Shown here piece after piece: positions 1-64,000 of a stretch of DNA of 64,000 nt (position 1 is the stretch's first letter; every line of letters starts with the position of its first letter). Both the position numbers and the translations under genes were made by a program. The notes under the pieces were generated by a model. It made no database searches. It was not told the DNA's origin and worked only from the letters and a program-made list of their open reading frames with translations. The DNA is from an uncultured Lachnospiraceae bacterium (lineage in GTDB: Bacteria > Bacillota > Clostridia > Lachnospirales > Lachnospiraceae). The stretch spans positions 62,001 through 126,000 of the forward strand of contig CANSPM010000002.1 in NCBI GenBank assembly GCA_947648875.1. The letters run 5' to 3'.

Positions 1-1
1 G

Positions 2-793
2 GCGCTGAAAAATGTGTCCTTCAGCGTGGAGCAGGGGGAGTATGTGGCGATCATGGGGGAGTCGGGTTCCGGTAAGACTACCTTGCTGAATATCCTGGCG
101 GCGCTGGATAAGCCCACCGGGGGCAGCGTGACTTTGGGAGGCCAGGATCTGGGAAGGATCAAGGAATCGGCAGTGGCGGCTTTTCGCCGGGATAACCTGG
201 GGTTTGTGTTCCAGGATTTCAATCTGCTGGACACTTTTACGCTGGAGGACAATATCTACCTGCCCCTGGTGCTGGCGGGAAAGCGCCATGACGAAATGCG
301 GGCGCGGATTCAACCCATTGCGGAGCAGCTGGGCATTACGGAGCTGCTGAAAAAGTATCCCTACGAAGTTTCCGGCGGACAGAAGCAGCGGGCGGCGGTG
401 GCCAGGGCGCTGATCACTGGTCCCAAACTGGTGCTGGCGGACGAGCCCACCGGCGCGCTTGACTCCCGGGCCACGGACGAACTGCTGCGCCTGTTTGGGG
501 GGATTAATCAGACGGGGCAGACTATTTTGATGGTGACTCATTCGGTCAAGGCCGCCAGTCATGCGGGCCGGGTACTCTTTATCCGAGACGGCGAGGTGTT
601 CCATCAGATCTACAGGGGCAATGGCACCAACGAACAGCTGTACCAGAAGATATCGGATACCCTGACGCTACTGGCCACGCAGCCGGGGCGTGTAGGCGCT
701 CAACCGCAGGCCATGCAGGCGGGGAGGTCGGAGTCTTCTTCTCAGGCCGCTCAGGGGCAGCAGCATCCGGCCAGAGAGGAGGGGAGGATATGA
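2..793 (+). CDS. ABC transporter ATP-binding protein, BceA/MacB-like (5' partial)
   Basis: ATPase subunit that powers the FtsX-type permease encoded immediately downstream; together they resemble the BceAB peptide-antibiotic sensing and detoxification transporters. The reading frame is open to the left edge (residues ALKN precede the first possible GTG at 14), so the true start is outside the window. Visible motifs are Walker A GESGSGKTT, the Q-loop region FVFQDFNLL, the signature SGGQKQR and Walker B LVLADEPTGALD followed by the H-loop histidine in MVTHS. A long Gln/Ser/Ala-rich tail follows the ATPase core, which is unusual but probably unstructured. Its stop overlaps the permease start (ATGA), implying translational coupling. 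The substrate cannot be told from sequence; no two-component system of the BceRS type is visible on this side. Confidence 0.93.
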   Translation, partial: ALKNVSFSVEQGEYVAIMGESGSGKTTLLNILAALDKPTGGSVTLGGQDLGRIKESAVAAFRRDNLGFVFQDFNLLDTFTLEDNIYLPLVLAGKRHDEMRARIQPIAEQLGITELLKKYPYEVSGGQKQRAAVARALITGPKLVLADEPTGALDSRATDELLRLFGGINQTGQTILMVTHSVKAASHAGRVLFIRDGEVFHQIYRGNGTNEQLYQKISDTLTLLATQPGRVGAQPQAMQAGRSESSSQAAQGQQHPAREEGRI

Positions 794-2832
794 AGATCGG
801 TTTTTATCCCCGCCTGGCCTGGTCGGGCATCCGGAAAAACAGGGAATTGTATATTCCCTACCTGCTCACAGGCATGGGTATGATTATGATGTACTATATC
901 GTGAGCTATCTGTATACGGGTTCTCTGCTCAATTATGTCAGGGGGGGCTATGTAGTGGCAGTGTTTATGGGTTTGGGGCGCTTTGTGGTCGGCGCCTTCT
1001 CTGCCATTTTTCTGTTCTATACCCATTCCTTCCTGATCCGCAGGCGCAAGAGGGAGTTTGGACTGTACAGCATTTTGGGGATGAACAAGCTGAATCTGGC
1101 ACGGATCATGCTCTGGGAGAGCGTGATGGTGATCTGTATCAGCCTGGCATCCGGTTTGGTCTTTGGCATCCTTTTTTCTAAGCTGGCGGAACTGCTTATG
1201 AATTATATTTTGCAGGAGAACGTGAATTATTCCATGCGAATTAATCCGGAAAATGTGAGGCAGACCGTGATTCTGTATCTGGTTATTTATCTGCTGATTC
1301 TGGCGGTGACCCTTTGGCAGGTTCATGCGGCGGACCCCATACAGCTGCTGCGCAGTGAGAATGTGGGAGAGCGTCCTCCCAGGGCTAACTGGCCCATGGC
1401 GTTTGCCGGGGCCGTGCTCCTGGGTATCGCCTACTATCTGGCCGTCTCCATTAAAAATCCCATAGATGCCATGCTTTGGTTTTTCCTGGCGGTGCTGTTG
1501 GTGATCGGAGGAACGTATCTGCTGTTTATCGCGGGAAGCGTGGCCCTGTGCAGGCTGTTACAGAAGAATAAAAGATACTATTATAAGACCAATCATTTTG
1601 TGTCTGTGTCCTCCATGGTCTACCGCATGAAGCGAAACGGCGCGGGGCTGGCATCCATCTGCATTTTGTGTACCATGGTGTTGGTCATGCTGTCCTCTAC
1701 GGTGTGTCTGTACGGAGGCCAGGAGAACAGTCTGCGTTCCCGGTATCCCCGGAATATCATGACGGATAACCGGGCAGTCAGTTATGAGGATCTGCGGGAG
1801 GAGAATTGTGCTCCCATACGGGGGGCCATAGAGGAAGTGCTGGGCGCTCATGGGCAGACGGCTGTAGCCCAGGATGTTCTGGACTATTCCTATGTAGCGC
1901 TGGAAGGCATTCTTCTTGACGGCGTTTTGGGGACCGGCACATCCGCCGGGGAGAATCCGGGGGGCAGTTATCAGGATATGTGGCAGATATTTGTGATTTC
2001 TCTGGCGGACTATAACCGTCTGATGGGAACTGCGGAGACTTTGGGCCCAGGGCAGCTGCTGATGTGTACCAGCAAGATGTGGTTTCGACAGGACAGCATA
2101 CGGTTCGCGGGGACGGAGCAGGAGTGGCAAGTCAGGATGGTAAAGGGTTTTGTGGAAAACGGCGTGGACAGTATGCAGATTATTCCCTCCATGTTTCTGT
2201 TTGTGGAGGATGTGGAAAGTTTTATTCGGCCCATGACAGAATGGGAGGACTTTTATGGCAATCCGCTGCTGCAATACGACTGGATCTATGGCTTTGACCT
2301 GGACTGTTCCGTGGAGGAGCAGGGAACGATTTTTTATGAAATTCAGGGAAAACTGAGCCAGCAGCAAGGGGGGCTGCTGCGCTCCAGCGTAGAGTCCGTG
2401 GCGTTGAACAGGGATGGCTTCCGGGAGATGTACGGCGGACTGTTCTTTTTGGGGATTATGCTGAGTATCGTATTTGTTTTTGCCACCACGCTGATCATGT
2501 ACTACAAGCAGATCTCCGAGGGGTACGAGGACCAGAGCCGTTTTGAGATCCTGCAAAAGGTGGGCATGACCAGGAAAGAGGTCAGAAAGACCATCAACAG
2601 CCAGGTGATGACCGTGTTTTTTCTGCCCCTTCTGGTAGCCGGAATCCATCTGGGGTTTGCGTTTCCGTTTTTGTATAAAGGACTGATGCTGCTGAATTTC
2701 ACCAATTTGTGGATACTTGTACAGGTGGCGATACTGGCTTATCTGCTCTTCGGCGTGGGGTATGTGGTGGTGTACCGCATCACCTCCAAGGCTTACTATC
2801 ATCTGGTGGGCGGCGCAAAAAAGCGGGTATAG
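790..2832 (+). CDS. FtsX-type ABC transporter permease, BceB-like
   Basis: Membrane subunit of the ABC transporter whose ATPase overlaps it by 4 bases. The 680-residue length, a helix near residues 17-40, a cluster of helices in the first 250 residues, a large extracytoplasmic segment around residues 310-540 and three helices at the C-terminus match the BceB family (10 helices, one big external domain that binds peptide antibiotics or bactoprenol cycle intermediates). A GGGGAGGAT ribosome binding site precedes the ATG. The gene ends in front of the tRNA-Glu promoter with no clear terminator. Family membership is secure; the substrate is inferred only from the family. Confidence 0.9.
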   Translation: MKIGFYPRLAWSGIRKNRELYIPYLLTGMGMIMMYYIVSYLYTGSLLNYVRGGYVVAVFMGLGRFVVGAFSAIFLFYTHSFLIRRRKREFGLYSILGMNKLNLARIMLWESVMVICISLASGLVFGILFSKLAELLMNYILQENVNYSMRINPENVRQTVILYLVIYLLILAVTLWQVHAADPIQLLRSENVGERPPRANWPMAFAGAVLLGIAYYLAVSIKNPIDAMLWFFLAVLLVIGGTYLLFIAGSVALCRLLQKNKRYYYKTNHFVSVSSMVYRMKRNGAGLASICILCTMVLVMLSSTVCLYGGQENSLRSRYPRNIMTDNRAVSYEDLREENCAPIRGAIEEVLGAHGQTAVAQDVLDYSYVALEGILLDGVLGTGTSAGENPGGSYQDMWQIFVISLADYNRLMGTAETLGPGQLLMCTSKMWFRQDSIRFAGTEQEWQVRMVKGFVENGVDSMQIIPSMFLFVEDVESFIRPMTEWEDFYGNPLLQYDWIYGFDLDCSVEEQGTIFYEIQGKLSQQQGGLLRSSVESVALNRDGFREMYGGLFFLGIMLSIVFVFATTLIMYYKQISEGYEDQSRFEILQKVGMTRKEVRKTINSQVMTVFFLPLLVAGIHLGFAFPFLYKGLMLLNFTNLWILVQVAILAYLLFGVGYVVVYRITSKAYYHLVGGAKKRV

Positions 2833-2901
2833 CCAGAAAATGATAGAAAATTTCTGAAAAAAGAGGAAATTGTAGAATTTTTTAAAATTGCTAAAAAAAG
2901 G

Positions 2902-2930
2902 TTGCAATTTTCGTGGAAATATATTATAGT
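2902..2930 (+). promoter_or_regulatory. Sigma-A-type promoter for tRNA-Glu genes
   Basis: TTGCAA (2902-2907) and TATAGT (2925-2930) are separated by 17 bases and sit about 29 bases before the first tRNA-Glu. Confidence 0.6.
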
Positions 2931-2958
2931 AAACAAGTGCTACGGAAATAGCAACTGA

Positions 2959-3030
2959 GGCTGATTGGTCAAGCGGTCAAGACGCCGCCCTCTCACGGCG
3001 GAAACAGGGGTTCGATTCCCCTATCAGCTG
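2959..3030 (+). tRNA. tRNA-Glu (CTC), copy 1
   Basis: A 72-base cloverleaf. The acceptor arm GGCTGAT pairs with ATCAGCT with a G-U first pair, the anticodon stem CCGCC/GGCGG encloses the loop CTCTCAC with anticodon CTC, and the T arm is GGGG-TTCGATT-CCCC. CCA is not encoded. It is identical to a second copy 65 bases downstream. Confidence 0.95.
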
Positions 3031-3095
3031 CGCTTTGCCTGATATATGTATATAAATAGCAGGAGGCATTGTGATATTTTATCATTTATAAGTAT

Positions 3096-3167
3096 GGCTG
3101 ATTGGTCAAGCGGTCAAGACGCCGCCCTCTCACGGCGGAAACAGGGGTTCGATTCCCCTATCAGCTG
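3096..3167 (+). tRNA. tRNA-Glu (CTC), copy 2
   Basis: Exact tandem copy of the tRNA at 2959-3030, from GGCTGAT to the discriminator G, again without an encoded CCA. The 65-base spacer is AT-rich and contains no promoter-like pair that I can see, so the two are probably co-transcribed from the promoter at 2902. Confidence 0.95.
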
Positions 3168-3236
3168 TTGTTCGTGACAATAGAGTGCTTACAGTGTGAG
3201 GATTCTGTTGTTTTTAAAAGAACAGCCCAACCCGGA

Positions 3237-3271
3237 AAATGTCGGAAACATATGTTTCAGGCATTTTTTTT
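3237..3271 (+). terminator. Rho-independent terminator of the tRNA-Glu unit
   Basis: Outer stem AAATGTC/GGCATTT and inner perfect palindrome GAAACATATGTTTC, followed by a T run. Confidence 0.7.
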
Positions 3272-3308
3272 GTGTAAAAAGAACAGAGCGAGAGGGACAG
3301 AAAAAGGA

Positions 3309-3361
3309 TTGACAGGAGATGTCTAATGCGTTAGACTTATAATGGGTCTAATGCATTAGAT
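3309..3361 (+). promoter_or_regulatory. Promoter with two BlaI-type operators
   Basis: TTGACA (3309-3314) and TAGACT (3332-3337) are 17 bases apart. Operator 1, GTCTAATGCGTTAGAC (3321-3336), covers the spacer and -10 region. Operator 2, TCTAATGCATTAGA (3347-3360), is a perfect 14-base palindrome over the expected start of transcription. Both precede the blaI-like gene, so the repressor probably controls its own operon; a second TATAAT (3338-3343) lies between the operators. Confidence 0.75.
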
Positions 3362-3390
3362 TTAACGAAACCGAACGGTTGGAGGGGAAC

Positions 3391-3750
3391 ATGGATACGC
3401 CTAAAATATTTGAGAGTGAGTATCGTTTCTGCGAGATTCTTTGGGAAAATGAACCCATTGGCAGCGGAGATCTGGTGGATCTCTGCGCGCGGCGCCTGGG
3501 GTGGAAAAAGTCTACCACTTATACGGTGATCAAGAGGCTGTCACAACGGGGAGTAGTCAAATCGGAGAAAACCGTGGTGACATCCCTGATCTCCAGAGAG
3601 CAGGTGCAGGAGGCGGAGAGTCAGGAGATTGTTGCCAGAAGCTTTTCGGGATCGCTGCCTCAGTTTGTGGCGGCTTTTACCAGAGGGAGGAAGCTACGGC
3701 CCGAGGAGGCGGAGGAGATACGGAAATTGATTGAGAATTACCGGGATTGA
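3391..3750 (+). CDS. BlaI/MecI-family transcriptional repressor
   Basis: Winged-helix repressor of about 119 residues, the usual BlaI/MecI size. The N-terminal half (residues about 5-75) has the family pattern: the EILWENEP helix, the GWKKSTTYTVIKRL recognition helix and a wing ending in SEKTVVTSLI; the C-terminal half is the dimerisation and protease-cleavage region. I chose ATG 3391 because GGAGGGG lies just upstream; an in-frame TTG at 3379 is inside that ribosome binding site. The gene sits behind two palindromic operators and ahead of an M56 metalloprotease, the classic sensor-repressor pair. In known systems the protease cleaves the repressor on signal. No beta-lactamase or PBP2a gene is adjacent, so the regulated target is unknown. 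Confidence 0.92.
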   Translation: MDTPKIFESEYRFCEILWENEPIGSGDLVDLCARRLGWKKSTTYTVIKRLSQRGVVKSEKTVVTSLISREQVQEAESQEIVARSFSGSLPQFVAAFTRGRKLRPEEAEEIRKLIENYRD

Positions 3751-3795
3751 TGCCGGAATGTGCCTGCCTGGAAAAGCCGGGGGAGAGGAGTCATT

Positions 3796-5130
3796 TTGGA
3801 ACCTATTTTTCTGAAAATACTGGAGATGAGCATAACGGGCTCCGCCTGCATATTGTCTGTACTGGCGCTGCGTATGTTTTTGAGAAGGAAGCCAAGAAGT
3901 TTTTCCTATGTGCTGTGGGCAGTGGTATTCCTGCGGCTTCTATGTCCTTTTGCCCTGCAAAGCCGTTATTTTGGTCTGGATGTGGGAAACATGGAACGGA
4001 CGCTGGAGACGGCGGCCTATGAACAGGAACTGATTCAGTACCAGCTGTTGGTGCATAAGGACGGATCGGTGGAGGCTCTGGCCAGCAGGAATGTGCCGGG
4101 AACGCCTGTAGCATCCCTTTTCCCGCTGGACGGTCAGCGTGTGTGGGGGGAGGCATGGGGAACGGACAGGGACTTTGGAGCGTATTCGAGTCAGAGGGAT
4201 GGTGGGCGTTACAGCCGAAGTGCCGTGCGGCGTCTGGAGCGCGGCTGGGTCAGCGCAGGCAGTTTGATCTGGACGGCAGGTTTGACCGTACTGCTTGGAT
4301 ACAGCCTGATCTCCTACATCCTGCTGCGTAGACGGCTTGTACAGGCTGTACAGGTACAGAAGGATGTATATGAGAGTGACCGGATCAACACTCCTTTTCT
4401 GCTGGGGATTTTGGACCCCAGAATCTATCTGCCTCCGGGATTGTCTCAGGAGGAACGGGCTTTTGTGCTTGCCCATGAACTGGTGCATTTAAAACGGGGG
4501 GACTATCTGGTAAAGATGGTTACCTGGTTTGCTCTCTCTTTGCACTGGTTTAATCCCCTGGTATGGCTGGCCTACGGTCTCATGGCGCGTGACATGGAGA
4601 TGTCCTGTGACGAGCGCGTGATCAGCAGGTTGGGAGAGGGCTGCAAGAAGGCCTATTCCCGGGCGCTGCTCACGATTTCCGGCATTTCCGGCGAAAATGA
4701 GGGAACACATTCGCCAGTATCGGCACCGCTGGGTTTCGGGGAGAACGATATCGGCAGCCGTGTTAAGAACATTCTGGCCTACCGGGGTGTGAAATTGGGA
4801 ACAGGAGTGGCGCTGGGACTGATATTGGCGTTGTTGGGACTGATACTATTGACGGACTGGCGCGCGCAGGGGGGCGCGCGGACGGAATCTGTTGTCGGTG
4901 TGGATGTATCTTCGGGAAAGCAACAGGACAACGGAATGTTTGAGACGTTGGAAGAGGTGGAACTGCCTGTAGACAGCAGTCCGCCTGGAGATCACGCGCA
5001 ATTGCGCACGGAAAGCGGTCAGGCTGTGGGGACGGACCGGTCAGAGGGCGGAGGGCATTATCTCATTGACGGAGAGCAGGAAGCTCTGGAGGAGAGAACT
5101 CTGGACCCGGCGGACGGCGCTTCCCCTTGA
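3796..5130 (+). CDS. M56-family membrane metallopeptidase, BlaR1/MecR1-like, without penicillin sensor domain
   Basis: Signal-transducing membrane zinc protease, partner of the BlaI-like repressor. The peptidase signature AHELVHLKRGD gives zinc ligands H227 and H231 with catalytic E228, and the downstream EMSCDERV motif carries the third ligand region. Helices are visible near the N-terminus, around residues 155-180, near the active site and at about residues 330-355. After the last helix only about 90 residues remain, polar and acidic, whereas BlaR1 carries a roughly 250-residue penicillin-binding domain there. The start is TTG 3796, behind GGAGAGGAG; a GTG at 3760 is possible but has no ribosome binding site. 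The signal it senses is therefore unlikely to be a beta-lactam bound as in BlaR1. Confidence 0.88.
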   Translation: MEPIFLKILEMSITGSACILSVLALRMFLRRKPRSFSYVLWAVVFLRLLCPFALQSRYFGLDVGNMERTLETAAYEQELIQYQLLVHKDGSVEALASRNVPGTPVASLFPLDGQRVWGEAWGTDRDFGAYSSQRDGGRYSRSAVRRLERGWVSAGSLIWTAGLTVLLGYSLISYILLRRRLVQAVQVQKDVYESDRINTPFLLGILDPRIYLPPGLSQEERAFVLAHELVHLKRGDYLVKMVTWFALSLHWFNPLVWLAYGLMARDMEMSCDERVISRLGEGCKKAYSRALLTISGISGENEGTHSPVSAPLGFGENDIGSRVKNILAYRGVKLGTGVALGLILALLGLILLTDWRAQGGARTESVVGVDVSSGKQQDNGMFETLEEVELPVDSSPPGDHAQLRTESGQAVGTDRSEGGGHYLIDGEQEALEERTLDPADGASP

Positions 5131-5161
5131 CAATTTGAGCGGATTGCGATATTATTATGTC

Positions 5162-5419
5162 CTATGAGGAAGGAGACTGGGAATTATCCTGATTCTGAAA
5201 GAATTCCAGGCATGCCTGAAGCTGGCGCATTATTTTTTCGTCCTCCCTGTGAACCCGGTCCAAATAGGCGGTGGTGCGCCGTTCAATCTGCTCCTTTGTG
5301 TGAGTCATAAACCAGAGCGGACGAGCGACGGGCTTGTAAAAGAGTAAATCCCGGTTCATCCAGTGGTAATGATAATATGTCTGAATTTTTCGCCATAGGC
5401 TGATGCGTTCTTTCTCCAT
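5162..5419 (-). CDS. Small conserved-looking hypothetical protein
   Basis: An 85-residue basic and aromatic-rich protein that I do not recognise. It starts with MEKERISLWRK behind a good GAAAGGA ribosome binding site, has a YYHYH segment near residue 16, and an amphipathic, probably coiled helix over residues 40-75. No signal peptide or membrane segment is evident. It is transcribed divergently from the fucose synthase gene and converges with the M56 gene. The ribosome binding site and the lack of any competing frame support it as a real gene; function unknown. Confidence 0.6.
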   Translation of the reverse strand: MEKERISLWRKIQTYYHYHWMNRDLLFYKPVARPLWFMTHTKEQIERRTTAYLDRVHREDEKIMRQLQACLEFFQNQDNSQSPSS

Positions 5420-5575
5420 AAGTGCGCGTCCTTTCTCAATATGGTTTTAGCTATGATGTATTGTAGAATGTACGAAATGGTACACAACCAATATGCTACT
5501 GCACAATTATAACCTGATTGCCAGAAAACTGCAATAGTTTTTGGCTAAAATTATGAGAATGGAGTTGTTGCGGAT

Positions 5576-6520
5576 ATGATGGAGAAAACTGCGAAAATAT
5601 ATGTGGCGGGACACCGGGGAATGGTGGGGAGCGCTATCCTGCGGGAACTGGAAAGGCAGGGCTATGGCAATATTATTACCCGTACCCACCGGCAGCTGAA
5701 TCTGTGCAGCCAACAGGCTGTGGAGGACTTTTTTGCGGAGGAAAAGCCGGAATATGTGTTTCTGGCGGCGGCAAAAGTAGGGGGCATCATGGCCAATGAC
5801 AGCGCGTTGGCGGATTTCATGTATGACAATATGATGCTGGAGATGAATGTGATTCACAGCGCCTGGAAGTACGGCTGTAGAAAACTGGAATTTCTGGGGT
5901 CTTCCTGTATCTATCCCCGGCTGGCGCCTCAGCCCATGAAAGAGAGCTGTCTGCTCACCGGCGAGCTGGAGAAGACCAACGAAGCCTATGCCCTGGCCAA
6001 GATCTCCGGGCTGAAATACTGCGAGTTTTTGAACCGGCAGTACGGGACGGATTTTATCTCCGTGATGCCCACCAATCTGTACGGGCCCAATGACAATTAT
6101 CATCCCACTCACAGTCATGTGCTGCCCGCGCTGATCCGGCGCTTCCATGAGGCGAAGGAACAGGGACTTCCCTATGTGACCTGCTGGGGGGACGGCAGCG
6201 CTCTGCGAGAGTTTCTCTATGTGGATGACCTGGCTGAACTGTGCGTGTTTTTGATGAATCATTACAGCGGCAATGAGACGGTGAACGGCGGGACGGGCAG
6301 AGAACTGAGTGTCCGGGAGCTTGCGCGGATCGTGGCAGGGGTGATCGGCTATGAGGGAGAGATTCGTTGGGATGTCAGCAAGCCCAACGGAACGCCCAGA
6401 AAACTTCTGGATGTGAGCAAGGCCAGAGAGCTGGGGTGGCAGTACCATACGGAATTGGAGGAGGGAATCCGGCTGGCGTATGATGATTTTTTGCATAATC
6501 CCATGCGGGCGGAGCGGTGA
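5576..6520 (+). CDS. fcl: GDP-L-fucose synthase
   Basis: Short-chain dehydrogenase/reductase that epimerises and reduces GDP-4-keto-6-deoxymannose to GDP-L-fucose with NADPH, supplying fucose for surface glycans. The N-terminal nucleotide-binding motif GHRGMVGSA and the catalytic YALAK (Y138, K142) are intact, as are the family signatures LGSSCIYPR and PTNLYGPNDNYHP. The length of 314 residues matches the family. Start at ATG 5576; ATG 5579 is a possible alternative. The usual partner GDP-mannose 4,6-dehydratase (gmd) is not adjacent, so the substrate must come from a distant gene. A bidirectional hairpin terminator follows. Confidence 0.95.
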   Translation: MMEKTAKIYVAGHRGMVGSAILRELERQGYGNIITRTHRQLNLCSQQAVEDFFAEEKPEYVFLAAAKVGGIMANDSALADFMYDNMMLEMNVIHSAWKYGCRKLEFLGSSCIYPRLAPQPMKESCLLTGELEKTNEAYALAKISGLKYCEFLNRQYGTDFISVMPTNLYGPNDNYHPTHSHVLPALIRRFHEAKEQGLPYVTCWGDGSALREFLYVDDLAELCVFLMNHYSGNETVNGGTGRELSVRELARIVAGVIGYEGEIRWDVSKPNGTPRKLLDVSKARELGWQYHTELEEGIRLAYDDFLHNPMRAER

Positions 6521-6533
6521 GCCGCTGTGTAAA

Positions 6534-6577
6534 GACAAAAAGAGGAGTCTGGCATAATCCATACTCCTCTTTTTGTC
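6534..6577. terminator. Bidirectional terminator between fcl and the XRE gene
   Basis: A 15-base perfect stem, GACAAAAAGAGGAGT with ACTCCTCTTTTTGTC, and a 14-base loop. It has A and T tracts on both sides, so it can end the two convergent genes. Confidence 0.85.
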
Positions 6578-6600
6578 ACATAATTTATGATATCTAAAAT

Positions 6601-7071
6601 CTAGACAGACGAATCGTCCGGAACCTCTTTCCAATCTTCCGCTCCCATATCCTCACTCCCGGGCTCCCCATCGGGAGATTCGAAAGCAAGTGATTCCGGC
6701 CCCGGGCCGGAGAGGGACGGCAGGCTGGCACCGTCACACGCCGACAGCATGGTGAGGTATTTGACTAAGTCTCTGCGGCCTTCCGAAGACAATTCCAGAA
6801 TGGCGTTCATGATATCTCCGGTGGTATACTGGTCGATCAGTTTCTGCTCCAGGGCGTCGACGGGAGATATGTAATCCGTTCGGCTTAACAGGTAATCGGC
6901 CGATACGTGGAAATAGCTGGCAAGTTTGCTCAGTGTCTTTAAATCAGGGGAATGGATGCCGTTTTCGTAATTGGATATGGTGCCCACCGAAACGTGCAGA
7001 TATAAGGCCAGCTGTTTCTGGTAGATTCCCCGCGCTACCCGCAGGCGGTACAGTTTTTCTCCGAAGTCCAT
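6601..7071 (-). CDS. XRE-family helix-turn-helix transcriptional regulator
   Basis: A 156-residue cytoplasmic DNA-binding protein. Residues about 1-62 form a lambda-repressor-like HTH: LRVARGIYQKQLALYL, then the VGTISNYENG recognition helix, then LSKLASYFHVSADYLL, a common Clostridia pattern. The rest is a helical segment (residues 70-110) and a disordered Pro/Gly/acidic tail. A weak ribosome binding site (AGGAGAAAG) precedes the start. It converges with fcl and is divergent from the rimP operon. No operator could be assigned and no target gene is evident; a stand-alone regulator is most likely. Confidence 0.88.
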   Translation of the reverse strand: MDFGEKLYRLRVARGIYQKQLALYLHVSVGTISNYENGIHSPDLKTLSKLASYFHVSADYLLSRTDYISPVDALEQKLIDQYTTGDIMNAILELSSEGRRDLVKYLTMLSACDGASLPSLSGPGPESLAFESPDGEPGSEDMGAEDWKEVPDDSSV

Positions 7072-7168
7072 AGTCTTTCTCCTGCTCTTTAGAAGTTTTT
7101 ATAATGTAATATATTGTAACGCATTTCTTGGAAAGTGAAATAGCATTATAGGGTTTGGGTAAATTTTC

Positions 7169-7187
7169 ATTTTATGAAACATAAAAT
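7169..7187. other. Short palindromic hairpin in the XRE-rimP intergenic region
   Basis: ATTTTATG-AAA-CATAAAAT is a perfect 8-base inverted repeat in a 329-base divergent region (7072-7400). It could be a binding site for the divergent XRE regulator, but nothing else supports that. Confidence 0.35.
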
Positions 7188-7285
7188 TAAGATTAGATAA
7201 AGTTTGTAACGGGGGCAGGGGGAGGAAACGGGGTGGAAGAAGCCCACAAAGCGCGTAAAATCAAGGAATTTTTTGCAAAAGTGTA

Positions 7286-7314
7286 TTGACAAGCATCGTG
7301 CAAAGGCATATACT
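7286..7314 (+). promoter_or_regulatory. Promoter of the rimP-nusA-infB operon
   Basis: Consensus TTGACA (7286-7291), a 17-base spacer and TATACT (7309-7314). It lies about 87 bases before rimP. Confidence 0.8.
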
Positions 7315-7319
7315 GAGGA

Positions 7320-7400
7320 AGAATTGAAGATTGTTAATGAGAGTGAGAGTGGTTGCAAGCCACTCTTTCTTGATGTTATAGCCAAAGGAAAGAGGTAAAA
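7320..7400 (+). ncRNA. rimP-leader-like 5' UTR element
   Basis: The transcribed leader of rimP holds the hairpin GAGTGG-TTGCAAG-CCACTC (7347-7365) followed by a short T-rich run. This resembles the rimP-leader RNA family found before rimP-nusA operons in Firmicutes. The assignment is from memory of the family pattern; a covariance-model search would decide it. Confidence 0.55.
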
Positions 7401-7865
7401 ATGTCAAAGAGAGAGGATTACGAAACCAGGACAGAGGTGCTGCTACAGCCCATAGCAGCGGCCCAGGGGGTGGAGATCTATGATGTGGAGTATGTCAAGG
7501 AGGGCAGCGACTATTATCTGCGCGCCTATATTGACAAGACGCAGGGAGTCAGCATCGTGGATTGCGAAAATGTGAGCAGGGCGCTGTCCGATGCGCTGGA
7601 CCGGGAAGATTTTATTCCGGATGCTTATATCCTGGAGGTGAGCAGTCCGGGATTGGGGCGTACACTTAAGAAAGACAGACATTTGGCGCACAGCGTCGGC
7701 CAGGAGGTGGAGATCAAATTGTATAAGCCCCTGGAGGGGGTTAAGGAGTTTTCCGGCGCGCTGAAATCCTTTGACGCAGACAGTATTGTAATCACGGAGG
7801 AGGCAGGGGACCGCGCTTTTGCGAGAAATGATATAGCGGTGATTCGATTGGCGCTTGACTTATAA
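7401..7865 (+). CDS. rimP: Ribosome maturation factor RimP
   Basis: Cytoplasmic factor for 30S subunit maturation, first gene of a long translation operon. At 154 residues it has normal RimP length. The N-terminal domain carries GVEIYDVEYVKEGSDYYLRAYID, reproduced here only as the pattern VEYVKEG...LRAYID, then the conserved DCENVSRALSDALD and LEVSSPGLGRTLK motifs; the C-terminal SH3-like domain follows (about residues 80-154). A GGAAAGAGG ribosome binding site precedes ATG 7401. The leader upstream contains a rimP-leader-like hairpin. Confidence 0.96.
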   Translation: MSKREDYETRTEVLLQPIAAAQGVEIYDVEYVKEGSDYYLRAYIDKTQGVSIVDCENVSRALSDALDREDFIPDAYILEVSSPGLGRTLKKDRHLAHSVGQEVEIKLYKPLEGVKEFSGALKSFDADSIVITEEAGDRAFARNDIAVIRLALDL

Positions 7866-7906
7866 CAGGGATTGCCCAGGGGGGCAGAATGGAGGAAAAG
7901 TAGAAA

Positions 7907-9175
7907 ATGAATAAGGAACTGATGGAGGCACTGGATACTCTGGAAAAGGAGAAAGAGATCAGTAAGGAGACTTTGTTTGAGGCCATAGAAAACTCGCTTC
8001 TCACCGCCTGCAAGAATCATTTTGGCAAGGCGGACAATGTCAAGGTGGAAATTGATCGTGAGACCTGTGATTTCCTGTGCTATATGGAAAAGGAAGTGGT
8101 GGAGACCAGGGAGGATGTGGAGGACAGTGTGCTACAGATCGCTCTGGAGGACGCCAGAGAACTTTCCCAGAAGGCCCAGGTGGGCGATATCCTGAATGTG
8201 GAGGTCAAATCCAGAGAGTTCGGACGTATAGCCACCCAGAATGCCAAAAATGTGATCCTGCAGAAGATCCGTGAGGAAGAGCGCAGCGTGATATATAACC
8301 AGTATTTCGAGAAGGAGAAAGATGTGGTGACCGGCGTGGTGCAGCGTTATATCGGCCGGAATATCAGTATCAATCTGGGCAAGGCGGATGCCATGCTCAC
8401 CGAGAGCGAACAGGTTCGGGGGGAAGTGTTCATGCCCACCGAACGAATCAAGGTTTATGTGCTGGAAGTAAAAAACACCCCCAAGGGCCCCCGTATCAAT
8501 GTAAGCCGCACCCATCCCGAACTGGTGAAGAGATTGTTTGAGTCCGAGGTTACGGAGATCAAGGACGGTACGGTGGAGATTATGAGTATTGCCCGAGAGG
8601 CAGGAAGCCGTACCAAACTGGCAGTCTGGTCCCACAATCCCAACGTGGACGCAGTGGGGGCCTGTGTGGGGCTCAACGGTGCCAGAGTCAACGCCATAGT
8701 GGAGGAACTGCGGGGAGAGAAGATTGATATCGTGAACTGGGATGAGAATCCGGGCAATCTGATCCAGAACGCCCTGTCTCCGGCCAAGATCGTGGCTGTA
8801 TTCGCAGACCCCGACGAGAAGACCGCCAAGGTGGTGGTGCCGGATTACCAGCTGTCCCTGGCCATCGGCAAGGAGGGCCAGAATGCCCGGCTGGCGGCCA
8901 GGCTTACCGGTTACAAGATTGATATCAAGTCCGAGACCCAGGCCAAGGACGCGCCGGGCTTCCGCTATGAGGACTACATGGACGACGAGTATGATGAGGA
9001 TGAGGATTACATCGAGGAGTATGAAGGCGGAGACGGAGAGTACGCCGAGGAAGAGGAGAGCGACATTGGGTTCGCCGGGGAATATGAGGGCGAAGACGGA
9101 GAGCCTGCCGGGGAAGATGAAAACGAAACCGGGTACGCCGGGGAACCGGAAGAAGACGGCGTAAATCAGGAATAA
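7907..9175 (+). CDS. nusA: Transcription termination/antitermination factor NusA
   Basis: RNA polymerase-associated elongation factor that modulates pausing, termination and antitermination. Domain order is the N-terminal RNAP-binding domain (about 1-125), S1 (about 130-200, VTGVVQRYIGRNISINLGKAD region) and two KH domains (about 205-345, with VGACVGLNGARV and LAIGKEGQNARLAARL). After residue 345 comes a very acidic, Gly-rich disordered tail of about 75 residues with loose repeats of GYAGE/DGEPAGE type. Firmicute NusA usually ends near 350-380, so the tail is an extension. It lies 41 bases after rimP and 12 before the YlxR gene. Confidence 0.97.
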   Translation: MNKELMEALDTLEKEKEISKETLFEAIENSLLTACKNHFGKADNVKVEIDRETCDFLCYMEKEVVETREDVEDSVLQIALEDARELSQKAQVGDILNVEVKSREFGRIATQNAKNVILQKIREEERSVIYNQYFEKEKDVVTGVVQRYIGRNISINLGKADAMLTESEQVRGEVFMPTERIKVYVLEVKNTPKGPRINVSRTHPELVKRLFESEVTEIKDGTVEIMSIAREAGSRTKLAVWSHNPNVDAVGACVGLNGARVNAIVEELRGEKIDIVNWDENPGNLIQNALSPAKIVAVFADPDEKTAKVVVPDYQLSLAIGKEGQNARLAARLTGYKIDIKSETQAKDAPGFRYEDYMDDEYDEDEDYIEEYEGGDGEYAEEEESDIGFAGEYEGEDGEPAGEDENETGYAGEPEEDGVNQE

Positions 9176-9187
9176 GGGGGCGGCGCG

Positions 9188-9460
9188 ATGGCAAAGAAAG
9201 TTCCCTTGCGGCAGTGCGTCGGCTGCGGCGAGATGAAGGACAAGAGGCAGATGATGAGAGTTCTGCGAACCGCTGACGGAGCAATATGTCTGGATGTGAC
9301 AGGAAAAAAGAATGGCAGGGGCGCATATATTTGTACACAGAGGGAATGTCTGCAAAAGGCCCGCAAAAATAAGGGGCTGGAGCGCTCCTTTAAGATGAGT
9401 ATTTCCGAGGAAATCTATGAAACCCTGGATAAGGAGTTTAACAATATTGAAGCAAAATAA
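9188..9460 (+). CDS. ylxR: YlxR-family RNA-binding protein (RnpM)
   Basis: A 90-residue protein of the YlxR family, conserved between nusA and infB in Firmicutes and recently described as a modulator of RNase P (RnpM). The signature is visible as PLRQCVGCGEMKDKRQMMRV followed by KKNGRGAYIC and a C-terminal helix. Paired cysteines (QCVGC) are kept. The start is ATG 9188, preceded by AAGGGGG. The last 14 bases overlap the L7Ae-family gene. Confidence 0.93.
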   Translation: MAKKVPLRQCVGCGEMKDKRQMMRVLRTADGAICLDVTGKKNGRGAYICTQRECLQKARKNKGLERSFKMSISEEIYETLDKEFNNIEAK

Positions 9461-9806
9461 AGTATTATCATTGCTGGGGCTGGCAACCAGAGGGAACAAT
9501 CTGGTGAGTGGTGAGTTTCAGACGGAGAACGCAGTAAAAAAAGGGCACGCTATGCTGGTTATCGTGGCAGAGGATGCGTCGGCGAATACCAAAAAGTTTT
9601 TCACAGACAAGGGTTCCTATTATGGCGTTCCGATCTATCAGTATGGAACCAAAGAAATCCTGGGCGGAGCCATAGGAAAGGAACTGAGGTCTTCTCTGGC
9701 AGTATGCGATGCAGGTTTGGCACAGGCGGTTATAAAGGCACTGGAGGGTGAAGGTGTCTGCCAGGTAAAGGGAGGTAGTGAGCATGGCAAAAATGAAGGT
9801 ACATGA
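9447..9806 (+). CDS. L7Ae/L30e-family ribosomal or K-turn RNA-binding protein (YlxQ)
   Basis: A 119-residue member of the L7Ae/L30e/S12e/Gadd45 superfamily, found between ylxR and infB in many Firmicutes, that binds kink-turn RNA. Motifs seen are [16 protein letters not shown], the [11 protein letters not shown] strand and the [19 protein letters not shown] segment. I chose TTG 9447, which has AAGGAG at 9431-9436 and gives the family's usual N-terminus ([11 protein letters not shown]). A longer frame from 9417 would run through the end of ylxR. The gene ends inside infB, overlapping its start by 23 bases. Confidence 0.88.
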
Positions 9807-12800
9807 GTTAGCGAAGGAAGTAAACAGGTCGAGTAAGGAAATAGTGGCCTTTTTACAGGAGAAAGGAATAGAAGCCAAGGCGGCCAACAGTTCCGTAGAG
9901 GAAGCCAATGTGGAATTGGTGAGAAAGGCTTTTGGCGGAAAGGGAGATACACAGGTGGGAGAGACTCGTGAGAAGACCTCGGAGGAGGTAAAAAAGGGGA
10001 AGGCCGTGCAGGAAAAAAACCCGGCGTCCAAGACGAAAGCAGGAGCAGACACGGGAGCGAAAACCGCAGCGTCAACTACGGTGCCGACGAACGGAACGTC
10101 AGCCCCCGTTTCCGAGACCAGGGAGAAGACTGAAAAGCAGGCCACTCCTAAAAAGAAGAGCAAAATTATCGTTGTCAGCAACCCCCAGAATTCCAAGATG
10201 TCGGGACAGCGGGCAAAGGAAAACGGACAGAAGGGTCAGAGCAACCAGAATAGTCAGAACAGGTCCGGACAGGGGGGGCGTAACAATCAAAATGGCCAGA
10301 ATCGTCAAAAGAGCGGCAATACAGGCAGACCCGCGCCCAGGACTCCCATAAAGCCGCTGACACCGCCGTCTCCTACTCCCAGTGTGCAGATGGTGACCAT
10401 GAAGCCTCAGCCCAAGCCCAAGCCACCCAAGGAGGAGCTGACAGCAAATCAGCCGGTATCCGTGCAGGAAACTCCGCAGGTTAAGCCTCAGCAGCCTGCG
10501 GCGGAGAAACCTGTGACCGAGAAACCAGTGACGGAGAAACAGACCGGCGGGCCGCAGGAGTACAGACAGGAACAGGCTGGCTCCGGCAGGGAGCAGGCCA
10601 GAAGCGGAGAAGCGCGTTCGGAATCCCGTTCGGACAGAAGCCCTGACAGAACCCTGGAGCGAGGCTCCGAGCGAGGCTCCGAGCGAGGTGCCGACCGTGG
10701 CTCTGAACAGCGCTCCGACAGAAACGCCGAGCGGAGCGGTCGTGGCAATGATCGCCGGGAAGGCGGCTATCAGGGTAGCCGTGACGGTCAGAGAGGCGGC
10801 GGTTATCAGGGCAGCCGTGACGGCCAGAGAGGCGGCGGTTATCAGGGCAATCGTGACGGCCAGAGAAGCGGTGGCTATCAGGGCAGCCGTGACGGTCAGA
10901 GAAGCGGCGGCCAGGGCGGTCAGACCAGAGGCGGTTATCAGGGAAATAGGGACGGCCAGAGGAGCGGCGGTTACCAGGGTGGTCGTGACGGTCAGAGAAG
11001 CGGCGGTCAGTTCGGGGGACGGGGCGCGGCTCCCGGCGGCAGACCGGCCTTTGGCAGGGATAACGGAGGCGGACGCGCCTTTGGCGGCGGCAGACCCGGA
11101 CAGGGCGATAAGTTCCGCAGCCAGCAACAGGGCAGCAAGGGTTTTGCCGGAGAGGCGCCCGGCAAGGACAACGAGAAACACAGGGAAGAGGAAAAGAGGC
11201 GTATCAGCCAGGAGAAGGATAAGCGCAACCGCAAGGACTATATGTATGAGGACGAGGAGGCGCAGAAGAATAAGCCCGGTCGTTTCATCAGACCGGAAAA
11301 GAAAAAGGAAGAGGTGGTGGAGGAAGCCATCAAGGTGATTGTATTGCCTGATTCCATCACCATCAAGGAACTGGCGGAAAAGATGAAATTACAGCCCGCC
11401 GCCATCATCAAGAAGCTGTTTCTGGAGGGTAAGATTGTCACTGTAAATCAGGAGATTTCCTATGAGGATGCGGAAAACATCGCCATGGAGTACGATATCC
11501 TCTGTGAGAAAGAAGTAAAGGTGGACGTGATCGAGGAACTGCTGAAGGAGGATGAAGAGGCGGAGGAGAGTCTGGTGGAAAGACCTCCCGTCATCTGTGT
11601 CATGGGGCATGTTGACCACGGCAAGACTTCCCTGCTGGATGCCATCCGTAAGACCAATGTCACCGACAGGGAGGCAGGAGGCATCACCCAGCATATCGGC
11701 GCCTACACCGTATCCATAAACGGGCGGAAGATTACTTTTCTGGATACCCCCGGCCACGAGGCGTTTACCGCCATGCGTATGCGGGGCGCCAACGCCACGG
11801 ATATCGCGGTTCTGGTGGTGGCTGCCGACGACGGCGTTATGCCTCAGACCGTGGAGGCCATCAACCATGCCAAGGCGGCGGGCATCGAGATTGTGGTGGC
11901 GGTGAATAAGATTGACAAACCCGCCGCCAATGTGGAACGTGTGAAGCAGGAACTGACAGAACATGAACTGATTCCCGTGGATTGGGGCGGAACCACAGAG
12001 TTTGTGCCCGTGTCCGCCAAGTCCGGGGAGGGCATAGAGAATCTGCTGGAGACCATTCTGCTCACCGCCGATATTCTGGAACTGAAAGCCAATCCCGACA
12101 GAAGAGCCAGGGGTCTGGTGATCGAGGCGGAACTGGATAAGGGTCGGGGCCCGGTGGCTACGGTGCTGGTACAGAAGGGCAGACTACAGGTGGGAGACTT
12201 TATATCCGCAGGTTTCAGCCACGGAAAAGTCCGGGCCATGATCGACGACAAGGGCCGCAGGGTCAAGGAAGCTCTGCCCTCTACGCCTGTGGAGATTCTG
12301 GGACTTTCCGATGTGCCCAGCGCGGGCGAGGTGTTTATCGCGCATGACAGTGATAAGACGGCAAAAAATTACGCAGAGACATATTTAGCGCAAAATAAGG
12401 AAAAGATGTTAGAGGAGACCAAATCCCGCATGTCTCTGGATGACCTGTTCTCCCAGATCAAGGAAGGCAACCTGAAGGAACTGAATCTGATCGTAAAGGC
12501 GGATGTACAGGGCAGCGTGGAGGCGGTGAAGCAGTCTCTCATGAAACTCTCCAATGAGGAAGTGGTGGTAAAATGCATCCACGGTGGCGTGGGAGCCATC
12601 AACGAATCGGATGTGTCGCTGGCCAGCGCGTCAAACGCCATCATTATCGGCTTTAACGTGCGTCCTGATCCCACGGCCAAGGCCACGGCCGAGAGGGAGA
12701 AGGTGGATGTGCGCCTTTACAAGGTAATCTACCAGGCCATCGAGGATATCGAAGCCGCCATGAAGGGTATGCTCGATCCTATTTTCGAGGAGAAGGTTAT

Positions 12801-13083
12801 CGGCCATGCCGAGGTGCGACAGATTTTCAAGGCTTCCGCAGTGGGCAACATTGCCGGTTCCTATGTGCTGGACGGCGTATTCCAGAGAGGCTGCAAGATT
12901 CGCGTCACTCGGGAAGGCGAGCAGATCTACGAGGGCAGTCTGGCCTCTTTGAAGCGCTTTAAAGATGACGTGAAAGAAGTCAAGGCAGGCTTCGAATGTG
13001 GACTTGTATTCGAGGGCTTCGACCAGATGCAGGAACTGGATATCGTGGAGGCATATATCATGGTGGAAGTACCGAGAACTTAA
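9784..13083 (+). CDS. infB: Translation initiation factor IF-2
   Basis: GTPase that places initiator fMet-tRNA on the ribosome. The core is complete: G1 GHVDHGKT (residues 608-615), G3 DTPGHEAF (from 654), G4 NKID, then domains II, III and the fMet-tRNA-binding C-terminal domain. The protein is 1099 residues, long for the family (about 700-900) because of a roughly 500-residue disordered N-terminal region. That region is Lys/Pro/Gln-rich and then Arg/Gly-rich, and contains a six-copy repeat (see separate entry). A short IF2N-like domain occupies residues 1-55 and a second is near residues 515-570. ATG 9784 is favoured over GTG 9778 because GGGAGGT sits at the right distance. Confidence 0.97.
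10762..11001 (+). repeat. Coding repeat, GGYQGxRDGQR units in IF-2 N-terminus
   Basis: Six copies of the 12-residue unit GGYQG(S/N/G)RDGQR(G/S), one separated by an insert of GGQGGQTR. The DNA units are about 36 bases and nearly identical, so slippage could change the copy number. Encodes residues about 327-406 of IF-2. Confidence 0.85.
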
Positions 13084-13148
13084 ATGTGAACCAAGTGTTT
13101 ATTTCGGGGGGAGTCCAGGGGCTTCCCCCTCTCAGGAAAGCAGGATTT

Positions 13149-13538
13149 ATGAGAAAAAACAGCATTAAAAACACCCGTATCAACGGGGAAGTGCAGCGTG
13201 CGCTGGCAGAGATAATCCGCAGCGGGATCAAGGACCCCCGCATCAGTCCTCTGACCAGTGTGGTGGCTGTGGAAGTGGCCCCCGATCTGAAAAGCTGCAA
13301 AGCCTGGATCAGCGTGTTAGGCGGCGACGAAGCCAGAGAGGCCACTTATCAGGGGTTGAGGAGCGCGGAGGGGTATATACGATCCCAGCTGGCCAGATCC
13401 ATCAACCTGCGCAACACACCGGTAATCACTTTTGTCATGGACCAGTCCATCGAGTACGGTGTGAACATGTCCAAAAGAATAGATGAGGTGATCAGCGCCG
13501 ACGAAGAGGCGGGGAAGAAAAGTGAGGAAGATAAGTGA
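13149..13538 (+). CDS. rbfA: Ribosome-binding factor A
   Basis: Late 30S assembly factor that binds helix 1 of 16S rRNA. The 129-residue product starts MRKNSIKNTRINGEVQRAL and keeps the family motifs ISPLTSVVAVEVAPDL, AWISVLG and the C-terminal RNTPVITFVMDQSIEYG helix-strand pattern. I chose ATG 13149, after AGGAAAGCAGG, giving the normal N-terminus; the frame is open upstream into infB. Between infB and rbfA lies a small G/C hairpin, GGGGGA/TCCCCC (13107-13129), of unknown role. The stop overlaps the GTG start of the next gene. Confidence 0.95.
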   Translation: MRKNSIKNTRINGEVQRALAEIIRSGIKDPRISPLTSVVAVEVAPDLKSCKAWISVLGGDEAREATYQGLRSAEGYIRSQLARSINLRNTPVITFVMDQSIEYGVNMSKRIDEVISADEEAGKKSEEDK

Positions 13539-14524
13539 ATATTTTACAGGAATGCCAGGGAGCTTCCCGCATTGCCATCACCGGACATGTCCGGCCTGAC
13601 GGCGACTGCGTGGGCTCCTGCCTGGCGCTTTATCAGTATCTGCGAAAAAAGATGCCCCAGTCCCGGGTACAGGTTTACCTGGAGCAGCCTGCGGAAATTT
13701 TTGCATGCATAAAGGGCTTTGCGCATATAGACAGCCAGTGTGAAGACACCGCTCCCTACGATGTCTTTTTTGTGTTGGACAGTGTGCCGGAACGCATGAT
13801 GGAGCCTGCCAAAAAGATTTTTGAAAAGGCTCGGAAAACCGTTAACATCGACCACCATATCAGCAACGCCGGGACCTGTGATGTCTTCCGGGTAGTGCCG
13901 GAGGCCAGTTCCACTGCGGAGCTGATTTACGAACTTATAGACAGAGACGTACTGGACGCCGATCTGGCCATGGCAATTTACATAGGTATTATACATGATA
14001 CAGGGGTATTCCAGTACTCCAACACTTCCCCGAGAACCATGGAGATCGGGGCCGATCTGATTCGCTGGGGATTTGACTTCCCCAAGCTGGTTCTGGAGAC
14101 CTTTTACCAGAGAACCTATTTACAGAGTCAGGTGCTGGGCAGGGTGCTTCTGGAGAGCGTCCGCTTTATGGATGGTAAATGTATAGTCAGCTGCCTGGAC
14201 CGTAAAATCATGGATTTTTATGAGGTGGAACATTCGGATCTGGATGGAATTGTGAACCATCTGCGCAATATAAAGGGGATTCACTGCGCTATCTTCATGT
14301 ATCAGACGGGGGTGCAGGAGTATAAGGTGAGTCTGCGCTCCGACGAGTGGGTGGATGTGTCCAAAGTGGCGGCGTTTTTTGGCGGCGGCGGTCATATGAG
14401 GGCCGCAGGCTGTAATATGAAGGGAACTTTCCATGACTGTGTGAATAACCTTTCCCTTCACATCAAGGAGCAGATGGCGAGCCGTCTTTGCGCCCATGAA
14501 GATGAGAATCCGGGGCAGGAGTGA
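13535..14524 (+). CDS. nrnA: DHH-DHHA1 phosphoesterase, NrnA-like (nanoRNase / pAp phosphatase)
   Basis: Manganese-dependent phosphoesterase that degrades 2-5 nt RNAs and dephosphorylates 3'-phosphoadenosine 5'-phosphate in Bacillus NrnA. Metal-binding motifs are visible: GHVRPDGDCVGS (the first DxD), DSVPERM, and the DHH triad in NIDHHISNAG near residue 108. The DHHA1 domain ends in GGGGHMRAAGC. At 329 residues it has normal NrnA length. GTG 13535 overlaps the rbfA stop by 4 bases (GTGA), so it is translationally coupled. The rbfA-nrnA-truB-ribF order is standard in Firmicutes. Confidence 0.93.
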   Translation: MNILQECQGASRIAITGHVRPDGDCVGSCLALYQYLRKKMPQSRVQVYLEQPAEIFACIKGFAHIDSQCEDTAPYDVFFVLDSVPERMMEPAKKIFEKARKTVNIDHHISNAGTCDVFRVVPEASSTAELIYELIDRDVLDADLAMAIYIGIIHDTGVFQYSNTSPRTMEIGADLIRWGFDFPKLVLETFYQRTYLQSQVLGRVLLESVRFMDGKCIVSCLDRKIMDFYEVEHSDLDGIVNHLRNIKGIHCAIFMYQTGVQEYKVSLRSDEWVDVSKVAAFFGGGGHMRAAGCNMKGTFHDCVNNLSLHIKEQMASRLCAHEDENPGQE

Positions 14525-14533
14525 GAGTGGAAG

Positions 14534-15436
14534 ATGAATGGTGTAGTGATTATCCATAAAGAAAAGGGCTTTACCTCCCATGATGTGGTGGCGAAAATGC
14601 GGGGCATCTGCGGCCAGAAAAAAATCGGTCACACTGGTACGCTGGACCCGGAGGCTACGGGGGTGCTGCCCCTGTGTCTGGGCAGCGGAACCAAACTCTG
14701 CGATATGCTCACCGACAAGGACAAGGAGTATGTGGCGGAACTTTTGCTGGGGGTGGAGACGGATACCCAGGATATGACAGGGAGCATCCTGGCCCGGCAC
14801 TCTGTGGAGGTATCCCAGGAGCAGGTTCGGGAGGCAGTGTCGTCTTTTCAGGGCAGCTATAGCCAGGTCCCTCCCATGTATTCGGCCCTGAAAGTAAACG
14901 GGAAAAAACTCTATGAACTGGCCCGGGAGGGCAGGGAAGTGGAACGCCGGGCCCGGGAAGTGCGGATTGAGGAAATCGAGATTTTGGAGATGCGGCTTCC
15001 GGAAGTGAAGCTGAGAGTGGTCTGTAGCAAAGGCACCTATATTCGGACTCTGTGCGCGGATATAGGGAAGAAACTGGGCTGCGGTGGGGCCACGGAGAGC
15101 TTGGAGCGCACCAGGGTGGGCCGCTTTTCTCTACAGGATGCCTTTACGCTGGGACAATTGCAGGAGTTAAAGGACCAGGGGCGGCTGCGGGAGGCGGTGA
15201 TGCCGGTGGAAAGCGTGTTTGGCAGCTGTCCGGTGCTGCATGTGCGCGGGGATCTGGAGCGGCTCCTTTGCAACGGCAATCCTCTTACGGTGGAACAGAC
15301 GGCGGAACGGGAGCGGTACGCGCCGGGACGCTGGGTGCGGGTCTGCCGGCCGGATAATCGTTTTGCGGGCATCTACGCTTATGATGAATGCAGGGGAAGA
15401 TATCAGCCGGTGAAGATGTTTTTGGAACAGGACTAA
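14534..15436 (+). CDS. truB: tRNA pseudouridine(55) synthase
   Basis: Makes pseudouridine 55 in the T-loop of tRNAs. The catalytic aspartate sits in KIGHTGTLDPEATGVLP, preceded by the KEKGFTSHDVV segment; KGTYIRTLCADIG is the second conserved block. The PUA-like C-terminal region covers about residues 230-300. Length 300 is typical. It starts 9 bases after nrnA. Confidence 0.97.
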   Translation: MNGVVIIHKEKGFTSHDVVAKMRGICGQKKIGHTGTLDPEATGVLPLCLGSGTKLCDMLTDKDKEYVAELLLGVETDTQDMTGSILARHSVEVSQEQVREAVSSFQGSYSQVPPMYSALKVNGKKLYELAREGREVERRAREVRIEEIEILEMRLPEVKLRVVCSKGTYIRTLCADIGKKLGCGGATESLERTRVGRFSLQDAFTLGQLQELKDQGRLREAVMPVESVFGSCPVLHVRGDLERLLCNGNPLTVEQTAERERYAPGRWVRVCRPDNRFAGIYAYDECRGRYQPVKMFLEQD

Positions 15437-15457
15437 GGAGCTGCGGGCAGATAAGAC

Positions 15458-16426
15458 ATGGACATAATAGCAAACAGATTGGATTTTCAACTGGACAGGG
15501 ACACGGCAGTGGCGATGGGCAAGTTTGACGGTCTGCATACAGGGCACAGGAGACTTTTAGACCTGGTGCTTGGGCAGAGGGACCGGGGGCTTGCCCCCTG
15601 TGTGTTTACATTTGACCCGTCCCCGGCAGTGCTTTTTGGTGTTTCCGATGGCAAGGAACTGATGACACGGGAGGAAAAGCGCCAGGCTTTCCGGGAGATG
15701 GGGATTGAATTGCTGATCGAATTTCCTCTGACAGGGGAGTCTGCCGCCATGGGGCCGGAGGATTTTGTGAGGCAGGTTCTGGCGGAGCGGATGCGTACCC
15801 GCTATGTGGCGGCGGGAGAGGACGTGTCCTTTGGACGCGGAGGAGCCGGGGATGGGGCGCTGCTCCGTCGGCTGGGAGAGAGTTGGGGGTATGAGGTGCA
15901 GACCATCGAAAAGCTGAAATATCTTGGCAGGGAGGTGAGCTCCACCTATGTGCGCGCCCAGGTGGAGGCCGGGCGGATGGAGCAGGCGGCGCAGCTTTTG
16001 GGGGACTATTACACCGTCGGCGGCAGAGTGTGTTATGGGGCGCGTCTGGGCCACGGTCTGGGAATGCCCACCGTGAACCTGCTGCCTCCGGCGTCCAAAC
16101 TGCTGCCGCCCTTTGGGGTATACTTTTCCCGGGTGCTGTATGAGGGACGCCGCTATACCGCCATCAGCAATGTGGGCTGCAAACCCACTGTCACCGACGC
16201 GGGCCTGGCGGGGGTGGAGACATATTTATATGACTTTGACAGAGAGATCTACGGGGAGGAGATACAGGTGCAGCTGCTGGCTTTCCACAGGCCGGAGAGG
16301 CGTTTTCCGTCGGTGGAGGCGCTGAAACGGCAGCTGCGGGAGGATCTGGAGGCCGGAAGGGCGTACCGCCCCGGAGGTAAGGAGAACATTGGGAATGAAC
16401 CGGAAAATGACAGTATTGTGAATTGA
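15458..16426 (+). CDS. ribF: Bifunctional riboflavin kinase/FAD synthetase
   Basis: Converts riboflavin to FMN and then FAD. The N-terminal adenylyltransferase (about 1-180) has GKFDGLHTGHRRLL with the nucleotide-binding HxGH-like motif; the C-terminal flavokinase (about 185-310) has GRVCYGARLGHGLGMPTVNL and the GVYFSRV strand. The 322 residues fit the family. It is the last gene of the rimP operon; no strong terminator follows, only a T-rich stretch before the next promoter. Confidence 0.96.
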   Translation: MDIIANRLDFQLDRDTAVAMGKFDGLHTGHRRLLDLVLGQRDRGLAPCVFTFDPSPAVLFGVSDGKELMTREEKRQAFREMGIELLIEFPLTGESAAMGPEDFVRQVLAERMRTRYVAAGEDVSFGRGGAGDGALLRRLGESWGYEVQTIEKLKYLGREVSSTYVRAQVEAGRMEQAAQLLGDYYTVGGRVCYGARLGHGLGMPTVNLLPPASKLLPPFGVYFSRVLYEGRRYTAISNVGCKPTVTDAGLAGVETYLYDFDREIYGEEIQVQLLAFHRPERRFPSVEALKRQLREDLEAGRAYRPGGKENIGNEPENDSIVN

Positions 16427-16463
16427 CTGTGAAAAATATGTGAAAATTTTGTAAAATTATATA

Positions 16464-16492
16464 TTGCCAGCATGGCTTTTTTCCCTTAAAAT
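16464..16492 (+). promoter_or_regulatory. Promoter upstream of the Na/Pi symporter gene
   Basis: TTGCCA (16464-16469), a 17-base spacer and TAAAAT (16487-16492). This leaves a leader of about 135 bases in which I see no recognised riboswitch. Confidence 0.6.
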
Positions 16493-16634
16493 AGAATCGT
16501 GTGACTAGGACATATACTGATGAACGTTTAGATTTTCCAATTTTTGCGTGTTTCACGCCTCGGATCGGACAGCGGAGGACGCGCGGAAAATTTAGCCGTT
16601 TGTGAGTATGGTTACGAATGAAGGGAATAAACAC

Positions 16635-18257
16635 ATGAATGTACGCATTTTACTGTCCCTGGCCGGCGGACTTGGCCTTTTTCTGTTCGGCATGGATCTA
16701 ATGAGCGATTCCATTGAGAAGGTCGCGGGTGCCAGGCTGCGCCGGATCCTGGAAATCTTTACCACCAACCGTTTTACGGGTATGCTGGTGGGCATTGTGT
16801 TCACCGGGATTATTCAGTCCTCCTCGGCCTGTACGGCCATGGTGGTCAGTTTTGTCAATTCCGGACTTATGAATCTGTATCAGGCGGCGGGGGTTATCTT
16901 TGGAGCCAATATCGGTACTACCATAACCTCCCAGCTGGTATCTTTTAATCTGTCAGCCGTGGCACCGGTATTTTTATTGTGCGGCGTGTTGGTCATGATG
17001 TTCAGCAAAAAGGAAAAAGTGAAGAAATTCGCGGAGGTGATTGTGGGCTTTGGCATACTGTTCACCGGTCTTAACACCATGTCAAGCGGTATGGCGGAGA
17101 TGAAGAACGTGCCTGAGGTGGTGGATCTTCTCAGGTCCCTGAAAAATCCGTTTCTCGCCACGGTGGTGGGCACCGTGCTTACTGCGGTGATCCAGAGTTC
17201 CTCCGTGACGGTCAGCATTGTGCTGCTTCTGGCCAACCAGGGGTTTCTGGATCTGGGGATCTGTCTGTATATTATCCTGGGCTGCAATATCGGTGCCTGC
17301 GCCACGGCGCTGATCGCTTCCCTGCCCGGCAAAAAGGACGCCAAGAGAGCGGCGCTTATTCATTTTTGGTTTAATGTGATCGGTACGCTGCTCATCTATG
17401 GAATCCTGTTTGTGGCCAAGGAGCCGATTATCCGCCTGATTCAGTCCATCTCTGCGGACAACGGCAGGTTTGTGGCCAATGCACACACGATTATCAAGAT
17501 CTTTCAGGTGATTGTTCTGTTCCCCTTCTGCGGGGCCATAGTGAAGCTGGCCAGTCTCACCGTGCCGGGAGAGGACAAAAAGGTGGGGTACCGGGAGAGT
17601 TATCAGCTGAAATATATTGGGGAAAAGGTAATATTCAATCCCGCCACGGCGGTGGTTGAGGTGGTCAAAGAGCTGGACCGCATGGCGTCCCTGGCCAGCG
17701 AGAATCTGAACCGCGCCATGAACGCTCTGATTACCCTGGACGAGGAAGATATTGAGGAAGTCTATGAGGTGGAGAAGAACATTAATTTCCTGAACCACGC
17801 CATAACCAATTATCTGGTGAAGATCAACCAGACAACTCTGCCCATTGAAGACTTAAAGAGTCTGGGGGCCTTGTTTCATGTGGTCAACGATATAGAGCGC
17901 ATCGGAGATCATGCGGAAAATGTGGCGGATGCGGCAAGACAGCGCAGGGAGGGCAACCTCAGTATCAGCAAGGAGGCCCAGCGGGAGTTGGGGGAGATGC
18001 TGGACATGGTCAACACCATCTTCCAGTATGCCATTGAGATGTTTGCCAAGAGCGATGACCGGCACATGAATGATGTGATTCTTCTGGAGGATAAGGTGGA
18101 TAACAAGGAGAGAGAACTACAGCAGCGCCATGTAGACCGCCTGGCCCGAGGGGAATGCACTCCCGAAGCGGGCATGATTTTCTCTGATATTATCTCCGGT
18201 CTGGAGAGGGTGGCGGACCATGCCACCAATATTGCGTTTGCGATTAGGGACGAATAG
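16635..18257 (+). CDS. Na/Pi cotransporter family protein with PhoU-like C-terminal domain
   Basis: Inner-membrane sodium-phosphate symporter of the NptA/YjbB type. The two inverted-repeat signature motifs QSSSACTAMV and QSSSVTVSIVLL lie in the two membrane halves; about eight to ten helices span residues 1-315. Residues about 335-540 form a helical PhoU-like domain (RIGDHAENVADAAR, ERVADHATNIAFAI). The length of 540 residues is typical for the fused form. I chose ATG 16635 (MNVRILLSLAGG); upstream in-frame GTG 16602 and ATG 16608 give a less typical polar N-terminus. A pst/phoU operon is not adjacent. Confidence 0.9.
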   Translation: MNVRILLSLAGGLGLFLFGMDLMSDSIEKVAGARLRRILEIFTTNRFTGMLVGIVFTGIIQSSSACTAMVVSFVNSGLMNLYQAAGVIFGANIGTTITSQLVSFNLSAVAPVFLLCGVLVMMFSKKEKVKKFAEVIVGFGILFTGLNTMSSGMAEMKNVPEVVDLLRSLKNPFLATVVGTVLTAVIQSSSVTVSIVLLLANQGFLDLGICLYIILGCNIGACATALIASLPGKKDAKRAALIHFWFNVIGTLLIYGILFVAKEPIIRLIQSISADNGRFVANAHTIIKIFQVIVLFPFCGAIVKLASLTVPGEDKKVGYRESYQLKYIGEKVIFNPATAVVEVVKELDRMASLASENLNRAMNALITLDEEDIEEVYEVEKNINFLNHAITNYLVKINQTTLPIEDLKSLGALFHVVNDIERIGDHAENVADAARQRREGNLSISKEAQRELGEMLDMVNTIFQYAIEMFAKSDDRHMNDVILLEDKVDNKERELQQRHVDRLARGECTPEAGMIFSDIISGLERVADHATNIAFAIRDE

Positions 18258-18284
18258 GAAAAACAAGGAAATATGTAGAACCTA

Positions 18285-18314
18285 TTGACAAACGGTCAGA
18301 AAAGTGTTTATAAT
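18285..18314 (+). promoter_or_regulatory. Promoter of the NlpC/P60 hydrolase gene
   Basis: Consensus TTGACA (18285-18290) and TATAAT (18309-18314) with an 18-base spacer. Confidence 0.75.
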
Positions 18315-18333
18315 GCATATCAGTTAATAAATC

Positions 18334-18359
18334 TGTAACAAAATTGTAACGATTGTAAC
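18334..18359 (+). promoter_or_regulatory. WalR-like box upstream of a cell-wall hydrolase gene
   Basis: TGTAAC-N5-TGTAAC (18334-18350) matches the WalR (YycF) consensus TGTWAH-N5-TGTWAH, and a third TGTAAC follows at 18354-18359 with a 3-base gap. It lies just downstream of the predicted transcription start and about 80 bases before an NlpC/P60 gene, a classic WalR target type. Confidence 0.55.
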
Positions 18360-18435
18360 TGGTATGACGGAAAGAAGTTTCATACCGACAGGGTATGGGA
18401 CTTTTTTATTGGCAAGCATAAAATACGGAGGGAAT

Positions 18436-19485
18436 ATGAAGAGAGGAAAGAATCTGGCACTGAAAACCATCAGCACCTGCATGGCAGCCTGCCTGTTGTT
18501 GCCCGCGAATGTCCAGGCGGCGGAGAACGGCGGCGCGAAAGGCGTGCTACAGCAGGCGGGCATTGCGTCCGTGATGGATGTATGCCTCACAGAGGAGGAA
18601 TACATAGCGGCGGCCCAGGATGCCCAGGGTGCGTCCTGGGGATATACCAATATCGGTATTGCCGAGGTGGAGTCGGGCAATCTGAATGTCCGCGCCGAGG
18701 CGTCCACCAGCGGCAAGGTGGTGGGAAAGATGCCCAGAGGGTCGGCGTGTGAAGTGCTGGAGTACTTTCCGGAGATCGGCTGGGCCCATATTAAGTCCGG
18801 TGAGGTGGAGGGATATGTGAGCACGGAATTTCTGCTGATGGGTCCGGATGCCAAACTGCGCGCCAACGAGTTGGTGAGAACGGTGGTGGTGGCGGATACG
18901 GACGGTCTGCGGGTGAGAGACGAGGCCAGCACAGAGGGCGCGGTGTTTACGCAGGTGCCCCAGGGGGAGGAACTGGACTATGTGAGTACTCTGGACGGCT
19001 GGTATGAGGTGGATATAGACGGTGATCATGTCTTTATCTCGGCGGAATTTTCCCATGTGGAGGAGCGTTTGGACACAGCTATCACCATGGCGGAACTGCT
19101 GTATGGACAAGGTATCTCAGACTTGCGTGTAGATCTGGTGGAGTACGCCAAACAGTTTTTGGGCAATCCCTATGTGTGGGGCGGTACCAGTCTGACCAAG
19201 GGAGCCGACTGTTCGGGCTTTGTGCTCAGTGTGTACAAGAACTTTGGCATCACTTTAAGCCATAGTTCCCGGGCCCAGGCAGGGGAGGGGACCAGAATCT
19301 CCTATTCCGAGATCCAGCCCGGAGACCTGGTGTTCTACGCGAACAGCAGTGGCACCATCAACCATGTGGCAATCTATATCGGGGGCGGCAAGGTGATCAG
19401 CGCCAGCAACCCCACAAGCGGTATCCGCATCAACAAATATAATTACCGCACACCGGTGAGATATGTGCGGATTCTGGCGGAATAA
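18436..19485 (+). CDS. Secreted NlpC/P60 (C40) peptidoglycan endopeptidase with SH3 domains
   Basis: Exported cell-wall hydrolase that probably cuts gamma-D-Glu-meso-diaminopimelate bonds. The N-terminus MKRGKNLALKTI followed by a hydrophobic core ending in ANVQAAEN is a signal peptide cleaved near residue 33. Two bacterial SH3 domains follow (about 72-140 and 148-212; GNLNVRAEAST and DGLRVRDEAST). The C-terminal C40 domain (about 230-349) has catalytic Cys259 in GADCSGFVLSV and His310 in INHVAIYIG. ATG 18436 follows GGAGGG; the upstream in-frame ATG at 18364 would bury the signal peptide. A WalR-like box sits in the leader. Confidence 0.94.
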   Translation: MKRGKNLALKTISTCMAACLLLPANVQAAENGGAKGVLQQAGIASVMDVCLTEEEYIAAAQDAQGASWGYTNIGIAEVESGNLNVRAEASTSGKVVGKMPRGSACEVLEYFPEIGWAHIKSGEVEGYVSTEFLLMGPDAKLRANELVRTVVVADTDGLRVRDEASTEGAVFTQVPQGEELDYVSTLDGWYEVDIDGDHVFISAEFSHVEERLDTAITMAELLYGQGISDLRVDLVEYAKQFLGNPYVWGGTSLTKGADCSGFVLSVYKNFGITLSHSSRAQAGEGTRISYSEIQPGDLVFYANSSGTINHVAIYIGGGKVISASNPTSGIRINKYNYRTPVRYVRILAE

Positions 19486-19509
19486 ATAGCATATTATAGA
19501 AAATTATTG

Positions 19510-19538
19510 TTTACAAATGCCGAAAGATATGCTATTCT
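19510..19538 (+). promoter_or_regulatory. rpsO promoter
   Basis: TTTACA (19510-19515), a 17-base spacer and TATTCT (19533-19538). It yields a leader of about 88 bases that contains paired GC-rich segments (19560-19610) and may be the site of S15 autoregulation. Confidence 0.65.
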
Positions 19539-19632
19539 TAATCGGTATGAGTTCGCCGCCGCTCAGATACGGGACACTCCAACCCGGTCTTAGTGTACGG
19601 TGGGTACAATCTATTATATGGAGGAAGAAAAC

Positions 19633-19899
19633 ATGATTTCCAAGGAAAAAAAGACCGCAATTATCAATGAGTATGCAAGAACCCCCGGTGACACAGGTTC
19701 GCCCGAGGTTCAGATCGCAGTGCTGACCGAGAGAATCAGGGAGTTGACCGAGCACATGAAGGCCAATCCCAAGGATCATCATTCCAACCGTGGCTTGCTG
19801 AAGCTGGTTGGGCAGAGGCGTGGTCTGCTTGCCTATTTAAAGAGCAAGGACATCGAGAGATATCGTGAACTGATCGAGAAGTTAGGTTTGAGAAAGTAA
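19633..19899 (+). CDS. rpsO: 30S ribosomal protein S15
   Basis: Primary 16S rRNA-binding protein of the small subunit platform. The 88-residue product has the full S15 sequence pattern: [15 protein letters not shown], then [19 protein letters not shown] in slightly varied form, and the C-terminal [15 protein letters not shown] 19633 is preceded by TGGAGGAAG; an upstream in-frame ATG (19600) lacks a ribosome binding site. It sits before pnp in the common rpsO-pnp order, with a terminator between them. Confidence 0.98.
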
Positions 19900-19908
19900 G
19901 ACTTTGGG

Positions 19909-19947
19909 AAGGCGGAGCGGCAGCCGGATTCGGCACTCCGCCTTTTT
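19909..19947 (+). terminator. Rho-independent terminator after rpsO
   Basis: Stem AAGGCGGAG/CTCCGCCTT with an inner GCCG/CGGC stem, followed by TTTTT. It may be leaky, with pnp downstream. Confidence 0.85.
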
Positions 19948-20014
19948 ACCATAGCGCAAACTACTGATTAGTGCAATATCGCGGCATGTACGCGATATGC
20001 GGAAAGAGGGTAAT

Positions 20015-22105
20015 ATGTATAATTCTTATTCAATGGAACTGGCCGGGCGCACTCTGACCGTGGATATCAACAGGGTGGGTAAACAGGCTAACGGTTGCGC
20101 GTTTATGCACTATGGCGAGACCACAGTGCTGAGTACCGCGACGGCATCCGAAAAGCCCAGGGAGGGCATTGATTTCTTTCCCCTGAGTGTGGAATTTGAG
20201 GAGAAACTGTACTCCGTGGGTAAGATCCCCGGTGGATTTAACAAGAGGGAGGGGAAGGCCAGTGAAAATGCGGTGCTGACCAGCCGTGTGATCGACAGAC
20301 CCATGCGCCCTCTGTTCCCCAAGGATTACCGCAATGATGTAACTCTGAACAACATGGTTATGAGCGTGGACCCGGAATGCCGTCCGGAACTGGTGGCCAT
20401 GCTGGGCGCGGCTATTGCCACCTGCATCTCGGACATCCCCTTTGACGGCCCCTGCGCCATGACCCAGGTGGGCATGATGGACGGCGAGTTTATTATCAAT
20501 CCCACCCAGGAGCAGTGGAAGAGAGGAGATTTGAATCTCACGGTGGCATCTACCCGCGAGAAGGTGATTATGATCGAGGCAGGCGCCAACGAGGTGCCAG
20601 AGGCAAAGATGATCCAGGCGATCTACAAGGCGCATGAGGTCAATCAGACCATAATTGCGTTTATTGACCAGATTGTGGCGCAGGTGGGCAAGCCCAAGCA
20701 TACTTATACCAGCTGCGCCATCCCGCAGGAGATGTTTGACGAGATTATGAAGATTGCCACACCCCAGGAGATGGAGGAGGCTGTGTTCACCGACGACAAG
20801 CAGACCCGCGAGGAGAATATCCGCCAGATTACCGCCAGGCTGGAGGAGGCATTTGCCGGAAATGAAGAGTGGCTGGCTGTGCTGGGAGAGGCTGTATATC
20901 AGTATGAGAAGAAGACCGTGCGCAAGATGATTCTGAAGGATCACAAGCGTCCTGACGGTCGTGAGATTACCCAGATCCGTCCGCTGGCCGCAGAGGTTGA
21001 TCTGATTCCGCGAGTGCATGGCTCTGCTATGTTTACCCGGGGACAGACCCAGATCTGCAATGTATGTACTCTGGCTCCCTTATCCGAACAGCAGAAATTG
21101 GACGGACTGGACGAGAACGAAGTGAGCAAGAGATATATGCACCACTACAATTTCCCGTCCTACTCGGTGGGAGAGACAAAGCCCTCCAGAGGGCCTGGAC
21201 GCCGTGAGATCGGTCATGGAGCGTTGGCGGAGAGGGCGCTGATTCCCGTGCTGCCCAGCGAGGAGGAATTTCCCTATACCATCCGCACGGTGTCCGAGAC
21301 TTTTGAGAGCAATGGCTCCACCTCCATGGCTTCCACCTGCGCGTCCTGCATGTCCCTGATGGCCGCAGGCGTGCCCATTAAGAAGATGGTGGCCGGCATC
21401 TCCTGCGGTCTGGTTACCGGCGAGACGGATGACGACTTCGTGCTGCTCACGGATATTCAGGGCCTGGAAGATTTCTTTGGAGATATGGACTTTAAAGTGA
21501 CGGGTACAACGGAAGGCATTACAGCCATCCAGATGGACATCAAGATTCATGGACTGACCCGGCCTATTGTGGAGGGAGCCATCGCCCGCTGCCGCGAGGC
21601 CAGACTGTTCATCATGGACAACTGCATGAAGCCCGCTATCTCCGCTCCCCGTGCACAGGTCGGCCCCTATGCGCCCAAGATTATTTCCATTCAGATTGAT
21701 CCCGAGAAAATCGGGGATGTGGTGGGGCAGAGAGGTAAGACCATCAATGAGATCATTGCCCGCACCGGCGTGAAGATTGACATCACCGATGACGGCAAGG
21801 TATCCGTGTGCGGAACTGACAGGGAGATGATGGACAAGGCTGTGGAGATGATCAAGATGATCACCACGGACTTTGAGGAAGGCCAAATCTTTAAGGGCAA
21901 GGTGGTAAGCATCAAGGAATTTGGCGCGTTTATCGAGTTTGCTCCCGGCAAGGAGGGCATGGTGCATATTTCCAAGATTGCCAAGGAAAGAATTAATCGT
22001 GTGGAAGATGTGCTGACTCTGGGGGATGTGGTCACCGTGGTATGTCTGGGCAAGGACAAGATGGGACGGATCAGTTTCTCCATGAAGGATGTCGCACAGG
22101 CTTAA
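20015..22105 (+). CDS. pnp: Polyribonucleotide nucleotidyltransferase (PNPase)
   Basis: Phosphorolytic 3'-5' exoribonuclease of mRNA turnover. It has two RNase PH domains (about 1-220 and 310-540), a linker helical domain between them, a KH domain with VGQRGKTINEIIARTG (about 560-620) and a C-terminal S1 domain (about 622-692). The second PH core keeps the SNGSTSMAS and DDFVLLTDIQGLEDFFGDMD catalytic blocks, the latter carrying the metal-binding aspartates. The 696-residue length is normal. ATG 20015 follows GGAAAGAGGG; the in-frame TTG at 19997 is less likely. Confidence 0.98.
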   Translation: MYNSYSMELAGRTLTVDINRVGKQANGCAFMHYGETTVLSTATASEKPREGIDFFPLSVEFEEKLYSVGKIPGGFNKREGKASENAVLTSRVIDRPMRPLFPKDYRNDVTLNNMVMSVDPECRPELVAMLGAAIATCISDIPFDGPCAMTQVGMMDGEFIINPTQEQWKRGDLNLTVASTREKVIMIEAGANEVPEAKMIQAIYKAHEVNQTIIAFIDQIVAQVGKPKHTYTSCAIPQEMFDEIMKIATPQEMEEAVFTDDKQTREENIRQITARLEEAFAGNEEWLAVLGEAVYQYEKKTVRKMILKDHKRPDGREITQIRPLAAEVDLIPRVHGSAMFTRGQTQICNVCTLAPLSEQQKLDGLDENEVSKRYMHHYNFPSYSVGETKPSRGPGRREIGHGALAERALIPVLPSEEEFPYTIRTVSETFESNGSTSMASTCASCMSLMAAGVPIKKMVAGISCGLVTGETDDDFVLLTDIQGLEDFFGDMDFKVTGTTEGITAIQMDIKIHGLTRPIVEGAIARCREARLFIMDNCMKPAISAPRAQVGPYAPKIISIQIDPEKIGDVVGQRGKTINEIIARTGVKIDITDDGKVSVCGTDREMMDKAVEMIKMITTDFEEGQIFKGKVVSIKEFGAFIEFAPGKEGMVHISKIAKERINRVEDVLTLGDVVTVVCLGKDKMGRISFSMKDVAQA

Positions 22106-22123
22106 TCACATAAGGAAGGCAGG

Positions 22124-22158
22124 CGCCGCTATCTTCTTATGGGGGTAGTGGCGTTTTT
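22124..22158 (+). terminator. Rho-independent terminator after pnp
   Basis: Stem CGCCGCTATC/GGTAGTGGCG (with G-U pairs), a 10-base loop, then TTTTTA. Confidence 0.8.
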
Positions 22159-22254
22159 ATGTTTTCTTTAGAATTGTTTAGAAAGTATATATTGTATTCG
22201 CGAACTGCCTGGCGTAGGATTATATGGAAAACATAGAATAAGGGGGGGTTTGGC

Positions 22255-22647
22255 ATGAGAGAGAAAATAGCACGTTTTATGCAGGGCAGATATGGCAACG
22301 ACAGGCTTGGGCAAGTAATGCTGACAGCGGCGCTTGTCTGTGTGGCGTTGTCCCTGTTTCGGATTCCTTTTATTTCCACCGTAGGGCTGGCGGTGCTGAT
22401 TCTGGCCTATTACCGCATGTTTTCCAGACAGATTGCCAGGCGGGCGGCGGAGAACCGGAAGTATATGCAGTTCGAGGGGAAACTGCGGGCCAAACTGCAA
22501 AAGAAGAGACAGGCTCTGGCTCAGAGAAAGACCCATCGCATCTACAAATGTCCCGGCTGTAAGCAAAAGATCCGGGTTCCAAGAAACAGGGGACGCATCG
22601 CCATCAGCTGTAGGAAATGCGGTACGGAATTTGTCAGAAAAACCTGA
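22255..22647 (+). CDS. Small membrane protein with zinc-ribbon C-terminus
   Basis: A 130-residue protein I cannot assign to a named family. Residues about 22-55 are two closely spaced hydrophobic segments (MLTAALVCVALSLF and ISTVGLAVLILAYY). A strongly basic helix follows (about 58-95), then a CxxC...CxxC zinc ribbon (YKCPGCKQKIRVP ... ISCRKCG, about 98-125). The start follows AGGGGGGG. It leads a tight run with a DUF5685 protein (18-base gap) and a J-domain protein, suggesting the three act together at the membrane or in protein quality control; that link is inference. Confidence 0.85.
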   Translation: MREKIARFMQGRYGNDRLGQVMLTAALVCVALSLFRIPFISTVGLAVLILAYYRMFSRQIARRAAENRKYMQFEGKLRAKLQKKRQALAQRKTHRIYKCPGCKQKIRVPRNRGRIAISCRKCGTEFVRKT

Positions 22648-22665
22648 TGCGCGGAGGATGGGCCT

Positions 22666-23514
22666 ATGTTTGGATATATTGTTGTGAACCAGTCCGAACT
22701 ACGTATCAGGGAATGGGAGATGTACCATTCCTACTACTGCGGTTTGTGCCGGGTGCTAAAGGAGAAATATGGCCGGGTGGGTCAGGCCACCCTGAGTTAT
22801 GACATGACCTTTCTGCTGCTGTTGCTTTCAGGACTATATGAGCCGGAGACGGTCTGCGGAGAGAGCCGGTGCCTTGCCCATCCCGGGAAAAAGCACACAT
22901 ATCGCCGCAATGAACTGACTGAGTATGTGGCGGATATGAACATGCTTCTGACGGAGTACAAATGTCTGGACGACTGGAAGGACGATCGAAAGCGTCTGCG
23001 TCTGCTGACGGCCAGAATCCTGGGGCGCAGAACCAAAGAGGGAAGGGAGAGATACGCAGGCAAGCTGGACCGGATCTCTGACGCCATGGAGGAATTGTCC
23101 CGGGCGGAAGAGCGGGGAGAGACGGATCTGGATGCCATGGCGGGCTGTTTTGGGCGGGTTATGGCGCAGATTGCTGCTGTCCGGAAGGACGAGTGGGAGG
23201 AGAGTTTGCAACGTTTCGGTTTTTTTCTGGGCAAATTTATCTACCTGCTGGACGCCTATGAGGACATTGAGGAGGATTTGAAAAAGGGTCGCTATAATCC
23301 TTTGAAGGAGCGATATAAATTTCCAGATTTTGAAGGCGAATGTCAGGATATACTGACCATGATGATGTCCGCCTGCTGCCGGGAATTTGAGCAGCTTCCC
23401 ATATTGGACAATGTGGAAATTCTTCGTAATATTCTGTACTCCGGCGTGTGGAGCCGGTATGAGGCCGTTCATCTGGCCAGAAGAAAATCCGGGGAAGAGG
23501 GCAGCGAAAGTTGA
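22666..23514 (+). CDS. DUF5685 family protein
   Basis: A 282-residue protein recognised by its N-terminus (FGYIVVNQSELRI, then YHSYYCGLCRVLKEKYG) as DUF5685, a family of unknown function frequent in Clostridia. It contains a short CxxC pair, an all-helical body and the motif DAYEDIEEDLKKGRYNPL near residue 200, which recalls the Asp-rich helices of isoprenoid synthase-like all-alpha folds. It is flanked by a zinc-ribbon membrane protein and a J-domain protein, with short gaps. No signal peptide. Function unknown. Confidence 0.88.
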   Translation: MFGYIVVNQSELRIREWEMYHSYYCGLCRVLKEKYGRVGQATLSYDMTFLLLLLSGLYEPETVCGESRCLAHPGKKHTYRRNELTEYVADMNMLLTEYKCLDDWKDDRKRLRLLTARILGRRTKEGRERYAGKLDRISDAMEELSRAEERGETDLDAMAGCFGRVMAQIAAVRKDEWEESLQRFGFFLGKFIYLLDAYEDIEEDLKKGRYNPLKERYKFPDFEGECQDILTMMMSACCREFEQLPILDNVEILRNILYSGVWSRYEAVHLARRKSGEEGSES

Positions 23515-23538
23515 GTAGGAGAAGGAACGGAGAGTATT

Positions 23539-24234
23539 ATGAGTGATCCCTATCAGGTGCTGGGGGTATCCCGCAGCGCGACGGAAGAGGAAATCAAAAA
23601 AGCATACAGGGCCCTTAGCCGCAAATATCACCCGGACGCAAATGTAAACAATCCCAACAAGGCCCAGGCGGAGGAGAAATTTAAGGAGATTCAGGCGGCA
23701 TACCAGCAGGTCATGAAGGAAAAGACCGGCGGCTACGCCACGGGAGCAGGCTTTGGACAGGGCGGCTATGACGAGAAGGATCCCTTTGGATTCGGCGGTT
23801 TCGGGTTTGACCCCTTTGGCGGTTTTTATGGGGGACAGAGACGTGGCACAGGGTATGAGGACCAGCCTCGTCTGCGGGCGGCGGGAAATTATATTCGTAA
23901 CGGATACTACCGGGAGGCCAGAAATACACTGGATCAGATGGACAGTGGGGAGAGAAATGCCAGATGGTATTATTACAGCGCAATCACCCATTCCAGCCTT
24001 GGAAACAATGTGGCGGCGCTGGAGCACGCCCGAAGGGCGGTTTCGCTGGAACCCGGGAACGGAGATTACAGGCAGCTACAGCAGACACTGGAAAATGGGG
24101 GCAGCTGGTATCGCCAGCGCCAGGCCGGTTACGGTTATCCCACTATGGGCGATGGGAGTATATGCATGAAGCTCTGTGTGGCGAATATGATCTGTAACAT
24201 GTGTTGCTGCGGGAGAGGCTTTTTTTGCATATAA
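23539..24234 (+). CDS. J-domain (DnaJ-like) protein with Cys-rich tail
   Basis: A 231-residue co-chaperone-like protein. The J domain (residues 1-72) has the HPD motif in [10 protein letters not shown] and ends in a Gly/Phe-rich linker ([16 protein letters not shown]). It lacks the DnaJ zinc finger and C-terminal peptide-binding domains. Residues about 110-195 look like a short TPR-like helical repeat ([31 protein letters not shown]). The last 25 residues carry seven cysteines, ending [10 protein letters not shown], possibly a metal-binding or membrane-attached tail. It likely recruits DnaK for the neighbouring DUF5685 and zinc-ribbon proteins; this is inference from gene order. Confidence 0.9.
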
Positions 24235-24266
24235 AAGCCCTGACCGTTTCTGGGCAGGGAGGCAAT

Positions 24267-24297
24267 GCGGCGGTGCCCGCGCTTGGGCGCCCGCCGC
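24267..24297. other. GC-rich hairpin between convergent genes
   Basis: GCGGCGG...CCGCCGC with inner GCCC/GGGC pairs. The A run follows on the plus strand and so precedes the stem on the minus strand, so it is not a standard intrinsic terminator for either convergent gene. Confidence 0.45.
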
Positions 24298-24317
24298 AAA
24301 AAAGTAGCGTCATAGCG

Positions 24318-25469
24318 TCAGCCCGACGCGGAATCATCGGCTTCCAGGCTGCCTCTCACAGCGATCCCGTTTACCTCCACGTTGGCTCCCAGTGCGATTA
24401 CCAGACACTCCTGACCGTCAATGACGCGGGTGGAGATCAGATCTGTGCGTCCGGGATCTACCTTTACCACTACTTCGGGTGTCTTTACGTCAAAGGAGCG
24501 GCTGCTTACCACGTTGCTGACATACAGTCGGGTATCGTTCCCTGCGGTGGACTCGTAGCACTGGTCGAAAATTTCCATCTTCTCATTGGCCACACCGCTG
24601 CCTGCAAATACGGTTTTTACTTCATTCTTGTCCAGTATCAGGGGGGCGGGGTCCTCCTTGTGTTCCTCCGCCATCTCAATGATTCTCTCATGAATGTTTT
24701 TGACGGCTTCAATGCTACAGGTTTCTCCCAGGGTCTCTTCCACCAGCATCTGGAAAGTCTCTTTTTGTCCGCCGGCGGACAGGGGCAGGGGACAACCCAG
24801 AATCAGATCCACAAAAGCCTCTTTCAAATCCTCGGCATTTTTGGAATAGTAGAGCGTGCTGTGGAGATCCGCGCCGCGGTCATTGAAGGCGGGAAACAGA
24901 AAGGCGGTGTCCGGAGCGCCTACCACCCAGTCGCGTATCCGGTTGTGGAAGCCGTTTTCCTCCGCGTCGTAGGACAGGCCGGGTTTGGACAGATTCACAG
25001 GGCAGATGCTGACCAAAATATATTCGTACACCTCGTCGGAGGCATCCTCCATCTCCAGCCCGTCCCGGGTGCGGCCGGGCACATCATAGGCATCGTGAAT
25101 CACCAGGATCAGATAGTTTCCCACAAACTCATAGCAGTCAATGATATTCTGATAGAACTGGTCCAGCAGTTCGTCGTCCTTCAGTTTACTGTCCCGCAGG
25201 CGCAGCAGAAGCTCCTGTGTTCCCCCCTCCTCTTCGGTTTTCAGCGGGAACTCCAGCGTGTGCAGATTCCTGCCAAGGGACCCGGAGAGAGATTTGCGGA
25301 GAATTTCAAAATATTTGAACATCTCCTCCTCGGGCAGCGCCAGAAAAGCCCGCCCGAACTGCGCTTTCTTATTTTTCTCCCCATCCACGTAACAGCCGCA
25401 GATTCGAGTGATGGAACAGTTATTTTGCGTGAAAAGTTTCTTGATTTCCGATATTTCCTGTTTTACCAT
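24318..25469 (-). CDS. DUF4317 family protein
   Basis: A 383-residue cytoplasmic protein of DUF4317, a family of unknown function common in Lachnospiraceae and relatives. It is recognised by the N-terminal stretch EISEIKKLFTQNNCSITRICGCYVDGEK, here noted by its parts KKLFTQNNCSITRI and GCYVDGEK. No membrane segment, signal or catalytic motif is visible. ATG at 25469 is preceded by GAGG; an in-frame start 10 codons upstream is weaker. It is monocistronic and converges with the J-domain gene. Confidence 0.88.
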   Translation of the reverse strand: MVKQEISEIKKLFTQNNCSITRICGCYVDGEKNKKAQFGRAFLALPEEEMFKYFEILRKSLSGSLGRNLHTLEFPLKTEEEGGTQELLLRLRDSKLKDDELLDQFYQNIIDCYEFVGNYLILVIHDAYDVPGRTRDGLEMEDASDEVYEYILVSICPVNLSKPGLSYDAEENGFHNRIRDWVVGAPDTAFLFPAFNDRGADLHSTLYYSKNAEDLKEAFVDLILGCPLPLSAGGQKETFQMLVEETLGETCSIEAVKNIHERIIEMAEEHKEDPAPLILDKNEVKTVFAGSGVANEKMEIFDQCYESTAGNDTRLYVSNVVSSRSFDVKTPEVVVKVDPGRTDLISTRVIDGQECLVIALGANVEVNGIAVRGSLEADDSASG

Positions 25470-25622
25470 ATGTACCTCGTTTTCCTGTGGACTCGCCACA
25501 CTTTTGATCCCTGTCAGTATAAAACACAGGGAGAGGAATTGTCAACAGCAGAGTTTTTAGACGCGGGAGTAAATCCCTTCAAAAATAGGCCGGAAAAATA
25601 TGAAATTTAGGAAAATATGTAC

Positions 25623-25650
25623 TTGCATTTTTCGGTATATATGTTATAAT
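25623..25650 (+). promoter_or_regulatory. Promoter for tRNA-Ala
   Basis: TTGCAT (25623-25628), a 16-base spacer and TATAAT (25645-25650), 36 bases before the tRNA. Confidence 0.6.
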
Positions 25651-25686
25651 AATTTCGTTCGAAATAAGAATCAGTAAATATATTTT

Positions 25687-25759
25687 GGGGATATAGCTCA
25701 GTTGGGAGAGCGATACGTTCGCAACGTATAGGTCACGAGTTCGAGTCTCGCTATCTCCA
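25687..25759 (+). tRNA. tRNA-Ala (CGC)
   Basis: A 73-base cloverleaf. The acceptor GGGGATA pairs with TATCTCC, the D arm is GCTCAGTTGGGAGAGC, the anticodon stem ATACG/CGTAT holds loop TTCGCAA with anticodon CGC, and the T arm is CGAG-TTCGAGT-CTCG. Discriminator A; CCA is not encoded. Confidence 0.94.
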
Positions 25760-25769
25760 TTATAAAATG

Positions 25770-25798
25770 AAGAACCTTTTTGTGAGGTTCTTTTTTTA
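25770..25798 (+). terminator. Rho-independent terminator after tRNA-Ala
   Basis: Stem AAGAACCT/AGGTTCTT with a 7-base loop and a run of T. The 307 bases from here to the Spo0A-like start (26107) hold no other feature that I can support. Confidence 0.85.
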
Positions 25799-26106
25799 TT
25801 TTCTAAATCTGTTCCCGGACCGGTGGGGGAGGGCGGCTATGTCCTTTCAGAGGCTCCGGAGGCGAATTTTGGCGGACTCTGATGTAAAAAAGAGAAAAAG
25901 GCCAAAATGGCGAGTAACTTGCGGTGAATTGCAGTTGCTGTCTGATCTGGAAGAATCGTATAATAGATAATGAAAAAAAGTCAATCCGTGGAGGATAATT
26001 TGGAGGTTTCACTTTCATTATTGATCAACATTTGAAAGTGGAACTTTTAAATGCCGACTGGAGCAATGCCGCAGGTTGCCCTGGGGCATGCGGGAAAGGG
26101 GAAACT

Positions 26107-26667
26107 ATGGAACAGTTGCGTATTACCGCTGCCGATGATAATGAAAAAGTATACAGGATTTTGGGAGATCTGATGAATGGGGATAAAGAATTTCAAATTA
26201 TGATAACCGTGCCCGCAGGGAAAAAAGAAGAGGGGGACACGCAACAGGCTGGCGGGGAGGTGCTGATCAGAGCCGCCGAGGAAAAGACAGAGGCGGGCCC
26301 CCAGACAGGGAAGACATATGACCTGGAGCAGGATGTGACGGATATTATTCATGAGATAGGTGTGCCCGCACATATCAAGGGGTATCAGTACTTACGGGAA
26401 GCCATCATGATGTCCGTGCGGGAACCTGCCATGATCAGCTCCATCACAAAGGTGCTTTATCCCACAATCGCAAAGCGGTTTCAGACCACGCCCAGCCGGG
26501 TGGAGAGAGCCATCCGCCACGCCATAGAGGTGGCCTGGTCCCGGGGCCGGATGGAAACTCTGGACGCGCTGTTTGGATACACGGTGAACACGGGCAAGGG
26601 AAAGCCAACCAACTCTGAATTTATCGCGCTGATCGCGGATCGCATTCGACTGAAATATCGAGAGTGA
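26107..26667 (+). CDS. Spo0A C-terminal-domain protein with a vestigial receiver
   Basis: A 186-residue DNA-binding protein. Residues about 78-186 are a complete Spo0A-C domain: the helix-turn-helix region with [34 protein letters not shown] and the C-terminal [19 protein letters not shown]. The N-terminus [19 protein letters not shown] looks like strand 1 and helix 1 of the Spo0A receiver, including the acidic DD pair. The remaining receiver, with the phosphorylated aspartate, is missing and replaced by a charged linker. ATG 26107 follows AAAGGGG. It could act as a constitutive or competing regulator at 0A boxes. A full-length Spo0A presumably exists elsewhere. Confidence 0.85.
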
Positions 26668-26777
26668 ACACTGCTTGAAGGCTGAGTTTGGTAAAATTTT
26701 CAGAAAAGGCTTTCCTAACGAATCAGGATGTAGTATAATCAAATTATCTACGAGAAGGTACAAATGGAGGTTTGCAC

Positions 26778-28226
26778 ATGAAAAAAATACTGTTTGCGGC
26801 ATCTGAGGGGGTTCCTTTTATCAAGACGGGAGGGCTGGCCGATGTGGTGGGCTCCCTGCCCAAATGCATTGACAGGGAATACTTTGACGTGCGGGTGATC
26901 CTGCCTAAGTATACCTGTATGAAGCAGGAGATGAAAGATAAGCTGGAGTATGTGACGCATTTCTATATGGATTTCAACTGGACCGATGCCTATGTGGGGG
27001 TCTTAAAGGCTGTAGTGGATGGCATCCAGTATTATTTTATCGACAACGAGGGATATTTCGGAGGATTTAAGCCCTACGGGGACAATGCCCTGTTCGAGAT
27101 TGAGAAATATGCTTTTTTCTCGAAGGCCGTTTTGTCCGTGTTGCCCATTATTGATTTCAGACCGGACCTGATTCACTGTCACGACTGGCAGACCGGCCTG
27201 GTTCCCGTATACCTGAAAGAGCGCTTCCAGGGCAATGATTTCTTCCGGGGGATCAAGTCTGTGATCACGATTCATAATCTGAAGTTCCAGGGCAAGTGGG
27301 ACCCCAAGGTAGTGCAGAATATCACGGGACTGCCACAGTATTATTTCACGCCCGATAAGCTGGAGGCCTACAAGGATGCCAATCTTCTCAAAGGGGGCAT
27401 TGTGTTTGCCGACGCGGTGACCACGGTGAGTGACACCTATGCGGAGGAGATCAAGACCAAGTTCTATGGGGAAGGTCTGGAGGGGCTGCTGAAAGCCCGC
27501 AGCGGTGATTTGCGGGGAATTGTCAATGGCATTGACTATGAGGAGTTTAATCCCGAGACGGACAAATATATTGTAAAGAACTATAACGCGGTGAATTTCC
27601 GCAAGGAAAAGGTTAAGAACAAGAGGGCTTTGCAGGAGGAACTGGGGCTCACGGTGGACGAGCGGAAAATGATGATCGGCGTTGTTTCCCGTCTGACGGA
27701 CCAGAAGGGATTTGACCTGATCGCCTATGTGATGGATGAGCTGTGCCGGGACGACATTCAGCTGGTTATTCTGGGTACCGGTGAGGAGCGCTACGAGAAT
27801 ATGTTCCGCCATTTCGACTGGAAATACGGCGATAAAGTGTCGGCGAACATATTCTATTCCGAGGAGTTGTCTCACAAGATTTACGCTTCCTGTGACGCGT
27901 TCCTGATGCCTTCCCTGTTTGAGCCCTGCGGTCTCAGTCAACTCATGTCCCTGCGGTACGGCACGGTGCCCATCGTCAGGGAGACCGGCGGTCTGAAGGA
28001 TACGGTGCAACCCTATAACGAGTATGAGAGCAAAGGCACAGGTTTCAGTTTTGCCAATTATAACGCGCATGAGATGCTGGCTTCCATCCGCTATGCGGAG
28101 CAGATCTACTACGATAAGAAGCGGGAGTGGAACAAGATTGTGGATCGCGCCATGGCGGCAGACTTTTCCTGGGAGGTGTCTGCGAAGAAGTATCAGGAGA
28201 TGTACGACTGGTTGATAGGATATTAA
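26778..28226 (+). CDS. glgA: Glycogen synthase (ADP-glucose, GT5)
   Basis: Transfers glucose from ADP-glucose to alpha-1,4-glucan. The GT-B fold is complete at 482 residues: the ADP-glucose-binding KTGGL motif (residues 16-20), the HCHDWQTGLVPVYL block, and the C-terminal PSLFEPCGLSQL and ETGGLKDTV motifs. ATG 26778 follows ATGGAGG; TTG 26772 is a poor alternative. Other glg genes (glgB, glgC, glgP) are not adjacent. A TATAAT at 26734-26739 may be its -10 element. The next gene starts 4 bases downstream. Confidence 0.96.
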   Translation: MKKILFAASEGVPFIKTGGLADVVGSLPKCIDREYFDVRVILPKYTCMKQEMKDKLEYVTHFYMDFNWTDAYVGVLKAVVDGIQYYFIDNEGYFGGFKPYGDNALFEIEKYAFFSKAVLSVLPIIDFRPDLIHCHDWQTGLVPVYLKERFQGNDFFRGIKSVITIHNLKFQGKWDPKVVQNITGLPQYYFTPDKLEAYKDANLLKGGIVFADAVTTVSDTYAEEIKTKFYGEGLEGLLKARSGDLRGIVNGIDYEEFNPETDKYIVKNYNAVNFRKEKVKNKRALQEELGLTVDERKMMIGVVSRLTDQKGFDLIAYVMDELCRDDIQLVILGTGEERYENMFRHFDWKYGDKVSANIFYSEELSHKIYASCDAFLMPSLFEPCGLSQLMSLRYGTVPIVRETGGLKDTVQPYNEYESKGTGFSFANYNAHEMLASIRYAEQIYYDKKREWNKIVDRAMAADFSWEVSAKKYQEMYDWLIGY

Positions 28227-28230
28227 GATA

Positions 28231-29883
28231 ATGGGCAGTGGCAGCAAAAAAAACAGTTTTATCCTACAGGCGGGCATTCTGGCCGCAGCGGGATTTGTCA
28301 GCCGGATCATAGGGCTTCTGTATGTGAGCCCTGTGGCCCGGATTATCGGCCCTGTGGGGCAGGGGTATTATGAGTCGGCATATAATTACTACGCCATTGT
28401 GCTAATGATATCCTCGTACAGTATTCCCTCCGCAATCTCCAAGGTGATTGCCCAGAAACTATCGCTGCGGGAATACAGAAATGCCCACAGGGTTTTTATA
28501 TGTGCCATGTACTATGTGCTGGGAGTGGGACTCGTCGCGAGCTTGCTCCTCTTTTTTGGTGCCGGACATCTGGTGACGGAATCGGCGGTGCCGGTTCTTC
28601 GGGTGTTGGCTCCTACCATCTTTGTCTACGGTATTCTGGGGGTGCTGCGGGGCTATTTTCAGGCGCACAAGAGCATGGTACAGACTTCTATCTCCCAGAT
28701 ACTGGAACAGATAGTCAATGCGGTGGTAAGCATAGGCGCCGCCCACGGTTTTATCCTATTGCTTATGGAAGAATATGAAAAGGATTCGGCGGCGGAACAG
28801 GCTGGCCGCGCAGTGTACGGCGCTATGGGCAGCGCTCTGGGAACCGGAGCGGGGGTGCTGATCGCGCTCCTGTTCATGGCGGCTGTTTACAGCCTGAACC
28901 GGCCTATGATCCAAAGAAGGATAGACAGAGACCGCACCCGGCAGGTGGATTCCTACAGGGAGATCAGCAAGATGATTCTTCAGGTGGTGCTGCCCTTTAT
29001 TATGAGCACGGCGATTTACAATCTCAGCAGTTCTCTGAACAACAAACTTTATTCGGATATCATGATGAAATTTCGCCATGTAGCCGAGAATATGGTGGCG
29101 GCGGATTATGGGGTGTTCAACGGCAGAGCCATGAAAATATCCAATATCCCCATTGCCTTTTCGTCGGCCATGGCGGCGGCCATCATTCCCACCGTATCTC
29201 AGCTGGTGGCCCGCAGGCAGCTGGCGGATGCCCGGAACAGGACCGCCCAGGCGGTTAAAACCATTATGTTGATATCCATTCCTTCGGCTGTGGGGCTTTT
29301 GGCGCTGGCAAAGCCTGTCACCTGGTTGCTGTTTCCGGACGGGAATACCATTGAACTGGCGTCCAGGATATTGATGGCTCTGGCTGTATCCGTAATTTTC
29401 TACGCATTATCCACCCTGAGCAATTCTATCTTACAGGGAATCGGCAGAGTGAATACCCCCATTGTCAACGCGGCTATTGCGCTGCTGTTGCAGACGGGGG
29501 TTCTGGTGCTTCTTTTGTGTTTTACGGATCTGGGTATCTATGCGGTGGTGATTGCCACCATTGTGTATTCCGGTCTCATGTGCGTTCTCAATCAGATGTC
29601 CATGCATAAGGCGCTGGGGTATCGGCAGGAGATTATGAATACTTTCGTGGTTCCCTTGATCGCCTCCGCTTTTATGGGGGCCATCGCACGGGTTCTGTAT
29701 GAGATTCTGCTGATGCTGACGGGCTCCATCGTTGTGTCTGCCATTCCGTCCATCGTTGCGGCTGTGGCGGTTTACTTTTCCCTGGTGATTTTGCTTAAGG
29801 GAGTCACAGAGGAAGAACTGCGCGCCATGCCAGGGGGACGCCTGCTGGTCAAAGTGGCCAGAAAATGCCGTCTGATGCGGTAG
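28231..29883 (+). CDS. MOP-superfamily lipid flippase, SpoVB/YtgP-like
   Basis: A 550-residue polytopic membrane protein with about 14 hydrophobic helices, of the multidrug/oligosaccharidyl-lipid/polysaccharide exporter superfamily. The N-terminus (ILAAAGFVSRIIGLLYVSPVARIIGPVGQGYY, seen as the parts GFVSRIIGLLY and GPVGQGYY) is typical of SpoVB/YtgP flippases that move lipid-linked cell-wall precursors; SpoVB acts in cortex synthesis. It begins 4 bases after glgA, so it is probably co-transcribed. Its stop is 2 bases from the stop of the convergent rqcH gene. The substrate (lipid II or another polyprenyl glycan) is inferred from family only. Confidence 0.88.
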   Translation: MGSGSKKNSFILQAGILAAAGFVSRIIGLLYVSPVARIIGPVGQGYYESAYNYYAIVLMISSYSIPSAISKVIAQKLSLREYRNAHRVFICAMYYVLGVGLVASLLLFFGAGHLVTESAVPVLRVLAPTIFVYGILGVLRGYFQAHKSMVQTSISQILEQIVNAVVSIGAAHGFILLLMEEYEKDSAAEQAGRAVYGAMGSALGTGAGVLIALLFMAAVYSLNRPMIQRRIDRDRTRQVDSYREISKMILQVVLPFIMSTAIYNLSSSLNNKLYSDIMMKFRHVAENMVAADYGVFNGRAMKISNIPIAFSSAMAAAIIPTVSQLVARRQLADARNRTAQAVKTIMLISIPSAVGLLALAKPVTWLLFPDGNTIELASRILMALAVSVIFYALSTLSNSILQGIGRVNTPIVNAAIALLLQTGVLVLLLCFTDLGIYAVVIATIVYSGLMCVLNQMSMHKALGYRQEIMNTFVVPLIASAFMGAIARVLYEILLMLTGSIVVSAIPSIVAAVAVYFSLVILLKGVTEEELRAMPGGRLLVKVARKCRLMR

Positions 29884-29885
29884 GT

Positions 29886-31625
29886 CTACACTTGCTGTAA
29901 GCCTGATATATCGTCGTCAATCATCATGGAGTAGTTGGTGTAGTATACCACAAATCCCGGCTTGGCTCCGTTTGGTTTTTTCACATGCTTCTTTTGAATA
30001 TAGTCTATTTCCACTTTCTCCTGTCCCCGGCCTTTGGAGTAGTACGCGGCCAGCCTTGCCGCCTCCTCAAAGGTGCGGTCAGGCAGGGGGTCGGCACCTT
30101 CGCATTTGACGATCACATGGGAGCCGGGCATACCCTTGGCGTGGAACCACCAGTCGTCCCCGGTGGCAAACTTGAAAGTCAGCTCGTCGTTCTGATAATT
30201 ATTTTTTCCCACATACATATGAAAACCGTCGCTGCTCACATAGTGAAAAGGACTGCTGGTAATCTTCTCTTTTTTGCCTACGCGTTTGTGGATATAGCCG
30301 CTGGCGGCCAGTTCTTCCCGAATCTGCACCAGATCCTCCTCCTGCATGGCGATATCCAGGGCGGCGCCGATGGACTCCAGATGCTCGATCTGAGCCTTGA
30401 CTTCTTCGGTCAAAGTAGAGAGCGCTTCATAAGTGCGCTTTAACTTGCCGTATTTATCAAAATACCGTTTGGCGTTTTCGGCGGGTGTTCTCTCAGGGTC
30501 AAGGGGGATGGTGATCATTTCGTTCGTATAGTAATTCAGGGCTTCCATGGATTTGCTGCCCTGGGGAACACCATAGCCATAGGTGTTGATCAATTCTCCG
30601 TAAACCCGGTATTTATCACGCTTTTCCGTGTCCTTGATCTGCTGTAACTGCAAATCGTATTTTTTGACATTGCGCTCCAGCGCTGTCTGGACAACACGGC
30701 GCAGATCCGCCGATCTTTGCCGGATGCGGGTCAGGGTGTTCTTTTCCGCGTAGTATTGCTCCAACAGGGCGGAGATGGAAGCGCAGGGCTTCAAACTGTC
30801 CTGGCCCTGACTGTACAGCGTCAGAGGCAGGGCGGCGTATTCTGTCGGCTGTTTGCCTGTGTAGGCGATGGCGGGGGCAAAATCGCCGTTTTGCACCTGG
30901 TTCATCATCTCCCGGAACACAAGGTAGGCCTTTTCCAGCTCCACGGAGGAAAAAGCTACAGTGGGCGCGTCCCCGTCCAAGCCGCAGCGGTGGCAGACTT
31001 CCTGAGCCAGTATGGGAGAGATGCCGGTGTAACTTAAGTAAATGGCCTTGTGCAGCGGGGCGGGGCGGGAGGCCACTGCGGCGAGAAACTGTTCCCGTCC
31101 GCAGCCAAGGGGGTCCAGCTTATCCTGGGTCTGGGCCACAAAGTAAGGTTTTCCGGGCAGTACTTCCCGAAGGCTGCTGACCAGGCCGGACACATGCTTG
31201 ATGCTGTCCAGGATCATGCCTTCCTCATTGCAGAAGATGATGTTGCTGTGCTTGCCCATGATTTCCACAATCAGGGTTTTACGGCGCAGATCTCCCAGTT
31301 CGTCCAGATGCTCTATGTCAATATGGAGGATGCGTTCCAGCCCCGGCTGGGTGATGGCGGTGATGCGTCCGTTTTGCAGGTGTTTGCGAAGCAGCATACA
31401 AAAGCCGGGGGCTGTCATGGGGCTGGGCTTATTCTGCCCGGTCAGATACACCAGAGGCAGGGAGGCGTCCGCAGAGAGAAGCAGACGCCGCTGACCGTCC
31501 CCCGTCTTGATGGTCAGCAGCAGTTCGTCGCTTTCCGGCTGCGCAATCTTATAGAGTCTGCCCCCCAGGCAGGTGTCTTTCAGTTCCTTTACAATAGCGG
31601 CAATGGTTACGCCGTCAAAAGCCAT
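29886..31625 (-). CDS. rqcH: NFACT-family ribosome quality control protein (RqcH/Rqc2 homologue)
   Basis: Binds obstructed 50S subunits and directs C-terminal alanine tailing of stalled nascent chains. The 579-residue protein has the NFACT-N domain (about 1-200, starting MAFDGVTIAAIVKELK), the coiled-coil middle (about 290-430) and the NFACT-R RNA-binding domain (about 455-560, with GKNNYQNDELTFKFA and the DDWWFHAKGMPGSHVIVK block). Older annotations call the family fibronectin-binding protein. The start follows AGGAGGAT. The family assignment is secure. Confidence 0.94.
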   Translation of the reverse strand: MAFDGVTIAAIVKELKDTCLGGRLYKIAQPESDELLLTIKTGDGQRRLLLSADASLPLVYLTGQNKPSPMTAPGFCMLLRKHLQNGRITAITQPGLERILHIDIEHLDELGDLRRKTLIVEIMGKHSNIIFCNEEGMILDSIKHVSGLVSSLREVLPGKPYFVAQTQDKLDPLGCGREQFLAAVASRPAPLHKAIYLSYTGISPILAQEVCHRCGLDGDAPTVAFSSVELEKAYLVFREMMNQVQNGDFAPAIAYTGKQPTEYAALPLTLYSQGQDSLKPCASISALLEQYYAEKNTLTRIRQRSADLRRVVQTALERNVKKYDLQLQQIKDTEKRDKYRVYGELINTYGYGVPQGSKSMEALNYYTNEMITIPLDPERTPAENAKRYFDKYGKLKRTYEALSTLTEEVKAQIEHLESIGAALDIAMQEEDLVQIREELAASGYIHKRVGKKEKITSSPFHYVSSDGFHMYVGKNNYQNDELTFKFATGDDWWFHAKGMPGSHVIVKCEGADPLPDRTFEEAARLAAYYSKGRGQEKVEIDYIQKKHVKKPNGAKPGFVVYYTNYSMMIDDDISGLQQV

Positions 31626-31708
31626 AGCGATATCCTCCTGATTCCGTATATTTTGTATATTTCATTATAACAAATTGCCGGGAAATGACAAGTGTTTTCC
31701 TGCGGCTA

Positions 31709-31737
31709 TTGACTATCGGGACAATCTACATTATAAT
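31709..31737 (+). promoter_or_regulatory. Promoter of the yicC-remA-gmk-rpoZ operon
   Basis: TTGACT (31709-31714), a 17-base spacer and TATAAT (31732-31737), 84 bases before yicC. Confidence 0.75.
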
Positions 31738-31821
31738 GTAATGAAGTATGGATGTTTTTCATACTTCACTGATTCATAACAAAGGAATTTTTGCGAAGCG
31801 TAAAGTGGGAAAGAGGTAAAG

Positions 31822-32700
31822 ATGATAAAGAGCATGACTGGTTTCGGCAGATGTGAAGTCGCTGAGAGCAATCGCAAATTTACAGTGGAGATGAAGTCTG
31901 TGAACCATCGGTATCTGGACATAAGTATTAAGATGCCCAAGAAGCTGAACTTTTTTGAGGCCGCTATCCGCGCGGAATTGAAAAATTATATTTCCCGGGG
32001 AAAGGTGGATCTGTTTATCTCATATGAAGATTACACAGAAAACAATGTGGGTATCCACTACAACAGGGAGCTGGCGGCTGAGTATATGAAGTACCTCAGG
32101 CAGATGCAGGAGGATTTCGGGCTGGAGGATGATGTCCGGGTGTCCGTCCTGTCGCGCTATCCGGAGGTACTGACCATGGAGGAGGCGGACGCGTCCCAGG
32201 AGGAGCTGTGGAAAGAACTGCAAAAGGCCATCAGGGGTGCCGCAGAGGGATTTGTGCAGACGCGCATCGCGGAGGGGGAGCATCTGCGGGACGATCTGAT
32301 AGACAAACTGGACGGCATGCTCAAACTGGTGGATTTTATAGCGGAGAGATCGCCCCGGATCGTGCAGGAGTACCGGCAGAAGCTGGAGGACAAGGTGAAG
32401 GATTTGCTGGGGGATGTTCAGGTGGATGAAAACCGGTTGCTGACGGAAGTTACGATTTTCGCGGATAAGGTCTGTGTGGACGAGGAACTGGTGCGGTTGC
32501 GCAGCCATATTGAGACTACAAAGACCACTCTTCTGGAGGGGGGCAGTATCGGACGCAAGCTGGATTTTATTGCACAGGAGATGAATCGGGAGGCTAATAC
32601 CACGCTGTCCAAATCAAATGATCTGGAGATCTCAAATTGTGCCATTGAACTTAAGACGGAGATTGAAAAGGTCCGGGAACAGATTCAGAACATTGAGTAG
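31822..32700 (+). CDS. YicC/YloC family endoribonuclease
   Basis: A 292-residue member of the YicC family (YloC in Bacillus), shown to be an endoribonuclease in recent work. The start IKSMTGFGRCEV, the EMKSVNHRYLDI motif and the C-terminal IGRKLDFIAQEMNREANTTLSKSND block are all diagnostic. It leads the yicC-remA-gmk-rpoZ operon, an order conserved in Firmicutes. AAAGAGG precedes ATG 31822. Confidence 0.95.
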   Translation: MIKSMTGFGRCEVAESNRKFTVEMKSVNHRYLDISIKMPKKLNFFEAAIRAELKNYISRGKVDLFISYEDYTENNVGIHYNRELAAEYMKYLRQMQEDFGLEDDVRVSVLSRYPEVLTMEEADASQEELWKELQKAIRGAAEGFVQTRIAEGEHLRDDLIDKLDGMLKLVDFIAERSPRIVQEYRQKLEDKVKDLLGDVQVDENRLLTEVTIFADKVCVDEELVRLRSHIETTKTTLLEGGSIGRKLDFIAQEMNREANTTLSKSNDLEISNCAIELKTEIEKVREQIQNIE

Positions 32701-32715
32701 CGGTGAGGTTATTAT

Positions 32716-32976
32716 ATGAATAAGTTAATTCATATCGGATTTGGCAATATTGTCAACACCGGTAAGATTATCGCCATTGTCAGCCCGGAGTCCGCTCCCA
32801 TCAAGCGCCTGGTGCAGAGAGCCAAGGAGGAGGGGACCGTCATCGACGCCACGCAGGGCCGTAAGACCAAGGCCGTGCTGGTTATGGAGAACAGCCGGAT
32901 CGTATTGTCGGCCCTGTTGCCGGAGACTATCGCGGGAAGGGCGCGGGAGGAGAGCGGAGGAGAGGAAGATGAGTAG
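32716..32976 (+). CDS. remA: Extracellular matrix/biofilm regulator RemA (DUF370)
   Basis: A small DNA-binding regulator, 86 residues, of the RemA family (DUF370). In Bacillus it activates matrix genes by forming DNA-wrapping rings. The family core is visible: [30 protein letters not shown], noted by [10 protein letters not shown] and SPESAPIKR, then [23 protein letters not shown] in parts. Its end overlaps the gmk start by 8 bases. Position between yicC and gmk is standard. Confidence 0.95.
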
Positions 32977-33601
32977 AGGGATTCTGACGGTGATTTCCGG
33001 TTTTTCCGGCGCAGGTAAGGGAACACTGATGAGAAGGCTGACAAGGGATTATGACAGTTACGCTCTGTCTGTGTCCATGACCACTCGCGCCCCGAGAGAG
33101 GGGGAGCGGGACGGCATAGAGTACTTTTTTGTGGACACAGAGACTTTTCAGGAACGCGTCCGACAGGGCCGTATGCTGGAATATGCCTGTTACTGCGGGA
33201 ATTATTACGGCACGCCCCGGGACTATGTGCGGGACCAGCTGGATAGAGGCAAAGATGTAATTCTTGAGATTGAGATCCAGGGTGCCCTGCAGATAAAAAA
33301 ACTGGTGCCGGACTGCCTGCTTCTCTTTGTCACACCGCCCTGCGCGGGAGAACTGAGACGGCGTCTGGAGGGCAGAGGCACGGAGACTCCGGAGGTCATA
33401 GCCAGGAGACTGGCCCGGGCAGTGGAGGAATCAGAGGGCATAGAAGCCTATGATTATATAGTGGTCAACGACGATCTGGAGGCGTGCGTGCGGCAGATTC
33501 ACAGTATGGTGCAGAACGCGCATTATACCCCGGCCAGGCAGGAGACATTGATAAAAGAGATCAGAGGAGAATTGAACGGATTCTCGAAAGGAGCAGAATA
33601 A
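32969..33601 (+). CDS. gmk: Guanylate kinase
   Basis: Phosphorylates GMP to GDP. The P-loop [10 protein letters not shown] lies at about residues 10-19, followed by the GMP-binding [21 protein letters not shown] pattern (parts [11 protein letters not shown] and YFFV) and the lid region [12 protein letters not shown]. At 210 residues it is standard. ATG 32969 lies inside the end of remA behind GGAGAGGAAG, so translation is coupled; the frame is open far upstream but has no family sequence. Its stop overlaps the rpoZ start by one base. Confidence 0.96.
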
Positions 33602-33990
33602 TGTTACATCCATCTTATTCCGATTTAATGAAGGTAGTAAACAGTGAGGTTGAGCAGGGGGAGGCTCCTGTGGTCAACAGCAGGTATTCCATAGTGATGG
33701 CCACTTCCAAGAGGGCCAGACAGATCATCAGCGGCGACGAGCCTCTGGTGGCGGGCGGTGCCGGCAAGAAACCTCTGTCTCTGGCAGTGGAGGAGCTTAA
33801 TCAGGGCAAGATTAAGATTCTTGCCGAGGACGAGGTTGTGGAGGAACAGGAAGTATTTGTACAGGATGAAATCCCGGAGGACGCGGCGGAGGTAACGCCG
33901 GAGATGGAGGAAGAGGCGGAGGCAGAGGAGCAGGAAGATCCTGCGGAAGAAGAGACGGAAGAGCTGCCTGCGGAGGAAGAGGAAGCGTAA
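33601..33990 (+). CDS. rpoZ: DNA-directed RNA polymerase subunit omega
   Basis: Small RNAP subunit that helps beta-prime folding. The N-terminal part (residues 1-78; [14 protein letters not shown], then YSIVMATSKRARQI) is the omega domain, with KKPLSLAVEELNQGKI closing it. A Glu-rich tail of about 45 residues follows, making the protein 129 residues against the usual 65-90. AAGGAGCAG precedes ATG 33601. Confidence 0.93.
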   Translation: MLHPSYSDLMKVVNSEVEQGEAPVVNSRYSIVMATSKRARQIISGDEPLVAGGAGKKPLSLAVEELNQGKIKILAEDEVVEEQEVFVQDEIPEDAAEVTPEMEEEAEAEEQEDPAEEETEELPAEEEEA

Positions 33991-33995
33991 GACAG

Positions 33996-34033
33996 GGGGA
34001 GAAATGTTCGGTTATGGGTATTTCTCCCCTTTG
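33996..34033 (+). terminator. Hairpin terminator or attenuator between rpoZ and rimO
   Basis: Perfect 10-base stem GGGGAGAAAT/ATTTCTCCCC with a 14-base loop, followed by a short TTTG tract. The weak T run suggests partial read-through into rimO. Confidence 0.6.
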
Positions 34034-34076
34034 TACTGTCGCTGGCAGGGCCTGCGATATGCGGAAAGAGGAAAGT

Positions 34077-35429
34077 ATGAAGATACTGTTTATATCTCTG
34101 GGCTGTGACAAGAATCTGGTGGATACGGAAGAGATGCTGGAGTTGCTGCGGCAAAAGGGATACAGTTTTACGGATGATGAAAACGAGTGTGACATTGTGG
34201 TGGTGAACACATGTTGCTTTATCGGTGACGCAAAGGAAGAGAGCATCAATGCGTTGCTGGAGGCGGCGGAACTGAAAAAGAGCGGCAGGGTTAAGGTACT
34301 GGCTGCGGCAGGATGTCTGGCCCAGCGCTATTACAGAGAGATTCGGACGGAGATCCCGGAGGTGGATGCCATCGTGGGTACCACTTGTATCAGCCGGATC
34401 GCGGATGCTGTGGAGCAGGCTCTCTCAGGCGGCAGACCAGTATTTGTGCAGGAGCCGGACGCCCCGGTGGACTATCGGATAGACAGAGTGCTGACCACCG
34501 GCGGCCATTATGCCTATCTGAAAATAGCGGAGGGATGCAATAAGCGGTGCAGCTATTGCGTCATTCCCCAGATTCGGGGCAGTTATCGCAGCGTTCCAAT
34601 GGAGATTCTGCTGGAGCAGGCCAACGTGCTGGCAGAGCAGGGGGTAAAGGAATTGATTCTGGTGGCTCAGGAGACCACCCTGTACGGCCTGGAGCGATAT
34701 GGGGAGAAGAGTCTGCCTCTGCTGCTGCATGAGCTGGCTCAGATCCCAGGGATTCAGTGGATCAGGATATTGTATTGTTATCCGGAGGAGATCACGGAGG
34801 AACTGATACAGACGATCCGAAAAGAGCCCAAGGTCTGCCATTATCTGGATATTCCCATTCAGCATGCCAGTGATCGGATTTTGCGCCGCATGGGCAGACG
34901 TACCACCCAGAGCCAGTTGCGGGAACTGATAGCCAGACTGCGGGAGGAAATACCGGATATCTGCCTGCGCACCACACTGATCACGGGCTTTCCCGGGGAG
35001 ACCCAGGAGGATCATGAAAAGATGGTGGATTTTGTCAATGAGATGGAATTTGACCGTCTGGGAGTATTTTCCTATTCTCAGGAAGAGGGCACGGCAGCTG
35101 CGGAGATGCCGGACCAGGTCCCGGAAGAGCAAAAGGAGGCCTGGCGGCAGGAAATCATGGAGTTGCAGCAGGAGATTGCGTTTGCCAAAGCGGAGGATAT
35201 GGTGGGCCGAGTTCTCACCGTGATGGTAGAGGGAAAGGTGGCGGATGAGGAGGTCTATGTGACCCGCACCTATCGGGACGCCCCGGGAGTGGACGGTTAT
35301 CTGTTTGTACGAACCGGTGCCACGCTGATGACGGGGGATCTGGTGCAGGTACAGGTTACCGACAGCAATGAGTATGATCTGGTGGGCGAGATCTGGCAGG
35401 AGGAAGAGGGAGCCACAGGCCGGGCCTGA
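34077..35429 (+). CDS. rimO: Ribosomal protein S12 methylthiotransferase RimO
   Basis: Radical SAM methylthiotransferase that modifies the conserved aspartate of ribosomal protein S12. The N-terminal MTTase domain starts KILFISLGCDKNLVDTE with its cluster cysteines (LGC, NTCC, AAGC). The radical SAM core has CNKRCSYC (C154, C158, C161) and the C-terminal TRAM domain covers about residues 370-440. LGCDKNLVD and the GCNKRCSYCVIP context favour RimO over MiaB. ATG 34077 follows AGAGGAAAG. Length 450 is normal. Confidence 0.95.
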   Translation: MKILFISLGCDKNLVDTEEMLELLRQKGYSFTDDENECDIVVVNTCCFIGDAKEESINALLEAAELKKSGRVKVLAAAGCLAQRYYREIRTEIPEVDAIVGTTCISRIADAVEQALSGGRPVFVQEPDAPVDYRIDRVLTTGGHYAYLKIAEGCNKRCSYCVIPQIRGSYRSVPMEILLEQANVLAEQGVKELILVAQETTLYGLERYGEKSLPLLLHELAQIPGIQWIRILYCYPEEITEELIQTIRKEPKVCHYLDIPIQHASDRILRRMGRRTTQSQLRELIARLREEIPDICLRTTLITGFPGETQEDHEKMVDFVNEMEFDRLGVFSYSQEEGTAAAEMPDQVPEEQKEAWRQEIMELQQEIAFAKAEDMVGRVLTVMVEGKVADEEVYVTRTYRDAPGVDGYLFVRTGATLMTGDLVQVQVTDSNEYDLVGEIWQEEEGATGRA

Positions 35430-35472
35430 AGGGTATCCGTTAATGGCAGGAACAGGAATGAAGGAGTAAGCG

Positions 35473-36039
35473 ATGAATTTACCCAATAAATTGACGGTGT
35501 TTCGAGTGATTTTAATAGTGCCCTTTGTAGTGGCGCTTCTTGGAGGAGCTGCGGGCTGGTTTGGCGAAAACCTGCTGATCCCGGAGATTGCGGCGCTGGT
35601 TATTTTTATTATTGCCAGTCTGACGGATATGATTGACGGCAAGATAGCCAGAAAGTACAATCTGATTACCAATTTCGGCAAATTTATGGACCCTCTGGCG
35701 GATAAGCTGCTGGTCAGCGCCGCGCTGATCGCGCTGGTGTCCATGGGGCGCGTTCCCGCCTGGGTGGTCATAATCATTATCAGCCGGGAATTTATCATCA
35801 GCGGTTTCAGACTGGTGGCGGCGGACAATCGGGTGGTGATCGCGGCCAGCTACTGGGGAAAGTTCAAGACAACTTTTCAGATGATTATGGTGTGCCTGAT
35901 GATCGTTGACCTGTCCCGGTTCTGGCCCTGGATCTCCTTGGTGACGGATGGGATTATGTGGATTGCGCTGCTGCTGACAGTGATATCTCTGGTGGACTAT
36001 CTGGTGAAAAACAGAGCGGTCATGAAGGGACAGATGTGA
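35473..36039 (+). CDS. pgsA: CDP-diacylglycerol-glycerol-3-phosphate 3-phosphatidyltransferase
   Basis: Membrane enzyme making phosphatidylglycerol phosphate. The CDP-alcohol phosphotransferase signature DG-xx-AR-x8-G-xxx-D-xxx-D is met by DGKIARKYNLITNFGKFMDPLAD, noted by DGKIAR and GKFMDPLAD. Five to six hydrophobic helices fit the 188-residue protein. AAGGAG precedes ATG 35473. It sits in the rimO-pgsA-cinA-recA order typical of Firmicutes. Confidence 0.96.
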   Translation: MNLPNKLTVFRVILIVPFVVALLGGAAGWFGENLLIPEIAALVIFIIASLTDMIDGKIARKYNLITNFGKFMDPLADKLLVSAALIALVSMGRVPAWVVIIIISREFIISGFRLVAADNRVVIAASYWGKFKTTFQMIMVCLMIVDLSRFWPWISLVTDGIMWIALLLTVISLVDYLVKNRAVMKGQM

Positions 36040-36109
36040 GGCGGGCTGTAGATCCACACAGGGAAAGCCGCCGGTATGCCGACAGGGTGGATACGGGGAG
36101 GAATCAGAA

Positions 36110-37378
36110 ATGACAGTGGAATTGATTTGTGTGGGAACGGAGCTTTTGCTGGGAAATATTGTGAACACCAATGCGGCGTATCTGGCGGAAAAATGCGCCG
36201 GTCTGGGTTTGTCCTGTTATTATCAGAGTGTGGTGGGAGACAATGCGCAGCGCCTGAGCGAGGCCCTTCGGGCGGCGGTAAAACGCTCGGACATCGTGAT
36301 ATTATCCGGCGGACTGGGGCCCACGGAGGACGATTTGACCAAGGAAGTGGCGGCTGAGGTTATGGGACGGGAGCTGGTGGAGGACGCGGCTTCCCGAAAG
36401 CATATCGAGTCTTATTTTGCCTCCCGAAACGCCATGCCCACAGAGAACAACTGGAAGCAGGCCATGATGCCCCGGGACGGTTTTGTTTTGCCGAATCCCA
36501 ACGGCACGGCTCCCGGAGTCATCATTGCGGAGGGGGCCACCCATGTGGTGCTTTTGCCCGGGCCGCCCCACGAACTGAAGCCCATGTTTGAAAATCATGT
36601 GGTTCCGTATCTGAAAAAGCTGGAGCCGGGAGTGATCACCTCACAGACTGTCAAGGTCTGCGGCATTGGGGAGAGCAGGGTGGAGACTCTGCTTAGGGAT
36701 CTTATTGACGGGCAGGGAAATCCCACTCTGGCCACCTATGCCAAACCGGGAGAGGTACATATTCGGGTGACGGCCAAGGCGGAGGGGGAGAAGGAGGCCC
36801 GCAAACTGATTAAGCCCCTGGTGAAGGAAATCAAGAGCCGCATGGGCAGCAATATCTATACCACAGACGAGGAAGTGACTCTGGAGAAGGCAGTGGTGGA
36901 CCTGCTGGTGGCTAACGGGCTCACCGTGACCTGCGCCGAATCCTGTACCGGAGGACTGCTTTCGGGCAGACTGATCAATGTGCCCGGAGTGTCCCAGGTC
37001 TACAAGTCCGGCTATGTGACTTACTCCAATAAGGCCAAGAGGAAGCTGCTGAATGTGAAAAAGAGCACGCTGGAAAAGCACGGTGCCGTCAGCCGCCAGA
37101 CGGCGGAAGAGATGGCCAGAGGGCTGGCCTTCGCGGCAAAGAGCGATGTGGCGGTGGCTGTCACGGGCCTGGCGGGGCCGGACGGCGGATCGGAGGAAAA
37201 ACCAGTGGGGCTGGTCTATATCGCATGCAGCGTAAAGGGGGAAGTGACCGTGGAAGAGTACCATTTTTCCGGAAATCGCCAGACGATCCGGGAGGCGACG
37301 GTATCTGCGGCCTTGGTGCTGATGCGCGGCTGCGTCCTGAAATATTTCAGCGAGATTACTTTTGGCAAGAAAAAATAG
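36110..37378 (+). CDS. cinA: CinA family protein (competence/damage-inducible; NMN amidohydrolase/pyrophosphatase type)
   Basis: Two-domain protein: the N-terminal molybdopterin-binding-like (COG1058) domain, about 1-170 (AELICVGTELLLGNIVNTNA pattern and LSGGLGPTEDDLTKE), and the C-terminal CinA (COG1546) amidohydrolase domain, about 255-415 (TVTCAESCTGGLLSGRL, VTGLAGPDGGSEEKPVGLV). In other bacteria the two domains act as ADP-ribose pyrophosphatase and nicotinamide mononucleotide deamidase. The 422-residue length is normal, and adjacency to recA is typical. A 12-base-class inverted repeat follows the stop at 37411. Confidence 0.95.
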   Translation: MTVELICVGTELLLGNIVNTNAAYLAEKCAGLGLSCYYQSVVGDNAQRLSEALRAAVKRSDIVILSGGLGPTEDDLTKEVAAEVMGRELVEDAASRKHIESYFASRNAMPTENNWKQAMMPRDGFVLPNPNGTAPGVIIAEGATHVVLLPGPPHELKPMFENHVVPYLKKLEPGVITSQTVKVCGIGESRVETLLRDLIDGQGNPTLATYAKPGEVHIRVTAKAEGEKEARKLIKPLVKEIKSRMGSNIYTTDEEVTLEKAVVDLLVANGLTVTCAESCTGGLLSGRLINVPGVSQVYKSGYVTYSNKAKRKLLNVKKSTLEKHGAVSRQTAEEMARGLAFAAKSDVAVAVTGLAGPDGGSEEKPVGLVYIACSVKGEVTVEEYHFSGNRQTIREATVSAALVLMRGCVLKYFSEITFGKKK

Positions 37379-37410
37379 CCCATATACGGACGATTTTATG
37401 AAAAGAATAT

Positions 37411-37458
37411 AAAATGTATCATGTCTCTTGCGTATATGCAGGAAATGTGATACATTTT
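37411..37458. repeat. Inverted repeat downstream of cinA
   Basis: AAAATGTATCA (37411-37421) and TGATACATTTT (37448-37458) are perfect 11-base arms around 26 bases. No T tract follows on the plus strand, so it is a weak terminator candidate only. Confidence 0.4.
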
Positions 37459-37624
37459 CTGTATGCAGGGATAGAATGCCGGAATGATTTCATGGCCATG
37501 AGAGCGGACTGTCCGTGCTGGATTCTGATATCGCTATATTCTTATGCAGTCCGGCGTTTCGTCTGTGATCTCAAGAATGCAGAAAACCGAAGATTTCTCC
37601 GTCTGCGTCCGGAGAGATTTCCGT

Positions 37625-37659
37625 TACCTTTTGCCAGAATTGTATTCTGGCAGAAGGTA
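37625..37659. repeat. Long perfect-type hairpin in the cinA-recA intergenic region
   Basis: Arms 37625-37640 and 37644-37659 (16 bases each, one G-U pair) around a 3-base loop TGT; the inner stem is TTGCCAGAAT/ATTCTGGCAG. It is not followed by T residues. The surrounding 744 bases (37379-38122) contain no convincing gene; two short open frames there have no ribosome binding site or recognisable product. This may be a REP-like or mobile-element remnant, or a small RNA. Confidence 0.5.
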
Positions 37660-37973
37660 CGATAAGCAGTCAAAAGTCCATAGTAATCTGGAATATTTCA
37701 CAGGACGGGGTTCCGCTGGCAAAGCCGGGAAGGCATCGTCGTCAGACTGTTTTCAGGATGGCCCAATTCTTAAAATATCTATTTATGAGTACTGTTTATC
37801 GGACTTGAAATGCGGTATTATGGATTTAAGGTAAACGACATTCCAGTTTTCGCTTTTGGTATTTCCTGTTTCGGCTCTTGCAGGAATCCTGCATGTGCAT
37901 TATTGAGACTTCCGGAAGCTGCAAACGTCGATGACCGGAATAATAGGACCAGGGAAGAAGCCTTAAAAATGGC

Positions 37974-38025
37974 TTGACAAAACCGAACGAACGTTTTATT
38001 CTATAGATAATAAGAACGTTTGTTC
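37974..38025 (+). promoter_or_regulatory. recA promoter with two LexA (SOS) boxes
   Basis: TTGACA (37974-37979) and TATTCT (37997-38002) are 17 bases apart. CGAACGAACGTTTT (37984-37997) in the spacer approximates the Gram-positive SOS box CGAACRNRYGTTYG, and GAACGTTTGTTC (38014-38025) downstream of the start is a perfect GAAC-N4-GTTC palindrome. LexA bound here would block the promoter. Confidence 0.8.
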
Positions 38026-38122
38026 ACTACTTGATCAGAGCCTTGGAGCGGACGCAGTTCTTCCCCATACAGATTTGCGAAATAACCGGAGGATTCCGGA
38101 GGATGCAAGGAGAGAGGTTAAT

Positions 38123-39229
38123 ATGGAAAAGAATGACAAGTTGAAAGCGTTGGACGCGGCGATCAGCCAGATTGAGAAGCAGTATGGCAAAGGGGCCGTG
38201 ATGAAGCTGGGAGATCCGGCCAATCAGATGAATGTGGAGACGATCCCCACAGGCTCTCTGAGCCTGGATATCGCTCTGGGGCTGGGGGGTATTCCCAAGG
38301 GGAGAATTGTGGAGATTTATGGATCTGAGTCCAGCGGTAAGACCACAGTCACGCTGCATATGATCGCTGAGGTGCAGAAGCGGGGCGGTATTGCGGGGTT
38401 CATAGATGCGGAGCACGCGTTGGACCCGGTCTATGCCAAGAATATCGGCGTGGATATTGATAATCTTTACATCTCGCAGCCCGACAACGGCGAGCAGGCC
38501 CTGGAGATCACGGAGACCATGGTGCGTTCCGGCGCAATAGATATTGTAGTGGTGGACTCTGTGGCAGCGCTGGTGCCCAAGGCGGAGATCGACGGAGAGA
38601 TGGGAGACTCCCATGTGGGTCTACAGGCCCGTCTGATGTCCCAGGCGTTACGAAAACTTACGGCGGTGATCAGCAAGTCCAACTGTACCGTGATTTTCAT
38701 CAACCAGCTGCGTGAGAAGGTGGGCGTGATGTTTGGCAATCCGGAGACTACTACCGGAGGTCGCGCTCTGAAATTTTATTCTTCTGTGCGTATGGATGTC
38801 CGCCGGGTGGAATCGCTGAAACAGGGCGGTGAGATTATCGGCAACCACACCAGAGTCAAAGTGGTTAAAAACAAGATTGCTCCTCCCTTCAAGGAGGCGG
38901 AATTTGACATTATGTTCGGAGAGGGCATCTCCATAGCGGGAGACATTTTGGACCTGGCGGCCAGCGTGGACATTGTGAACAAGTCCGGCGCATGGTATGC
39001 CTACAATGGGGATAAGATCGGTCAGGGCCGGGAGAATGCAAAGCAGTATCTGCGGGACAATCCGGCGACATGTCAGGAGATTGAAAACAGAGTGCGGGAA
39101 CATTTTGGACTAAGCGGCAGTATAACCGCCGGCGCTACGGCGAAGAAGGACATTCATCCGGAGAAGGAAGATTCCCCGAAGAAGGAAGAAACGCCCAGAA
39201 AGGGTAGCACCTCAAAGAAGGAAAGTTGA
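38123..39229 (+). CDS. recA: Recombinase RecA
   Basis: DNA strand-exchange ATPase and SOS co-protease. Walker [10 protein letters not shown] spans residues 67-75 (family usually GPESSGKTT; here Ser-Glu after Gly-Ser), with the [20 protein letters not shown] and [13 protein letters not shown] blocks complete. A Lys/Glu/Pro-rich C-terminal tail extends the protein to 368 residues. ATG 38123 follows AGAGAGG; the open frame upstream to 38075 has no family sequence. The promoter carries two SOS boxes, and recX follows 6 bases after the stop. Confidence 0.98.
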
Positions 39230-39235
39230 TAATCC

Positions 39236-39859
39236 ATGTTAGTGACTGAGATAGAGGACATATCCAAAAAACAAAGCCGAATCCATATAGACCATGACAT
39301 CAGTTTTGTACTGTATAAAGGAGAGCTGCGCCAATACGGTATTGTGGAGGGGGAGGAACTGCCCCGGGAGACTTGCGCAAAGATTCTCAAACAGCTTCTG
39401 CCCCACAGGGCAAAACTACGGGCCATGAATTTGCTACAGATTCGAGATTATACGGAAAAGCAGCTTCATGATAAGCTGCTTGGAGGAGGGTATCCCGAAT
39501 CTGTGGCCGATCAGGCGATAGAGTATGTTAAATCCTTCCGTTATGTTGATGATCTGCGTTACGCAGGGGATTACCTGACCGCTTTTGCAGGCAGGAAGTC
39601 CCTTCGCCGGATGGAGCAGGACCTACAGCAGAGAGGAGTATCCAAGTCTGTTATAGAGCAGGCTGTCGCTGTCTGGCAGCAGCAGGACGGCGGACAGGAC
39701 GAACTTCAAATGGCCTGCGCTCTCCTGGAAAAAAAGCGCTATAATAAGGAAAGCTGTGATCGCAGACAGCAGCGGCGACTGTACAATTTTCTTGCCTACA
39801 GAGGTTTTTCGTCGGAAGTAATCAGAAAAGCATTGCAGACAGAATGGGAAATGCCATAG
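39236..39859 (+). CDS. recX: Regulatory protein RecX
   Basis: A 207-residue all-helical modulator of RecA filaments. The three-helix repeats of the family are visible (ALNLL-type LRAMNLLQIRDYTEKQLHDKL, then FRYVDDLRYAGDYL, and the C-terminal RRLYNFLAYRGFSSEVI). It directly follows recA and is probably co-transcribed and co-induced by DNA damage. A weak ribosome binding site (AAAGTTGA) precedes ATG 39236. Confidence 0.92.
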   Translation: MLVTEIEDISKKQSRIHIDHDISFVLYKGELRQYGIVEGEELPRETCAKILKQLLPHRAKLRAMNLLQIRDYTEKQLHDKLLGGGYPESVADQAIEYVKSFRYVDDLRYAGDYLTAFAGRKSLRRMEQDLQQRGVSKSVIEQAVAVWQQQDGGQDELQMACALLEKKRYNKESCDRRQQRRLYNFLAYRGFSSEVIRKALQTEWEMP

Positions 39860-39888
39860 GCATTTGCCATACAAAGTGAAAATTCTGC

Positions 39889-39917
39889 TTGACATAACGA
39901 CCGTTTCGGTTTAGAAT
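39889..39917 (+). promoter_or_regulatory. rny promoter
   Basis: TTGACA (39889-39894), a 17-base spacer and TAGAAT (39912-39917). Confidence 0.75.
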
Positions 39918-40013
39918 TTATATGTTGTAGATTGCCTGTTAGAATGTGAGCATTACATACATTCTATATTAGATATTTGTACAATGAAAATTTAATAAGG
40001 AGGTGCTCCTGTA

Positions 40014-41576
40014 ATGGATGCAAGTGTTATTATCGGTTGTGCTATTACAGCGGTAATCTGTATCCTTGTGACTGCGATTGTCACGGCGGTTGTTACTTCT
40101 GCTTATCAGAAGAAGGTAACGGCATCCACCATCGGCAACGCGGAGGACAAGGCCAGAGAGATTATCGATGAGGCCCTCAAGACTGCGGAGACCAAGAAAC
40201 GCGAATCGCTGCTTGAAGTCAAGGAAGAGTCCATTCGTACCAAGAATGAGCTGGACAAGGAGATTAAGGAGCGCAGAGCGGAGGCGCAGCGTTATGAGCG
40301 CAGGGTTCAGCAGAAAGAGGAAAACATCGATAAAAAAGCTGATGCCATCGAAAAGCGAGAAGCAAACTTGACTGCCCGTGAGGAATCCTTAAACAAGCTT
40401 AAGGAAGAAGTTTCCAAGCTTAACGAGCAGAGAGTACAGGAACTGGAAAGAATTTCCGGATTAACCTCTGAACAGGCAAAAGACTACTTGTTGAAAATTG
40501 TTGAAGACGAAGTAAAGCATGAAACGGCTGTGATGATCAAGGATATGGAGAGTCGCGCCAAAGAAGAAGCAGACAAGAAAGCGAAGGAATATGTGGTATC
40601 TGCGATCCAGAGATGTGCTGCAGACCATGTCTCTGAAACCACAATTTCTGTAGTACAGCTTCCTAACGATGAGATGAAAGGACGTATCATTGGACGAGAG
40701 GGACGCAATATCCGTACCCTGGAGACCATGACCGGTGTGGATCTGATTATTGACGATACACCGGAAGCAGTCATTCTTTCCGGTTTCGATCCGATCCGCC
40801 GTGAGGTGGCAAGAATTGCCCTGGAAAAATTGATTGTCGACGGACGTATACATCCCGCCAGAATCGAAGAGATGGTGGAAAAAGCTCAGAGAGAAGTGGA
40901 AGTGATGATCAAGGAGGAAGGCGAAGCGGCGACCCTGGAAGTGGGCGTACATGGCATTCATCCGGAACTCATCAAACTTCTGGGCAGAATGAAGTTCCGG
41001 ACCAGCTATGGTCAGAATGCGTTAAAGCATTCCATTGAGGTAGCGCAGCTGTCGGGGCTGCTTGCCGCCGAGATGGGGCTGGATGTGAGATTGGCCAAAC
41101 GTGCCGGTCTGCTGCATGATATCGGCAAGGCAGTGGATCATGAGATGGAGGGTTCTCATATTCAGCTGGGCGTGGAACTTTGTAGAAAATACAAGGAGAA
41201 CGCTACCGTTATCAATGCCGTGGAATCCCATCATGGCGATGTGGAGGCCACTTCCCTGATTGCGTGTATTGTACAGGCTGCTGATACAATCTCTGCCGCA
41301 AGACCGGGGGCCAGAAGGGAAACTCTGGAAACCTATACCAGCAGATTAAAACAGTTAGAAGAAATAACCAACAATTTCAAGGGAGTAGACAAGTCTTTTG
41401 CTATTCAGGCAGGTCGTGAAGTTCGAGTGATGGTGGTACCTGAGCAGATTACCGATGCGGATATGGTGCTGCTGGCTCGCGATATCTCTAAGCAGATAGA
41501 GGCGGAGCTGGAATATCCCGGACAGATCAAAGTCAATGTGATCCGTGAATCTCGTGTGATTGATTACGCGAAATAA
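40014..41576 (+). CDS. rny: Ribonuclease Y
   Basis: Membrane-anchored endoribonuclease that starts mRNA decay. One N-terminal helix (about residues 5-25) is followed by a long coiled coil (about 40-200), a KH domain ([19 protein letters not shown], about 210-275) and an HD domain with [15 protein letters not shown] (about 335-430) that holds the catalytic His-Asp pair. At 520 residues it is standard. AAGGAGGTG precedes ATG 40014. Confidence 0.97.
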
Positions 41577-41606
41577 TGAAAACCAGTGACAAAAATTTAT
41601 TAATCT

Positions 41607-41636
41607 AAAAGAGTTCCGCTTGCGGGGCTCTTTTTT
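41607..41636 (+). terminator. Rho-independent terminator after rny
   Basis: AAAAGAGTTCC pairs with GGGGCTCTTTT around a GCTTGC loop, then further T residues. Confidence 0.85.
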
Positions 41637-41660
41637 CTGGGATTCTTTTGAAAAAAACTC

Positions 41661-41689
41661 TTGTCTATTGAGAAAAATTGTAGTAATAT
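41661..41689 (+). promoter_or_regulatory. Promoter of the aminotransferase gene
   Basis: TTGTCT (41661-41666), a 17-base spacer and TAATAT (41684-41689); about 100 bases of leader follow. Confidence 0.5.
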
Positions 41690-41790
41690 ATACGGGATGT
41701 ATGATTGTATACAATTATCCAATCATATTTCTTCCGGGATTGTTGAAATTCCATTAAGATGTTAAGTGTAGAAAGGCTGGGTTTAAAGAC

Positions 41791-43080
41791 ATGGAGAGGA
41801 AGGCTTATAGGGAGTTAAGCAGAGAAGAGTTGCAGCAGCTGCATGTACAGCTGACAAAGGAATATGAAGACGCAAAGTCCAAGGGATTGCAGCTGGATAT
41901 GTCCAGAGGGAAGCCCGGTGTGTCACAGTTGGATATGGGTATGGATATTTTTGACGTACTGAATTCCCAGAGCGACATGAAAAGTATGGAGAATGTGGAT
42001 GTGCGCAACTACGGCGTGCTGGATGGCCTGACGGAGGCTAAGCATATGATGGCGGATATCATGGGCGTATCTGCAGACCATGTGATCGTCTGCGGCAATG
42101 CAAGCCTTACCATAATGTATGATACGGTATCCAGATCCATGACGCACGGCGTTATGGGGGAGATGCCTTGGTGTAAGCTGGATAAGGTAAAGTTTCTCTG
42201 CCCCGTGCCCGGATATGACAGGCACTTTGCGATCACCGAGCATTTCGGTATTGAGATGATCAATGTGCCCATGACTCCCCAGGGACCTGATATGGATTTG
42301 GTGGAGAAACTTGTGAGTGAGGATGAGAGCATCAAGGGAATCTGGTGTGTGCCCAAGTACTCCAATCCCCAGGGCTACAGTTACTCCGATGAGACGGTCA
42401 GAAGATTTGCGGCGCTTAAGCCTGCGGCCAGGGATTTCAGGATTTTCTGGGACAATGCCTATTCGGTGCATCATCTGTATGAGGACAGACAGGATGAGAT
42501 TCTGGAGATTCTGACAGAGTGTGAGAAAGCGGGAAATCCGGATATGGTGTATGAGTTCGCGTCCACTTCCAAGATCAGTTTTTCCGGTGCAGGAGTAGCC
42601 GCCATAGCGGCTTCCAAGGACAATCTGGACTTTATCAAAAAGTCCATGACAATCCAGACCATCGGCTATGACAAGATCAATCAGCTCAGACATGTTCGTT
42701 ATTTCAAGGACTTTGACGGAATCAAGGCCCATATGAGAAGACATGCCAATATTATGCGTCCTAAGTTTGAGGCGGTGCAACAGGTGCTCGCGCGGGAATT
42801 GGATGGACTGCAAATCGGTAGCTGGACCAATCCCAACGGAGGCTATTTCATTTCTTTTGATGCCATGGAGGGTTGTGCCAAAGCGATCGTGGCAAAGTGT
42901 AAGGAAGCCGGTGTCACTCTCACCGGGGCAGGTGCCACATTCCCGTATGGTAGGGATCCCAAGGACAGCAACATCCGTATTGCTCCCTCCTTTCCCACGC
43001 CGGAGGAGATGGCCCAGGCTACGGATCTTTTCGTGCTGTGCGTGAAGCTGGTCAGCGTGGAAAAACTGTTAGGCATGTAA
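41791..43080 (+). CDS. PLP-dependent aminotransferase class I/II, aspartate aminotransferase-like
   Basis: A 429-residue fold-type I aminotransferase of the subgroup beginning with a helix and the MSRGKPGVSQLDM segment. The motifs YGVLDGLTEAK, the GNASLTIMYD phosphate-binding region, IWCVPKYSNPQGYSYSD, FWDNAYSVHHL and the Schiff-base lysine in FASTSKISFSGAGVA are all seen. Homologues are annotated as aspartate aminotransferase-like (PF12897 group), and the exact amino acid substrate is not certain. Its own promoter and a terminator upstream set it off from rny; the SpoIIM homologue follows 40 bases later. Confidence 0.88.
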   Translation: MERKAYRELSREELQQLHVQLTKEYEDAKSKGLQLDMSRGKPGVSQLDMGMDIFDVLNSQSDMKSMENVDVRNYGVLDGLTEAKHMMADIMGVSADHVIVCGNASLTIMYDTVSRSMTHGVMGEMPWCKLDKVKFLCPVPGYDRHFAITEHFGIEMINVPMTPQGPDMDLVEKLVSEDESIKGIWCVPKYSNPQGYSYSDETVRRFAALKPAARDFRIFWDNAYSVHHLYEDRQDEILEILTECEKAGNPDMVYEFASTSKISFSGAGVAAIAASKDNLDFIKKSMTIQTIGYDKINQLRHVRYFKDFDGIKAHMRRHANIMRPKFEAVQQVLARELDGLQIGSWTNPNGGYFISFDAMEGCAKAIVAKCKEAGVTLTGAGATFPYGRDPKDSNIRIAPSFPTPEEMAQATDLFVLCVKLVSVEKLLGM

Positions 43081-43120
43081 GCATGTTCTGGCGCATACAA
43101 TAGAGTGTCCAATATTATGT

Positions 43121-43720
43121 ATGCGGGAAGAGATAAAATTGAGGCTTGCGAACAAACAGTTTATTCTATTTATGGTAGGTATATGTGGCGGCATATTGCT
43201 TGCCAATCTGGTAAAAAGTGAATTGTTGTCAGGATCGGAACTGCTGGGGGAGAATGCTCTGCTACAGGTGCGCCATGCCGTGATCGACAGCAAATCACTT
43301 TTTTTGCGTCTGCTGGGACAAAGGCTGGGGGAAGCGATTTTGCTCACACTTCTCTCCACCACATTTCTGGGAGTGGCGGCGGTGTGGTTTTACGCCTTCC
43401 GCTATGGCCTGTCTCTGGGACTTTTGCTGACCATGTTTCTGACCGGATATGGGGTCAAAGGGATGCTTTTGCTGGTTGTGGGGATGCTGCCCCAGATGCT
43501 GGTCTATGTCCCTGTGTGGGCGCTCCTGCTGGCTCTGGGGGAGCGGACTTGTAGACGGCTATATTATCTGAATGGAAACGAGGGGCTGGCCGGTTTGAAG
43601 AGAATGGGAGTGCATCTTTCGGCGCAGGCCGGACTTTTGTTCTTCATGCTGGCTGCTGGCTGCTGGCTGGAGGCTTATGTGAATCCTTATCTGCTGCGTT
43701 TGGCGGTGAAGGTCTTTTAA
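43121..43720 (+). CDS. spoIIM: Stage II sporulation protein M homologue
   Basis: A 199-residue integral membrane protein with five hydrophobic segments (about 16-35, 65-85, 88-112, 115-140, 165-190), matching SpoIIM, part of the DMP peptidoglycan-degrading machine in engulfment. The start given is ATG 43121; a ribosome binding site is not obvious. It is the last chromosomal-type gene before the mobile-DNA region. In related genomes this gene is often followed by xerD; here it is followed by mobile remnants, which suggests an insertion or deletion at this point. Confidence 0.85.
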   Translation: MREEIKLRLANKQFILFMVGICGGILLANLVKSELLSGSELLGENALLQVRHAVIDSKSLFLRLLGQRLGEAILLTLLSTTFLGVAAVWFYAFRYGLSLGLLLTMFLTGYGVKGMLLLVVGMLPQMLVYVPVWALLLALGERTCRRLYYLNGNEGLAGLKRMGVHLSAQAGLLFFMLAAGCWLEAYVNPYLLRLAVKVF

Positions 43721-43729
43721 GCTGGTGGT

Positions 43730-43794
43730 ATAATAGGACTAAATTAAGAGAAACCCAATAAAATCAAGGGTTTGCACTGATTTAGTCCTATTAT
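43730..43794. repeat. 15-base inverted repeat with a third half-site copy
   Basis: ATAATAGGACTAAAT (43730-43744) and ATTTAGTCCTATTAT (43780-43794) are perfect inverted arms 35 bases apart. TAGGACTAAATT recurs in direct orientation at about 43942-43953. It sits exactly at the border between spoIIM and mobile DNA, so it could be a recombinase or attachment site, or simply a terminator. Confidence 0.5.
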
Positions 43795-44030
43795 TTTAAG
43801 CCCATTTTAGGTCAAGATTAGGACAGCGCTGATCAAAGTCGAAAACCTACATTACGAAAGTCAGATAATGGCCGATTACTGATACGGTCATTCTATGGCT
43901 TTAAGGAAATGCGAGGTGAAACAGAATAACAAAGATTTAGGTAGGACTAAATTGGCTCTCAAAACGGATATTCCGTTTGTGCAATACTAATCTGGTCCTG
44001 CCTTTTTGTTTTGAGAAGGAGGATTTACAG

Positions 44031-44423
44031 ATGGGCTTTACAAAAAGGGAGCTGATTGAGTTCCTAAACGAACTGGTGGAATTAGCCAGTGAGGAAAACA
44101 AAACGAAGGCAGTATCGGTAAAAGAAAAATTTATCAGTGATTTTGAAAAGAGTTACGAATACGAAAAGGAGGCAGTCACGGAAGTTTCAAAGCTACCGCC
44201 ACACTATATAGCAGCAATGCCGGATTCCGTGCAGGAAGAAATCAGGCAGAAAGTAATGGCAGTGCTGGCAGAGCATGGCGAATGTACCCCTGAAAATGTT
44301 GACCGTGCCATGAGTTCCAAAATCTACGACTTGGAGGATTTGATTGACATTCGTGAGTATGTCAGGCGGATGGAGACGGAACAGAGGAAGAAAGCGGAGC
44401 AGAAAAGGAGGGGCGGCAGATGA
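44031..44423 (+). CDS. Hypothetical mobile-element cargo protein
   Basis: A 130-residue soluble, charged, mostly helical protein I do not recognise. It starts MGFTKRELIEFLNEL behind a strong AGAAGGAGG ribosome binding site, with two helical halves and a basic C-terminal tail (KKAEQKRRGGR). No domain motif is visible. It overlaps the next small frame by 4 bases (ATGA) and lies directly upstream of a ParM fragment, so I infer it belongs to an integrative or conjugative element's replication and partition block. The function is unknown. Confidence 0.7.
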   Translation: MGFTKRELIEFLNELVELASEENKTKAVSVKEKFISDFEKSYEYEKEAVTEVSKLPPHYIAAMPDSVQEEIRQKVMAVLAEHGECTPENVDRAMSSKIYDLEDLIDIREYVRRMETEQRKKAEQKRRGGR

Positions 44424-44542
44424 TAGCAGCAGTTGTGTTTGTAATTGCACTTTCAAGATCAGCAGGGCTGGCAGACAGAAAAATGGAGGAGATAAACATG
44501 CTTTCCGCCGCAAGAGAGGCGGGTGGCTTGGATGGGAATTAA
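44420..44542 (+). CDS. Possible 40-residue peptide coupled to the upstream gene
   Basis: ATG 44420 overlaps the stop of the upstream gene (ATGA). It encodes a hydrophobic N-terminus (MIAAVVFVIALSRSAG) and a short polar tail ending at TAA 44542. The coupling suggests it may be translated, but the frame is short and overlaps the next gene's start. Confidence 0.35.
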   Translation: MIAAVVFVIALSRSAGLADRKMEEINMLSAAREAGGLDGN

Positions 44543-44810
44543 CGTAAGAGTGCAGAACGCTCCAATGCAAAGCGGAATTATTGCAGTACAAGTAAAACTG
44601 GAAAAAGACCTAAGAAGCTGTATGCGCTGCCAGTTCTTTTACGGAAATAACAGCCAGTGTCTCGCCAAGAAGTGTGTCAAGGAAGAAAGCAAGCCTGAAA
44701 TTACGGAGCAGGACAAGGAAGATATGTGTTTTGGATGTCCGTACAGACAATCGGAAAGGTATTGTTTTCCCTGCATGAGAAAGATTTTAAGGAGTGATAA
44801 AACGACATGA
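44532..44810 (+). CDS. Cys-rich small protein of a mobile element
   Basis: A protein of about 92 residues from ATG 44532 (MGINVRVQNAPM). An in-frame GTG at 44523 is also possible, and neither has a strong ribosome binding site. Eight cysteines in spaced pairs (SCMRC, QCLAKKC, MCFGC, YCFPC) suggest zinc binding. I take it as an element-encoded regulatory or structural factor because it lies between a coupled cargo gene and a ParM remnant. Exact function unknown. Confidence 0.6.
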   Translation: MGINVRVQNAPMQSGIIAVQVKLEKDLRSCMRCQFFYGNNSQCLAKKCVKEESKPEITEQDKEDMCFGCPYRQSERYCFPCMRKILRSDKTT

Positions 44811-44833
44811 AAAAGATATGGAGGAAAAACGGA

Positions 44834-44963
44834 ATGGAAAAACATATTGAAGTAATCGGGATTGATCATGGCTGGTCGAATATGAAAACAGCTACATAGA
44901 TTTTTACAACAGGAGTAAAGGAGATCACAACGGAACCTGCATTTTATGATGACATCGTAAATT
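44834..44963 (+). pseudogene. ParM/StbA-like plasmid segregation ATPase, N-terminal fragment
   Basis: ATG 44834 starts MEKHIEVIGIDHGWSNMKTAT, then hits TAG; the same frame continues IFTTGVKEITTEPAFYDDIV and stops. The IGIDHGWSNMK pattern is the phosphate-1 loop of actin-like ParM proteins found in Clostridia mobile elements. An in-frame stop plus loss of all but about 42 codons make it a pseudogene. Sequence from the opposite-strand gene replaces the rest from about 44954. Confidence 0.65.
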
Positions 44964-45169
44964 GACACTGCATTGTCCGGGGGCAATAGGTATCCGGCAT
45001 CATTAAGTTCCTGAATAATGGAATAGACACAATGGCGCTTAAGGGGAAACTTTTGTATCAAAGAAATATAGTCATGACCTTCCAGATCGGAAACCATAGT
45101 AAAGCCCAGTTCATGAAGTGTATTCTTAGTATGGTAGGTAATCTTCAAATCATCTATATGTAAATCCAT
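44954..45169 (-). pseudogene. RNAP alpha-CTD-like / helix-hairpin-helix protein, truncated
   Basis: On the minus strand ATG 45169 opens MDLHIDDLKITYHTKNTL, and a compact helical domain follows (NTLHELGFTMVSDLEG, PLKRHCVYSIIQELNDAGY), like the alpha-CTD HhH fold that distinguishes a family of mobile-element proteins. At about residue 72 the frame runs into antisense ParM sequence. The longer open frame to 44639 is therefore an artefact of a fusion. It is a fragment joined tail-to-tail to the ParM fragment by a deletion. Confidence 0.5.
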
Positions 45170-45402
45170 AAATTTGTACTCTTTTATTCATTCCATTTTA
45201 CTCGAAATAAAAACAGAATAGCAATATATTTTGCAGAAAAAGACAAAAAACAGCAGAAAATGGCAAATATCAGCAGAAAACGGACAATGCATATCTATCT
45301 TATGTGTCAAGGCAAAAGTATAGTCTTTGACAGTGTGGAAGTATTTTAGATAATGTAAATACTACTTGTTGACCGATTTCTGCAATAAAAATTACATAAA
45401 AT

Positions 45403-45465
45403 GAACTAAAACTAGTCCCATTTTGATAGCTCTATTGAATACAATACTCTAAAAAGAACTAAAAC
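45403..45465 (+). promoter_or_regulatory. Repeated GAACTAAAAC operator-like motif
   Basis: GAACTAAAAC occurs at 45403-45412 and 45456-45465, 53 bases apart, the second inside a GAAC...GTTC inverted pair. They lie just ahead of the truncated XRE repressor gene, so they may be its operators. A TACAAT (45440-45445) between them could be the -10 element. Confidence 0.4.
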
Positions 45466-45488
45466 GGGTTCAGAAGTGTGGTGATGAT

Positions 45489-45614
45489 ATGGAGCAGAAA
45501 ATAAAGCAGGATGAAATATTTATCGGGCAGAATATTAGGCGCATCAGAAAAGAAAAGGGTATACGTCAGACGGAAATGGTAGCATTGATGCAGTTAGAGA
45601 ACAGCTGGAGGTAG
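45489..45614 (+). pseudogene. XRE-family repressor, truncated to the first helices
   Basis: ATG 45489 opens MEQKIKQDEIFIGQNIRR and continues with the first HTH helices (IRKEKGIRQTEMVALMQL), then ends after five more codons at TAG 45612. The recognition helix and the rest of the usual 70-residue protein are missing. The break at about 45592 joins it to relaxase sequence. Confidence 0.6.
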
Positions 45615-45764
45615 TTCGAGAATTTGTTCAGAAGAATTTTGTATCGCAAGGTATGTGCGCAGATATAGCTATTCATAATCCACCAGTAAAAAATGATAGG
45701 AATCAGGCTATTGATGCCGATGGAAATCTAATAGACAAAATACATAATGCAAATGTTAGATGTC
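45596..45764 (+). pseudogene. MobA/MobL-type relaxase, internal fragment
   Basis: In the frame of AGA at 45596 the sequence reads REQLEVVREFVQKNF and then VSQGMCADIAIHNPP, followed by a linker and DKIHNANV. This matches the relaxase region where the EFV..NFV.KGMCAD segment leads to the metal-binding histidine cluster. There is no start codon, and the catalytic histidine block breaks off at about 45764. It is fused upstream to the truncated XRE gene, so it is a deletion scar. Confidence 0.6.
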
Positions 45765-45849
45765 GGCGCCGGAGAGCGTCCGGAAGAAGTTTCCCGCAGC
45801 GGTAATATAGTTGTGGATTCCTCGCTTCTTTGATTGTCATGTAGTCCAT
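45765..45849 (-). pseudogene. Possible excisionase-like HTH N-terminus, broken
   Basis: Minus-strand ATG 45849 opens MDYMTIKEA, the usual start of small MerR/excisionase-type HTH proteins in Clostridia elements. The following sequence loses the pattern, probably by a frameshift, and ends at the relaxase fragment. Only nine residues match the pattern I know, so this is weak. The stretch 45850-46096 shows no recognisable gene. Confidence 0.25.
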
Positions 45850-46096
45850 ATTCGCACCTCAAAAATTACACAAAACACTATAAAGACATTATATGCGTCC
45901 AAGCGTCAAATATCAACAATTACTTCGCCTATAGACGATATTTTACTCGTGTTTAACTATAAATCTGGCGTTCAATAATTGTGAGCACCGGACTCATAAT
46001 TTTGTTATTTTTATAGCGCACCCCATGATTGGTTGTTCTTTTTGCGTCTTGCAGTTTCTTGACTCAATGTGGTGCTGTTCTGGGAGCATTATAAAT

Positions 46097-46333
46097 TTAT
46101 CCTCTACTCATCCTTTTTTGTGTAATCTTGAAAAATGGGGACTTTCTGTAAGGAGAGTGCAAGCTATTTGCAATGAAGGAAAGGTTGGGAATCAGCTCAC
46201 CTGACTGAATCTTCAGATACCGGTCGATGGTTCTGGGATCACAGTTATATCGCCTGGCTAATTCAGACTTATTAAACAATGAAATATCTTCCTTCGCTAA
46301 GAATGAGAAGGTGTCTTTGATGTCGTCTCGCAT
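46097..46333 (-). pseudogene. IS21-family transposase IstA, N-terminal fragment
   Basis: Minus-strand ATG 46333 opens MRDDIKDTFSFLAKEDIS, then LFNKSELARRYNCDPRTIDRYL, the HTH region of IS21-type IstA proteins (about 40 of roughly 500 residues). After YLKIQSGEL the similarity ends and the frame stops at 46097. The rest of IstA and the partner ATPase IstB are absent. It lies about 130 bases upstream of the biosynthetic cluster and points away from it. Confidence 0.7.
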
Positions 46334-46391
46334 GCGGGGTACCTCCGTAAAAAGATAATATGAATATAAACAAAAAAGATACCATTGAAAA

Positions 46392-46400
46392 TGCTATAAT
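46392..46400 (+). promoter_or_regulatory. Extended -10 promoter candidate for the biosynthetic cluster
   Basis: TG-C-TATAAT (46392-46400) is an extended -10 element. The -35 region is only A-rich (46372-46377). It leaves a leader of about 56 bases to ATG 46463, which has AAGGAG at 46451-46456. Confidence 0.5.
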
Positions 46401-46462
46401 TCCTACATTTCCGTGTCGAAACTTTATTGCATTTCGATGATATCATTTACAAGGAGTAGGCT

Positions 46463-49400
46463 ATGCAGAAAAACACGCAGAAGATTTCCATTGAGATGGT
46501 AGCAAGTTTCACATGCGATATGATGAAACCCTATATTTCGTGGTGGCTGTCAAAATATAATTGGCTGCCTTCTGTTGACGTGTTGCCTTTCGACCAGGTT
46601 CATCAGACTCTGATTGAACGAGGCTTTGACAAAACCGATAATGCCGATTTTCTTGTGCTTTTGCAAAGACTTGAGGATTATGGACGCAATGTTGAGAAAC
46701 TGTCCCAGATAAAAGAAGATATAGAATCAGGTCTGATTCAGTATAAGCAATTAATTCAAAGTTATTCCGGAAATGCCAAATTGATGATAGGTTTATTTGA
46801 CCTGTCTGACAGAGTGGAAAAATACGGTGAAGAAATACAAAATTATTTTAAAGAAGCAAATGATGAATTTGCCGCATTTCTATTTTCATTATATAATATA
46901 ATTGTTCTTGATTTCAGAAACATCAAAGATGATTATCTGATAACTCGGGAATATGACGAGCTTGCATTTAAATTGGGAGTTCTTCCCTTTACAGATGAAT
47001 ATTTGATTTCTGCAGCAACTCTTGTTTCAAGAAAGATTGTTGCGTATTCAATCGCACCTCACAAGGTGATTGTTGTTGACTGTGACAACACTTTGTGGAA
47101 GGGTGAATGTGCCAACAATACGGCAGAAATTACATCCGACTATCTTATTTTCCAGAAGTATCTTTTACAAAAGAAAAATGAAGGTTTCCTGCTTGCTATA
47201 TGCAGCAAGAATAATAGTGCCGATGTTGAGAACTTCTTTGCCGCCGGAGAAAACATTCTTAGCATGAGTGATTTTGCTGCCTGTAGAATTAACTGGGACG
47301 CAAAATCCGAGAACATCCGGAGTATGGCGACAGAACTGAATCTCGGCCTGGATTCCTTTGTGTTCTTTGATGACAGTGCCCATGAATGTCTGGAAGTAAT
47401 GAACGCGCTTCCTCAGGTACTTACTTCAAGATTCCCTTCAGACAGCAGGGCTATAGGGGATTATCTCAAACATATCTGGGCATTGGATAAAATCAATGTT
47501 ACAGCCGAGGATTCGGTGAGAACACAGTTGTATCAGCAGGAGCGTGAGAGGAAGGAGCTTTCGGTTTCTGTAATATCAATGGATGAGTATATCGAGAAGT
47601 TATCCATGAAGGTATATATTAGTCCCATTGAGGAGAAAGATACTGACCGCGTAACTCAGTTGATCAATCGAACCAATCAGTTCAACCTTAATTCGGTAAG
47701 AAAAAACAAAGAGCAGTTGCTTTCTTTCCTGGAGGGAGAAGGCAATGCAGGATATATAGTTCATTGTAAAGACCGGTATGGAGATTACGGCATATCCGGT
47801 GTAATTTTGCTGTCTGAAAATGAGGACAGCCTTGTACTTGATACATTTCTTTTAAGCTGTAGAGTACTGGGAAGAAGAGCTGAAAATGCGGTTTTATCTT
47901 ATCTTCTTTCACTTTGCGAGAAAAAAGGCTGTAAGAAACTTATAGCCGGATATGTTGACAACGGAAGAAATGTGCCGGTTAAACAGTTCTTGGAAAATGG
48001 CTTTTGGAACATGCATAAGGATTCCGATGCAAAACAGAATTACTGTGCCGGAACAGATATTGCAGATGAGGTAAAAAAGAGTCTTCTTAATATCGAAGTA
48101 CTTGAAGAGAGACCGGTTAAAGAGTCTGCCAAGGAGAAAACAGAGGCAACCTTTGAGCATATAGGTGTGGCTGTGAGTAACATAAAAGAGGCAGCAGACC
48201 TTTATGGCAATGCGGGTTTCCATGTCGGCAAAATTGTTACAGATTCTTACCAGCAGGCTTCTTTGTGTATGTGTACCAGACCGGGCTTCCCGGATATCGA
48301 GTTTATTGAGCCTACTGAAGAAAATGCATTTTTGCGTGACCTTTTGGAGGGAAATGCATTTAAACCTTATCATATTTGCCTTGCCGTAACGAATATTGAG
48401 AAAACACTGAGTGAACTGGCTCATAGGGGAATAGAGTACGTGGAAGTAAGCGCACCGAAACCGGCAGTTTTATTTGATATGGACAGAGTTATGTTCATTT
48501 TCATTGAAAATGTGGGCATAGTTGAATTCAGGGAAAGAAAGAATCTTTCTTCGGTTTCGCTTGGAACAAACGTGCAGATAAGCTATAAAACTACCGATTG
48601 CAGTCAGGCAATAAAGTTTCTGACGGTTTTGGGTCTTTTGATAAATGAGAAGACAAATAATGGTGTTGTTATGCAGGGAAGCGGCTATCCGCTTTTGGCT
48701 TTTAGTGAAACAGATACTGTTACGGAAAGATATAACATAGTAAATATCCTTTACGAATCGGCTTTCGGACTGGGAGAAGAATTCTTCGCAAATGGCACCG
48801 GCAATGCACTGAAGCAGAAACAGGCAGAAGAAAGAACCTATTATGAATGGGAAGTCCTGTATGATGCCAATGATGTAGGCAATTCCAATGTATTTCGTTT
48901 TGCTCTTGAAAACCATTCCGCAAGAAGGCTGTTGCAGGAATATTCGCAGCTACCGAAGGAGGAAGAAGAACTTACGGGCGATGTATGCTCTGGCATTTAC
49001 AAGCTTATCGGAATGATAATCGGACATGGTGAGCCGGATATAAAGAAGAATTTCGCGTCAAATGGCGGTAACTCACTACAGGCTCTGTCTCTTCTTACCA
49101 AGATAAACAGCAGGTATCATTTGGTGGCTTCTCTTGAAGATGTGCTGCTTAGTGATAGTTTGGAAGCCTTTGTCCGTAAGATTACGGGCGGAAGGGCAGA
49201 TGAGCAGACATATGATAAGGCCTGCGAAAATGAGGTGAGTTTTGAACATCTGGCGGAAGTTGAAAGGGTTCCTGTTACTGCAAGCCAGCAGCGTATGTAT
49301 ATGTATCAGGTGCTTAATCCGGAATCTACAGTCTACAACATGCCAAGGTGTTTGTATATTAACGGAACATTTCAAATCGATAGGCTACAGAAAGCGATAG

Positions 49401-52400
49401 AGCGGGTTCTGGAATGTAACAGAGGCCTGCGTCTCAACTTTGGGGCAGACGGCGTGGTTATATACCAGTATGAGAGAGATAACTATGAGTCTCCTCTTAA
49501 GGAGTACAGCTCGGACAAATCCACAGAGGAACTGATTGCGGATTTTATAAGACCCTTTAATCTTTCGGGAGAACTGTTGCTTCGTGTTGAGGTGGTACAT
49601 AAGGCTGAAGGAAGAACCTTGTTTTTGTTTGATGTCCATCACATTCTTGTTGACGGATCGTCTCTTGCATCAATCATAAATGACATATTGAGTGTATATA
49701 ACGGCAAAACGATTCACACATCAGAGTACGATATGATGGATTATGCCCTTTACACTAGTAAGACATATGGCGGGGATGAAGAATACTGGAAGAAATTATA
49801 CGGAGAGTCACTACCCGATACAGCTTTACCGGCAGACAGTAATCTGTATTCGAAGAATACCTTCAGAGGAAGGAAGAAACTGTTTACGGTAGAGAATAGT
49901 GTTACTGAAAATGTATACAATATTGCAGACAGATTGGGAGTATCGTCCAATGCGGTTTTGTTTGCGGCTTACAGTTTTCTTATTGCCAAATATACTGGTG
50001 AGGAAAGAGTAGTAATCATCGTTCCCTTCAGCGGCCGTGACAGAGTCGAAAGTGAAGATATTGTCGGTCTGATTATAGATACTGTACCTGTTTGTATTGA
50101 TATAGATTATAACCTTGAAACAGATGAATTTATTAAGTATGTCAACGGCGTGCTTGTTGAGAGCTACGTACACAGACATTTTCCCTATGAATGCTTTGGA
50201 GACGGCTCTTTCAGACTTGCATATATTATGCAGAATATGGACAGGCTGGATTTTGTATCCTCAAACATTTACTGGGATGAGTTAAAGACAGATGAGTTTA
50301 TTCTTTCTCCTATAGACTTTGAAGAGGGAAGTTCAAAATACGATATTTCCTTTGAGGTGTCTGAACATGCAGGCGAAATGAAAGTCAGCATCGAGTATTG
50401 TACAGACTTATTTGAGGAGAAAACCATTGAGAATCTGTTCGGAAGATTTGTAAAGATTTGCGCAAAAGAATGTACTTCCGAAAGTAGAAAACTAAAGGAC
50501 ATTTCCCTTGCGGGAGACATTGAGGAATGTATCCTTAAGGGAGAACAAAAGAAATATGAAATTTCCACTGTAGTGGAAGGATTGGTTGGGATTGCGGAAG
50601 CATACCCGGACAGAATTGCCGTATGTGACGCAGAGAACAGAAAGATATATAGGGAGTTGCTTGCGGGAGCTAAAAATATCGCAGCATATCTTGTTAAATC
50701 CGGAGTGAAAAAGGGTGATATAGTAGCGGTTTTGGCTGACAGAAGCGCAGAGGTTGCCGAAATGCTTTTTGGTGTAATGATGGCAGGGGCTGCTTATCTG
50801 CCTTTGTCAAAGGAATATCCGGAAAGTCGTATACGCAAGATTCTTTCTGCTTCAGGTGCAAAGCTGGTTCTGAGTGATGCAGAGGTTTTACAGGCAGATG
50901 TGCAGGAGGTTTTATACGGTGAAGCGATCGTACCGGTAACAGGAGATACAGAACTTCCGTCCCTGGATGAAAATGACAGAGCATATGTTATATATACATC
51001 CGGAACGACCGGGGAACCAAAGGGCGTTCAGATATTGCATAAGGGTATTCTCAATTATGCCATGTGGAGAATTGAGAACTACGGCCTGACACAGGAAGAT
51101 TCGGCACTTGAATTGCTGCCCATGAGCTTCGACGGCTTCTGCTCAAATTTTTATTCAACACTGTTATCGGGCGGAAAAATTGTAATGGTTGATGACAATC
51201 ACTGGCGTGATTTTGAATATGCGGGAAAAACCATCGCAGCGCAGAAAGTAACAAATATCAGTTTACTTCCAACAATGTACAGAGGCATTTTGGAAAATAA
51301 TGCAAAAGAGCAGCTTGAAAGTTTGAGACTGGTTGTTCTTGCGGGAGAAAAGACTGACAGAAATCTGATTAAGAAAAACAGACAGATGACCCCGGATGTT
51401 GTTCTTGTAAATGAGTACGGAGCTACAGAAAACACGGTTACCACAACCGCAAATATCGGAATGGATGAGACAAACTGTGATTCGGTGGGTGGTCCCATAG
51501 CCAACAATTATGTATGCGTGCTTGATCCGTTCAAAAATGTACTTCCAAGCGGAATGTGTGGCGAACTTGCCGTTTGGGGCAGGGGCCTTTCAAGCGGATA
51601 TCTTAATGACAAAGAACTTACCGATAGGAAATTCTGTCCTAACCCACAGCTTGTGAAAACAGGTGAAAGGCTCGGTAACGGTACCTTGTACAGAACCGGT
51701 GACAGAGTCAGAATCAATGTCAATAATCAGGTAATTTTTATCGGTAGAATTGACAATCAGGTTAAGTATCATGGTTTCAGAATAGAATTGTCAGAAATAG
51801 AGCAGACCGCATTAAGAATACCCGGTATAAATGCGGCGGTAGCTTTAGTGACAGATAAGGATGAAAAGCAAAAGCTTTGCTTATATATCAGTGGAGATGA
51901 TATCCCCGACAGTCGAAAACTGGAGCATTTCCTGAGGGAAAGCCTGCCACCTTATATGGTGCCTTCATATTATTCGGTAGTGAACAGCATTCCCATGACA
52001 GGAAACGGAAAGGTTGATGTTAAGAAACTTTCCGATAATGAATTGCTTTTACTTGGTTATGGGGAGAAGTCTTTACCGGAAAATGATACAGAACAGAGAC
52101 TGTGGAATATTTGCACCGCAATTCTTAATAATGATGATATTGGAATGGATATCGGATTTATGAGTGCGGGAGGACAGTCTTTGGATGTTGCCAGACTTAA
52201 GAAAGCCATTTTCGATGAGTTTGGGGTTGATCTTGAAATGAGTTTTATCTTCAGAGCAGATTCCTTAAGAAAAATTGCGAAAGCGATTGAGAAGGAAGGT
52301 ACTCATCAAAATGATGGGATTTATCATTTCGAATATGACCGTATGGTTCCGATGTCATCGGCTCAAAAGCGAATATTCTTGCTGGAGCAGATAGAGGATG

Positions 52401-55400
52401 TGGGTAAGAGTTATCATATCCCGGTTTTCTTTAAGGTAAGTGAGAGTCTGGATATCGAGAGATTGGAAAAATCGCTAACGGAAATGGTTAATAATTATGA
52501 GATTCTTAGAACAACCTTCGATTTTGTCGATGGGGAGCCGGTTCAGATAATTAACGATCCATATAAGGTTACCCTTGAGAAAACAGATTGTTTATTTGAG
52601 AAAATCGATTATGAAGCATGGTCGAAAAAATTCGAACTTACACAGTTGCCACTTTTTAGAACTGTATTGTTTGGCGACAATGTTCTTATGTTTGAGTTTC
52701 ATCATGTTATCACAGATGGTGCTTCAATAAAGATGTTTACGGAGGAGCTGGCCGAAAGATATAACGGGCAGAGTGTACAGACATCGCTATATCAGTATGC
52801 GGAGTATGTACTTAATGAAAGAGAAATTAAAAAGAATAAAGAGAAGAATAGGGAATACTGGCACGATATATTTAAAAACCTTCCCGAGGCATTAAATTAT
52901 CCCACCGATTATACAAGGAAAGAAGTTGTGGGACATGAGGGCAAATGTATTGTCTTCAAAGCAGATGAAGGACTTACAAAGCGAATTGCCGATTGTGCCG
53001 CATCAATGAATACAACAGAGTTCTCACTTTTGCTGGCAGCCTATAATGTTATGCTTTCCAAAATATCCGGTGCTGTGGATGTGGTGACGGGAATTCCCAC
53101 ACTTGGAAGAAATAATGCAATATATTCCGATATTCAGGGCATATTTATCAATGTTCTTGCCATAAGAAGCATTATTGAAGGGAAACTTAAGGTGAAGGAT
53201 TATGTGACTAAGTTTTCCGAAAACCTTATTGGCGCTTACGAGCACGAAGATTATCCCTTTGAGGAACTGGTAGACGAGCTTTCGATTTCAAAGGTTACCA
53301 ATCGCAAACCGCTTTTTGATGTGATGTTTGTAATGAGAGACTTCGACAAGATGCGGTTACCACTTGAGGATTGTAATTGTGAAGTAATAGATTATATGCC
53401 GGATGTGGCTAAGTACGATTTTACCCTCACTGTGGCTAATGACGAATGTGTCATATTTATGCTTCAGTACAATACAGACTTATTTGAAGAGTCTACGGCC
53501 TGGGGCGTGCTTGATAAATACTTAAAAGTGTTGGAGCAGATGACAGAGCATCCGGATGAGGCGCTGGAGGATATTTCAGTCATTTCAGAGGATGATGAGA
53601 AGGATATCGAGAAATACGAATTGGGAAGAAAAGTTCCCGGTGACTTTGAGTCGGTTATAGAAGCAATCTGTAGGAATGCATCGGACAGGCTCCCATTAAC
53701 GGCAGTTGTCAGTGACGGGAGAGAGATTACCTACGACGAATTACTGGCAGAAACTAAAGAAATAAAGGCCGGATTTAAGGCTTTGGGAATCGGAAGCGGT
53801 GATGTTGTTGCGATAGCAATGGAGCCCTGTGTCGAACTGATTGAATGTGCATTGGCAATTATGTGGCTTGGTGCTGCTTACCTTCCTTTGGATGTTGCCA
53901 CTCCACTCGCAAGAATCGAATATTGTGTAAAGGATTCAAAGGCAAAGATTCTTATTGCTGATGAAGATAACACCATAGAGGTCGAGGGAATCAAAACCCT
54001 TACCCTTTCGGATATTATGAAGGATGCGGACTGGAATTACAGTCTCGGGGAAAACAATCAAACAGACAGCCTTCCCGCAGGAGATGATGTCGCATACATT
54101 ATATATACTTCGGGAACAACAGGAGTCCCCAAAGGCGTTATGGTTACACAAAGCAACCTTGCCAACTATACAGGCTGGTTTATACGAGAGAACAAGCTGA
54201 ACCCGGGAGTATCATCGGCACTGCTTTCAGGATTTAATTTCGATCTGGGCTACAGCGTTGTATATCCCACACTTGCCATGGCGGGCACGTTGCATTTGCC
54301 TAAGAAGAACGATTACCTGGAAAAGAGCACTGCACTGAAATATATCAGGGAGCAGGGCATTGATTATCTGAAAATGACACCAACTCTGTTTTCATTCCTC
54401 TTTGCGGATTGCGAGGAAGAACTTGGAAAACTCAGACTGATTGTACTTGGTGGAGAAAGCCTTAATGCAGATGAAGTTAACGCATTTATGGACAGATACC
54501 CGGGAATTGAAATAATGAACCACTATGGTCCGACGGAAACTACCGTTGGAACAGTATTTAAAAAGCTTGTTCCGGGGATGTATATTATCCATAATATGAA
54601 CCCCATAATCGGAAGGCCCATAGATAACAGTGCCGTGTACATTCTTGATAAGAATGGCAAGCGTGTACCCTATGAAACTCAGGGTGAAATATGTGTAGCC
54701 GGGAAAGGCATTTCAAAGGGTTACCTTAACACTGCCGAAACCGGAAGATTTACCGGAAATCCTTACAGCAATGAATATGACAGAATTTACAAAACCGGAG
54801 ATTACGGTTACAGACTTCCAAGCGGTGAGATTGTATTTGTCGGCAGAAAAGATAAGCAGGTTAAGATTCACGGTTACAGAGTGGATATCAATGAGATAAG
54901 ACAAAATCTTCTTGAATACGAGAAGATTGACGCTGCACTGGTGGTTGTGGATGAGAGTTCCGGAATTGAGAAGCGTTTGCTCGCATTCTATATTTCCCGG
55001 GAAGATATACCTGAAAAGGAACTGAGACATTTCCTGAGACAGAGGGTTGCGGAATACATGATTCCTGTAGCATTTACAAAAGTTGATGCATTTCCTATGA
55101 ATAAAAACGGCAAGCTGGATATGGAAAAGCTGCTGAGTCTGGTATGTATCCGGGAAAATGTTACAGATGAGAAACTGAGCAATAACGAGAATATCATAAA
55201 GGATATATGGGCTGAATTGCTGGGAAGAACAGACATCATGCTTGATGATAATTTCTTCGATGTGGGAGGAAATTCAATTCTTCTGATTAAGTTACAGACA
55301 TTGCTTAAGGACAAAATCGGACTTGATTTAAGGATGGTGGAGCTTTTTGTACATCCTACAATCGGAAGGCTTGCGGCACTTATGGAGGAACAAAGTCCGG

Positions 55401-55957
55401 TAGCGGACCTTGTAGGTCTGAAGGTGTCAGAAAAATGGTTTGATACTTCCCATAACAGCATTGGGACTGACAGTTTCTATATATCTCTGGAGGATGAAAA
55501 ATTGCAGGGAATAGAAAGACTGAATCAAAGGTTCAAGATTTCGACGGATGCGGTTTTTACGGCGGTATATGCATATATCTGGAACCAGATAACAGGGGAA
55601 AACCCTCAGTTGCCCTGGAAATGCTGCGACGGTTGCATAAGAATTTTTGACTGCGACATGGATGCGGTTGAGGATTTTGATGATTTGTTTAAGAAGGCAT
55701 ATGAAGGGCTTACATCAAAAACTTTCGCGGATGAAGTTACATTTATGAAGCGAGAAGACAGACTATATTTTGTTGGAGGAATGAACGGTAAAGGTCAAAT
55801 CGGTAACTTTGATATATTTGTCGGAATTACAGAGGATGAAAATGAATTAAAAATATCGGTATATTTTGATACAAACAGAGTCAATTCGGACAATGTCAGG
55901 GAATTGCTGGGACAGACAGGAGATGTACTGGAATACATTCTTAATTCATATTCCTAA
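46463..55957 (+). CDS. NRPS megasynthetase: FkbH-VOC-T-C-A-T-C-A(Asp)-T-half C
   Basis: A 3164-residue assembly-line enzyme. It opens with an FkbH unit: helical N-terminus (1-195), HAD phosphatase with DCDNTLW (Asp206; 196-340) and GNAT-like domain (385-520; RTNQFNL, FLLSCRVLGRR). FkbH units load glyceryl from 1,3-bisphosphoglycerate. A VOC domain (about 562-690) and an unassigned VOC-like stretch (695-820) precede T1 (Ser871). Then C1 (HHILVDG, His1059-1060), A1 (1372-1870; YTSGTTG), T2 (Ser1906), C2 (HHVITDG, His2080-2081), A2 (2395-2885), T3 (Ser2938), and the second half of a C domain (2975-3164). My alignment to the PheA pocket gives A1 DGSSVAEVTK (unassigned) and A2 DLSKVGHVGK (Asp). 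No thioesterase. It is the first gene of the cluster; the next starts 32 bases on. GC is much lower than in the housekeeping genes. Confidence 0.93.
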   Translation: MQKNTQKISIEMVASFTCDMMKPYISWWLSKYNWLPSVDVLPFDQVHQTLIERGFDKTDNADFLVLLQRLEDYGRNVEKLSQIKEDIESGLIQYKQLIQSYSGNAKLMIGLFDLSDRVEKYGEEIQNYFKEANDEFAAFLFSLYNIIVLDFRNIKDDYLITREYDELAFKLGVLPFTDEYLISAATLVSRKIVAYSIAPHKVIVVDCDNTLWKGECANNTAEITSDYLIFQKYLLQKKNEGFLLAICSKNNSADVENFFAAGENILSMSDFAACRINWDAKSENIRSMATELNLGLDSFVFFDDSAHECLEVMNALPQVLTSRFPSDSRAIGDYLKHIWALDKINVTAEDSVRTQLYQQERERKELSVSVISMDEYIEKLSMKVYISPIEEKDTDRVTQLINRTNQFNLNSVRKNKEQLLSFLEGEGNAGYIVHCKDRYGDYGISGVILLSENEDSLVLDTFLLSCRVLGRRAENAVLSYLLSLCEKKGCKKLIAGYVDNGRNVPVKQFLENGFWNMHKDSDAKQNYCAGTDIADEVKKSLLNIEVLEERPVKESAKEKTEATFEHIGVAVSNIKEAADLYGNAGFHVGKIVTDSYQQASLCMCTRPGFPDIEFIEPTEENAFLRDLLEGNAFKPYHICLAVTNIEKTLSELAHRGIEYVEVSAPKPAVLFDMDRVMFIFIENVGIVEFRERKNLSSVSLGTNVQISYKTTDCSQAIKFLTVLGLLINEKTNNGVVMQGSGYPLLAFSETDTVTERYNIVNILYESAFGLGEEFFANGTGNALKQKQAEERTYYEWEVLYDANDVGNSNVFRFALENHSARRLLQEYSQLPKEEEELTGDVCSGIYKLIGMIIGHGEPDIKKNFASNGGNSLQALSLLTKINSRYHLVASLEDVLLSDSLEAFVRKITGGRADEQTYDKACENEVSFEHLAEVERVPVTASQQRMYMYQVLNPESTVYNMPRCLYINGTFQIDRLQKAIERVLECNRGLRLNFGADGVVIYQYERDNYESPLKEYSSDKSTEELIADFIRPFNLSGELLLRVEVVHKAEGRTLFLFDVHHILVDGSSLASIINDILSVYNGKTIHTSEYDMMDYALYTSKTYGGDEEYWKKLYGESLPDTALPADSNLYSKNTFRGRKKLFTVENSVTENVYNIADRLGVSSNAVLFAAYSFLIAKYTGEERVVIIVPFSGRDRVESEDIVGLIIDTVPVCIDIDYNLETDEFIKYVNGVLVESYVHRHFPYECFGDGSFRLAYIMQNMDRLDFVSSNIYWDELKTDEFILSPIDFEEGSSKYDISFEVSEHAGEMKVSIEYCTDLFEEKTIENLFGRFVKICAKECTSESRKLKDISLAGDIEECILKGEQKKYEISTVVEGLVGIAEAYPDRIAVCDAENRKIYRELLAGAKNIAAYLVKSGVKKGDIVAVLADRSAEVAEMLFGVMMAGAAYLPLSKEYPESRIRKILSASGAKLVLSDAEVLQADVQEVLYGEAIVPVTGDTELPSLDENDRAYVIYTSGTTGEPKGVQILHKGILNYAMWRIENYGLTQEDSALELLPMSFDGFCSNFYSTLLSGGKIVMVDDNHWRDFEYAGKTIAAQKVTNISLLPTMYRGILENNAKEQLESLRLVVLAGEKTDRNLIKKNRQMTPDVVLVNEYGATENTVTTTANIGMDETNCDSVGGPIANNYVCVLDPFKNVLPSGMCGELAVWGRGLSSGYLNDKELTDRKFCPNPQLVKTGERLGNGTLYRTGDRVRINVNNQVIFIGRIDNQVKYHGFRIELSEIEQTALRIPGINAAVALVTDKDEKQKLCLYISGDDIPDSRKLEHFLRESLPPYMVPSYYSVVNSIPMTGNGKVDVKKLSDNELLLLGYGEKSLPENDTEQRLWNICTAILNNDDIGMDIGFMSAGGQSLDVARLKKAIFDEFGVDLEMSFIFRADSLRKIAKAIEKEGTHQNDGIYHFEYDRMVPMSSAQKRIFLLEQIEDVGKSYHIPVFFKVSESLDIERLEKSLTEMVNNYEILRTTFDFVDGEPVQIINDPYKVTLEKTDCLFEKIDYEAWSKKFELTQLPLFRTVLFGDNVLMFEFHHVITDGASIKMFTEELAERYNGQSVQTSLYQYAEYVLNEREIKKNKEKNREYWHDIFKNLPEALNYPTDYTRKEVVGHEGKCIVFKADEGLTKRIADCAASMNTTEFSLLLAAYNVMLSKISGAVDVVTGIPTLGRNNAIYSDIQGIFINVLAIRSIIEGKLKVKDYVTKFSENLIGAYEHEDYPFEELVDELSISKVTNRKPLFDVMFVMRDFDKMRLPLEDCNCEVIDYMPDVAKYDFTLTVANDECVIFMLQYNTDLFEESTAWGVLDKYLKVLEQMTEHPDEALEDISVISEDDEKDIEKYELGRKVPGDFESVIEAICRNASDRLPLTAVVSDGREITYDELLAETKEIKAGFKALGIGSGDVVAIAMEPCVELIECALAIMWLGAAYLPLDVATPLARIEYCVKDSKAKILIADEDNTIEVEGIKTLTLSDIMKDADWNYSLGENNQTDSLPAGDDVAYIIYTSGTTGVPKGVMVTQSNLANYTGWFIRENKLNPGVSSALLSGFNFDLGYSVVYPTLAMAGTLHLPKKNDYLEKSTALKYIREQGIDYLKMTPTLFSFLFADCEEELGKLRLIVLGGESLNADEVNAFMDRYPGIEIMNHYGPTETTVGTVFKKLVPGMYIIHNMNPIIGRPIDNSAVYILDKNGKRVPYETQGEICVAGKGISKGYLNTAETGRFTGNPYSNEYDRIYKTGDYGYRLPSGEIVFVGRKDKQVKIHGYRVDINEIRQNLLEYEKIDAALVVVDESSGIEKRLLAFYISREDIPEKELRHFLRQRVAEYMIPVAFTKVDAFPMNKNGKLDMEKLLSLVCIRENVTDEKLSNNENIIKDIWAELLGRTDIMLDDNFFDVGGNSILLIKLQTLLKDKIGLDLRMVELFVHPTIGRLAALMEEQSPVADLVGLKVSEKWFDTSHNSIGTDSFYISLEDEKLQGIERLNQRFKISTDAVFTAVYAYIWNQITGENPQLPWKCCDGCIRIFDCDMDAVEDFDDLFKKAYEGLTSKTFADEVTFMKREDRLYFVGGMNGKGQIGNFDIFVGITEDENELKISVYFDTNRVNSDNVRELLGQTGDVLEYILNSYS

Positions 55958-55989
55958 AGGAACATCACAGCAGATTGGATGGATAAAAA

Positions 55990-58900
55990 ATGAAAAGTAT
56001 ACCAAGTTTATCTGAAATATCGGGAAAGAGTGCAACTGTTATTCACAGTGAAGGCACTGTTAACGGTCAGGAAGATATTGCTGTAATAGGCATGGATATG
56101 CGCCTTGGAACAGCTGACAATGCAAAGGAATACTGGAAGGCAATCAGAGAAGGAAAGGATTGTATTATTGATTTTCCGACTGCCAGAAAGAAAGACGCTG
56201 ATGATTATTTCAGTGCTCTTGATCCGGAAAAACAGCCGAAGTACAAACAGCTTGCATATCTTGGCAGTGTTGACGAATTTGACTATTCATATTTTAAGAT
56301 TTCCAAAAGGGAAGCGGATTTGATGGATCCCAATCAGAGACTTTTTCTTCAGTGCGCATTTCACGCAATTGAAGATGCGGGATATCTTGGAACAATTGAA
56401 GGCAGCAATACGGGAGTGTATTTTGCCAATAAAAGTTCTCTTTCAAATGTATATTACGACTTCGTGGATGTGATGGAGCATGAGAATCTGGATATGGCGG
56501 CAGTGGGCAATAAGGTCCCCGTTACCGCAGCAAGAATCTCGTACATTCTTGACCTTCACGGACCGAATATGATTCTTGATACAGCATGTTCGGGTTCGCT
56601 TGTGGCCCTTCATCTTGCATGTCAGGCACTTCGAGAAGGTGACTGTGACAATGCGCTGGTGGGAAGCGTGAGACTTGATTTGCTGCCCCTTGTCAGTGAA
56701 TTCAACATAGGAATAGAGGCAAGTGACGGAAGAACAAGAACCTTTGATAACGGTTCCGACGGAACAGGCGGTGGCGAAGGTGTTGCGGCAGTCTTCCTAA
56801 AGCCGTTATCCAAAGCAATCGCGGATAAGGACCATATATATGCGGTCATAAAAGGAACCGGTGTTAATCAGGATGGCAGAACAATAGGAATTACGGCACC
56901 AAATTCCGTGGCTCAGTCGGAAGTAATAAAGAAGACCTGGAAGAAGGCCGGAGTCAATATATCCAAAGCAGGATACATAGAAGCACACGGAACGGGAACG
57001 AAGCTCGGTGATCCAATTGAAATAGAAGGCATTAAGAAGGCATTTGCAGGCTATACGGACAAGAAGAGATTCTGTGGTATAGGTTCCGTTAAAGCCAATA
57101 TTGGTCATTTGGACAACTGTGCCGGAATGGCGGGAATCATAAAGGTAATACTGATGATGAATAACAGGGTTATTCCACCCCTTGCTCATTTTCAGGTACC
57201 AAATTTAGAAATCGATTTCTGGAATTCACCCTTATATATTCCACAGAAGGCTATGGAATGGTCCTGTGACAGCGTAAGGTACGCAGGCGTAAGTGCCTGG
57301 GGATTGAGCGGTACAAATGCCCATGCGGTGCTGGGAGAATATATCTGTCAGGACAAGCCGGTAGAAGTAAAGGGAAAACTTCCGTTTATACTTTCCGCAA
57401 AGACCCAGGAGGCTTTGCGGGAGTATGGGAAAGCATTTGTAGAATATCTGGATGACAGTTCCGCAGGGCTTTATGAGATATGTTATACACTCGCTTTCAG
57501 GAGAAAGCGTTATGAGAAACAGATTGTATTTAAGGTGGAATCGAAGGAGGAACTGAGTTCCCTTCTCAAAGATTATTTGAAGGGCGAAGCAACGGGTAGT
57601 TCCGAGATTGGAGACCTTGAAAGCTGTTTTGCTACAAAAGTAAATAATCAGAGTCTTCCTCTTTATCCATTTGCCAGAGAAAGGTGCTGGGTAAAGAAGC
57701 CTGAGGCGGAGCAGGTGAAGGAAAAAAGCGCTGCCTTAAGTATTGAAGACTCTGTTGCAGGAATATATGAGAAGGTACTGGGAAGCAGTAACATCGACAG
57801 AGATACCGGATTCTTTGAACTGGGAGGCGATTCGCTCATTGCCTTAAAGATTGTGAATACCCTTGCTTCCGAATTGAATGTCAGCGTCAGCATTTCGGAT
57901 ATTCTGGTAAAGGGCAGTATCAATGCCGTAACAAGAATATGCAGGGATAAGACAGGTAACAGTGACGATTTGTTCCTTTACCTGAAGAAGGCGGAAGAAT
58001 TGCCGGCATATCCGCTTTCGTCACCTCAGAAAAGAATGTTTGTTATGGACTGGTACAGAAATATCGGTTCCGTATACAACATGAACAGAGCCTTTATGGT
58101 TGACGGACCTCTTGATATAGAAAAAGCAAAATCTGTATTTATGAGTATTGTTGAAAGACACGAATCATTAAGAACCACATTTGATTTTATAGAGGATGAG
58201 CCTGTTCAGATTATTCATAATGATTCCGTTTTTGAGGTTGAGGTATCCAATGTGACAGAGGATGAGGTATCGGAAAAGGTAATGGCATTCTTCAGAAAAT
58301 TTGACCTGAAGGAAGCGCCTCTTTTCAGAGTGGGAATCCTTCATCTGAATGATATGAAGAACGTAATCATAATTGATATGCACCACATTATTTCCGACGG
58401 AACGTCAACAGGTGTAATCATGAATGAGTTTGTTGCTCTCTACGAAGGAAGAGAACTGCCAAAGCTGCCGTTCCACTACCGGGATTACACAATGTGGCAA
58501 ATAGAATGTGATAAGTCGGGCAGAATAAAACCTCAGAGGGATTACTGGCATAAGGTATTTGAGGACAGTATTCCGGTATTGCAGATGCCATATGATTTTG
58601 AGCGTCCTGCGGAACGTGATTTCAAGGGAACAAGGGTTGAATCTGTTTTGGAGGCCGACATGACCTCAAAACTTAAGAAACTTGCGGGAACCTGCAATAC
58701 TTCACTTCATATTCTGCTTTTGGCCGCTTACTACATACTTCTTGAGAAATACAGCAATCAGGAGGATCTGGTTGTAGGAGTAGCAACCTCGGGAAGAAAC
58801 TCGAAGCTTATAGAGAATAATGTTGGAATGTTTGTAAATACACTTCCAATAAGAGCATTTCCAAAGGGTGGTATGAGCCTGGATGAGTTTATAAAAGAAC

Positions 58901-59331
58901 TTACGGATATTTCCTATAAAGCCTACAGAAATCAGGATTATCAGCTTGACGATCTGATTGAAAGTATGAACTTCAAGAGAGACGGTTCAAGGAATCCGCT
59001 TTTTGATGCAGTATTTACAATAACCAAGTATGAAGAAGTAAAGATGAAGGAACTGAAGTTCAGCGTTCTTGAGTATGAAATGATAAAGGCTCGTTTCGAT
59101 ATCATTATGACCATGTGTGATTATGTGAATCATATAGATTTCGGTATTACCTATGCGACATCTCTTTTCCTTAAGGAAACGGTAATTGGAATGCTGGATG
59201 ATTACGTGACAATACTGGAAGCATTCATTGATGACAGAAGTGTCAGAATAGAAGACCTGAAGTTGAGAGACTTCAGTGATGCCGGAGAAAGCGATGAGTT
59301 CTCTCTGGACGGAGTGAATTTTAATTTTTAG
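55990..59331 (+). CDS. AT-less PKS-NRPS protein: KS-T-C
   Basis: A 1113-residue polyketide-peptide hybrid. The ketosynthase (about 28-455) has Cys200 in DTACSGSL, His333 in EAHGTGTKLGDP and His373 in NIGHLDN, so it is complete. A KS-AT adapter follows (LPFILSAKTQEAL, about 465-560), and then directly the post-AT linker pattern LPLYPFARERCW; the acyltransferase itself is missing. This is the trans-AT layout, so malonyl must be loaded by a separate enzyme that is not in the window. There is no ketoreductase, so the beta-keto group should stay. T (Ser615 in LGGDSL) and a C domain (about 670-1095; HHIISDG, His798-799) follow. It would extend the peptide from the upstream protein by two carbons and then join it to the next amino acid. 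Confidence 0.93.
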   Translation: MKSIPSLSEISGKSATVIHSEGTVNGQEDIAVIGMDMRLGTADNAKEYWKAIREGKDCIIDFPTARKKDADDYFSALDPEKQPKYKQLAYLGSVDEFDYSYFKISKREADLMDPNQRLFLQCAFHAIEDAGYLGTIEGSNTGVYFANKSSLSNVYYDFVDVMEHENLDMAAVGNKVPVTAARISYILDLHGPNMILDTACSGSLVALHLACQALREGDCDNALVGSVRLDLLPLVSEFNIGIEASDGRTRTFDNGSDGTGGGEGVAAVFLKPLSKAIADKDHIYAVIKGTGVNQDGRTIGITAPNSVAQSEVIKKTWKKAGVNISKAGYIEAHGTGTKLGDPIEIEGIKKAFAGYTDKKRFCGIGSVKANIGHLDNCAGMAGIIKVILMMNNRVIPPLAHFQVPNLEIDFWNSPLYIPQKAMEWSCDSVRYAGVSAWGLSGTNAHAVLGEYICQDKPVEVKGKLPFILSAKTQEALREYGKAFVEYLDDSSAGLYEICYTLAFRRKRYEKQIVFKVESKEELSSLLKDYLKGEATGSSEIGDLESCFATKVNNQSLPLYPFARERCWVKKPEAEQVKEKSAALSIEDSVAGIYEKVLGSSNIDRDTGFFELGGDSLIALKIVNTLASELNVSVSISDILVKGSINAVTRICRDKTGNSDDLFLYLKKAEELPAYPLSSPQKRMFVMDWYRNIGSVYNMNRAFMVDGPLDIEKAKSVFMSIVERHESLRTTFDFIEDEPVQIIHNDSVFEVEVSNVTEDEVSEKVMAFFRKFDLKEAPLFRVGILHLNDMKNVIIIDMHHIISDGTSTGVIMNEFVALYEGRELPKLPFHYRDYTMWQIECDKSGRIKPQRDYWHKVFEDSIPVLQMPYDFERPAERDFKGTRVESVLEADMTSKLKKLAGTCNTSLHILLLAAYYILLEKYSNQEDLVVGVATSGRNSKLIENNVGMFVNTLPIRAFPKGGMSLDEFIKELTDISYKAYRNQDYQLDDLIESMNFKRDGSRNPLFDAVFTITKYEEVKMKELKFSVLEYEMIKARFDIIMTMCDYVNHIDFGITYATSLFLKETVIGMLDDYVTILEAFIDDRSVRIEDLKLRDFSDAGESDEFSLDGVNFNF

Positions 59332-59361
59332 CGGGAACTACAGGACAACAGGAGGTTATAA

Positions 59362-61005
59362 ATGAGTAAAAGAATTGATTGTTTTCTTATAGGTCATAAT
59401 GAAATGAAGTTTAGTGAATATGAAAAGATGGTCAGATCAATGGGTGAGACTTCGGGAGCTTACAGGGATTTGAATTACAGTTTCCTGACTTACAAAAATC
59501 ACCTTTATACACTGCCGGATCTGATTAATTCATATTCCGTATTTGACAGCAGTGATTTGTGCATGGGGGATACCTTCAGTGCCGGAATCGCATATCTGGG
59601 AACATTCCTTCACCGTGCGGGACTTACATTTGACTATGTTAATTCTTTCCAGGAGGAAAAGGATTACATCAGGGAAATACTTGAAACCTGTGAAGTTGGT
59701 GTAGTGGGAATCACAACCACATTATACGTTTCCGTATTCCCGATTCTTGAGATTATGAGCTTTATAAAGGAAATCAAGCCTGATGTAAAGGTTGCTGTGG
59801 GAGGTCCCTTCGTATCTACCAACATAAGAACACAGGCTGATACAACGGTTCAGTATGTATTCAGACAGATAGGAGCAGATTTCTACATCAACAGCTCTCA
59901 GGGTGAGAAGGCACTGGCAGATCTTACAGAGGCATTAAGGGACAATAAGCCCACTGACTGTATCAATAATATCTACTACAAAAAAGGCGATGAATATGTG
60001 GTTTATTCATCGGAGCGTGAGAACAATATTCTTGAAAATAACATGGTTGACTGGAGCCTGTATAAGGACAGAGTAGGAGAATATGTTGCATTAAGAACAG
60101 CCATTTCGTGTCCTTTCTCATGTTCCTTCTGCGGTTTTCCCCAGCATGCGGGCAAATACCAGACAACAAGTTTAAAGGCAATTGAATATGAGCTGGACAA
60201 ACTCAACGAAATAGGAAAAACACATTGTGTTCATTTCATAGACGATACCTTTAATGTTCCACCGGAGCGTTTTAAGGATTTAATGCGAATGATGATAGAC
60301 AAGAAGTATGACTTCAAATGGCATTCATATTTCAGATGTCAGTTTGCTGATGAAGAAATGGTTTCCCTTATGAAGGAAAGCGGATGCGAAGGTGTATTTC
60401 TGGGAATCGAATCCGGCAGTCAGGAAATACTTAACAACATGAATAAGCGTGTTACCGTTGAGGAATTCTATCGCGGTCATAAGCTTCTCAACGATTACGA
60501 GATTCTGACATTTGACTCATTTATTACGGGATTCCCGGGAGAGACAAAGGAAACGGTAGATGCAACCATTAAATTTATAGAGGAGATGAAGCCTACATTC
60601 TATCGTTCACAGATGTGGTACTGTGAGGCGATTACACCAATCTATCAGGAAAGAGAAAAATACGGCATAGTAGGTTCAAACTTCGAGTGGACACACAACA
60701 CCATGTCTGCAACAGAGGCTATGGATGAAATAGACAGAATCATCTGTACAATCAAGAACTCCATTTGGCTTCCTCAGTACAACTTTGACATGGACAGCGT
60801 ATACCATCTCATTCACAGAGACATGCCTATGGATCAGATAAAGAATATCGTCAATACATTTGCAGACGGTATCAGGGAAAAGGTCGCAGACAAATCAAGA
60901 ACAGAGGTCAGCGAAGAAGTAATTAACAGATTTAAAGCCGCATGTATGCAGGAAGAAGTAAAGGCGGAAGAGGATTCACTCTTTGGCGGTGATTTTGCAT
61001 TTTAA
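59362..61005 (+). CDS. Cobalamin-binding radical SAM methyltransferase, PhpK-like
   Basis: A 547-residue class B radical SAM enzyme. A B12-binding domain lies in the N-terminal half (about 70-200; VGVVGITTTLYVS, VAVGGPF) and the SAM core has CPFSCSFC with cluster cysteines C250, C254 and C257, followed by FIDDTFNVPPERF and GIESGSQEIL. The N-terminus (IDCFLIGHNEMKFSEYEK, SGAYRDLN) matches what I recall of PhpK-family proteins, named for a P-methyltransferase of phosalacine biosynthesis. Members in NRPS clusters of Firmicutes are annotated by that name although no phosphinate chemistry is apparent here. I infer C-methylation of an unactivated carbon or a related radical step. It sits between the two NRPS genes with an excellent AGGAGG site, so it is a cluster member. 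Confidence 0.88.
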   Translation: MSKRIDCFLIGHNEMKFSEYEKMVRSMGETSGAYRDLNYSFLTYKNHLYTLPDLINSYSVFDSSDLCMGDTFSAGIAYLGTFLHRAGLTFDYVNSFQEEKDYIREILETCEVGVVGITTTLYVSVFPILEIMSFIKEIKPDVKVAVGGPFVSTNIRTQADTTVQYVFRQIGADFYINSSQGEKALADLTEALRDNKPTDCINNIYYKKGDEYVVYSSERENNILENNMVDWSLYKDRVGEYVALRTAISCPFSCSFCGFPQHAGKYQTTSLKAIEYELDKLNEIGKTHCVHFIDDTFNVPPERFKDLMRMMIDKKYDFKWHSYFRCQFADEEMVSLMKESGCEGVFLGIESGSQEILNNMNKRVTVEEFYRGHKLLNDYEILTFDSFITGFPGETKETVDATIKFIEEMKPTFYRSQMWYCEAITPIYQEREKYGIVGSNFEWTHNTMSATEAMDEIDRIICTIKNSIWLPQYNFDMDSVYHLIHRDMPMDQIKNIVNTFADGIREKVADKSRTEVSEEVINRFKAACMQEEVKAEEDSLFGGDFAF

Positions 61006-61023
61006 AGAAATTGGTGAGAAATA

Positions 61024-64000
61024 ATGAATCAGTCAGAATTAAACATATTATTGTCTTCTAAAGAATTCAGATTCAGACGTGTGTTTTGGAGTGATTATCT
61101 GGTATTGGTAGATTCAAATACACTGATTAAGCAATACGGGCTTGAATCTACAGGAACCGATTATTCCATGATAAGTCTCAAAACCGATTCTTCTGTTGCG
61201 CAGATGATTGACAGAATCAGCGGAAAGAATAAGATGCTTACCTATGTTATTTTCTTAAGTCTTGTGGAGTACCTTCTTCACAGATATACGGGAGAGAAGC
61301 AGGTGGTAGTTTTTGTTCCAGAGCAGAACAGTAAATATGGATTTAACAGAAGTCTTCCTCTATTGACGGAAATCAGAGGGGAAATGTCATTCCGTGAGTA
61401 TCTGGGTGAAGTTAAGAACAGACTGGCAGAGGTGATAAAGAATCAGGAATACCCCATTGAACAGGTGCTTGAGCATCTGGATGAAGGTAAGGAAGGGAAA
61501 GTAGAAAACCTGAGCAATGTAACCTGTACAATCGGCGAGCCTGACTGTAATTACGACAGTGATTTCGTATTCGATATGAGTGATAAGGACGGAAGCTACC
61601 AGCTGACACTTAAATACAGAAAGGGCAGAGCTGACAGATTATTTGCGGAGACAATGCTTCGACATATAGAGGTGCTGATTAAAGCGTGCCTTTCAAATGC
61701 GGGAATACTTCTTAAGGATATTGATTACCTTACCAATGAGGAAAAAGCATTTTGGAATGAGCAGTATAACAAGCCATACGGCAATGTGGAAGAAACCGTT
61801 ATTACATTGTTCGAAAAGAAGGCCTGCGATAATCCCGACAGCGTGGCTGTTGTATCGGGAGATGAAGAGATTACCTATGGTGAGCTCAACAGAAGAGCCA
61901 ACACTCTGGCACACCGGATAATGGAGAATGGCATTAAAAAAGGTGATGTTATAGGAATCATTATGGACACCACCGCAGAGATTGTAATCTCAATGCTTGC
62001 ATCCTTAAAGGCCGGAGCAATATATCTTCCCATTAATGATTCATATCCTATGCAGCGCATTGAATACATGCTGGGAATGGGAAATGCGTCACTGGTTATG
62101 GGACTGGGAGAGACTATCATTTCCGGATACAGATATATAGATGTAACGGATGAGAACATATATACTTCGGGAAATTGCACCAATCCGGATGTTGAAGTCA
62201 CTTTGGATGACTGTGCATATATGATATTCACTTCGGGCTCAACGGGAAAACCCAAGGGTGCCGTTATACGTCATAAGGGACTGGCCAATTATATTACATG
62301 GGCAGCTAAGGTCTATGCAGGCACTAAGGAGTGCTGCGTACCCCTTTACAGTTCAATTTCATTTGACCTTACCGTGACATCAATATATATGCCTCTTATT
62401 ACCGGAGGAAAGGTAATAGTATATGGCGGTTCAGACAAGGGAGCGTTAATCAGAACAATTCTAAATGACAACAGAGTCAATATTATGAAACTGACCCCGG
62501 TCCATATGCTGATACTTGATGAAATAGACTGCTCTGAAAGCAGAATTGAGAAGTTCATTGTGGGTGGTGATAACCTTAATGTGGACATTGTGGAGCGTAT
62601 AACTGCAAAGTTCGGAAGGAAAGTCGATTTTTATAACGAGTACGGTCCCACAGAGGCAACCGTAGGTTGTATGATTCATAGATATGACAAAGAAATCGAT
62701 AAGTCAGGTTCTGTATCCATAGGAATTCCTGCAGACAATACAAGAATATTCCTGCTGGATGAATATGGCAAATGTGTTCCCTACGGTGTATCCGGAGAAA
62801 TGTATTTGGCGGGCTTCGGACTGGCAAGGGAGTACTACAACAACCCGGAAGCTACCCAAAGCAGTTTTATAGAAGAAAATGACCTTGATGAGGGAAAAAT
62901 ATATAAAACCGGTGACTATGCATTTATGAAATCCACCGGGGAAATGGAATTCCTGGGAAGACGTGATAATCAGATTAAGTTAAAGGGTTACAGAATCGGT
63001 CTGGGAGAAATTGAAAATTCACTTTCTGCTTCGGAGAATGTGGGAAGTTGTGTAGTAAGGTGTGTTGAAACTGAACCCGGTCAGAAACAGCTTTGTGCAT
63101 TCCTGACGGTAATCGGCGACAAAAATGCTTCGGATTTCAGAGAGTTCCTGAAGACTACTCTTCCGGATTATATGATACCAGCTCATTTTTACAGAGTAGA
63201 TGCAATTCCCGTTAACCAGAACGGAAAGGTTGATGTGGATTCACTGCTTCTTCAGATGGTGGATTTGGATGTTAAGGAAGAGTATGTTGCTCCAACCACT
63301 CCCACTGAAGAAATGTTGGTTTCAATATATGAGGAAATTCTCGGAAAAGAAAACATCAGTATTCTTGATGACTTCTTTGCATTGGGCGGTGATTCCATTA
63401 AGGCAATCAGAGTTGCAGCCAAGTTGTATAAGATGAATTATCAGGTGGGAATAGAAGAGATATTTATGTATCCGCAGATTCAGTCCCTTAGCAGACATCT
63501 GCAAAAATTCGAAGCGGTTGTAGAGGACTTGAGCGGTGAAATAATGCTTTCACCCATCCAGAGGTATTTCTTTGAAAGAAAACTTAATAATCCAGACGGT
63601 TATTTCCAGTCCATGGCAATCAAACTCAGTGATAATATATCGCCATTAATGCTGACTCGGGTATGGGACAAACTTGTTGAAATGCATGATGCCTTCCGTA
63701 TGAGATTTGAAAATACAGACGGTGATATCAGATGCTTCTATTCGGAAGACGGTAATAATTATTACCACAAAGAACAGAGTCTTGATGAGGAGGAACTGAT
63801 AAAGAATATTACAGTTTTCGGAAAACGGCTTTCGGATAAATTGAGCATTGAAAGAGGACCTCTTGCAGCCTGGGATTATATCAAGACAGAAAACGGTAAT
63901 TACATGTTTGTAATGGTTCATCATCTCATAATTGACGGAGTTTCATGGAGAGTCATTCTGGATGATATGGATATGCTGCTCAGTGATATTAACGCCGAGG
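61024..64000 (+). CDS. NRPS: half C-A(Asn)-T-E (3' partial)
   Basis: Open from ATG 61024 to the window edge (992 codons seen). Residues about 1-235 are the second half of a C domain, without HHxxxDG, as at the end of the first NRPS. The adenylation domain (about 255-745) has FTSGSTGKPKG near residue 402, and FDLTVTS, MKLTPVH, NEYGPTEATVG; my pocket reading is DLTKIGEVGK, close to the Asn code DLTKLGEVGK. T carries LGGDSIKA (Ser791), the form usual before an epimerase. The last segment (about 820 onward) is an epimerisation domain with MVHHLIIDGVSWR (His966-967), cut by the edge. The product residue is probably D-Asn. The start follows GGTGAG, 18 bases after the radical SAM gene. The true end and any further modules lie outside. 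Confidence 0.92.
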   Translation, partial: MNQSELNILLSSKEFRFRRVFWSDYLVLVDSNTLIKQYGLESTGTDYSMISLKTDSSVAQMIDRISGKNKMLTYVIFLSLVEYLLHRYTGEKQVVVFVPEQNSKYGFNRSLPLLTEIRGEMSFREYLGEVKNRLAEVIKNQEYPIEQVLEHLDEGKEGKVENLSNVTCTIGEPDCNYDSDFVFDMSDKDGSYQLTLKYRKGRADRLFAETMLRHIEVLIKACLSNAGILLKDIDYLTNEEKAFWNEQYNKPYGNVEETVITLFEKKACDNPDSVAVVSGDEEITYGELNRRANTLAHRIMENGIKKGDVIGIIMDTTAEIVISMLASLKAGAIYLPINDSYPMQRIEYMLGMGNASLVMGLGETIISGYRYIDVTDENIYTSGNCTNPDVEVTLDDCAYMIFTSGSTGKPKGAVIRHKGLANYITWAAKVYAGTKECCVPLYSSISFDLTVTSIYMPLITGGKVIVYGGSDKGALIRTILNDNRVNIMKLTPVHMLILDEIDCSESRIEKFIVGGDNLNVDIVERITAKFGRKVDFYNEYGPTEATVGCMIHRYDKEIDKSGSVSIGIPADNTRIFLLDEYGKCVPYGVSGEMYLAGFGLAREYYNNPEATQSSFIEENDLDEGKIYKTGDYAFMKSTGEMEFLGRRDNQIKLKGYRIGLGEIENSLSASENVGSCVVRCVETEPGQKQLCAFLTVIGDKNASDFREFLKTTLPDYMIPAHFYRVDAIPVNQNGKVDVDSLLLQMVDLDVKEEYVAPTTPTEEMLVSIYEEILGKENISILDDFFALGGDSIKAIRVAAKLYKMNYQVGIEEIFMYPQIQSLSRHLQKFEAVVEDLSGEIMLSPIQRYFFERKLNNPDGYFQSMAIKLSDNISPLMLTRVWDKLVEMHDAFRMRFENTDGDIRCFYSEDGNNYYHKEQSLDEEELIKNITVFGKRLSDKLSIERGPLAAWDYIKTENGNYMFVMVHHLIIDGVSWRVILDDMDMLLSDINAE

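Follow-up and report, generated by a model that had tools for sequence, protein, structure and literature searches.

A hybrid cluster of nonribosomal peptide synthetase (NRPS) and, probably, trans-AT polyketide synthase (PKS) genes, which is real and probably unstudied, was found at positions 46463-64000 of the DNA stretch analysed here (64,000 nucleotides, contig C2:62001-126000, further called the window). It comprises a genuine half condensation domain, a condensation C-lobe without the HHxxxDG motif, placed before the third adenylation domain, and the same half domain recurs in the neighbourhoods of PhpK-like genes in other genomes, which is an addition to the initial annotation of this DNA. 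The domain order predicted there, FkbH-VOC-T-C-A-T-C-A-T-(half C) / KS-T-C / B12 radical SAM enzyme / half C-A-T-E, was borne out by domain models and motifs, although the terminal half C of the first protein is weak.

The assembly line of the window

The four reading frames of the line have no internal stops, lie on a single strand and are spaced by 18-32 bases. They encode proteins of 3164 aa (46463-55957), 1113 aa (55990-59331), 547 aa (59362-61005) and 1296 aa (61024 to L003:914, to the right of the window). Their features are as follows.

46463-55957, + strand: NRPS loading and extension protein, 3164 aa, FkbH-VOC-T-C-A1-T-C-A2-T-(weak half C) (Pfam, TIGR01686, motifs)
47060-47998, + strand: FkbH domain of HAD type, predicted to load a glyceryl unit (TIGR01686 2.2e-75; DCDNTLW at aa 206)
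48149-48553, + strand: VOC/glyoxalase-I-like domain with H/E/H/E pattern (Pfam 4.4e-13; glyoxalase I chains 2qh0 7.7e-11 and 3hdp 1.9e-10)
49268-50536, + strand: condensation domain C1 (HMM 1.5e-127, C1 itself being among the HMM seeds; HHILVDG)
50588-52057, + strand: adenylation domain A1, code DGSSVAEVTK (Pfam, code mapping)
52331-53608, + strand: condensation domain C2 (HMM 7.4e-146, this domain itself being among the HMM seeds; HHVITDG)
53648-55147, + strand: adenylation domain A2, code DLSKVGHVGK, Asp-like (Pfam, code mapping)
55415-55954, + strand: terminal half C of the first protein, C-lobe-like, weakly supported (Pfam 0.088; low-confidence AlphaFold2 model)
55990-59331, + strand: KS-T-C protein, KS without AT (Pfam; KS active-site Cys and both His motifs)
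59362-61005, + strand: B12-binding radical SAM methyltransferase, PhpK-like (TIGR04479 628.6 bits; CPFSCSFC, of the form CxxxCxxC)
61024-64000 within the window, + strand: NRPS protein C-lobe-A3-T-E, 1296 aa, ending at L003:914 (Pfam, motifs)
61048-61746, + strand: truncated condensation domain, C-lobe only, HHxxxDG N-lobe missing (HMM 2.8e-17; PF00668 1.1e-12)
61789-63249, + strand: adenylation domain A3, code DLTKIGEVGK, Asn-like (Pfam, code mapping)
63535-64000, + strand: start of the epimerisation domain, which runs past the window end (HMM 5.7e-33; HHLIIDG at aa 966)

The Pfam and TIGR01686 scores of the four proteins are far beyond chance: Condensation 2.2e-161, AMP-binding 2.9e-151 and Glyoxalase_4 4.4e-13 in the first, ketoacyl-synt 9.6e-63 and Condensation 4.8e-100 in the second, Radical_SAM 1.6e-24 and B12-binding 1e-10 in the third, and AMP-binding 4.5e-70 in the fourth. 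In the motif scan, covering reading frames 1, 2 and 4 and the next C-A-T gene, HHxxxDG is kept in all five full C or E domains and GGxS in all six T domains. The C-A-T modules with catalytic motifs belong to NRPSs, the KS has its active-site Cys and no in-line AT, as in trans-AT PKSs, and the FkbH domain with its HAD motif shares one protein with a carrier domain, as in FkbH loading modules; the earlier description of an FkbH-NRPS hybrid whose KS has no AT is upheld. The H, E, H and E of the VOC domain, aligned over glyoxalase I structures, are presumably metal ligands.

The adenylation codes come from our own mapping, in which nine positions are read and the final K is appended by a script; as a check, the Gln code was recovered in four other A domains. 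The codes of A2 and A3 resemble those for Asp and Asn, in agreement with the earlier predictions, and A4, in the C-A4-T gene to the right of the window, reads DLYDLGLIYK. The DG..x.E code of A1 resembles a Tyr code from Bacillus.

The condensation HMM was trained on 16 full C domains; of its 450 positions, the segment preceding A3 aligns only to 185-446, and in PF00668 it covers 186-453. As to the end of the first protein, the AlphaFold2 model has low confidence (pLDDT 54, pTM 0.54) and its input alignment contained C domains; the best PDB matches of the model are CmnI (1.6e-05) and the TycB3 E domain (2.0e-05) at TM of about 0.5, and E2/CAT acyltransferases are also among them. An AlphaFold2 model of aa 542-871 was set aside because of its pLDDT of 32.

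The probable island, its edges and a candidate acyltransferase

On the left, the cluster is preceded by a chromosomal gene and a junction zone.

43121-43720, + strand: spoIIM, left chromosomal boundary of the island (PF01944 5e-16; xerD-like gene next in 7 of 13 relatives)
43977-46300, no strand assigned: apparent degraded mobile-element remnants (by reading) and lower-GC junction (GC 0.35-0.37 at 45000-46999)

Four ORFs tried between spoIIM and the cluster gave zero Pfam matches. Among the mobile-element remnants there is also a short ParM-like start with an early stop at 44830-44905 (by reading). PADLOC returned weak radical-SAM matches only, no tRNA was found in pieces L003 and L062, and a plasmid search gave nine records of 25.6-27.4% identity.

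As contig C2 ends at 140826, the remaining 14.8 kb (L003) were also examined, and the layout of the initial annotation, which stood, could be extended to the contig end. To the right of the window lie genes for C-A4-T (1055 aa) and for a BtrH_N-like protein, which stays below its model cut-off (27.1 bits against 29.7). Next come genes for YcaO, an ACP, a SAM methyltransferase and an aldo/keto reductase with 4Fe-4S, further two YydG-like radical SAM proteins (163.5 and 158.2 bits, both below the model cut-off of 300) and, between them, a protein without family, which reads GT-like, and a second B12 radical SAM enzyme. The extreme end of C2 is a truncated BtrH-like reading frame. The PDB sequence searches run for the GT-like and the BtrH-like protein were uninformative, and among the genes scanned in the visible island (L003 and C51) none was recognised as coding for an exporter.

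It is possible, but doubtful, that a part of this right arm (the YydG-like proteins, the second B12 radical SAM enzyme, the GT-like protein and perhaps YcaO) constitutes a separate pathway which shares the island. The spacing is wide before the ACP gene (420 bases) and at a later point (265 bases), as against 1-56 bases elsewhere, and this and a GC of 0.37 in L003 versus 0.41 in the window part favour such a division, whereas all the genes lie on the same strand and a second B12 radical SAM enzyme is also found near PhpK-like genes in genomes G166, G278, G535 (contig C63) and G323. The island YcaO (L003:5106-6905) scores 181.7 bits with the S12-methylthiotransferase accessory model (cut-off 700); a UPF0004/radical SAM protein, RimO- or MiaB-like, is encoded on the same contig at window positions 34014-35429. 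YcaO was tried as a marker of sister clusters and rejected: its relatives of 27-33% identity in 6 other genomes of the 391 of the class sample stand in six loci (4.0-4.7 kb each, judged by eye) in which no NRPS gene was recognised.

The acyltransferase absent from the line was looked for in the same genome with the Acyl_transf_1 profile, which matched in two places, on C21 and at the extreme start of contig C51, where a discrete AT with a GHSVG motif is encoded (C51:58-1266). Behind it lie genes for a type II thioesterase and a PPTase and some transposase pieces; next come a carboxyltransferase together with a biotin carrier, which could supply malonyl units, a BtrH-like gene (24.2 bits, cut-off 29.7) and a xerD-like gene (named by reading). 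The truncated BtrH-like frame at the end of C2 is a paralogue of the BtrH-like gene C51:7980-8984 (score 122, best of 2000 shuffles 45), and GC on C51 amounts to 37-45% in genes up to 8984 and to 52-55% in the xerD-like gene and the next one. A search for spoIIM over 60 genomes of the family gave 14 matches including our own, hence 13 relatives were compared. A xerD relative stands downstream of spoIIM, on the same strand and within the 1.5 kb flank, in seven of these, a fragment of it in an eighth, and it is absent beside spoIIM in five, the congener G022 among them; two congeners have no xerD match at 1e-40, so that the spoIIM-xerD step rests on the wider family. From the synteny in relatives, GC and the BtrH-like paralogue we infer a single island between spoIIM and xerD, with the gap between C2 and C51 in between. 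The island was probably acquired horizontally. The initial annotation was right that the KS has no in-line AT; this is probably explained by the discrete AT on C51, which probably belongs to the same cluster.

The PhpK-like enzyme and the half condensation domain

The third protein reaches 628.6 bits with TIGR04479 against a curated cut-off of 600 and so is a member of the PhpK family by score, as annotated initially. P-methylation was set aside as the main reading, the cluster being without phosphonate genes: no phosphonate or phosphinate gene, PEP mutase included, occurs among the cluster genes scanned in the window, L003 and C51. The genome has a sole PEP mutase match (414 bits, with a cytidylyltransferase-like part), on contig C15 beside genes reading as PhnW, PntC and Ppd, that is in a 2-AEP-type operon (names by reading). 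P-methylation is unlikely because the PEP mutase match is restricted to this 2-AEP-like operon, and C-methylation is proposed because the scanned cluster genes lack PEP mutase. A true P-methyltransferase making a phosphinate peptide would agree with the family score and with the existence of a PEP mutase match in the genome; in view of the place of that match in the C15 operon and of the phosphonate-free cluster genes, it is considered highly improbable.

Few genomes have a relative of the enzyme: in the family sample 3 of 299 (1e-40) and in the class sample 6 of 391 (1e-80), our own included in both, and in the phylum sample our own only, 1 of 398 (1e-60). A wider contig scan added one contig of 4.3 kb, JAKJFV010000175.1 (Spirochaetes MAG UR.bin61), where three ORFs of IS66-type appearance directly precede a PhpK-like gene fragment, 93-94% identical, which is a matter of misbinning or transfer. 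The surroundings of all 12 distinct loci, our own among them, were inspected, three of these being on contigs of 12.7-23.9 kb. In the tree, our enzyme groups with G586 and three G493 copies (support 0.98), while another clade comprises the second copy of G166, G278 and G535:C63, beside A domains with the Gln code DAQDLGVVDK. The A codes beside PhpK-like genes differ between loci, hence no common substrate follows for these enzymes. G278, G166 and G535 have a common set of genes, namely A (Gln code), PhpK-like, an unknown protein of about 650 aa, a VOC-like protein (by reading), an aminotransferase-like PLP enzyme, a second B12 radical SAM enzyme and a BtrH-like protein, which possibly makes a methylated Gln-derived unit. 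NusG/LoaP-like proteins (by reading) are encoded near the PhpK-like clusters of G166 (L012, about 3243-3764), G278 (L014, about 10269-10787) and G323 (L102, about 322-879); none was recognised in the visible part of our own island.

The same truncation to the C-lobe is seen before A domains in G586, G493:C14, G493:C234, G166 and G323 (in the last at 30.2 bits with Pfam, cut-off 30.6), so a C-lobe-A protein occurs in 6 of the 12 PhpK-like neighbourhoods, all of which had been picked by PhpK. The C-lobe-A gene directly follows the PhpK-like gene in three of the 12 (our own, G586 and G493:C14). In our own locus, G586, G166 and G493:C234, an earlier protein ends in, or consists of, a full C domain, and one or two further genes separate it from the C-lobe-A gene; in G493:C14 the corresponding earlier protein is a C-KS that ends differently, and G323 shows no full C. 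The PhpK-like protein of G493:C14 itself ends in a C-lobe-like part (HMM 7.2e-06; Pfam 8e-05, below cut-off). Contrary to strict pairing, the PhpK-like gene of G493:C234 sits between full C modules, and in the other six loci the C-lobe is absent (G495, G535:C93 and G493:C108, a contig of 12.7 kb) or leaves weak traces only, before the Gln-code domain of the second G166 copy, G278 and G535:C63 (best HMM 1.9e-03; Pfam noise). In favour of the pathway preferred below are the small loci of G495 and G535:C93, where a PhpK-like gene is accompanied by an A domain and an ACP-like gene (by reading); they are near-identical and of one genus, and therefore count as one observation.

These data suggest, but do not prove, that the C-lobe is a docking platform for the radical methylase. 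We tentatively propose, at rather less than even chances, that C-lobe-A-T and the PhpK-like enzyme form an unrecognised trans-tailoring module, in which a condensation domain devoid of its N-lobe would recruit the methylase for C-methylation of a carrier-bound amino acid before condensation. Truncated condensation domains as an architecture may already be described in the literature. If the C-lobe does recruit the methylase, a portable rule for directing radical C-methylation to a residue of choice in peptide assembly lines would be at hand, and members of a family named after P-methylation would be suggested to work on carbon.

Two other targets compete with the Asn adjoining the PhpK-like gene. 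Methylation of the residue loaded by A1 enters as a rival since the A1 code type, DGSSVAEVTK, is common to the C-lobe-A domains of G586 (DGTITAEVVK), G166 (DGTSVAEIGK) and G323 (DGISIGEMAK), all in PhpK-like neighbourhoods; against it, the C domain of A1 is complete and A1 itself is encoded two genes upstream, and none of the A domains with codes in the G493 contigs, G278, G535 and G495 shows its code type, which leaves it an unlikely target. Still less probable is that the enzyme makes a building block by acting on SAM or an amino acid in free form. Here the model is Orf29, a B12 radical SAM enzyme: it C-methylates SAM, and the ring of norcoronamic acid is then formed by an ACC-synthase-like PLP enzyme (accessible text of PMC7277169), and the sister clade (G166, G278, G535) stands near aminotransferase-like PLP enzymes and VOC-like proteins (by reading); the two PLP enzymes tested, of G166 and G278, reach 188 and 198 bits with the GntC model, below its cut-off of 415. 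No PLP enzyme occurs, however, among the visible island genes scanned, and the sister clade also adjoins the A domains with the Gln code.

Proposed pathway and known systems

The reading preferred here, to which we give about even chances as a whole, is that of an acquired island with an FkbH start, malonyl supply from C51, in-trans C-methylation at the C-lobe-A module and BtrH-like release. It starts from the observed domains, gene order, codes of our own mapping, truncation and recurrence of the C-lobe, and one fusion. The FkbH glyceryl unit would come from 1,3-bisphosphoglycerate. The FkbH domain would load this C3 unit onto the first T domain, and the VOC domain might isomerise, epimerise or dehydrate it. 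Module 1 would then add an unassigned, possibly aromatic residue and module 2 Asp, after which the KS would add a C2 unit with malonyl from the C51 AT, the C-lobe-A3-T-E protein D-Asn and the C-A4-T module the last residue. The PhpK-like enzyme would C-methylate, in trans, a carrier-held amino acid, most likely at the C-lobe-A module adjoining its gene, where the C-lobe may stand in for a full C domain as a scaffold. Release would be by the BtrH-like acyltransferase instead of a TE domain, as this protein is placed after the last module here and the last NRPS protein of G586 itself finishes with a BtrH-like part. The loading chemistry, the order in which the proteins act, the tie to C51, the site of methylation, the mode of release and the product are thus predictions. 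The product would be a new peptide-polyketide, its backbone being predicted as glyceryl (or a product of it)-X-Asp-C2-D-Asn-X4.

The initial annotation had found no known match for this layout, and among the matches listed from titles and abstract starts of the open-access literature no description of the combination of FkbH-NRPS, AT-less KS and PhpK-like methylase was found. Its statement that large assembly lines are rare in Lachnospiraceae should be softened: the accessible text of PMC7930024 reports trans-AT systems whose architectures differ from those of characterised PKSs in gut Lachnospiraceae MAGs (Blautia producta, Anaerocolumna and a Lachnospiraceae bacterium).

The A(Asn-like)-T-E module is reminiscent of zwittermicin and colibactin. 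In these pathways a D-Asn prodrug logic is followed; here the module is internal and its C domain truncated. The D-Asn prodrug reading was rejected, as no fused peptidase-ABC protein is present in our genome (none of 58 matches spans both parts), though G166 has one. There, a beta-lactamase-family peptidase fused to an ABC transporter (G166:C15:295280-298393) adjoins a C-A(DFTKIGEIGK, Asn-like)-T-E protein, an NRPS at G166:C15:290863-295302, which looks like zwittermicin-type D-Asn prodrug activation.

With FkbH-started lines such as those of oocydin and haterumalide, the cluster shares FkbH loading next to a carrier (accessible text of PMC4552970); it differs in that FkbH here supplies an NRPS module, with a VOC domain in line after the FkbH domain. 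Another FkbH-started line is seen in the same family as an FkbH-carrier-KS reading frame on the 4 kb contig G087:C69 (carrier by reading). The Orf29/Orf30 norcoronamic acid system, likened by description, also has a B12 radical SAM methylase in an NRPS cluster (accessible text of PMC7277169), but its partner is a PLP ACC synthase, while the PhpK-like gene adjoins KS-T-C and C-lobe-A-T-E; an ACC-synthase-like PLP enzyme was found neither beside the gene nor among the scanned L003 and C51 genes.

The PhpK family belongs to bialaphos-type pathways. Our enzyme is of the same sequence family by score (TIGR04479), with B12-binding and radical SAM domains, but it is embedded in an NRPS/PKS line whose scanned genes include no phosphonate gene. 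In the accessible text of a review on radical SAM methylases (PMC9692996), a term search found no mention of PhpK, carrier protein or nonribosomal. DscE carries out cobalamin radical SAM C-methylation of the NRPS product discodermin; it differs in having been assayed on a nonmethylated congener, i.e. post-assembly (accessible text of PMC12858407). The precedent for a carrier-bound substrate is CysS of the cystobactamid NRPS pathway, a B12 radical SAM methylase likened here by description, and the difference is the pairing with a C-lobe, which is seen in our cluster and not mentioned for CysS in the accessible text of PMC8992657.
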